Assembly: GCF_037975245.1 (NCBI RefSeq)
Contig: NC_092574.1
Span: 11,805,213-11,869,212 of the forward strand
DNA length: 64,000 bases
DNA from: Apostichopus japonicus
Taxonomy: Eukaryota > Echinodermata > Holothuroidea > Aspidochirotida > Stichopodidae
Direction of reading: 5' to 3'
The notes beneath the pieces are model-generated. The model was not told the DNA's origin. It saw only the letters and a list, made by a program, of their open reading frames with translations, and did no database searches. The position numbers were made by a program, and so were the translations under genes. Shown here in pieces: positions 1 to 64,000 of the stretch (the first letter of the stretch is position 1; each line of letters begins with the position of its first letter).

Positions 1-880
1 TCGTTGTACTCTGTGTTATACCTCGCTACTATAGAAATCACTTCATTATTCGTAGTGATGTGCATTTCGGTGCACTCTGAGTTACTGCATCTAAGAAAAC
101 ATTCATTCAACAGTGAGGTGTATTTTATTCTACTTTGAGTTATACCTGATACTAGAACACAATTAATTATCCTCAGTGAGTTATATTTTGCATAATTATG
201 AGCTATATCACATACTACTAGAACATAGTTCATTATCCATGGATTACGTATAGTGTGTTGCATTTCAGTGTACTCTTAGTTACCTCATAGAATAGTACAT
301 TCATTGCTGGTAGTCCATGAGTGGATTACGTATAGTGTGTTGCGGTGCACTCTGAGTTACCTTATAGAATAGTACACATGGTAGTCCATGGGTGGATTAC
401 GTATAGTGTGTTGCATTTCGGTGCACTCTGAGTTACCTTATAGAATAGTACATTCATTGCTGGTAGTCCATGGGTCGATTACGTATATTGCGGTGCACTC
501 TTAGTTACCTCATATAAGAATACGTTCATTGCTGGTAGTCCATGAGTGGATTACGTATAGTGTGTTGCCGTGCACTCTTAGTTACCTCATATAAGAATAC
601 ATTCATTGCTGGTAGTCCATGAGTGGATTACGTATAGTGTGTTGCGGTGCACTCTTAGTTACCTCATATAAGAATACATTCATTGCTGGTAGTCCATGAG
701 TGGATTACGTAAAGTGTGTTGCATTTCGGTGCACTCTTAGTTACCTCATAGAATAGTACATTCATTGCTGGTTGTCCATGGGTGGATTACGTACAGTGAT
801 GTGTTCCGGTGCACTCTTAGTTACCTCATAGAATAGTACATTTATTGCTGGTAGTCCATGGGTGTATTACGGTGCATGAC
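1..880. repeat. Tandem repeat, unit about 71-83 bp
   Basis: The element GGATTACGTA recurs near 241, 314, 394, 548, 625, 703 and 784 (CGATTACGTA near 477). Each is followed by a GTGCACTCTTAGTTACCTCAT-like block and ATTCATTGCTGGTAGTCCAT. Unit length varies because a GCATTTC insert is present in some copies and absent in others. Degenerate half-units extend to position 1. No coding signal is seen. Confidence 0.85.
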
Positions 881-1079
881 TAACGTATAGTAATAATTCA
901 GCACTTCTATATATTCAACGCCCAACCGCGGACGAGAAAATGCGGTAAAATCGTATGTGATCCTAACTGTTATGATGTTAATACAAAAAACATTTCGTCA
1001 TAATGACGTAGAATTTTATAAGTCCTTTTGTGGCCTAACACGATTGTAATTAACAAAAGCCCACTTCAATATTGCTTAC

Positions 1080-17939
<16,860 letters not shown>

Positions 17940-18033
17940 AACGAATGGCTTCCAAGGAACGTCTGAAATCGCTGCCGAAGAAACAACTCGTTTTGTATTT
18001 TCCGTGTGTGTTTGTGTGTTGTACAGTTCCGGG

Positions 18034-18804
18034 TCGCGTAATTTTTTCCTAGGAGGGTTAGGGGTAATTATCATATATAGGCGTATACAAACCCTCGCGC
18101 ATGCGTGTTACTCGTAAAAAGTTTATGACTAGTAGTAGCAGGGAGATATTATAACACCTTCCTAGGGAGATGTTATAACAAATCCCTGGTAGCAGTACAT
18201 ACATTTTGTGCTACGCGATCCACGTTTTGCACATGTATACATATATATGCGTTCATGCAGCGACGGAGACCTGTTCGACTTACAATCCTTGCGCCAATCT
18301 TTAGCTGGAATCTTGCCCTAGATTAGAAGTTACTCGATACAATTGTATATAATAAAGTAATCCTCTCACCCAGATTTTAGACACAATGTACGGATTTCAT
18401 CCGTCGTTATCAATGTGCGCGACGGACATTAATTTAATGGTTTGGTTAATGTCATACGCAGACTATAAGTCCACCACATTAGCCATAACACCTTCAAAAA
18501 TTAATAATTGATGTGACGATTTGATCGCGCTGTAATTTGTATTTCTTTAGCCCTCATCCCATCACTTATTTTCTTCAATTCTCACTTAGTAATCCTTGGC
18601 CAAAAAGCAAACTGCATTACGTGTAAAACTGTACAGCGGATATCTATTGCTTTGTACAGCGTACATAGTGCCCACACGGCCCCCACTCGTGTATTACAGC
18701 GATCGATGAGTAACGGTGTCCATGAGTAACACGCATGCGCGAGGGTTTGGATACGCCTATATATGTTAATTACCCCTAACCCTCCTAGGAAAAAGAATTA
18801 CGCG
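18034..18804. mobile_element. Foldback/MITE element upstream of the C3-like start
   Basis: Arms of about 80 bp, 18034-18115 and 18724-18804, are inverted copies. Both contain CCTAGGAGGGTTAGGGGTAA and CCCTCGCGCATGCG. The 600-bp loop holds no reading frame I recognise. The left arm starts about 95 bp upstream of the C3-like start codon (17939), so the element probably overlaps the promoter or 5' UTR. I did not find a clear target duplication. Confidence 0.75.
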
Positions 18805-19194
18805 TTCGGGTCACGGCCTTTGAGGTGTTGTTTTATTTCCAGGGTAGATCCGTCTCTATGGGGCTGGTCGTAAACTTTTCCTGGAACACGCCAGCTTTCC
18901 CTAACAAGAATTGATTACAATTCAATCCAACGGAAACGAATTATACGGAAGACTCTAAGGGATCAGGGACGTCTCTAGAGGGGGGGGGGTGGGGTGTCTC
19001 ACCCCCTCCCCAATATTGGTAAAACTGACTATAGTTGGAACTTTCGCACTCTAATTTACCTAGGCCTATTCATATATTCTTGTAGCTGGGGTGGCTGGGT
19101 GGAGAGCTGAGCCTCCCCCTTTTCAATTTATTTGGGGTAAAGCCCCTCCTTGACGTATATGATTGGCCACAGTGGACAAAATTCGGGAATGTAT

Positions 19195-19470
19195 GCCGAC
19201 ATATAATCGTGCCGACATAAATTCGATTTAATGGTAACATAAATTCGATTTTATGCAGACATTAATTCTGAGCTAATCAGTAGGCAGTATTTATATCTAC
19301 TTAAAATTGATTTAATGTGGACATAAGTTTGAATTCATAAAGACAAATGTTCGAATTAATGCTAGCATATATTCAAATAAATGCTATTATATTTTCGATT
19401 TAATATCAACATATATTTGATTTATTGTCAGCATATATTCGATTTAATGCTGACATAATATTTGACCAAT
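19195..19470. repeat. Degenerate minisatellite, about 20-27 bp unit
   Basis: About ten loose copies of a unit like GACATAAATTCGATTTAATG. The stretches 18805-19190 and 19475-20090 around it show only GC-tract-bearing repeat fragments and no supportable exon. Confidence 0.75.
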
Positions 19471-20092
19471 GAGAGTGCAGGAATACAGGCCTATGTATTT
19501 CTGCATATAATCACTTCCGACAACAATTCCGCCTGATCCGTGCCTAGATGGCAATTCACCAACCATCCCCTGCACGGGGTGACAAAGGAATGATTCACCC
19601 GGTTATCGACTATAGGTACGTCACTTCTCGTCACTCTATATTAATTAATGCATGGTTCATTTATATGACCAAATCAGATAACAGGTGATAAGCTTATAAT
19701 TAGCCCTTTGTTCCTATTCCGCTTTAGGTACATGTTTATATCAGGCGCAGATCCTATAGGGGTAGGTTGTAACCACCCAACCCCACTACCCTTCCTTGTC
19801 AACCCCATACACATTTAATAAAATAGTTATAAGCAACTTTCCGGTCAAAAATTTCCATTTTATTTTTTCTGTCGAACGATCCCCAGAAAACCCTGGGAGT
19901 TGGCCTCACCGATACCACTGCCAGCTATACCCGCCTTTAGAAATGTTAGGTTCCCGCTTAGGAACGTGCAGGTCAGGAAAGGGAGAAGTACACCACAGTT
20001 TAGCAAGCACCATGCCAACTGCCAAAATATTGATCAGTGTAATATGACAAGCCATTTGTATTAGATCAAGGGCAATTTTTATATATATCGGC

Positions 20093-20455
20093 CAGGGGCC
20101 GAGCGAAGGTTTTTTTGTTTGGAAGGGGGTGTGGAGAATTTGATTTGCCGACGGATCTGGAAGTGGTGACTGAAATGGGGGAGGGGTCTAAGGGGAGGGG
20201 GTGTCCCCCTACCCCTTTGGAAAATTTTTAGTTTTGAAACGTCCTTAGATGCAATCTGGTGCATATTTTAAGTCAAATTTGGCACGGAAGAAGCTCCCGT
20301 TCTCCTTTTCTCTATTCAGCTTTCCTTCTTTCTTCCCCTTCCGCTCTCTTCACCTTTTCTCCTTTTGCCGACAGACCCAAAATTTGCCGACAGCGACCAA
20401 ATTATTGGGGGTGACACCCCCACCCCCCCCCCCCCCCCCGCTCGCTACGCCCCTG
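20093..20455. mobile_element. MITE-like repeat with CAGGGGC ends
   Basis: The left end CAGGGGCCGAGCGA and the complement of the right end TCGCTACGCCCCTG form approximate inverted repeats, resembling hAT MITE ends. A long poly-C run sits near the right end. No clear target duplication was found, so this is less certain than the two MITEs in the C3-like introns. Confidence 0.6.
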
Positions 20456-21082
20456 ATCAACATTTACTGAAGAAACTAGCTATTTATGGCAAGGTTCCTT
20501 ATCTACATATAGATGTTGGCCTGATTATCATGTTATTGTAACAGTCTGCGACCTGCGAGGTCAAGAATGTGTTACTTTAAACTTCCTGTTGTGTAGATTA
20601 TGGAGGTGACTACTTGGAATGTAATTATATACAACGGATGCCATGTTTGACATGTGCTATATTCCTTATCGAATTCAACTTTAATCGTTTCCGTTTTGTT
20701 AATTGATTTATTAAGTTGGAATGAAACCAAAAAATTCCCCTCAAAAAACGGGTGATCTTTGGGGTATATTTTGTTACATATTATCACTGTAATATTTCCT
20801 TTGCTGGTATGTATACAAAAGCCCCCGACATCCTTCCCGACAGGCATCTGGTTTCACCATATCTTGGAGGATGCCTTGGACAAATCGAGGGGTGATTTTG
20901 TGGAAATTCCGAGGGATCCATAAACTTGTACTACATCACTGTTAATCCGGCTGTTCTAACTCAGTTACGAAGTTGTCACAATATATAGAAAAAGAATGGA
21001 ACATTTTAAGCAAAGAGTGGTTAGAGCTCTATGTAATCAAATTTAGAAGGAGAGCAAAGATTTCTTATAGACACACTCTTAA

Positions 21083-21440
21083 AAGTTGGGTAAAAATATT
21101 GACCAACACTTAACCAACACTGGGTACATATGTAACCGCTCAAAAAATGGGCAAAGTTTGCCCAACAGCAGTTGGGTAATGCATTTACCACGTAGTTGGG
21201 TAAATTATTTTACCCATTATTGGTTAATTTATAAAGTAAGTTGGGCAATTTGTTGCCCAAGATTGGTTAATGAATAAAATTGTATTGGAGTGTTTTTACT
21301 CAATGTTGGTTGATTGTTACAATTAGTTGGGCAATTTGATACCCAATATTGGTTACTGAATCTAATTATATTTGAGTGATTTTATCCAATGTTGGTTGAT
21401 TGATACAGTTAGTTGGGCAATTCGTTACCCAATATTGGTT
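21083..21440. repeat. Subterminal repeats of the large transposon
   Basis: TTGGGTAA, TTGGGCAATT, TTACCCAA, TTGCCCAA and ATTGGTTRAT motifs recur in both orientations, arranged in loose units of about 80-110 bp. The same motifs appear near the right end (37281-37390). Such clusters are typical of transposase-binding subterminal DNA; that role is inferred. Confidence 0.75.
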
Positions 21441-21474
21441 GATGAATGAAATGAAATTTACACTAGGGTTTATA

Positions 21475-21485
21475 TAATTATAATA

Positions 21486-21516
<31 letters not shown>

Positions 21517-21886
21517 TTTTAGGTTTATAGTCTTGTTCAGGGCCAAGGCCCTCTCACACGACTTTACAACTTAACCCTGGTCATTGGTAACTTGTCACAC
21601 CTACACACCAAAGTGTGCACAATTCAATCAATCTCTCCTGGGGCACCACAGTGCACCACAACCACGTGTCCCCCGGGGGACTTCCCATAGGGTGCAGCCA
21701 CAAACCGGCGCAAACAACTATATTTACAAGTTACCTCGCAAGTCCCCATTTATACACCTGGGTGAAGAGAGGCAATGGAGATAAAGCGCCTTGCCCAAGG
21801 ACACAACGTGATGATCTGGCCAGGGCTCGAACCTGTAATCCATAGATCACAAGGCCACTGCCTTAACCACTTGACCACAACGCCCG
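21475..21886 (-). mobile_element. tRNA-derived SINE with (ATT)n tail
   Basis: Read on the minus strand, it starts GGGCGTTGTGGTCAAGTGG, matching a pol III A box. A B box GGTTCGAGCCC follows about 60 bp from the start. Then come a TTGGGCAAGGCGCTTTAT-type body and a tail of TTATTATT repeats at 21475-21516. It is inserted in the left part of the large transposon. Reading frames across it are not genes. Confidence 0.85.
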
Positions 21887-23374
21887 TTTAAAAATATTAA
21901 CATATAAAATAGTATTAAATTCTCATTTTATTGATGTAAACAGCTTCAAAAAGCTTCACTAGAACTAACCACACATAAAATGGTTTCACAGAATTTAGCA
22001 ACATGGTATTGTTGGTTGCAGTAATCTATTAACTTACTTTATATCATATTGTGTCAATATGTTCATCATGAAAATGTATCAATGTATGCTTTGCAAATTT
22101 GCTTTAGGACTTGGAACATGAATATTGACATACAAGTTCATCATGAAACTACAATTTATTCTCTTCATGGATAAAATTAACCTTAACCTACACAACATTG
22201 CTTGCTTCTTGCCCACTGACCAATTTGTAACAAGTGTTGTTTACAGCTAAGCCTTTTTTGCAGTTAAAGGTGATTGTTTTCACTAGACAGTCTATTAAGT
22301 GCTAAGAAATTTGAGCACAGAAGCAAGGAGTTCAACAGGAAGTGGCAAGTCCTCATAATTATTTCATGATAATTATATAGATATAACTAGTAGTGGACAC
22401 AAATATGGCTCAATGTTAGAAAAGGAGTACTATTTATGATATATCAATGGTTAATTCCAACATAAGCAGTCTTGTGCAGCTATAACATATTCTTCTTAAT
22501 GCAAACTGACTTGAATGGAACACACATGGTATCACACATACAAACCTCTCATATGTCTATAATGTCTTAATTGTTTGTAATTTGAGCACAATTTGTAAGT
22601 ATAATGATATGATATTTACAGACATAAAAGGAAAGGTCAATGATGGTGCAGGTTTACCTAGTTCTTCAAGTCAATGCACAATAAACATACCGAAATTGTA
22701 TATTTCACAGGCACCTAGGAATTTTCACACATATCAAATATGAATCCCTAACCAGTTCTCTTTAAAACTTATTTCAATGTTAAACTTTGCATACATCATG
22801 AAAAAGCATGACAATCACAAAACTTTTTAAAATCTAGCCCTAGTAGTTATAAGTGTAAATTTTTGATTACCTGCTTCCCTTCTCAAGAATAGTCAGATCT
22901 GTACATTTGACTTAAAAAAAGACCCTCAACTGTGTCATAAGCAGGATCAAAACAACATCAATGTGTACACGTTATGGAAAAAAATGATAAGATGAATTTG
23001 ATAAGCAAACGTATACAAACATTTTTTCCCATGAAGACACATAAAGTCAGTGCATGTTTATGAAAAATGATAACATGCAAAGAAGTAAAAGAATTTTAAG
23101 TTACAAAAACCAACTTAATTATTGAACCAATAAAATGATTAAAAGCAGCAAGGTCCGGATCCAAGAAGTCATAACTTTTTGTTTAAAGAAAAACTGTAAC
23201 AAAGAGAGATGTCCATCGCTGTATCGTTTATACACTGTGCTGTTTGTACTGACTGCAGCTGTTTGTACTGACTGTATACTAGTGTCTATTTACTGACGGT
23301 AGCAAGCTGTGTTTGTATTTTCTGGGATCGATGGTGGTGCCTAACACTTCTGTTACACCTCAGTCAAAACTAGG
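21887..23374. other. Non-coding interior of the large transposon
   Basis: AT-rich, without supportable exons. It probably includes the 3' UTR of the minus-strand gene ending at 23375. A polyadenylation signal was not fixed. Confidence 0.5.
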
Positions 23375-24950
23375 TCAGATTTCCGGCATTAGACGTTTCT
23401 TTTTGCGCGAGTCTTCACACCCTTTAAAGCAAACACCTATTGCTTTCAGTAGGGATGGTTGTGGCAGAGCATGTCTCTCGAGAATAACATAGGCCTGGGA
23501 TGGTGTTAGGTGGGTGCCTCTGCACACTACAAAGGGCTGTGGCGTCATGTCCACATTGATAGTCCTTGCGTATTCTTCTATGTCAACATCCTCCTACAGT
23601 TATAAAAGAAAAGGTACAATTTATTCCTGACTGTTACTGTAATTTATTCCTAACTGTGAGAGGGACATTTCAAAAAAAAAAAAATGCAATGCAGAATATG
23701 ACCGTGACACCTTCGTACTGAGTAGTACTAACCTTAGTTAGACAGAACAAGAAAGAATGTAACTGCTGACTGCTGAGCACACACAGCTAACAGCATCTCT
23801 GACCAGATTCCAGAATAGACAAATTATGTGAACTTGGAATTTCCGTCACATGAAGCACGAGATATTTTCTCTCATAATAGCCATAAATTCACATTCATAA
23901 CATAGGTGACCTTGCAACTTTACACAGATTCAGAATAATCTTTTGGTCATGATGCGCTTTTAGTATTTATTTCATGTAGCAACTTTGAACATTCATACAT
24001 TACAGTAATCTTACTAGTGTTTCCTCAACCAAATACTTAGACTCTGCAGTGAAGGTCAAGCGAGACATCAACATGCCTAACAGTTTTGGTATGACACGGC
24101 TGGGATTAGAAATCGAGCCCCGCCTCCTGGATGGCTCTGACCACTCGTTTTTTCCATTATGTAGCTTATATAGGTGAGCGTGGGACATGATAAATATTTT
24201 GGTGGGGTGGGGGCGGGGGGAAGGTTTCCCAGCATTTCATGACAACAAAGTTCCCTGATGAATTTTCAAAATTCCCTGATGATTAGTTCAACCTATTTCT
24301 AGTGTGATATGTCTTTGCACATTTTGGACATGAGCCAATATATAAGACTGACTGCTCTCTTGGGCCAATCAAATTCCCTAGCTTTTCCCTAATTTTTGAG
24401 ACATTTTTCTCAAATTCCCTAACTTTCCCTGACTGGAAAAAGGGAAACTAATTTTCAAGGTTCTGCTTCCATTTTCCAGGATGGCTGGCAACCCTGCTAA
24501 CCAATCTGCCCTCACAACCCCCCCCCCCCAACACCCAGGAAAATAATTCTCAATGACCTTACGGTTGAGAAACTATGATTTAATTGTTGTGTCTGTTTAT
24601 TCACCTCTCAAAAGTGGATGATTTGTACAGTTTTTAGACCCTCTAATGTGGAGAAGTTTCTTAAAAGTTAGTCATGAAAGGGAAACACAAATAACATAAA
24701 ATTTATTACTAGTTGACTACATGATCTCTGTCAAGTTAAATGTACCTTATTTGCAATGGGAATCAGATTATGAAGCAATTCCAAATTAAGATCACAAAAT
24801 TCATTGATTCATGCATGATTCCAACAAAGTTTACCTTTTTGAATAAACTACTTACCGGCTGAACAGTGATGAAGCTTTTCACGGATTGCTGTGCCAAGCT
24901 ATGGCCCCTTTTACCCTTCACACCTCGTAGTATTACTGATAGCATGAAGA
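23375..24950 (-). CDS. Transposon-associated protein, two 3' exons (partial)
   Basis: Two minus-strand exons, 24950-24856 (phase 1 in, 0 out) and 23593-23375, are joined by clean splice sites (CAGCCG|GTAAG; CTGTAG|GAG). They encode about 103 residues ending at TGA (23377-23375). The first exon gives FMLSVILRGVKGKRGHSLAQ. The second contains QPFVVCRGTHL, then AYVIL, then SLLKAIGVCFKG and a basic tail RKKKR. The pattern QPFVV...AYV...LKAIxVCFK resembles the C-terminal part of SAM-bearing proteins of unknown function common in fish and invertebrate genomes. The 5' exons are uncertain. The phase-1 end of the SAM-like exon at 36954 would splice directly onto this one, which would nest the other two genes inside a 12-kb intron. 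The function is unknown. Confidence 0.65.
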
Positions 24951-25766
24951 CTGCAAGGTTCTTCTTTTGATCTGTGAATTAGAGCATATCATACTACCAG
25001 TGTTTGTAGGTAGGTACTTAAGTTTTATGGGTAATTGTTCTCAACAAAGGTTTAATACTGCCATCCACAGCTTTTCATCCAGGTTTGGAGTGCTAAAATA
25101 GGTTTCCCTGTTACTTATTTCCTTTTCCCTGTTCCAGTTAGTGTGTATTACGTAAGAACATGTAACATTTCTCAAAAGAGCATTGCATGTACATAAATCG
25201 GAGCATGGTACCTGTAATGGGAATTTAAATTTAAATATAAAACCTAGACATTTTGTAATTCCTTGGGGACCTTGGCACATAAAATGGGTTATTTACTCTC
25301 TTTTTTTAGGTAAGAACATTCATCACTATAAAAAGAATTAAAGCAGCATTTTGCGTCATTTTCCCATGATTTTCTCAACCTCATTGACCCCACCATGCCA
25401 TAACGACATACATAATAAGCTTATCTATTCAACTCTAACTTCAAATCGTGGAATAAAAGTCGCAAAATTTAGAACTTTCAACGTTGTTTTTCTCGAAGGT
25501 CTTTTCCGTTAGGATCTCAGTAAACCCCGCCTATATATGAATATTCAAACACGATGAACGTTATTGCATAACGTGGTAAATAATAAACAATGATCAGCTG
25601 ATTGCAAGGCATCGCGAAGCGACAGATAGTGTAGGCAGGCTACATAACGTTACTTCAGCCTATACATCTACATCGTTACCAGGCTTGTCCATCTCGCATG
25701 ACAGTGTGCTGATATTCTCTACTGCAAAAGAAGAATTTCGCAAGAAGAAATTTGCTCACCCTTAGC

Positions 25767-27534
25767 ATGGAAACAAGAAATACCAATGTAAGTTCCTATC
25801 ATTTACCAACACTGTCGGAAAATTCTTCATCTTTGTAGATGTACTCTCCGTTTTCCGCGATCGCTAGATCGCGGTATACACTAGACTATGCCTATACACA
25901 TGTGTGACCAAACTACTCTTCTGTACCGATGTTAGGGTAACTTTAGGCCTAACAACAAACCCATATCACGACGAACTTAACGTAGTGTAGTGACGTTTGC
26001 GAATATTTGCTTAGTTAAAATGAATGTCGTCTAGTGCAGTGAGTAGTTAGATTTAATGTTAGCTAGGCTTCAGGAATGTTAGTTTGACCCATGAATTATG
26101 ATGGATCATAAGCAAATATGCTCCAAAGGTTATCTCTAAAAGAAAAACAAACACTATCAGTTGGAAAGTAAATAACTATCTTATTTCTTCTGTCATAATG
26201 TAGCAGTCCTTAGGTGATTCACCAGAAACACCATCAAGGAGGACATCTGGGAGAAGGGGAAGGAGGGGTACAGGCCGTGGAGGAAGGGGCCGTGGTGGAA
26301 GAGGTGCAGGTACGCCTCGGTTGACAGCAGCTGCAGCAAGACAGCAAGTTGCTAATCAACAGCAGGAGAGGACAGAAAATATCAGGGTACATAAAGTGGC
26401 TATATTCTCATTTACTATGTTTCTTTGCTTTCATTACAAATCCTCTCAAGAACATGTACTCAAACACGGGAGTCTCTGGGTGTGTAAAAAAAAAATAGTT
26501 TGGTGTGGAAAGGGTACCAATACTATTTCTTAACTTCTATGAAATTAACTTTTCGAGTTATGAGCATCTTTCTATGTGAACCAATATGACAAATGCCCAT
26601 GACTGTAAAATTGACACTGATAATTTATCATGGAAGGAGTGGGAGAGGTGGTTGAGAGAGGATAGGAACATAAAAAAACATAAGCTTACAGTTTTTGTCA
26701 TAAGGTTATTTTGGGTATTACATTTGAAATGCAACATAACGTTTGTGGCCTCTTTCAGGAAATGATACACAGAGTGGACTCTGAACAGCTGCGAGAGCTC
26801 GTTCTGCAGTTGATGAACAGCTACCCTGCTCTCTTTTTTGATATTTGGGAACGTCAGCAGCACCCACAGCGTATGACAATCCCAGACTCACCTGGCTGGT
26901 GCACTTGTGAGAGGTGCAGAGAAATGCCAACAGTAGAGGAACGGGTGTGCTGTCTAGGGACAGGTGACAACTGTCTCTCTCTTAGACCGGTCAGTACTGT
27001 TTTCTTAATGTTTTATCTGGAACCCAAAATTTGCTTTGTGGCTAGCAATAGTGCTCAGTGATGACAGCATAGACAAATTAAATTTCTTTTACAACTCAAG
27101 ATAACAAAATATGTTGTTATGACATAACCTTCCGTGACTAAAGTGTTATTTTCAGCAATCAGTTTAAGAAGTTTATAGCATATGGCGTCAGTGACAAGAA
27201 CTGAAAGACTATAATGGGTGTTTTAATAATTGGACATAACTTTCTACAACTTCAATGTCATATTTTCCAGGAAATTGATACTGTGGTAATTGACCCTTTG
27301 GTCCTTGGTGTCGCCCGAGAACTAAGAAGAGCCATCTGTGGCGGTAACAGAGGAGAAGAGCCCAACAAAGCCAATAGACATGCTGCATACAGACAATTTG
27401 TACTGTGGCATTATGGTCGCCTTGGCAACAGAAATAGGAGAGCAGTTCCCAGTTGTGTTGTCTGGCGGATCAGGTCCACTTTTCCTGACCCACATGATAA
27501 CTATGTTGGGTACATTCCAGGTAGATTGCTTTAA
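25767..27534 (+). CDS. P2X7 cytoplasmic-tail (zinc 'ballast') domain protein
   Basis: Four exons, 25767-25787, 26204-26386, 26759-26989 and 27271-27534, all in phase 0, give 232 residues with a TAA stop. Residues about 20-45 form an RG/RGG-rich basic stretch, as in nucleic-acid-binding proteins. From about 110 the protein follows the C-terminal cytoplasmic domain of vertebrate P2X7: WCTCERC, RVCCLG, then NRHAAYRQFVLWHYGRLG, PSCVVWRIRSTFP and YVGY. The Cys residues match the zinc-binding set. There are no transmembrane segments, so this is the stand-alone domain and not an ATP-gated channel. It lies inside the TTAA-bounded transposon, convergent with the DDE-like gene. In such an element it could be an accessory DNA- or RNA-binding protein; that is inference. 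The ATG at 25767 opens the first exon and is followed by a good donor. Confidence 0.85.
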
Positions 27535-28946
27535 TGTTTTCATTTATCTTTGTTAGCTATTCTTGCCGGTATTCAATTTTTCTTCTTCACATTTTTCTAT
27601 TTACTTACATATATGTTTTTATACTTGCCATTAATCAGACTATTTTTTCACTTCTTTATCGTTCATTTGTTATGCCATCAAAAACTGTCATTCCAAAATC
27701 ATCTTTATTTTTATATCACATATTTTCTATTTACTGAAAAGACTTAAATCCAAAACAGTTTTTCACTGCTTCACTCACCCACCCTTCACTTCTTTCAAAC
27801 AGTAGTTTATTTTTTTAAGATGACCATCTCCATTGGTTAATATAACAAAAATCATATAAATGTCTACACACAAAAAACCTAAATTAAGAACTTTTATCAG
27901 TACTTAGTATCCTACACAGCTGCAGATTTCACCTTGACTCTACGAAGACACATTCCATGGAAACTTCTGTTTCTTCTTAAACATACTTTACCATTTGTTA
28001 CCTTGCTCTTTTGAATTACTTGTTTCTTTCTTTTTTCTAAGAGTTCTTATCAATTTGTTGTTGGAAGTTGCATTGGCCTTTCATTACTTGTGGTACTACA
28101 ATATAGTATTTTTGGTCTTTCATAATTTTTTTCTCACATATGCATGCCCAGCCTTTCTATGTATGTGAAATATATGAACAGTATTTATAAACTGCATTGA
28201 GTTTTTTGCTTTCTGTGCTATTTTGTTACAAAATATACCATTAGGCTGGAAAGGAAAAGTCTACATCGCTTGATAATGATGCCTACTTTTATGGAATGGG
28301 TCAAAGTTCATCTGGGATTAAAATTGTTAAAATTGTGAAACTTGTTAACATACTATCTCAAGGAGTACAAGTCAGGACAGATAACAGGGGTAGTAAAGTG
28401 TAAAAACATAAGGACAAGAAGCTTATTGTTTTTTGGGGAGATCAAAGTTGAGTTCAGGTCATGAAGGTTACACAATGAAAATCCTTTGAAGATTCCTAAT
28501 TAAGGGGAGCTTTGCTGTCATACAGTTGTAACACACTGCATGCACAGGAAGGTGATTTTTCTTGGGGGAGGTAAAATGGTTCAAAATGAGAGCATATGCA
28601 CAATATCTGCAAAAATCAGGAGGGGGGGGGGGTGGGAGCTGAACGATTTAACATGGTGATATATTACATTAACTTTAGGCCAAGAACGGCCGAGAATGCA
28701 ATGCTGGTCACATCTCAGTATTCTAATACTTTTTCCTGTACATATATTACATATTACAAATAATGACAGATTCGTAACAAACTATGGTACAGTAGAACCA
28801 CAATGCATTTATTTCCCATAACATTTGAGCATAAGCTTTGGGAACCATATTCGTCCACTACAACAACATGTAACAATTCTCCCACCAGCCCCCCCCCCCC
28901 CCCACCCCAACCTGAAAAAAATAAAACATTTGAGTGATGGCTAAGA
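27535..28946. other. Gap between convergent P2X7-like and DDE-like genes
   Basis: T-rich after 27535, then unassigned AT-rich DNA with G/C homopolymer runs near 28620 and 28890. Presumably this is the two 3' UTRs. No exon seen. Confidence 0.5.
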
Positions 28947-31900
28947 TTAAAGAGATGAACTTGCTTCCATCCTGCTCTTGTGATTTTCAAGAAGTTGATG
29001 GACAGATGGTGGTTGGTTTGGGCGTATAGTCCCGGAGATGCGCCTGGGGTCATCTTCTGCCAAAACCACATGACTTCGTTGGGACTTATTATCAATGAGC
29101 CTCCTTCTGAATACATCTTTCATTAGTTCTGGAATGTACTTGAAGGTTTTTTTTTGCATGACTGGGACACAGGTCCATCTACCTGCAGATTTGGAATAAT
29201 TTCTTGTGAAACTGCAAGAGAAAATGAAACAAAACATATCAGTTCATATTTCTGTACTTGCAGGCCTTAATAAAGGAAAGTGATGTGATGATAGTACAGT
29301 ATGTAACTTACACAGGTTCCCCATCTCTTTCTGCTTGTCGTCTTCCTTTGTGGTGTTGGTAGTCGATACCAGCTAACAAATTTCTAGCCTTATACGAAGG
29401 AGGGCTGAAAAAAATGTAGGAATTGAAACATTACATGATTTCATACATGATTATTACATGATTTCAATGAGATTTCATAATAAATGAGCAGAAATCAAAT
29501 CTTGGACAACATACTTACCCATAGGCAAACCGCTTGGCAGCATAAACTAGCACATGGCTCTGGAAATTTTCTAGTGCTGATGTGTGTCTGAAAGTGATAT
29601 GAAGGAATATTCCATAATTTAAGGAGAAATTTCCACTGCAACTAGCCTGAAAGTATTTTCATACTTCTAGCTGCTCATCATTGATTACTTCACCACGTGG
29701 CAGGGCATGTGCAAGATATCTAACAATATCCTAACAAAAGGGTAACATATATTCAAGATTTGTGCACCAAAACCAGTACCTGAACTTTGTGTAGTATTTG
29801 ATGTTTCTTATAAGATTCATGTCAAGCACAATCTCTCTCAGTGCTGCATGTGCAGGAGAGTCTGGTTCAAGGTCCTTCTGACTAGCTGGTAAAGGTCCAT
29901 GCTGGCAACATGCTGGACTAACTCCATCACCTAGAGCCCATTCATGATCTCCAACAACATGGTGAAGAATTCCCTTCCAGTTTGCCTTAAAAGGAAAGAA
30001 GAGATCATGACATGACAAGGATAAAGGTGAAATAGAAAGTATAGCAGAATTCCATCACAAGAAGTATTTATACTGGCTGCCTAACTTAGTTAAAACGTTT
30101 ATGACTGAAGTGCATGTTTTGAATGTAATATTAAGTCACAAGAACATATTTAACTTACAAAAAATGTGTCTGCACTTCCATCTGCATGCTGTGAGCAGTA
30201 CCAAAAGTGCCTTGTTATGTCACTAATCCATGGCATGAGTGGCCTGTTCCTTGCCTTTTTTGCTGCCTGAAGAGAAAACAGGTAACAACAGGATGTGTTT
30301 GAGGTACATTATTTTTAGATCAAAAGAGAAAAAATAATCATGTTGACATATGAAACACAAGGCAATCGGACTTACCTCACTCAATTTCTTGCCAATATTT
30401 TTTGCCCCATGCCAAACGTCAAACGAATGAGTGGTTCCTTCAAGACCCTCTGTACAGTAGACAGAAAAGAAAAACTTCAAATATACCATGTGGGTGACAA
30501 TGGAATCCGTGTCTTGGTAACTCAGTATGATAAAGAATTAAAAAATCTGCAAATGAACATTATTCTAAATGAAAGCTTACAAAGCAATATAATTTTTCCT
30601 TGTGTTTAGTACAACCAGTCATAAGACAAGTATATGTGAACATACACACACACATGAAAAATATTGTGCCATCAACAAGCCTACGAAAGTACATCAATTG
30701 CTTACTTAGGTAAGATTTAATTTGTGGGTGAGCATCTGTAACTACTTCCTCAACCTTTACATCGCTCTTCTCTAGCGTCTCCAGTGCTCGTAAGAAAGCA
30801 ATTTTTTCCATGTTGGTCGACTTTAAGTCAGCTTCCCTCTTGTCAACAACCTGAATGTCCAGTATATCGCAGGTTTCATAATCCATTACACTGTAGGTGC
30901 AGTATTGTGCACAGTGCCCAGGACTGTCATTCCTTCCGTCACCTGTTGAAGAAGTACCACATAATCATGAACACATATCTAAACAGTAAAATTATGTACA
31001 TCATGAAAAAATTGCCATTATATATGCCCCTGACATGCAGGGCTGTAAAATATTAATTACACGACTTACCAGCGATAACTACTGTTTTCCCTTTCCTTGC
31101 AAGTAATAGCTCAGTCTGAAGCTGCTTCCAGTGTGCCTCAATTGCCGGAAAGGTGTAAGTCCTCTGGCTATAACTGTGGAGAGCAGAGTGGCACATACCA
31201 AGGTTCATAAACCTAAACATCATTTTGATTTTTGCGTAGTTATTTCCAGACAGTATAACTGCAGCTGAGACTGCTATATCTCCCGCATTATTCCCTTTAA
31301 GCTTTGGCTGAGAATGCCAAATCTTGCTCACGTGTCCATGAGCACAAATCTGGAAAAGAGACAAAAGAAGTAGTAATCAAATAAGTGAGAACTAAATATA
31401 TATAAAAAAAATATTAACAAGCAAATAAGCCTCTAACTACCGAGGGCTACAGTAGTACCAAGGTTTTTTTTGAAGGTCAAGCAACTTTACCTGCTTAAGA
31501 TATCATGTTCACAAGGTTTAGGGACTCTGACCTCAGTTGCCCTTTGATCTCCATGAAAAACAAAAGGGATCATCTACTGACCTGGCACTTAAAGATGTAC
31601 CAAGTGAAGTTTCAGTTTTATGATACAGTATTTACAGAGTTGTGTAATTTTGACCTCAAATGACCTTCGACATCCATGAAACTTACTAAGGATCACCAAC
31701 TCACCAAGGGTTACACATATACCAAGTTCAAGTAATGTTTACTTTTTTAGTTATCTTGTCTATAAGCAAGTGTCACCTCCAAGGCAAAGATGCTATTTGC
31801 CTTTGGTGAGAAATAATTTAAATTGAGGGATAACTTAAATATAGTAGCCAAATCTGGACTGACAAAATGCCAAATAGAAACTGAAACGAACCCATTTCAC

Positions 31901-34867
31901 ACCAACAGCAGTTCCGACAAATTTTGTGACCTCTTGCGGAGGAGACTGGCAAGATTCTCTAACACAAGACTTAGGTCTACAATCCTTTAGTAGTTGCAAA
32001 AGGGACTCCTTGTAAGTTATGAATAGAGTATCTTCTGCACATGCCTCTGAACCTGTCCCATCATCTACATCCTCATCTTCAGACTGATCAGTCTCTGCAA
32101 AGGAAAGAATGGTGTCCAGGTCCAAATCTGCTGGTTGTTCTGGATGACTGTAAGAGAAAAATAAAATTGACATGTGCATTTAATAAAGGCATTAATTTAG
32201 CCCTGATTCTCTTTTATTCCAACAAAAAGGAGCGGATATATATAAGATTTGAGGCTGAAGTCAAGAAGCAGACATACCTAACGTTGAGATCAACACTCAT
32301 GTCAGAGGAGTCGGCATCTTCTTCACCAGAATCCCAGTCAGGGTCAGAGTCCCTGTCAATTGAGCCTGGGGTATCATGTGGAATGATGTAGTCCCCAACA
32401 TCAGTGTAGTCAAAACTTAAACTGAAAAAAAAGTAATAACAATTTAAATTCTCTGACACATATTGGAATCATCTAAGGTAACATTTTTATATCCATATAT
32501 TTTTTGGGTGTAAAATCACAGTCTTACTGTGAAAAGCTTGACCCAGGGCTAAGACGTTTGCATATGAAAGCATTTGAAACTGTTTTGTTACACAAGCAAG
32601 ATATGTAAAAGCAATGAATGTAAATGTGAATATCTGTCGTAATGAGTGACCCCAAAGGAGTTGAAAATACAAAACCAAGGGCACCAGGTTATTGAAAAAG
32701 GATTACATGGACCCGAAAATTTGAAATGTGGGAGACTGAACCACATCGCCTTCGGGTATAACTTGACAAGGCTTAGGTACTTGATTGCAGCACCACATAA
32801 ACTGCAAAATTTTCAAGAAAGGTTTCTGCTTTTTCCATAACTATCCAAACATGCATACTTAAGTTGGTCAGCGGATGATGTTTCTCCAGATAAAAATGGT
32901 GTTGTAGCTGGCAGTGCATCTTGACTTGAAGCAGACATACTTGACACAGGTGTTGATGTCATCAGGCCTATGTTTGGTGTTTTGCAAGGAGAGTATGCAG
33001 AGTCAACTCTGAAAGTAAAAATACATGTACAGATAACACTGCAGCGAAAGCAATATATTGGAGTATATGAATAATACATTAGAGAATTCAAAGAAAAGTC
33101 TGGCAAACTCAAGCACCACAATAAATCATTTTAACTGGAGTGTGTAATTTTTACATCTTGAAATTTGATTTCCTTGTTATCATTTATTGTTGGATTAATT
33201 CAGCTTTTGTGTGACATATTAGAACAATACAAGCAAGTGCACTTGTCTTAACTATATCACAATATCTAAAACATAATGCAATGAGATGTATCTATGAAGA
33301 GATTGCTTCAGCAAGCTATTAATACAGATATAATAAAGATATTTGTGAGTAAGTGACTTTGTTGTTTGGTCTTGCCGCTCAAATTGCTAATTAGTTGTAG
33401 ATATCACCGTTGAAGCCGCTGCGAGGGAGGATGTATTTATAACTGGAACAAAGATATTAGGATATGGGATTTGTTGAATAACTTGGAATATACAGTCAGC
33501 TTAATGGGACACTGCTTCGTTCTTCTATGGTAAATTCTATTACAGTATATTGTCATGCTTTCTCAAAACTGAAAATAATAAATCTTAAACCACTATTACA
33601 ACTTTCACAGGCTTGAAATTAACCAGGCTTATTAAACAAATGGGGAAAAGGGTACAAAGCAACAATGAATGGCCACAACATCCTGTTTAGAGCTGACAAT
33701 GATGACAAGACTGTAAACATACTGTAGTGTACAATCTCAAACCACATAAAGAGAGACTCAATCTCTTGAATGATATCCTTGACCACAAGAGTTACTGTGC
33801 ATTCATTATGCAATGCTGCTTATCAACAGGGTGGTTTCATGAATAAAGACCTTTATTGTTACATTTCCCTTCTCTTTGTTCTTGCTATGATTCCCTATGT
33901 TGATACTCACGGTTTGGAGTCAATAACCAAACACTTTTACAAGCAAATACTATGGCGATCCTTCACTGATCTTGGGCACTGAAACACAATTTCTCATAGC
34001 ACTTAAAATTGAATTTGTTACCAATATTATAGGCAATTGCATTACATTGTTCTGTGGCTGCATTGAGGTAAAGTTAACTGAAGGTCTTCATATGAGGATT
34101 ATGAGTATAAAATTCGTAGTTGCTGGTGAGAGTAATATATCATTTTGGCTATAACATTCTCACCCTAGCTTCTAAGATCAATAAGATGTTAAAGGATTCT
34201 AGCCTAGCCCAAAGTACACCTGCTTTTGTCAACTTCCAAGCATGAAAAAACATGGTCACCATGCATAGGCTATGTTCCTTTACGAAACAGAAAGGTAACT
34301 AGCCTATACCAGGACACTTCTTCTTCTTTTACTTTTTTATTTTTCCTTGTTTCTGAAGAGAATATCCTTCTAAATTTTTGGTAGAAATTCATTCCGTTGT
34401 CGAGCGTGCGTATAAACGTTCAAGCATAAACGATCGTAACAGCAAATACTAAACCTAAACTGCTCTGTTCACGTTCTAAAGTCGGGTTAGGCAGGCGTAG
34501 CGTAGGCCAAAGGCTTAGGTCTAGTAACGAAGTCGTATGAATACACCGGCAGTTTGATATTCTTTTCTTGTTTCACCAATCAAGAATTTGCAGGTATGCC
34601 TTAGATTCAATGAATTCTAGAACTTTTATGTCGTAGCAAGGAAGAGATTACTCACCTATCTAGCAAATATCGAGCGACCTCCGTGTCGTTCTTCAGCCCC
34701 AACTTCTCCTTCAGTTCGGTCCATCTTTCTACTTGATTCCCTAGGTGAATACGGGTGGCTTCATACCTTTGCTTTTGAGTCTTCCGCCACTTTCTCTTTT
34801 CCAGTGAAGTAAGGTTCTTCAAACTCTTGTATTTTCCTTTTGCGCGCTTCTGTAAGTTCGCTTCCAT
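28947..34867 (-). CDS. DDE-transposase-like protein, 12 exons, intact
   Basis: Exons, minus strand: 34867-34656, 33008-32859, 32421-32278, 32147-31892, 31349-31070, 30942-30706, 30449-30376, 30266-30159, 29985-29780, 29587-29519, 29404-29312 and 29211-28947. All GT/AG sites and phases agree, giving 697 codons plus stop with no interruption. N-terminal 70 residues: basic, with WTELKEKLGLKNDTEVARYLL. Residues about 75-200: acidic and Ser-rich (DSDPDWDSGEEDADSSD). Then a Cys/His segment (CxxGH, KIWHSQP). The catalytic-type core has GDGRNDSPGH, VVTDAHPQIKSYL, HSFDVWHGAKNIGKKL, HFWYCS and ILHHVVGDHEWAL, resembling a widespread RNase-H-fold transposase-like family; I suggest candidate DDE residues D (DGR), D (TDAH) and the E of HEW. 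Either an intron-rich autonomous transposase or a domesticated gene. Kolobok affinity is inferred from the TTAA borders. Confidence 0.8.
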
Positions 34868-36953
34868 GATAGAATAAGTTTTCACTTTGCCGGAGTCGAA
34901 AGCAACCCAGTATATCGATACGTACTACAATGCAATGCTTTAGTTTGTACGGTGTATTTCCAGGGAGTTGGTATGTCTGTGATACCCACGCACACGCAAC
35001 TTTTTCGGGTTGTTGTGAATGAATCTATTTTAAGCAACGGCTCATGAATATACATACTATTCACTGATTGGTGGAATTCAAACTAGTGGATTTGGAGAAA
35101 TGAAAACTTTGTCGTGAACACTCTTACTCGTTATCGACATAAATCGTTAATTACTCGCTAATTAACGCTCTTGGCAGGGTGAAACTTGGATGGTATCTTA
35201 GTTGACTGTTTTATGATTAATACATGTAAAAAAATCGATGCACATGTTAAAAAGGTGGGAAAAAACGACCCAACGCAAAATGCTGCTTTAAGTCCTAATG
35301 TTGCCATCTACAACCCTGAGACAATTGAAAAATGTATATCCCATTTAGTTTCTTTAAAGTACCTTCTGTCACTAACCCTTCAAAAATGTCATCCTGGTGT
35401 CAATCTTTGGTATGAGCTCCTTCATAGTACTTTCATGATTCATCCAACAAGGACAACGCAGCATTGTCTATCTCATTCTTTGAAATAACAACAACAAAAA
35501 ACTAGCATTTAAAGAAAGTAGCATAAAGTTTTAAAATCAAAACAGTGCCAAAAAGGGAGGGGAGAATTCATTAAAAAAAATTGTTGCACCTTCGTCAAGT
35601 AGTGATTTTTTATGTTTTCACTGTAAGCAGATAGAGTCTTAAAATCTACATGGTTGTATGTGGTTATCGTGAAGAAAGTTACAACCGTTTTTGATACCAA
35701 AATGACACAGTTTGGGCCAAAAATGTTTTATTCAAAGAACTACATTACCCTCCATGACACCCTACTAAATGGAAATGGTTTTTTTCATTTCTTGAAAATG
35801 ATACATGATTACCACGGGTCAGATATTTGGCTGTGAGCCAGCAAAGTGATGATATATATAATATATTATAAATCAATGCAAAATTACCAAACAATTTTTT
35901 TATTATGCCACACAACTTGGTTAACCAAACCAAAAGGTCATCGAAAGTTCATTATGGTTTTAATATTTTGGATAAATGCATACACCTAGCCTTGGCATAG
36001 GCCCCTTTAAGTTTTATCATTCAATTTATTTATACCTGAAAAAGAAAATGATAGAAGGAAGAGACATATTTTTACATGTCAAAATCTTGTCTTTCTGATC
36101 ACATAGTCTCGGGCCTACAGATACGCCTACTGTACCAGTTTTGTGGAAATTTTGCAGACGTAGGATCTACTGTACACTTAAAGTTAAACCATAAATTTAT
36201 GAATATTGTGAGGCTGAGCCCCAATAAAAATCAACATTTGTAATACTGAGGCGAGGTATAAATTAGTAGTTTCTTGTCCTGCCTGCATCCTTCTGCCCAC
36301 TGGGTCAATTTCCTTCCCTTTTTTTAATTTTCAAATTTGAACAACCAATTTACCCAAATTATACCACAGAAATTCCCCTTCTGATCACACTCTCTGTAGG
36401 TTAATTGCCTGCACCCTCACTTTTTCTGAACAGTTAGGAAAAGAAACTATTTTATTTATAAAAATGTGATCAATATGGCCCAGGCAATACTAGCATTTAT
36501 TTAAGTTATATTTGTAATATATGACCCAACTATATTTTAATAGTAAGTAATATATGACACTCAAACTAAGAAGTTTTCCAAAACAATTTTCAGCAAGCTA
36601 GTATGAAGGTGACTTAGTTAAGCCTATCCTTAGTGACATCTTAATAGTTTTCTTAACTTTCTTCAGAAAACTGAAAAATGTGAGCCTAGGACTGGTGAAG
36701 TGTCATCAACATTACTTATCCCACGCCAGACACAAGCATAACGTTATACTCCGTAGCCTAACGTATACGCAAGCGCGCTCTATCTTGTGCAGCAGAGTTA
36801 GGCCTAGCCTACGCACGGGCTACGAACACAATATATACTCTTGAGTCTTGACCTAACGTTTGGAAATTGCCAAGTCTGTAGGCGGACACAGCCTAACGTT
36901 AGCTAGGCCAAGTAATATTCTAGCCAATCCGTTTGGGGGTATGAATACTATAC
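34868..36953. other. Region upstream of the DDE-like gene
   Basis: No supportable exon. GCCTA-rich stretches occur at 34480-34530 and 36740-36910. A 100-residue plus-strand frame at 35186 lacks any family resemblance and is treated as chance. Confidence 0.45.
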
Positions 36954-37041
36954 CTTCAAATGATTCCTTCAAGTCTTCTACCCCCCAACTTCGATAAAGT
37001 GTCAACACATCACCATCATCAACCGGGAACGAGGAAGACAT
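36954..37041 (-). CDS. SAM-like first exon inside the large transposon (partial)
   Basis: Minus strand: ATG at 37041, 29 codons, then a good donor (GAAG|GTATAG) in phase 1. The peptide begins MSSSFPVDDGDVLTLYRSWG and continues VEDLKESFE. This resembles the first helix of SAM-like domains (WGL...F...) found at the start of many transposon-linked proteins. It lies about 350 bp inside the right end. Downstream exons were not identified with certainty; the phase fits the exon at 24950. Confidence 0.45.
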
Positions 37042-37973
37042 AATTCAAAATATACTCATGAATGTACCAAAGAATATTCTACTGCACATCGATCGTATGT
37101 ACCGTATCTAGTAGAACTGTGCTGTTATCACGTCGCAACGCGCAACATGCCTTCACTACTACTCCAGCGTAGTTAGTATACGAATGTACGTTCACAATGA
37201 TCACATTGCAGTTCGAATTGTACGACAATATTTTGGCGGGAACATTGCCCAGACGTTGGGCAAATGGACTCGTATATATACAGGATAAACGTTGGATAAT
37301 TGTTTCCAACACCATTTTACCCATAATGGTTAAAGAATTAACCAACATTTTCTTAAAACATCTCTACCCAACAAATTTTTGCCCAACGTTTTAAGAGTGC
37401 ATGCATCGAAAGGGAACCAAGCTTGGGAGTAGATCAAGTTGCAGGTTTTTGTGCCAAGGCTCTATCTTGGGTAACTTCTCCCTTGCAATATCAAACGGTC
37501 CGACAAGTCACTGACCAGAATGTAAGTCGCTTTCGTCCAATCAGAGCGCTAGAAAATAACATGCGACACTGGTCGTTAAATGAGAGCACAAGAAGCTGAG
37601 ATATGTCAACTTAATTCGACATATGTCGATTTCAGGACTAATGGCACACTATATGCGCACCATATATGTCTCTAGATCATAACGATTCCCACAGCTGCTC
37701 GAATGGGCTTATTTCATGTTGCTATCGTTGGAATTAATATCGTTGGAATACTTTGAAAGCCTTGGTTTAGTTTGAAAAGGATGATTATGATGACACCTAC
37801 GACAAATGTGGTAACAGGTGCTTGATTTATGGTATTAGGGAAGTTAAAGGGGAACAAAAGGTAATTTGACTTCGGTTTACTAGAACCAGTGTGTCTTTAT
37901 AATGAAATATGGAAACGGTTGCAGCAAAAATAAAAGAAACAAGAAACAAGGCAAATGACATTCTAGGATTAGT

Positions 37974-38015
37974 GTGAAAATGTATATAAAATTTTACAGA
38001 CAAGTATGTACAATA

Positions 38016-38082
<67 letters not shown>
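37974..38082. repeat. (TA)n microsatellite
   Basis: Pure TA run at about 38018-38082 in the intergenic stretch between the large transposon and HMMR. The rest of 37400-38430 shows no exon. Confidence 0.9.
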
Positions 38083-38084
<2 letters not shown>

Positions 38085-38433
38085 AGATACTGCCTAGCCA
38101 AAGGTCGTGTTCAAAATGTCAGTATCTCAGTGGCCTTATTCCAGTTTAGGACAGGAGAAGAAAATATAGATCTTTGTGCATATTTTTTATGTTTCCACCT
38201 TGCATAGTTTCATCACTGATATTGTAGTTAGACAACATGCAGTATAAGATCGAGGGAATTCAGTTACTATAGCACCGTCTCACTCCTTATCATTTTGTTG
38301 ACTAATTTTTTGTTGTCTCTTCATCTCTGTACCGTATCACTTATTGTGTGTTTTCTGTTCGTTTCATTGAAATGTCCCTTTTTTTGGTCAACTCTTGTAA
38401 GCTTTTAGTTCGTTTTTTTCTTTGTATATATAC

Positions 38434-38848
38434 CAAGGTTGTCCAACCTTTTGCAGAGGATGAGGTCACATGGAATGGTTATGATGAAGGAGGGGCCGCA
38501 TGAACCCTACGCTCCTTTTTTCGATTTTTTTGCGCGAAGCCCAAGGCAACAAAATGTGAGCACTGCGCGCGGAGTGCACTGATATATTTTCCTTCCTGAT
38601 AAAACAGATAAGTTAAGTCCAGCCGGCACCCCCCCCCCCTCCCCTCCGCTGAGAGAGTGTCACACAAACTGACCCGTATGCAGTTTTTGGACCCAGAAGG
38701 TTCGAATGATTGATTATATAGCTTCAAATTGTTATCAATAAATCTGCTCACTAAATTTTACACCGTAGAGCATCTCTGGCGGGCCGGACGCAACCCTGCG
38801 TTGGGCCGGACTGTGGCCCGCGGGCCGTAGGTTGGACATGCAACCCTG
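38434..38848. mobile_element. hAT-type MITE
   Basis: Left end CAAGGTTGTCCAACCT and the complement of the right end, CAGGGTTGCATGTCCAACCT, are inverted repeats. The interior near the right end reads GGGCCGGA and GGCCCGCGGGCC, typical of a widespread hAT MITE type. Flanking 8-mers ATATATAC and GTATATAC differ at one base. No coding capacity. Confidence 0.8.
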
Positions 38849-39533
38849 GTATATACGGTACTGTTCATATTTTTGTCACTATGTTTTGATGCCCCTTTTC
38901 CGACTTTGTATGCTTTACGTTCTCTTTCCTATGCATAAACTGCTCGTTTACTGTCTAACTTTCAACCATCGACGTACTGTATACTCATTTTGTAACTCAA
39001 AGCCTCTGGGAATATTCGCCCGGTTGCGATTTTTTTTCCTCCAAAACTGAACGGACCACTGACATTTCCTCGATTCTGATTGGCTGATCAAAATCGGAAC
39101 GGTAGTCTGCGTTTATCAATGAATCCGAAGTGATCCTTAGGGCATGGGTTCGAGTCCTATTTAGGTGGTAGGCCTATTTTTAATTATATATTCTTTATTT
39201 ATTTTTTCTCCAATTCTTTTTCTTCCCATGTTTCTTCCCATTTTTATTTTATATGATCATTTTCAAATTTTAACCGAGTTACCACCTTCTATGCAAAAAG
39301 TTATAAATAAATCAGTTACAACCGATTATACTGTGTACAGCAAAGCAAAGCAAACAGCGTTCCATAACAGCTTGTGGCCTTCCTTTACTATTGGCCGAAG
39401 TCAGCTGGCGCTGGATATTTAAATCTAGCAATCTTCAAATTAAAAGCTACATATCAGCCGCGACAAGTAGAGTTCGAATTACGAACAAATATTGACATCG
39501 GCTGGCAGTTCGTAAGGTTATCATCTCTACATT

Positions 39534-42500
39534 ATGTCCTTTCCAAAAGCTAAGAGATTTCTAGAAGTTAAAGGTAATGATAGATCACGAAAAGTCGAAA
39601 TTTGTAGCCATAACACAAACCGATGATAGGCACAGGCTAAGCCTAACGCTAGTAAAACCTTTGCCTAACGCTAGTAAAACCTTTGACCGACATTTACTCT
39701 TCGCAACTACGCCGAAACCCACACATTAACAGTAGCCTACTTTGAGGCTAATAAAAAGCAAGACTAAGCCTAGGCTAGCTGTAGTAGTGGGCTAGTAGTA
39801 GTACTACTTAGTAGTATTTTGTTAGGATTATCGCAACTTCTCGATGCTAAGCAAACTTACTTTTAAATTAAAGCCTAGGCCTAGGTAAATGATAATATCT
39901 TTGGACTTTAAGACTAGGCTACAGTCATATGATTTCACAATTCCTTTGATCAAATTCAGCAAAGGGCATTGCTGTGAAGTTTCAACTTTAGTTTAGGCAT
40001 AGTGCTAGAGCTTGGATGCTATGTAAGTGAACAGTAATAACATGTATAGGCATAGGCTAAGCCTAGAATAACCAAAATTTCGATTTCCCTTAGGCCTAGG
40101 CCTATGCAGTTTTTATACAATTTATTGTCAGATTGTATAAACAAGTTTTCTACCCTTTTAAAAAGTACCTTACATTATTGATTTATATATCATGTTCGTA
40201 TGTATTTTACTGTAAAGCGCCTTAGAACAAATTCTGATTGGATAAGGCGCTATAGAAATTTTTATAAAATAAAATAAATAAATAAAATACATGGTCGTGG
40301 CTATTCTTACGACTAGTCATAACAATTATTTATAAACTATTCTTACGACAAAGGCGAATTCAAGAGCAGTAAAGTAAATAAAGCAACTGCACATGTAGTA
40401 TGGTAACCCTAACCCTAAACATAACCCTAAACCTCAATCCTAACCGAAAATTATTGTTACTCCTCGTCGTAAGAATAGTACTCCTGGTCATAAAAGTAGC
40501 AACTGCGCATGCGTAGTCGGAAATTATTCTTACGACTAGTCGCAAGAATAGCCACTTTGATACTACATTCATACTACTGTACATTATAGGCTAGGCCAGG
40601 CTATGTAGCAACTGTCTTCATGTGAGTTCTCATAGATGCAGAAATCATCTAAATTTCATAGAAATTGATATGTGGTTGCTTTATTAGTTGCAGTTTAGGC
40701 TAGACCTAACCGGTTCCAGTGCCATTCCGCCATTGGTACTGTACATACCGCCATACCATCCCGCCATAAGTTTCGATCCTTTATGCCATGGCGGAAAGGA
40801 TCGAGATATATGACAGAAAGCTACAATTTCTCATTTTTACACAGGAATGTATATTTCGGTGAAACTTTCATTGATTTTCGTAGAAGGATAGGTACACCGT
40901 CTTCAAATGAAATGGTTCACTGGATAGACTTTAATTGTAGTTAAGACAAGATTGAGAATAGATCTATAGTCTTTAACGTACAGGTTGAATGAATAGTTTT
41001 AATTGAAAGTTTGTAAGAGTCAATACACTGTCTTCAAATATCATTAAACTGCAGAATGAAGAAATTGACTGACAGCTGACAGTCTTACTGACCAGTGTGA
41101 ATAGCGAGTAACCAGTTGTGATTGTAGGCCTATTTTGAAAGGAGATGTAAAATATATAATATATTGTACACCTTCCTAAGCAGCCCTGATATTCAACAAT
41201 TGGTTCTGTTTGTTTGTAGATACAACCCCTGCCCCAGACCAGTACAATGTCAGTGCATCAGCTAAGCCACAGGGTGTGGCTTTGCCAACTACTGAGAGAT
41301 TCAAGGAGCCAAAAGGTACAGTTTACACCTAAGGCTTCTGGGCAGGGATGCACCACATGCCCTCTCGGGCAACCAGAAATTTGTTTCTTTCAAGCTTAAA
41401 ACTTAAGTTCCAGGTTGTTCACCTATGGCAGACTTATACAGTATGTGGTGGAAGGCGAGGCTTTAACTGGGTGCGTGTACGGGAAGTACACTGATTGTGC
41501 AGTACCTACTGTAGCTGCCTACCTTAGTAGACCTGCAGTAGATTCTAGTACAGGGCAGGTCCAAGCTATTTGCACTGTGACGTACGGGACATTTCAGAGA
41601 CTTAAATGTGTCTAAAAGTTATAAAATATCTATTTTCCAGAAACTTTTTCAGCTTTTCATATTTGTTATTGCTGCTACTTTATTACAAACTCATGAAGAT
41701 TTCCTACACTTGCTTTAATTAGGTCCCATCTTAATTAATGTACAGTGTGACGTACGGGACCAGAGAATTTTGTGTTTTTTCTTACTAAAGAGCAAAGCTG
41801 AAATCCCTATGAAATTAGGAGGGCAGTGATCAAGCTGTTTTAACTAGTGAATAGCCTAACCTTCCAAGGGCTAAACTGTAACAAATTAGAAAAAAATATG
41901 AAGCCATTCCAGTTCAGTGATTACACAAATGAAAATTGTCGTGTGACGTACGGGACATGTGACGTACGAGACAATTTGTCCAAATAACAATTGACTATGA
42001 AAACTCATAGTTTTATTCCTGAATATACCATAACAAGCTGATTTCTACATAAAAACATTCATTTGGATATGCCAGAACAATGTCATTGGTAATTTAATGC
42101 CATATTTCCTTCTTTCGGGGATCGAAAAGAGCAGTGACTGTACTTGTGAGATCATTCCACTACATAAAACATGGAATGCGTAAAGTATAAATCTACTCTA
42201 CACATTCATCAAATACTCATAACATCAATTTTAGCTTTGATAGACCACAAATGATCCAAGATGCAAAGTTTTGATGCAAAACTGTTTCGGTATATACTGT
42301 ACAACACTGTATCATACTCCCTACTATTGACTCTCAAGTTGAAATATGATCCATCCCATTCAAAACATACCAAAATGTCCACAGTAACATCCACATAATG
42401 TCCATCTATGAAACTAGTACAACAGAGAAAACTCTATAAACCTAATACTGGTTACCAGACCAAATACTCATAACATCAATTCTAGCTTTGTTAGACCACA

Positions 42501-45500
42501 AATGATTCAAGATGCAAAGTTTTGATGCAAAACTGTTTCGGTATATACTGTACAACACTGAATCATACTCCCCGCTTATGACCCTGAAGTTGAAATATGA
42601 TCCATCCCATTCAATACATACCAAAATGTCCACAGTAACATCCACATAATGTCCATCTATGAAACTAGTACAACAAAGAAAAATCTATAGACCTAATACT
42701 GGTTACCAGACCAAATACTCATAACATCAATTCTAGCTTTGTTAGACCACAAATGATTCAAGATGCAAGTTTTGGTGCAAAACTGTTTCCGGTATATTCT
42801 GTACAACACTGTATCATACTCCCCACTATTGACCCTCAAGTTGAAATATGATCCATCCCATTCAAAACATACCAAAATGTCCACAGTAACGTCCACGTAA
42901 TGTCCATCTATGAAACTAGTACAACAAAGAAAATTCTATAGACCTAATACTGGTTACCAGACCAAATACTCATAACATCAATTCTAGCTTTGTTAGACCA
43001 CAAATGATTCAAGATGCAAAGTTTTGGTGCAAAACTGTTTTGGTATACTGTATATACTGTACAACACTGTATCATACTCCCCACTATTGACCCTCAAGTT
43101 GAAATATGATCCATCCCATTCAAAACATATCAAAATGTCCACAGTAAGGTCCACATAATGTCCATCTATGAAACTCGTACAACAAAGAAAACTCTATAGA
43201 CCTAATACTGGTTACCAGACCAAATACTCATTCAATGTCAATGTTGAATAGCATTGTAGATGATTCTGTATCCCCCCCACACACACACAATTGACTTCCG
43301 ATAGTATATTGAACAACACCTGGCCGTTGGTGGTCATCAGTCAATGGTTTATTTGAAGCCATGTTGTGCTCTTCAGGCATGCAGGGATTATAAGTTGCAA
43401 CTACCATCTTTCAACAAAATAAATTTGTAAGCATTGGAAGGTTTCCAGTAAAGGTCCCCATTGGAGCCCATGCATGTTTATTATGTATAAATACAGGGTT
43501 TCCCCCACACTATGTCCCGTACGTCACATTTTGTCCCGTACGTCACATTTTTAATTTTGATAATTAGATTTGCTGTGAATATTTTTTTCAATTTTTTTGG
43601 GATGGATTTTGTTGAACAATGTTCTTAATTAGATCTTTACAGAATATCACCAAAAAAAAATTGTTCGTCCATATCAAAACTTGAAAAAAAGTGCTGAAAA
43701 TTGTGACGTATGGGACATCAGTATTTGGACACTAGCTAATTAGCATATTTAATTGATGAAGCCCTAAACATATGTCAAAATTATTGGAAGGAATGTTGTA
43801 TCATGTCCCACATAACTTATATTCAATAAGTTCATATTGCTGGCAGGGAAATAGTATTCCAAATGTCCCGTACGTCACACTGCAATTTGAATTTATGCAA
43901 ATTAGTCGGCTGTAATTGTTCGAATAGGCAAAACAATTAAAAAAAATTATGAAAATCTGAAACTTCAATAATTCAGCTTTAACATGACACCAAATTTAGG
44001 GTGCTTCAGTAAAGTTTGAAATTTGGCTTCTAGGGATACAATAGCTTGGACCTGCCCTACAGTGCCTATTCGTGATGAAAGCTTTCAAATATTAAATTAC
44101 ATTGAACATTTCCCTTACATTATGTTACTGAAGCAATGAAACATGTTAATGTGTTGTTTGTGTTTTTGGTGGAAGGCGAGGCTTATCTAGGTGCTTGTAC
44201 ACTGATTGTGCAGTACCTACTGTAGCTGCCTACCTTAGTAGACCTGCAGTAGATTCTAGTACAGTGCCTATTAGTGATGAAAGCTTTCAAATATTAAATT
44301 ACATTGAACATTTCCCTTACATCTACAGTATAGTTTCTGTAGTATGTTACTGAAGCAATGAAACATGTTCATGTGTTTTTTGTGGCCTTTGATTATATAT
44401 TGTACATAGTGTTTGTTACTGGAGCCATGAAACATGTTTCTTGTGGCCTTTGGTAATATATATGCGAATAATATAGTGTTTGTTACTGGAGCAATGAAAC
44501 ATGTTATAAGTTTCTTGTGGCCTTTGGTAATATTTTGTATGGGAATAATATAGTGTTCAAGTTGTTGTTCCGCAGCTATGTAGGCTCTGAAATTTGTCTC
44601 AGTTTAATTACTTGATCGGTTCTTGTATTACACATGTATATCCACACTTACATAGCAACTTGATCGACTGGCATCTTTGCGATGCAGTACTGGTCCGATA
44701 CATTTTCCTTGTATACTTTGTCCACACAGTGTGCCTGTTAAATACTGTTTATTCTCATTTTCTCTTTAGATCTGGCACCAAAGTCTCTTAACAACACGTT
44801 GTTGTTCATGTCACCTTTAAGAAAAGTATCATCTACTGAGTCTCTCGTAAGTGAAGCATACATCAAATAATGCATTGTCACACAACTTTGGATGTTTTTC
44901 TTAATGAATTTGTTTAACACAGCCAGGTTCTCTACTTACTCTATCAGGAGAGGCATGAAAGCTCTTCCCAAAATAGCAAAGTAGTTTCTTATAGAAAAGT
45001 AGTTTCTTTCTGCTTATTTAAGTGTAATTATTTACCCTCATTTTAGTTCAATAGCCGTTTCTGATGTGCCCATCGATGTGGAGTGGCATGATAAAAGAAG
45101 CACAAGTCCTATCTAGATATCTTTATCATCTTATATATGAACTAATATATATAAAAAATAAATTACTGCTGATAACTTACTATTAATGTCAGTTTAGAGG
45201 TGACAGAACTTTGGCAATGGGAGGGGGGAGGAGAAGGATCATGTGTGTCTTACTTTCTATGCCACTCCATGGTCTGACTGACATTCTAGTTTTTAAAAAG
45301 TGAGCAGTAGAGATAAATGAGAATTGTGATTATTACTGACAATTGATGTCAGAGCTGATGTAAGACTGCTGTTGTTGAAATGTCTGGATTTTGGAACATG
45401 CATCTTCATTTGCTCCACAGCCTCCATCTGGAAGTACACAAACAAAGAGGAGAGTTTCTCGCAGTCAATATGACAGAAGACTCAAGGAACTGGAATCAGA

Positions 45501-46863
45501 GGTTAGAAGAAAACTTGTCAAATAAGTTTGTTACCTGGTGGTAAAATGTATTTCAGAATTCAATTAACATCTAGAACAAAGTGAACAAGTTTGCAAAGTT
45601 CCTTTGTTGTTAATATTTCCAACACATTCACTTTAGATTGATTTTGTCCATTTCTGCAGAAATTTGATAACATTTAGTGGGTAACTTCCTACTTCTAGTA
45701 CTACGGAAAATCATAAAACCAAGTTCTCCGTCTATATATACTCCAAACTTATTGCAGTACAGGTTTTAAATCATAGATATACATGTGGCAAAATGTTTAG
45801 TATTCTCTACATTTTCAATCTTAATCATTTATCTCTGATGACCATGATTCAATTGTTGTGGTATATTTGAAGAGCTAGATCTTTGTGGATTATGTTACGT
45901 AAACAACATGATCTTGGTGTACACTTTATTTTCCTTGCTTTGAAAAGTACAAAGATTGGTCAAATACCAGGCTTACTTGGATCGTCAACGGCAGCAAGAG
46001 AAAGATGAAGTTACAAGACTGGAGGGTAATCTTCAGAGAACACTAAAAGAAAAGACTGAAATACACGCAACTCTGGCCAAAACCGAGAAACAACTGCTTG
46101 ACACTACCAAAGCAAGAGACACCCTGAAAGCTAAGGTAACAGATTATACCTTTAGCGATAGAAACTAACATCTATAGTCTAGAATCTAGACTATAGATGT
46201 ATCAATACTTCTAGACTCCTACATGTTAGGCATTTGTTCATTTAAAAATGCAGAAAGGTAGATAATCCGAAAACTGTAATAGCTAGAGAAACATTTCTTG
46301 CACTTGGAATGTTCCTGTTTTTGTTGGAACTAAGCATTTCCAGACTAAACTTTTTGCTTCATCTCATCCTTTAAAAGTGATCTTGTAAGTTAACTTTTGC
46401 AATTACAACTTCCTTTACTTTACGATGTACAGAATGTGTGCTTGGTATACAGCGCCTACTGAAAAGTGGCCTATATTTATTACACAAAACTGTTCAGGCT
46501 GTGACATTCGGCTGTAACTAATGCAATATGCCCCCTTTAACTGTTTGGCTTTAGAGAATTTACAATTACACTGAACATGAAGAAAACAACCTGTGTAACA
46601 ACTCATGTAGACTAATTCCAACTTTCCAAGTGAAGATTGAAGATTAGTAACCATGAGTTCACTGAATGATACAAATCCATCTCTTTCTTTTACAGCTGGA
46701 AGGAATAGAAATATCTCAGAAGCGACATGACGGCCAGCAAAACAAAGAAATGCACCTACTGCAGGACCAGCTGCAGAGTAAAACTGAGGTCAGTTATAAA
46801 CCCTAATAAATAATGTCTGTTTTAACATCCTTTCCTAACATGCTACTTTCTGACATGCTGGGT

Positions 46864-46927
<64 letters not shown>

Positions 46928-47291
46928 GTGTGTGTGACCCATTTTGCAGTTTTTGGACTCATCAGGCAAAGGTAGGAATCTGACCTCAGACCTTTGTGTC
47001 ACAGACTGGACCACAGTGAGTGTACTGGTGTGTGAATGCGTATGAACTGGCTTCCTATCAACAAGATTAGTACAGTCAGTTTCTGAAGTAAATAGAGCAT
47101 TTGTACCAATATTCTGAGATGATACACTAAGGTTCATTGACTTTGGATATACTTTAACATATTTCTAATACTTTTCTAGGAGCTACAGAGACTGGAAACG
47201 CAGATGGGCTGTAAAGTGAAATCTCTGGAAGTAGACATTATCTCTTTGAAGTCGCAGATTCAGTCGTTGGAGGAAGACAGAACGGTTTTGG
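39534..47291 (+). CDS. HMMR: HMMR/RHAMM-like protein, N-terminal exons (3' part missing)
   Basis: Seven exons: 39534-39573, 41220-41315, 44770-44846, 45421-45501, 45948-46135, 46696-46788 and 47180-47291. The start MSFPKAKRF, followed by PAPDQYNV and TERFKEPK, matches the N-terminus of hyaluronan-mediated motility receptor. Vertebrate HMMR begins MSFPKAPLKRF and soon has PGAYDV. From exon 4 on it is a coiled coil (RRLKELESE; RLEGNLQRTLKEKTEIHATL; LKSQIQSLEEDR). HMMR is a spindle- and microtubule-associated coiled-coil protein, also reported at the cell surface. The family is over 700 residues and about 230 are seen here. The last exon ends in phase 1 with a good donor and no continuation was found before the convergent SUMO exons. 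The exon 4-5 junction is one base out of phase. The intron after exon 2 holds a 2.5-kb transposon. Confidence 0.82.
39640..40110. repeat. Cluster of AGGCCTA/CTAGGC motifs
   Basis: Degenerate GCCTAGGC, TAGGCCTA and AAGCCTA motifs recur at short irregular spacing through the 5' part of HMMR intron 1. Similar clusters lie near 25940, 34490, 36780-36910 and 49985-50045. Confidence 0.6.
40197..40285. mobile_element. 3' tail fragment of a LINE/SINE family
   Basis: TAAAGCGCCTTAGAACA, then GGATAAGGCGCTATAGAAAT, and an AAATAAATAAAT tail match the common 3' tail layout of CR1/L2-type LINEs and their SINEs. Only the tail is present. Confidence 0.55.
40297..40555. mobile_element. Palindrome-ended MITE
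   Basis: The left end GTGGCTATTCTTACGACTAG and the complement of the right end GTGGCTATTCTTGCGACTAG are inverted repeats. More ATTCTTACGAC copies lie inside, with an AACCCTAAAC-type tract between. No coding capacity; target duplication unclear. Confidence 0.75.
40709..41130. mobile_element. Dispersed repeat, copy 1 (relative at 49250-49692)
   Basis: Begins near GTGCCATTCCGCCATTGGTA. The body shares ordered blocks with 49254-49560, including CATGGCGGAAAGG, ACAGGAATGTAT, AATTGTAGTTAAGACAA and TGTCTTCAAATAT. Both copies lie in introns (HMMR here, SUMO there). GCCATTCC-type ends suggest a TIR family. Confidence 0.65.
41553..44057. mobile_element. 2.5-kb non-autonomous DNA transposon, TACA duplication
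   Basis: Terminal inverted repeats of 18 bp (GGGCAGGTCCAAGCTATT) and a TACA duplication at 41549-41552 and 44058-44061. The flanking host sequence is itself duplicated, and the second copy lacks the element: TTCTAG-TACA-GTGCC at 44254-44268. That confirms the boundaries. The interior holds a four-copy 251-bp tandem repeat and scattered GTGACGTACGGGAC motifs. No transposase. The superfamily is not assigned. Confidence 0.9.
42209..43232. repeat. Tandem repeat, four copies of about 251 bp
   Basis: Copies start with ATACTCATAACATCAATT near 42212, 42463, 42714 and 42966, with a partial fifth near 43223. Identity between units looks above 90 percent. Minus-strand frames of 61-67 codons recur with the unit and look incidental. 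Confidence 0.9.
44166..44345. repeat. Second copy of the transposon target sequence
   Basis: GGTGGAAGGCGAGGCTT through GTGCCTATTAGTGATGAAAG and onward repeats 41446-41552 joined to 44058-44165. Shorter GTTACTGGAGCAATGAAACA units continue to about 44530. Confidence 0.85.
46867..46923. repeat. (TA)n microsatellite
   Basis: Pure TA run in the HMMR intron between exons 6 and 7. Confidence 0.95.
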
Positions 47292-47450
47292 GTAATTGAT
47301 TTCTTTTTGTCTCACATTAAAGGACCTGTACTGTACTTGAACCTCAAGTTTTACCTTCATGGAAGTGATTTCAGGAAACATTGCGACCTTTACAATCTTT
47401 GCAGGTCCCGAGTTGTATGCCTTGGGCACTGTGCCATGTAGATGAAAAAC

Positions 47451-47482
<32 letters not shown>

Positions 47483-47989
47483 GCACACACACACACATAC
47501 ACACACACACACACAGAGCCCCAGGTAACCGTAGTGACCAGAAAATACCGGAAACTGTATCAACAATATCTATTCAGGCAGACGAACTCCTTTCGCATAT
47601 AAAATGGATACATCAAAATGTTTATTGGCAGCAAGTAGAGTCAGACTGATGAAACAGATCATCCAAAATTAGGAAGAAAAAGACAGACCAATACCATAAC
47701 GGCTTCACTGTTGCTTGTTTGTTTTATAATCCATCTTGTAAACTTGAAGGAAGTCGAATTGATCCTTAAAGTACGTTCACGCTGTCAGGGTCTCAATAGG
47801 GATATGTTTTTTTTTCCGGGTTCAAGCACTTTGAGCAGTCTGGGACTTATGTTGACTAACGTGATTTCAATCACTCTTTTTACGCCTGACGAAGGACCAG
47901 GGTGTCCGAAAATTTGTGTAGCGTGTAACTATTTCTATTCTATTCTAAATATTATATTGGATTTAAAGGCATTACATGTTATCCTCTTC

Positions 47990-48069
<80 letters not shown>

Positions 48070-48101
48070 TAGGTAGACTAAAAACGATCCTGCTTTCATA
48101 C
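47292..48101. repeat. CA and TA microsatellites between converging gene ends
   Basis: An imperfect CA run at about 47448-47514 and a pure TA run at about 47994-48066. The rest of this 810-bp interval has no HMMR or SUMO exon that I can recognise, although both genes should continue into it or through it. Confidence 0.85.
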
Positions 48102-50184
48102 CTGCTTATCACAGTATGCTTTCTTCAGCTTCCTCAAGGGTGTTGACCTTTTGATTTTAAATTGAACGGTTGAACCTTCCTGCAAGAAAAAATATATAAG
48201 ATGGTGTTGGTAAACTAATTATCTCTCACAACATCCACTCGTACACAGGAAATTCTACTGTTTAGTATACATTAGTGATGGGAACGAGTACCAGGGGACC
48301 GACCGAAAAGAAATTACTAACCAGTACACAGTAGTACATAGTGCAAGTATGATATCGTGGAGTCGTACTTTAAAGGTACCAAAACTGTCTTGTAAGAAAT
48401 TGTAAATTGTCTTGCATCAAATTGCTTAATTTGAGCAATTAAATACAAGTATATCCCCACAAATGCTTCAAGGAATTCAATCACTCAAATCCCATTTTCA
48501 CGAGTGCTGTGGTTGATGTCATTACCTCATGATGTCAGCTTTGCATAAGTTGTATTAGATATAGCTAAATAATAACTAAAATGAGTCAAACGTTGGAATG
48601 ATCAGCAGGCAAATGGTTTGACAAGCTACAGTAAATGATGTTATGTTATTACATGTCTTTAATACAAAGAAAGATTGATACTCACAGAACCAATTACCCT
48701 CAGGGTGATGTGTTCTGATTCATCTTTCACATCCTACAGACAAAAAAAAACAAATTGGAGAAAGTAACATTTTTGACAAAAAAGTCAGAAAAAATTATAT
48801 ACGCAGGTTATATGTACGCCTAGCTCACGTATGATAAATTGCAGTGCGGTATGAGTCCGGGAACTATTGGTTCACAAAATATACTGTCATACCAGAACTT
48901 AAATTCATCACAGGGCAATGCTTAGGGCGATACAAATACAAAAAATGATATGACCGAAAGGACTGAACCCCATTTTCCACTAAACAATTCCATTTAAAGT
49001 TGAAGGGTTGGGCGTTATTTGTTATGTCAGTTCTGTGTGCCGTGTACCAGTGTCTTTCCATAAGAATCCAAAGATCATTAAAGGGCTCGAGTAGTGAGAG
49101 ATGGTTAAGGAACTAGTCTGTAGAATACTTTACATTAAGTACCTTAGAAGGAGAGAAAACACTTCATGTCAGATACAAAAAAAAAGGAAGAAAAAAAAAA
49201 GAAAACATTAGTATTACTCTAAAACGGAGAGACAATACTCCATTACTCTTTCGGCCATGGCGGAAAGGTACATTTAAGGTATGGATTTGACCTTGGTGTA
49301 CAGGAATGTATCAGGGAAGCTTTCTCTGATAAGGAAAGTATACACTGCTTCAAATGTGAAGGTTCGCTGGATAGCCTGAATTGTAGTTAAGACAATATTG
49401 GGGAGTTGATGCACTGTACATGATGATTGAATAGTTTGAATTGTAAGTTCATAAGTGTTGATACATGATTGTCTTCAAATATATAATAGTTAGTTGAATA
49501 AATCGAATTAAATAAGGCTGATAGTTTATTAAAAAGTACGATTCTGATTGTAGGTTTAAATGACTGATTTTGTGGATTTTTCGGGGCTTGGTATAGTTCA
49601 TATACAAATTAATGGCTGAATGGCACATTTTCTATGGCGAAAATAGCACATTTTCTATGGCGGAAAGTACCGATGGAGGAATGACACGTCCCCCGCCTAT
49701 AGTAGTACAGGCAAAACAGTTGTAAATTGCTCAATCATTGATGTTATGTGCCTACTTTCGTGAATTCATTTAGGCCTACGTTACTATGTCTGTGTCTAGA
49801 TAATAACCTTGCGTTTGGAGAAAATTCATTTCAGTTCAACTTATATTTCCGAAAGGCATGGAATCGAGGTTATTGTTCTGGAAATGCTTATTTCGATTCG
49901 CGAATTTCGGATCGCTGCTGTGTGCATGTTGTAACGCTAGGCCCGTGTTCCTACCGTTGGGCATGTTCGAGCCCAACGGCCGGTTATAGACTTCCTAGCC
50001 TAGGCCTATATCATTGTGACTAATCGGTTAGGCCTAGCCTAACTTTTGTTAGCTTTGTTTACAAGGAACAAAAAAATATTGTTCTCGATGTTTGGTGCAG
50101 GAGTTAGACTCATATATCACATTGGGTGGTGAACTCCTCAACAGCACATGCATGGTGATACATTACCTTTTTCTGCTCAGACAT
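48102..50184 (-). CDS. SUMO: SUMO2/3-like ubiquitin-like modifier, 5' exons (3' missing)
   Basis: Three minus-strand exons, 50184-50167 (MSEQKK), 48733-48686 ([16 protein letters not shown]) and 48179-48102, joined in phase 0. The third reads [20 protein letters not shown], then AYCDKQ. This is the N-terminal half of the SUMO beta-grasp fold, closer to SUMO2/3 ([22 protein letters not shown] in vertebrates) than to SUMO1. SUMO is covalently attached to lysines of nuclear proteins. The C-terminal exon with the RFRFDGQ region and the diglycine was not found to the left of the donor at 48101, where the HMMR exons begin. The gene may use an exon I missed, or be broken in the genome or assembly. 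The start is 30 bp from a Ginger-type insertion. Confidence 0.88.
49250..49692. mobile_element. Dispersed repeat, copy 2
   Basis: Shares ordered blocks with 40790-41130 in the same orientation. Ends with GGCGGAAAGTACCGATGGAG and GAATGACAC, the complement of the copy-1 left end. It lies in SUMO intron 1. Confidence 0.6.
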
Positions 50185-50245
50185 TTTGACAGGATAGATG
50201 AAATAAACGCCGGTGTAGCAGTACAAACTGTCGCAAATATTCCAT

Positions 50246-50292
50246 ATTCAGTATAAACTGTCCCAGTCCCACTGGGACAGTTTATACTGAAT
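50246..50292. repeat. Perfect palindrome, 22-bp arms
   Basis: ATTCAGTATAAACTGTCCCA plus GT, then a CCC spacer, then the exact complement. It lies 32 bp inside the left Ginger end. A smaller one (GTACAAAGTGTC, 6-bp spacer) lies at 56435-56464 near the right end. These are likely subterminal binding sites or hairpins. Confidence 0.9.
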
Positions 50293-50486
50293 TTACCAGT
50301 ACATTTAGTCTCCCGGACCTTTTGTACAAGGCCAGTTGGTACAGACTGTCTCCCAGGACAGTTTATGCTATGATGAAACGAGGGGGGACATTATTTGTTG
50401 GTCGCATATTTGGTTGTAAATTGTGTCCCCCTGAACACTACGTCCGCATTAGCATGTACGTTCGAGTAGCAAAAATTTAATTAGTA

Positions 50487-53400
50487 ATGGACTATGGCAG
50501 TATCCGTATTTTTAGCAAACTGTCGTATTTCGGCTTCCGTATATTTAGCAGTAAAGTCGTGCGACAACTAAAAATGGAAAAGCTAACAGAAAACGTGAGA
50601 CAAATTGCAGATATTCTAAGAGATGAGAGCTATCCAAGTGGGTTTACAAGAATAAAACAGAGAAGGATCTTACGGAGACAAAGTCAGTCTTTCAGACTGG
50701 CTGAAAATGGAACTCTTGCATACCGAAAATAAAGGAAAGTTTTGCTATCTAGGGCTTCTCAACTCGCCCAAATCGAGGCAGCTCATACTGACTAGTGACA
50801 TCTATAAGGTAATGTCTGTAACTTACAGTATAGGATACACGATATGGTATTGGTTGTTAAATGGCGAACGGCCATTCCACAGTTAAACTATAACCAGGCC
50901 TCTAGGACTGATTGGTGCACAAATCATGATATTCTTTTACCACGTTTGGTTAGTTGTAAAAACTCATTCGCAAAAGTCAAGCAATTGCTTATGCAACATT
51001 ATAATCAGTTGTATGCTTGAGCAAAGTTGTAAGTGCATGAACAAAGTTGTTAGGGCCCATTTCTTTTCGTTTTGTTTACCCAATTGTCTTAACAAATTTT
51101 TGTGAAAATTATTATAAATTTCTACCTTTTATCGCCCTGCCTATCATAAAAGATAACAACAGATCACTAACGCTTACAGAGCTAGTCTGGTTTGCATGCA
51201 TGGGACACTATAAAATGCTATTATTGGACTATAGCATATAGCCTAGCCTACTTCTAGAGGAAAGTGGCACTAATACTGTACATAACAAATTCACGTTCAT
51301 TAATTTTGGTTGGTAAGAACAGATATTGAAGGCCTGATAGTACTTTTTTAGGTGTGGCATATTCTCTACATGCCAAGCCTCACTGCAGAAGAAAACTCCT
51401 TAAATATCTATAGACCCAAATAGTGGCCATGCAATATGTACAATAATGGGAATATTCCATTTCAAACATCGATATAGAGTTGTAATTCAATTTTAAGGCA
51501 CTTCAGCTAGAACTACCAATCCTGCAGCCCATATATTTGTGTGTGTGTGTGTGTGTGTGTTTTTTTTTTTTTGGGGGGGGGTGGGCAAAAAAACATGATA
51601 TCTCCTTGATCATGAATTTTCTTATCTCTTTGAAGGTGTTCATCTTTGCATAGATAAACCAGACAACAGACTATGTCTAGATTCTATTGGAAAACTATCA
51701 ACGTTGATGTAACAAGTTATGTTCAACAGGATGTCAAAGCGTCATTGTCCTGTAGACCTACGAACAAGTCTCCATAGCATTCCTGTAACTGGATTATGGA
51801 AACAGGTAAATTCTCAATCTGTTTTAATTGCACAAGATGTCCGCAGTATGCAGTGAAGGTTTGGTATAGTTAATGTCACTCTTTCTGGACAAATTCAACA
51901 TTTACAAGTTTAAAGGTAGTCTGTATTGGCCCTAAATTTTGGCCACTTTAATTGCTAAAAGTTTTCAAAAAGTACTTTCCAAGGGGTAATAACTCTTTAA
52001 ATTGTGCTCAGACATTCTAAATGATGACACGAGATATTGAATGTCCCAGTGAGGTAAATTTCCTCCAGGGAAATAAACATACTTAAAGAATTTTGTCCAT
52101 AGTGAAAATTTGGCATATTTAAGGCCTATACAGCATACCTTTAAGCCACACTCTGGCCTAACTGCAGAGCAACCATCAATATAGGAATATAACTGTAAGT
52201 TGCAAAAAGTGGCGTATCATTTTTCTGGTTTAGTGGTTGAAGAGATTGTAAATGGTACAGTATGGTGTAAGTTACATTTTCATGTTTGCAAGGTAAAAAT
52301 AATTGGCCTAAATCCACCAACACCCTGTTTCGATCAGATATCCCACTGTTTTTATCTAGATCTCTGTACAGAATGAAGCAATGGAATAGAACAACAGTCA
52401 AGGCAAAGCCTGCAACTTGTAATTGTTTTTGAAATTAGCACCTAAATGCTGTCTTCTTTCTTAACAGGTTGGTGTAGATCTTATTGGTCCTCTACCAGTG
52501 ACAGCTGCCAAGCAACTGTACATCATAACACTGTCTGACTTCTATTCAAAGTGGCCTGAGACTAAGGCAGTGCCTGAAAAGACTGCAGCATCGACTTCTT
52601 ATTGCATTACTGATGTGATGATGAGGTAAGCATGTCTTAAAAAGTGAATAATTTTCTGTAGTTAGTTCCAATATGAATGGCATCATATCTGTTATTTGTA
52701 CCATGCAAATAACTTGTAGTGCATGGCAGAATGCTGTGTTTGAGTATAAATTATTTCCCAATAGGTATTAAGCATACAGAAAGATCACGAAGGTAGGTGA
52801 GAACAGAGAAAGTGTACTGTAAATCTTTGCAGGTTAAGTCCCCATTAACAAGTTTATATGTACATAGTTTTTGTTCCTATATTTACTTGCAAAGTTTCCA
52901 CCTCTGGTTCTTAAGTAGCATATAGCCTGACAATTGTCGTCATTTGATTACATCCCCAAAAAGTGATTTTGGCTGGACATGTTTCACTGCAGCAGACACA
53001 GTTTATTTGTTCAAACAAATGATGAGTAAATAATTAAGACCACATTCCACAGCTAGACACCACCTATTGTGTGTTGTTTTTCAAAAAGGTGTTGGACAGT
53101 TTGATATTGTAACCACAGGGAACTTTTCTGTTTAGAAAGTGTGAACTTATTACCACTTGGCTGTTTTGACAGGAATTTCGACAAGATAAGAGAGATAATG
53201 TATCAACTGAGTTTTGGTACCATTTCTCTGTTAGGTCCGTTGTGGAAAATTGCTAAATGTGTTTGTGTGTGTGGTGGGGGATATTTCCTGAAACCTGGGA
53301 GAGGGACCCCTTTTTCTTTGGCAAAATAAGGCAATGTTTAGGTCTCTTGATGCAAAATGATGTATAATAGTACATTTTACTATAATAATGGTAAGCTAGC

Positions 53401-54023
53401 ATTATTTGTTTTTGCATTTGGGTCATACAGAGGGTGTTTTGAACCCCCCATGGATCCTGATTCAGGACAATTAATGTTTGATCGGCATTAAACAGTCATA
53501 CCATGCACACATACATCAATAGAGCACCAAAAGGCATCAAATTTCTGTTGTATCCTAGCTTACTCTAATTTGATAAATTTCTGATATTAAATTTAATTAA
53601 TATGCCCCAAAGTTGTATTGGCTCATGTGGTTAAAACTTTTCAGGTTTGGTAGTGAACTGTACAATATAGCGCCAAAATTATGACATGCAATCTCCAATT
53701 AATAAAATGGAGCCAGTAATCCCATAAACATGTAGGTGTCACAATAAAAGATCATCCAATTAACTCAATGCCTAAGCATAGTTCAGTTGTACACTATACA
53801 GTCTACACTTAACCAACATGGTGAATGTTAATTATCTTTGTAGTGGAGCTTACACATAACTTTTCAAGATGATAATTTATTTTATATATGACTTACAGTG
53901 TGGTATTCACTACTCATAATATTGCTTTCAACTTTTATTTTGCACAGATTTGGTTGTATTGATATCTCATCCCTGACCACCAATGGAGGGAGTATGCATG
54001 AGGTTAACAGAAGACATGTCTAG
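50487..54023 (+). pseudogene. Ginger integrase-like transposase remnant
   Basis: Four plus-strand pieces. (a) 50487-50804: MEKLTENVRQIADIL, then YPSGFTRIKQRRILRRQSQSF and LAYRK. An in-frame TAA at 50730 is followed by recognisable homologous sequence (RKVLLSRASQLAQIEAAHTD) and another stop. (b) 51730-51805: CPVDLRTSLHSIPVTGLWKQ. (c) 52468-52625: VGVDLIGPLPVTAAKQLYII, then SDFYSKWPETKAVPEKTA. (d) 53948-54023: FGCIDISSLTTNGGSMHEV, ending in TAG. Pieces b-d splice in phase and follow the H2C2 and core of Gypsy-type integrase. The first catalytic Asp (VDLIGPL) is present. The second, expected in an SDxG motif, is replaced by TTNG. The Glu-bearing part is missing, so it cannot be an active transposase. 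Confidence 0.8.
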
Positions 54024-56492
54024 ACGATTTTCTTAGCAGTTAAGTTGTTACCGACAATAATCTTGTCTTTCACTCTAACATATCATGAGAGAAAATTGCG
54101 TCGGCTGCTATACGTTTAAGCAAAGACAGGCCATTGACTTTTCACGCCAGTCGTAGTCGAAGGGATGTGACGCTCGAAATTCTTTATCACCTCATTACTT
54201 CATTAAATAACAAATAAGAAGGCGTGTTTCTTGGTTCTGGAAGTTGTGTTCAAGATAAGTTCTCATAGTAAAACATATAACCGACCATATTCTTCTTCCT
54301 GTTTTAACTTTTGCTGTTATGGATTTCTGTGTAAGTCTTAACGAAAAACCCATGAGAATCAGCTATTTTATTTGTAATTAACAATCAAGATTAAATTTTG
54401 ACGGTATCAAGTTGCACATTAAAGCATTATATAGGTAATCCTACTGTTTGTGGAAAGCAGTTCAAGGGGGGAATTCTAATAGGGAAACTTCTGCATGGTT
54501 TTATTGAGGTCTTTACCAAACTCTAAAGAGGATGTTCTTCATGTGGATTATGAGAGTTTCAAGTACATATTGTTTGAAGAAGAGTGACAGTAGTATATCA
54601 TTCTAATCAAGCAATACCTCCCTGCTTGAAGGATGCTCTAGAAAGCATGGATTATCTTTAGTTGCATCAGAGCTACAAAGGGAGAGTCATCATTCCAGTT
54701 AAATTTCCCCATGCAGGGGGTAGGAAGTGAGGGTGGGCACACAACATCAGAGGGACATTTTCTCATTCCACAACCACCACTCAATATGCTATAAACCGAT
54801 ACACACCGGCCATATCACTTAAATATGATGTATGATGTGTTAGTATGTTATCAATACTATTTATTGAGATTGTTAATTGTTAAACGTGCTATAAAAAGAT
54901 ATGGGATGCCATTTAAAAATAGCATGTACAGACAGTGCCCCCCCCCCCCAGGCTCCTACCTCCCAGATCCCATGTATAATCATTTTTCACTCTTTGCCCA
55001 GTCTGATATAGATTCAGAATATTGTGTTTGTGCATGACTATCAGCCAATTTCATGTTTTGATTTTTACTATATTAACTTTCTTTTAACAAACTTTTCTCT
55101 ACAAGAATGACATATTTAAAGTGTGAGAAACATGATGAGACAAAAAATCTAGCATATTGCATCCTGCTCTGTCCTATTTGCTTTATTCTTTCCCTTGTTT
55201 GGCTTTGTTTTGTTTCCTGTATGTTTGCAGCTCTTTTGAAGAGGGTATCGTTCTAATATATCTTTTCTAATTTGAACCACTTTTGTCCAATAAGAAACAT
55301 TCATAATAAGAAACAACGAACCTTTATCACTGGAATTGCCTGGAATGCCATTTGTCTATACAAATGAAAATTTGCTTCACGCATGGCCATCACAACGGGG
55401 CTTAGGGGGCAGGGGGTGGGGGAATGGCCCTCCACCTTGTTGAGAGGGAGAAAACCTTGACGATTGAGTGACAAAAATAAGGAAGGGTAAAAAAGTAAAC
55501 AATAAAGTAGTAATGAAAGTCAATAAATAGGTGTCAAGCCCATATGGAGAGGGTTGGGGCAGTGTTGACATGTTCAAGGTCAGAGAAGTATCTAGTCCAG
55601 CTACTTCATGGTTGTTATTAGCAAACAAAAATATTTTGTAACTCATCACAGATAGGTCACAGACTTAAGAAGACCCCTCCCCAGGACACAAATTCGATAA
55701 CTTACCATCCCAACTCCCCCCCCCCCTTATCCGTAACTTGAAAACACCCTCGGTTCCCGTCCTATAATGAGCTTTACGCAGGGATGAAATTTCATATTGC
55801 CTAGGCAACTCTCGTAGACCCATGAAGTACAGTTACCATACTTGCCAAAACTTACCCACTGTGTGTTAGGGAAATACGGCAACAATGAAGTTTGGACTCC
55901 TAAAGTTCGTAATATTTTACCTCTGCAATTATCATTTTTTGTTGTAGCTGTTGCATTCCCTATCCCGTACCCGCCCTCCGTTGGGAGGGGGGGAGTAAGG
56001 TTTATACTATCTCTCCCTCTGTAAAGATGACTATGAACGCAATGTAGTTGCCGAATACAACATGCAACATATACGGAGGATGAAATAGCAGCAATCACAA
56101 CAAAAACATGATTAACATCTTCTACAGATGGAAGATTTGTTTCTTTTTCTTCTTCTTTTTTTCCCCTTTTATTTTTTGTTTTGCAGCAACGCACAACGTC
56201 TCATTTATTTCCTGTAACATTTAACTCTGATGTACGCATCTGCTCTAATTATTGATATAATGAACTCAATTGCCTTTTGAATGTCGAAATGCTTAAATTT
56301 TATGCGGGACAAAAGATGCTATGAAGTATTTGCGGACATTCTGTACCAGGACATTTCGTCCGGTGGGACTATATTTGCTGTGAGGGTGGGACACAATTTT
56401 CAGCAGATAATGTCCGACCGGACTAAATATGCTGGTACAAAGTGTCCGCGGAGACACTTTGTACAGGGGGACACTCTGTACTGTCACACCGG

Positions 56493-56760
56493 CGGTTGTT
56501 TGACTGCGTGCTGACTTCCCGCACTTCGTCTTCAGGGCATACACTAGCAAGTACCAATGCCGCTTCACATGCCATAGGTCGGATCCGATCTTCGCGGTGC
56601 TAGAGTATGGCGCGCCGTATGTATTACTTTATTTATGTTGTCGTCGCGGAGACTTAGGTAGTCATATTGAAGTGATCTTGATAAATCCATGTCGATTAGA
56701 TTCATAGCATAAAACGCGAAATGTCATGTCAGATGCATGCTCTCTAATACGAATATGTAA
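56493..56760. promoter_or_regulatory. Possible displaced SUMO promoter region
   Basis: GC-richer DNA just beyond the right Ginger boundary. If the insertion is removed, it would lie directly upstream of the SUMO start codon at 50184. No core promoter motif is certain; the proposal rests only on position. Confidence 0.35.
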
Positions 56761-57180
56761 GAAAGACGATAATCCAAGTTCAACGATGATATTCCAAGTT
56801 TTTCGAGCGATGATACAGGTTTATCGTTGAGGAACCTGGATTTTCGACCTGTAATGCAAGTTAGGTTTAGCGGTTGATACTACAGATTTTGCGACCGATA
56901 ATCCAAGGTTTTCCATTGATAATGCAAATGTATATGGACGATAAACCTTCTTCCTTTCTTTTTATCCTAGCGACAATCCAGATTTATCTTTTCTGTTGAA
57001 AACCTAAGAGATAAATTTATTAGTATATAGATATTCCAGGTTAATCGTGTCGCTCATCCGGGTTTTTCGACCGAAAATAGGTTTATCACCAGATAATCTT
57101 AGATTATCAGTCGAAAGCCTGGATTTTTGACGTAAACCTGGATTTTCGATGAAAAGCTGGATTATCGGCAAAAACCGTTA
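56760..57180. repeat. Degenerate short repeats, CGATAATCCAGG-type
   Basis: Motifs such as GATAATCCAAG, CCTGGATTTTCGACC and AGGTTTATCG recur in both orientations about every 20-35 bp. No coding potential. Confidence 0.65.
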
Positions 57181-60100
57181 TGGACATCGTAATGCTGATA
57201 TATTCGAGATATTCCAGGTTCATGGATTGGTAATCAAGGGTTTTAAACTGTAAACCGGGAACATTCATTATTAGGCATTTGGTCTGCCGCATACGAGTAT
57301 CAAGCGTAATAGCTGTTCCTTCCATGGGATTCGTGATTCACATTTAAAAGGAAAGAGGACTGGGGTTGAGAATGAATTAGTTAGAATTCGTGCCCAGGCT
57401 ATATATTGGGTGACTTATCCTTAAAAGTATCACAAATATACATCATGACACAAACACACTTACACACGCATGAGAGCCAAAAATACGCGACGCATCGTCA
57501 AATTGATAATAGAAATTTTTGTATATTTCTGAAACAAACAACTGTTGAACATTTAAACTATAACTGTACCAAGATTATCAGTTTAGGAGCATATTGCGCT
57601 TAAGTACCATTCCTGCATACCATTAATTATGACCCGTTAGCTGCTCAAGTTAAACATGCACCTAACATATTTTGCGCGAAAATCGTCTCGAATGTTACCA
57701 AATTTAGCAAAAGGATGAACGTTTTCGTCAGCAAAATGGCTAAGTATCTAACGATAAGTCATATAAACGTTATATGTATTACATATGCATTGTTCATGCA
57801 TAAAGGTCACGTTGGGCTGCCTCAGTACTGCGCAATAAGTGTTTATTTTCGGAATTACTGACCACCCCTTATACTGTTCCAGTGTGCGAACGCCGTTTGA
57901 TGCACACATCAGTCGCACATGTTCGGTTTATAGGTTTATAGGCTCCAGTTTGGTGACTACGGTTTGTCCTTAAGTTGCCAAATGGTTTCCGTTTGCTCCT
58001 TGAATCTCAAACATCGGTTGTTAAAACTTCTACCCAAATATGCTAGGTAACTCACACAATATTTGTCAGCCATATATAGTCCTGTTTTACTGCCTCATGA
58101 TTTATCTAATCTCACAATCATATCGAGGTAATAAACGGATGATTTGGATTCACGAAGAGCAATGAAAAAGGAGGCAATATGTTTGTATCAATTCACCTAA
58201 ATATTTGATTATACAATTTCACATGTAGTTTAGGCCACCTTGCTTAAAGTCTCTTAGTGAACCATTCACCTTGCAGTAGCTGTTGTATAGTGAAATCGTT
58301 ATGACGATCTATTGTTTCATATCAAAGATTTATATGGTTAATGTTTATTTCCAGTTGCCATCGGAATTTGATTATGCGTAATATATCAATCAGAAACTAA
58401 CATTGAAATATGTCATATTATTTCAGAGGTCTTTCTTAATTGTTTCATTGCAAGACGTTAGGTAAATAACACACCTCGTATTATGTTGACAAACTCCGGT
58501 GCAATTTTACTGTTTTAAAAACTTTCCTGCATTTAAATACAGAATTTGCCCCTACTTGATACTACAAGTCATAGTTTTACTTAATCAACATGATTAAAGT
58601 AAATCCAAACCCCTCTTTAATCGCATTCACCCTAGTTAATCCTTTCAATAATGTTTAGAGAACAAGTTACAAAACTGGTTTAAAAGGTGAGTTTTGATGT
58701 TGATCCACTTCCCCATATTAACCTGTCAGCCCATTCACTAGCTGTTGTGAGTTTCGTGTCAGATGACGTGGATTCAGCATTAAGTTGAAAATCTATACTT
58801 TTAAAGTAAATTTTATTTGTAAATATGTGAAATAATTAAGTATTTTTGTTAATTAATTAATGAGATGTCTTCTTTGTCGTCTATATGTAGACCTAATTCG
58901 TTTTAAGAGCCATCTAAAATAACAAAGACGCCTTTATATCATGAAAAGTTCATATTCGCGTATTTATTGTTATATAAATCGGCACATTTTAAATGTTTTT
59001 AATATCTTCGTCAACTTGCATTCTCAAAGAAGATTTTTAGTACATATTCTTATATTTAGTACATGATCATAGAACCATCCCCTAAGAGCGTATGTGCCCA
59101 AATGCTAAAGGATAGTTGCGACATATTGCTAATAATTTAAGTAAAGTGTAGCATAAGTTAATCTTCGTTAGCCGAAATAAAGATAAACTTCATATTGAAA
59201 AAGAAATGCGCTTCGTAAGAACACCAAAACATGCATACTTTGGTCTCGTTCTGCCAACACATACTTTCAATTGGTCGTTCTGCGTTCAACTTGACGGATA
59301 GGTACAGAGTGCGTCAAAACAACGGATGCTCCTCTTGCAGTTTTAGATATTACTCTGTTAAAATTCTTTTAATAATTGAAGTTAACTTCTGTAGTAATTA
59401 ACGCGTCACATTCAGTTTCTAAATACGAAATCCGGCAGAGAGAAACAGATCGCTTAAATTGTTTAGGAAATGAAAACTTTTTAAAGATTCTTTTGAAGTC
59501 TTATTGTAACCTAATTGTGTATTGGACTTTTATACAGTACATAGGTTGTATTAGAGAACGTGTATGTATATACTTTTATGTAATATCTGGTGCGTTTGTT
59601 CATGCAGTATACATGCGTAAAGCTTAACCAGCTCGCTTCCAAGTATATAAGGGTAGAATTAACAGGAAAGCTACCAACTCATGTTAATCAGCATTCTTGA
59701 AGCATTCAGTGCAAGGCATACAGAATTTGCTATCTGCAGGTTAATTGTGACGAATGACGAGGAAAGATATGAGGATTGAGGCTTTCGGGGCGTTTGGGCC
59801 TTGATAGATACGGGGAAAGGAAATGTCGGTTCCTGCCTGGAATCATGGAAATTTATATTTACCCCTTTTGCAGTTTGTTTGAAAAAAAAAAGAAGCTCAT
59901 AGAAAATAATTTTGAGAAACATTACTTTATTGTCAAAGACAAAGCTATATAACTATAGCACTGTTCATGAGATGTTTAGCCTACTACTACCACTTACACA
60001 TTTAAAAAAGCTCGATTAATTAGTTTTCAAAAAATCATCGAATATCTACTTCAAACTAATAACTAGAAGTATAGTTAATTGATGGCGAATCACTTCATTA

Positions 60101-61642
60101 AAATTCTTTAGGATGTCTCTTGTTCCAAAGATTTCCACCTTCCGGTTGCAGTTTGCAATCTCGCTCATTGGTCCCAAAGTGATACATATCCTTAATTGAC
60201 CTTTCTTCTCTTGATATATCCTATTCATGGGATCAAACAAACGACAAAACGACATATTGATTTATAGCATGGCGACATTGGCGACAAAACTGCAGATTAT
60301 TTATTGAAAGCAATTCTCCGTTCTCTAGTTATAAGAGGAAAATACATAAAATGAAATCTAGGAAAGTTGTAAGACGTGCTACCCGGCTAAGTTTAACTCT
60401 AAAATTATGGATAAAAGTGATTGGAAAAATAGATTATTAATAGCAATACCAGCTGCCACATATTCTCTAAATAATTTTAATTCCAAGTTGCTGCTTCAGG
60501 AATTAAAATTCAACGCGTTTCAATTAGTTGCAGCCACTGTTACCATCGCGGATAGGTATTCGGACTTCCCTGTGATATTTATTTCTCCAACGTGTCATGA
60601 TTGAATTGTTGTCAATGACGTAGCGATACCTACAGATAAATAAAAACAGAGGTTTAGACGGTTGGTGGTAGTATAATGAGATGTTGTGATACTGGACCTA
60701 AGCATTTGTACTATACACCCAATAAGTAGTGATTACCATCCACAAAAGTATATATATATATATGTATTGCAGACAACGCTTACATTTCTAACCAATTAGT
60801 GAGCTGTTGGCCTTAAAAATAACTGCAGACATGTTCGGCTAATTTTATTACTTTTGAAGCTAAAGGAAAGTTTTCTCTTCATGATATCAAAATCTCATGT
60901 CTTATTAAAGTAAAGCACGTAAAGATATAGCCATGTTACACTGAAAAAGAACCACTTGCGTACCAGCATTGAAGACCACACTGTATTCATATTATTCGTG
61001 GTAATTCTGGGAACAAGGCAATTTTCCTATGTGTGATATAACTGTTAGTCGAAATGTTACTATCATAAGCATTATATATAGTCTTATGACTTATTTCACA
61101 GAGTATCCCAGTGGTAGAAAGTACGACATGTAAGTTGTTATCTTATTATTACATATATGAAGATTTTGTTTGAAACACTAGACATTGTTGATGGTTACTT
61201 ATTCCCACCAGACAAACTGTATACTTTACTCAAATACATTTATCACACGCCTATATCTTTTCTACTAAAATGTTAGCGGGTTGTCCTTGAAATGTTTCAA
61301 AAAAAGTTCACAATTAGACATCATAAATTCAACAGACAGACAAGATTAACTAGTATGGTATTTCCCTAATGTTGTGGTTCATTAATTAAGTAACATAATA
61401 AACTTACAATTTATACCAGTATTTTGTCCATTATGCCTGTCTATTTGCAAGAAAAGTAGCTACAAATATGCTGTTAAGAGACATGTCTTCGCAAATGTGT
61501 AAAACAAATTCAGTTTTGTCAACGGACAACCCATCTAATGAAATTCAAAGTTCGCCCCTTTCATCGTTATATATATATATGTTACAGTATTACGTAACAT
61601 AACATATCATGTTATGCTTCGTTGGAATCTACATACACTTAC
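57181..61642. other. Intergenic stretch, no gene supported
   Basis: AT-rich DNA with scattered small frames, none with family resemblance. The final exon of the minus-strand C3-like gene ending here should lie in this stretch, because the exon at 61643 ends with an open phase-2 donor. I could not pick it. Confidence 0.5.
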
Positions 61643-62873
61643 CCTTTAACCGCACCATTCCCGTCTGGTTCTGTATACTCCAATGTATTACTGCCAATTA
61701 ACAAGTACCGCCTAAGTCTTATATCGGGACAACGACAAGCTCTGCTGAGCCAGAACTCACGAGAGTCATGCATATGGACATCTCTTTCATCACCTTTGGA
61801 ATCGAAAGAAAGGCTTGTAATTAGATATCGTTTTCTATGGAATACTGGAAACATCATACAAATGGCAGCATTAGTTTAAACCCTTGATGGTTGAAATGTA
61901 TAAATAAATGTCTTCAAATATAAACAGAAAGTTAAGTTGGCGCACGTTTTGGACATCATGAGATATCGCAGAATTAATTTAAAGAAAATTGTGTTGATTC
62001 TGTGCAGCTTCGATACTGTTATAAAAACTAAAATCGGACAAATCGTAAATCGTACCAAAATCAGACAATTTCGATAGCAATAAGTGTAGCAAGTCAACAC
62101 ATGGGCTGCCATCGTTTATAACATCTGGTTTTTTGGTTCCTGTGCGATTAAAGTCTTCTTTTTAATCTTTTGTGCTTATTTAATGTTCTTGGTTTCCATT
62201 TAAGGCTATTGATGTCAAGACCACAACTATACTCACTGCTACGTGGAATCCATTACAATGTTCCCTAATTCTGACTGCAGATTGAAGTTTACAGAATGTT
62301 TGGTATCTGTCGGTTGTTTCGTACAGTATTTCTATAGTATAGTCGTTGCTGACTATTACAGAGGACCATCCAACAAACAACAAATTAATACGTTGAATGG
62401 CAGCGATTAGTAACCATATTATACCAGCAAGTCTATTTTTGAACTGTACAAATGGGGTTACCACGACTAGCATTTTATAACACAATATATATATAGCATT
62501 TATATTGTTGTAGTAATGTTGAAGTTCCTCCATAAATCCGTCTGCAAATGTCTTTTTAATACTGCATAAACATTCAAATTATTAATTGTCGGCACAGCGA
62601 GTGGTAAGTCATAGCCTTTATACTTTCTGGTTTATTTTCAAGTAATTCGACGTTTGAATAATGCTGTGTCCAAAAATGTCAAGGCAACGAAAGTTTCTCT
62701 TTCGAATGTAACTTAATTAGTGCTATCTAAAGATGTTCATTTGGTGAACGAAACTATATATTTCGTACTATTTTTAACGTATATTTCCTCCGTTTGTCAT
62801 TACCTTTCTTAATTGGATGCAAAATAGTTGCGTTGACGACTTTGTATCCGTCTTCCTCTCGTATGTTCGTAAC
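61643..62873 (-). CDS. C345C (netrin-like) domain exons of a second C3-like gene
   Basis: Two minus-strand exons, 62873-62804 (phase 0 in, 1 out) and 61793-61643 (phase 1 in, 2 out). They read VTNIREEDGYKVVNATILHP, IKKG, DERDVHMHDSREFWLSRACR, then CPDIRLRRYLLIGSNTLEYT. The layout (a Lys-rich strand, xDERDV, F or FW, paired Cys, then RRYLLIG) matches the C345C/NTR domain that ends complement C3/C4/C5. In C3 the counterpart has SGSDEVQVGQQRTF and KKHYLMWG. The gene is on the same strand as the C3-like gene at 1080-17939 but cannot be the same transcript, since it lies upstream of that gene's signal peptide. It therefore looks like the 3' end of a neighbouring paralogue whose body is beyond the right edge. 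Netrin, PCOLCE or other NTR proteins are alternatives. Confidence 0.65.
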
Positions 62874-63239
62874 CTGCAAATGATAAACTAAACGAAGAAG
62901 AACAAAAGACATCGAAATATTATGAAAAAATATCTTGGACATGTTTTGAATAGACTGTAGGATAAACAAACACCATGGTACTGTGATAATTGTCAATATT
63001 TTGTGTATAAAGTCAAAACGCTAATAATTGCTAGTCAAACTAAAGTGTGCGCTACCATGCTATTTGTTGCATCATCACTACTTGCAAGCATGGAACTAAA
63101 GGATAAACTTTAGACAGAATTTTAGTATGGATGGTTGATAATCCAATAAGAAATGCAATAATTTCAACGGCTGGTGTTAATGTTATCGGTTTTCAAGAAG
63201 TTCACTTTTAAAATATTTTGAAATGACCAGAATATATCA

Positions 63240-63795
63240 TTTGCATATTCTGATGACTCAACCACTATAGCAGTTATGTATCTGAGACCATATCTCCTTG
63301 AAAAGTTAAGTCGTACATTCTGATGACTCAACCTCTATAGCAGTAATGTATCTGAAATCCTAATTTCCTTGATAAATTAGGTCGTACATTCTGATGACTC
63401 AACCACTATAGCAGTTATGTATCTGAGACCATATCTCCTTGAAAAATTAAGTCGTACAATCTGATGACTCAACCTCTATAGCAGTAATGTATCTGAGATT
63501 CTAATTTCTTTGACAATTAAGTCGTTCATTCTGATGACTCAACCACTACAGCAGTAATGGATCTGAGACCATATCTTCTTGAAAAATTAAGTAGTACATT
63601 CTGATGACTCAACCTCTATAGCAGTAATGTATCTGAGATCCTAATTTCCTTGATAAATTAGGTCGTACATTCTGATGACTCAACCACTATAGCAGTAATG
63701 TATCTGAGACCATATCTCCTTGAAAAATTAAGTCGTTCATTCTGATGACTCAACCACTATAGCAGTAATGGATCTGAGACCATATCTCCTTGACA
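63240..63795. repeat. 70-bp tandem repeat with A/B alternation
   Basis: ATTCTGATGACTCAACC recurs eight times from about 63246 to 63737 at about 70-bp steps. Two unit types alternate: ACCATATCTCCTTG and CCTAATTTCCTTG. The order A-B-A-B-A-B-A-A suggests growth as 140-bp dimers. It lies in an intron of, or beside, the second C3-like gene. Confidence 0.9.
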
Positions 63796-64000
63796 AATAA
63801 CCTGTGAGTATCTTCTCGCTCACTGTAAGGTGCTAGTGAGAAGTTGCTCACTGTCATACTCATGAGAAGTTGCCCACTGCCTTAATGCTTTCTACTAATT
63901 AGGGATTTCGATTACTCACTGTTGGAACAAAAGAATTTACTCGGGAGGAATCTTAATTTTCTCACTTGCTCATAGTTGTGCAGTTGAGTTTGTGTTGAAT

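Follow-up and report, generated by a model that had tools for sequence, protein, structure and literature searches.

The window (the whole stretch of 64,000 nucleotides that was analysed) from the sea cucumber Apostichopus japonicus contains a seeming giant transposon with three genes, which is resolved here as a nest. With a probability of about 0.87, the apparent 16-kb transposon consists of two units, i.e., an intact inner Kolobok nested in an older, decayed outer element (Table 1). As read from its letters, the inner unit is a DNA transposon of the Kol0 type of Kolobok and is intact. The Kolobok lies inside the outer unit and its intact gene pair (transposase and KolX) is of the already published Kol0 kind; the outer unit with the SAM-like exons is the only one that may not have been described before. 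The length of 16 kb results from the nesting, plus a SINE-like insert. The Kolobok would have been inserted into a TTAA of the older unit, within the SAM-like gene, with the SAM exons on one side and the candidate C-terminal exons on the other; the pre-insertion inner site would then read ATAAAAAGAATTAAGTCCTAATG within the outer unit.

Table 1. Positions of the features of the two nested units in the window
Feature	Positions	Strand	Description and basis
Inner Kol0-type Kolobok transposon (putative)	25342..35287	.	9,946 bp; 15-bp perfect TIRs, TTAA on both sides; encloses transposase and KolX
TTAA, left copy of inner target-site duplication	25338..25341	.	Sequence
TTAA, right copy of inner target-site duplication	35288..35291	.	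Sequence
Inner left TIR AGCAGCATTTTGCGT	25342..25356	+	Sequence
Inner right TIR AGCAGCATTTTGCGT	35273..35287	-	Sequence
KolX gene, P2RX7_C ballast domain	25767-25787, 26204-26386, 26759-26989, 27271-27534	+	232 aa, open; Pfam, relatives, predicted model
DDE transposase gene	28947..34867	-	12 exons, 697 aa, open; GT-AG introns, relatives, conserved catalytic residues, predicted fold
Transposase exons 1-6	34867-34656, 33008-32859, 32421-32278, 32147-31892, 31349-31070, 30942-30706	-	
Transposase exons 7-12	30449-30376, 30266-30159, 29985-29780, 29587-29519, 29404-29312, 29211-28947	-	
Outer unit, CACTC...GAGTG ends	21074..37399 (21083-37390 if TTAA duplication)	.	About 6.4 kb without the inner element
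Outer left end CACTCTTAAAA-GTTGGGTAAAAAT	21074..21100	+	Sequence
Outer right end CACTCTTAAAACGTTGGGCAAAAAT	37373..37399	-	Sequence
Outer left subterminal region	21085..21452	.	Seven GTTGGGYAA sites (six +, one -), 86-bp tandem repeat
86-bp tandem repeat, 2.9 copies	21207-21452		In outer left subterminal region
Outer right subterminal region	37255..37387	.	Two GTTGGGYAA sites (one +, one -)
SAM-like exon 1 (MSSSFPVDDGDVLTLYRSWGVEDLKESFE), donor GTATAG	36954..37041	-	Joined to exon 2: weak SAM_1 match
SAM-like exon 2 remnant	35375..35477	-	No longer open (frame change, stops); inner right TTAA about 84 bp away
SAM-like gene, candidate C-terminal exon a	24856..24971	-	Open frame flanked by GT/AG signals; no Pfam match
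SAM-like gene, candidate C-terminal exon b	23375..23593	-	No significant Pfam match
tRNA-derived SINE-like insert in outer unit	21471..21889 (limits approximate)	-	Pol III A-box and B-box matches, ATT-repeat tail

The inner TIRs match at 15 of 15 positions and their similarity ends there: the two 450-bp inner ends have in common this inverted match and short words only. The window is rich in repeats and contains nine other perfect inverted repeats of at least 19 bp; TIR length alone is thus not decisive, whereas position and TTAA are. The termini (AG...CT) follow the Kolobok 5'-RR...YY-3' rule, and the 4-bp TTAA duplication of Kolobok is found at this one locus. This second, better-matched pair of TTAA-flanked ends, at 25338 and 35288, had been overlooked in the preliminary description, which united the three genes in a single 16-kb element. 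A TTAA-flanked DNA transposon with an intact DDE transposase and a P2X7-tail gene is indeed present, but neither its bounding by 21079 and 37394 nor the inclusion of the SAM-like exons in it is supported; these exons lie outside the inner ends. The single element was dropped in favour of nesting after every TTAA pair had been scored (74,431 pairs, spacing 300 bp to 30 kb). One 16-kb TTAA transposon encoding transposase, P2X7-tail and SAM-like proteins, its inner ends being due to chance or serving as internal binding sites, is very unlikely: the outer ends with their subterminal motifs do exist and enclose all three exon sets, but the inner TTAA-flanked ends match better and bound both intact genes and none of the SAM-like exons, of the three genes the SAM-like one is broken and the two others are open, the inner element separates SAM exon 2 from the candidate C-terminal exons, and the Kol0 families in the excerpt of PMC9587614 encode two proteins.

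The DDE-like and P2X7-tail genes had been called intact, and they are: their exons, chosen by us as open frame between GT-AG introns, are matched by A. japonicus proteins, the transposase over 612 of its 697 residues and the P2X7-tail protein over all 232. For the transposase, the NCBI protein P0001 differs from the spliced product at 5 of these 612 residues, and the last exon is backed by the Holothuria relatives P0003 and P0004. Relative to our splicing, the A. japonicus NCBI model P0002 lacks one stretch and keeps intron sequence. Residues D349, D417 and E562, together with D437xxH440, are at least 90% conserved among 53 aligned members, i.e., the DDE triad with the C/DxxH of Kolobok between second D and E. 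An H2CH zinc finger (H496, H501, C514 and H516 in the aligned members) is located between DxxH and E and all four residues are found in the window copy; P0001 has F at 514. The predicted structure is RNase-H-like and resembles the ISCth4/Hermes transposases. The window transposase has no Pfam match at the cut-off, the match of P0001 to PF20700 is likewise under it, and the transposase profile has no match among PDB sequences. The transposase tree took in only relatives from the protein search. The 697-aa enzyme would bind the AGCAGCATTTTGCGT ends, excise the element and join it into a TTAA, which would be duplicated; such a cut-and-paste element may be active at present.

The KolX protein matches PF20478 (Pfam, E=9.9e-26) and PDB 6u9v (E=3.3e-10), and the A. 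japonicus NCBI protein P0121 is 100% identical to it. Its AF2 model matches P2X7, i.e., a ballast fold is predicted. Seven cysteines (C116, C118, C121, C132, C133, C140 and C207) are conserved among 31 aligned members. A second gene with this predicted fold and these cysteines is what characterizes Kol0. KolX would be a Kolobok accessory protein with a ballast fold, predicted zinc binding and an RG-rich tail; a role in nucleic-acid binding or in complex assembly is a guess. The pair of transposase and KolX (P2X7-tail) is encoded by the published Kol0 group of Kolobok, as the excerpt of PMC9587614 has it, and the proposal of an undescribed family is not supported for these genes. The nearly identical NCBI A. 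japonicus transposase and KolX proteins come from contigs that differ in length, and these lengths alone hint at more than one genomic copy. It is extremely unlikely that the two genes have been domesticated by the host, with ends that are coincidental remnants. Both genes are open, and Xenopus has many domesticated Kolobok transposases (PMC6004289, in part), but the catalytic triad is intact, TIRs and TTAAs surround the pair, and the A. japonicus proteins, 99-100% identical, come from contigs that differ in length.

Concerning the outer unit, the inverted ends, the TTAA on both sides and the shared subterminal motif that had been reported are all real, as seen from the sequence, the scoring of TTAA pairs and the motif count. 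CACTCTTAAAA is found once per strand in 64 kb (21074-21084, +; 37389-37399, -); with one mismatch, it has 3 matches vs. 2.35 expected, so that the frequency of this word does not by itself count as evidence. The outer TTAA copies are at 21079-21082 and 37391-37394. Seven TTAA pairs reach an inward similarity of 12, the outer pair included, and this pair is the only one of the 74,431 with inward similarity of at least 12 and at least 5 complementary bases outside TTAA. GTTGGGYAA matches the window at 9 sites, with 1.15 expected (0 of 100 shuffles reach 9), and all of these sites lie within the two outer ends (21085-21420 and 37255-37387).

The outer unit is slightly more likely than not a non-autonomous element of EnSpm/CACTA-like (CMCT) type, flanked by a CA duplication of 2 bp (21072-21073 and 37400-37401). 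Its 11-bp perfect terminal match begins at CACTC, the termini CACTC...GAGTG are of the CAC...GTG type, and the flanks end in ...GACA and begin with CATG.... According to the excerpt of PMC12730594, CMCT elements have mostly CA..TG termini and duplications of 2-5 bp, and EnSpm has CAC..GTG. Against this, the CA on both sides is expected by chance in about 1 case in 16, EnSpm/CACTA proper duplicates 3 bp in the excerpts of PMC12730594 and PMC4158355, the unit was seen in a single copy, and no transposase was found among its 10 ORFs scanned with Pfam. It is probably non-autonomous now, because no transposase is recognised and the SAM-like gene is broken. A TTAA-duplicating unit, mobilised by Kolobok or piggyBac and inserted in the palindromic target CACTCTTAAGAGTG, is a possible but more doubtful reading. 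TTAA is present on both sides and AA...TT ends fit the RR/YY rule (PMC9587614, in part), but 5 complementary flanking bases would have to be due to chance or target choice (135 of the 74,431 TTAA pairs have them), and a one-base gap breaks the inverted match 2 bp inside TTAA. The empty outer site would read CACTCTTAAGAGTG with TTAA and GACATGCA, i.e., ...TATAGACATGCATCG..., with CA. It is rather unlikely that the CACTC/GTTGGG unit represents an undescribed transposon lineage with its own SAM-domain accessory gene, this copy having lost its transposase and later received the Kolobok between the SAM-gene exons; its ends might then carry the Kolobok as cargo.

The SAM-like exons reported earlier are present; the SAM assignment itself is weak and the second exon has lost its open frame to stops and a frame change. 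Exons 1 and 2 joined give SAM_1 as sole Pfam row (E = 0.14, short of the cut-off), a 140-aa SAM join gives MAPB1_N only (E = 0.11, again short of it) and no PDB match, and neither the longer join including the C-terminal exons (no Pfam row) nor the single exons (no significant match) give more. Among PDB chains, a polyhomeotic SAM domain ranks first (E = 0.18) and accounts for the first two of 15 listed matches, the rest being other molecules. The protein search retained 0 of 55 candidates at E 0.01, with a query padded with X that possibly weakened the search; against 158 fetched proteins there was no phmmer hit and the best blastp value (E 0.54) is at chance level. The SAM-like protein may resemble the multicopy SAMD3-like proteins of fish. 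The literature search returned no paper linking Kolobok, or the EnSpm transposase, with sterile alpha motif, nor sterile alpha motif with P2X7-like.

In viral contigs, 20 stretches fit the KolX pattern and 14 the transposase pattern, none of which encodes a relative; the pattern of the outer ends has no match there. In the window, there is no Rfam match, no tRNA gene was found, and eight other ORFs have no Pfam match at E 0.01.

Among known systems, the outer unit is comparable to EnSpm/CACTA (CMCT) for the CAC...GTG termini and the possible 2-bp duplication, and differs by the lack of a recognised transposase; an element that is decayed or non-autonomous can do without one. The inner element shares with the Kol0 lineage (Kolobok-1_XT type) the DDE transposase, KolX with ballast fold, the TTAA duplication, the purine ends, and DxxH plus H2CH between second D and E. 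KolobokP, known from A. japonicus (PMC9587614, in part), has superfamily and host species in common with it; the long terminal direct repeats of KolobokP (about 450 or 660 bp) were not found, the longest unit being 86 nt among the 20 largest of 27 repeat families (18-41 kb). The excerpt of PMC6004289 gives THAP motifs to the Xenopus XKol transposases, whereas a THAP domain (C2CH, PWF, AVPTIF) has no Pfam match in the window transposase; we read THAP as a trait of that Xenopus set, since the excerpt of PMC9587614 does not name it as defining the superfamily. The same Xenopus excerpt lists Kolobok transposases as single open frames, i.e., with fewer exons than the 12 of the window.

Finally, KolX is homologous to the C-terminal ballast domain of P2X7, or nanor (PMC7016195, in part), and differs from it in being a free-standing protein without channel. 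P2X7-ballast genes are described there as linked with two markers, conserved from sponge to sea urchin; the present locus suggests that part of this linkage may be a Kolobok gene set and not ancient host synteny. A Kol0-type Kolobok from an echinoderm in which both genes are open is a possible substrate for testing the function of KolX, which bears on what the P2X7 tail did before its capture by the channel.

All 74,431 TTAA pairs lying 300 bp to 30 kb apart were given two scores, one for inverted similarity reading inward and one for the bases beyond the TTAA that are complementary. The top inward score (15) belongs to a pair that the preliminary description had missed: TTAA at 25338-25341 is followed by AGCAGCATTTTGCGT, the exact inverse of which precedes TTAA at 35288-35291. 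With the TTAA included, these inner ends form a 19-bp perfect inverted repeat. Perfect inverted repeats of at least 19 bp are absent from 30 resampled windows; in the real window, 10 of the 17 non-simple ones of at least 16 bp attain 19 bp because the window is rich in other repeats, and only the inner pair starts with TTAA. The preliminary description had proposed one 16-kb TTAA-flanked transposon with three genes (21079-37394). Its ends are retained, but the better-matched inner pair encloses two of the genes and no SAM-like exons.

Among the scanned ORFs of the inner interval (9,946 bp), two genes and no SAM-like exons were recognised. These genes, a DDE transposase gene and KolX, are convergent, beginning 420 bp and 425 bp inside their respective inner ends; their exon limits were set by eye. 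They had been described as intact, and this holds: both frames are open, the introns are GT-AG and NCBI proteins support the splicing, since P0121 and P0001 of A. japonicus match the spliced models (100% identity across 232 aa for KolX and 5 of 612 residues differing for the transposase, respectively). P0001 stops short of the last transposase exon, which is supported by P0003 and P0004 of Holothuria; a third A. japonicus model, P0002, is without one stretch and keeps intron sequence. By these protein matches the window belongs to the sea cucumber Apostichopus japonicus or a very close relative. The longest contigs of P0121 and P0001 differ in length (27.98 and 37.2 Mb), a hint of more than one genomic copy. 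At residue 514, a conserved zinc-finger cysteine, the window transposase has cysteine and P0001 phenylalanine; judged from this residue, the P0001 copy may be impaired.

Genes, exons and other features of the window
Feature	Coordinates	Strand	Remarks
DDE transposase gene	34867 to 28947	minus	12 exons; 11/11 introns GT-AG; 697 aa; open
KolX gene	25767 to 27534	plus	4 exons; 3/3 introns GT-AG; 232 aa; open
SAM-like exon 1	36954-37041	minus	outer unit
SAM exon 2 remnant	35375-35477	minus	reading-frame change and stops
Candidate C-terminal exon, SAM-like gene	24971-24856	minus	outer unit
Candidate C-terminal exon, SAM-like gene	23593-23375	minus	outer unit
Complement C3/C5-like exon	9957-10313	minus	PDB C3 beta chain, E = 2.9e-07; no Pfam match at 0.01
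49-bp inverted repeat	11575-11623 / 17527-17575		perfect; more inverted matches close by
ATAG repeat	14961-15861		perfect; 225 copies; 901 bp
71-nt inverted repeats	18043-18113 / 18724-18794		97% complementary; spaced 610 nt
Tandem repeat	42210-43231		unit 251 bp; 4 copies; 94% matches

KolX matches PF20478, the P2X7 intracellular domain, with E = 9.9e-26. Of 1,007 candidates in the protein search, 38 are relatives at E <= 0.001, and seven cysteines are kept across 31 aligned members. At the sequence level, residues 110-226 match P2X7 in the PDB (6u9v). For the predicted model (pLDDT 81), 14 PDB structures match at E <= 0.001, every one P2X7; the TM-scores, normalised by query length, are 0.37-0.42, and 124-138 columns are aligned. 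Residues 19-43 are an arginine-glycine-rich stretch. Judging from family and structure, the transposase would cut and paste at the 15-bp ends, with TTAA as target; KolX probably helps in the nucleus, and one may guess at nucleic-acid binding via the RG-rich tail or at complex assembly. Rump et al. (PMC7016195) describe P2X7-ballast genes that keep a linkage with two markers in animals as far apart as sponge and sea urchin. If such genes are often KolX, a transposase neighbour would be expected from the transposon itself; this is a suggestion.

One protein from the KolX search (P0155, 293 aa) combines PF13843, a piggyBac-type transposase family, with the P2X7 ballast domain PF20478. This domain pair fits the connection to piggyBac that PMC9587614 mentions.

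Without the inner element, the outer unit (about 21074-37399) amounts to about 6.4 kb. The SAM-like exons announced for the transposon are present, but the second is broken, the SAM match is weak and they lie outside the inner element. When both are joined by X, the sole Pfam family is SAM_1, below the cut-off (E = 0.14), and among PDB chains a polyhomeotic SAM domain ranks first (E = 0.18); the SAM-like assignment is thus only probable. Extending the join by the C-terminal exons gave no Pfam family; these exons are candidates for the same gene from strand, order and compatible phase. About 84 bp beyond SAM exon 2 comes the inner Kolobok, which separates this exon from the C-terminal ones; the outer unit therefore predates the Kolobok insertion. 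No transposase was found among 10 scanned ORFs of the outer unit. Its left part carries an inserted tRNA-type SINE-like sequence with A-box and B-box matches, where ARAGORN called no tRNA gene.

The outer left part (21079-25337) has a CpG observed/expected ratio of 0.33, the inner element (25342-35287) one of 0.43 and the outer right part one of 0.65; two flanking stretches (0.72-0.80) are above the first two, for which methylation decay is possible. Among the other features of the window, the C3/C5-like exon, some 11 kb to the left of the outer unit, is probably of a host gene; the 71-nt pair looks like a MITE, and the 49-bp pair is probably opposite-orientation copies of one repeat family.

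The outer TTAA pair scores 12 inward and 5 outside, and is the sole pair high on both; an inward score of 12 is reached by 7 pairs, itself included. CACTCTTAAAA occurs once per strand in the 64-kb window, at the two outer ends, but with one mismatch allowed 3 are found vs. 2.35 expected, so that this count by itself is no proof. The shared subterminal motifs of the preliminary description were recovered as GTTGGGYAA: all nine sites (1.15 expected; 0/100 shuffles reach 9) are in the outer ends, 7 left and 2 right. An 86-bp tandem repeat is also present in the left end. The outer unit, with subterminal sites common to both ends, is therefore real.

As for its limits, a TTAA duplication is less favoured: the five complementary bases outside, found in 135 of the 74,431 pairs, would need chance or a palindromic target. 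We give slightly better than even odds (about 0.55) to EnSpm/CACTA-like (CMCT) termini, CACTC and GAGTG, flanked by a CA duplication. The first 11 bases match perfectly, CA is common to both flanks, and CMCT termini with duplications of 2-5 bp are reported (PMC12730594); however, 3 bp is given for EnSpm/CACTA proper (PMC12730594, PMC4158355).

According to Kojima and Bao (PMC9587614), Kolobok is characterized by TTAA duplications, termini of the form 5'-RR and YY-3', and a C/DxxH motif, to which nearly every lineage adds a zinc finger; its Kol0 group encodes a DDE transposase and KolX, the latter with a P2X7 ballast fold. The ten full-length Kolobok elements reported from Xenopus (PMC6004289) have AG termini and 6.8-13.9 kb; the inner element likewise starts with AG and has 9.9 kb, whereas the THAP present in Xenopus Kolobok proteins has no match in it. 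The inner element shows every trait listed for Kolobok/Kol0, gene pair included, and thus very probably belongs to the already known Kol0-type Kolobok; the undescribed family suggested earlier is not supported, its transposase and P2X7-tail pair being the published Kol0 gene set (PMC9587614).
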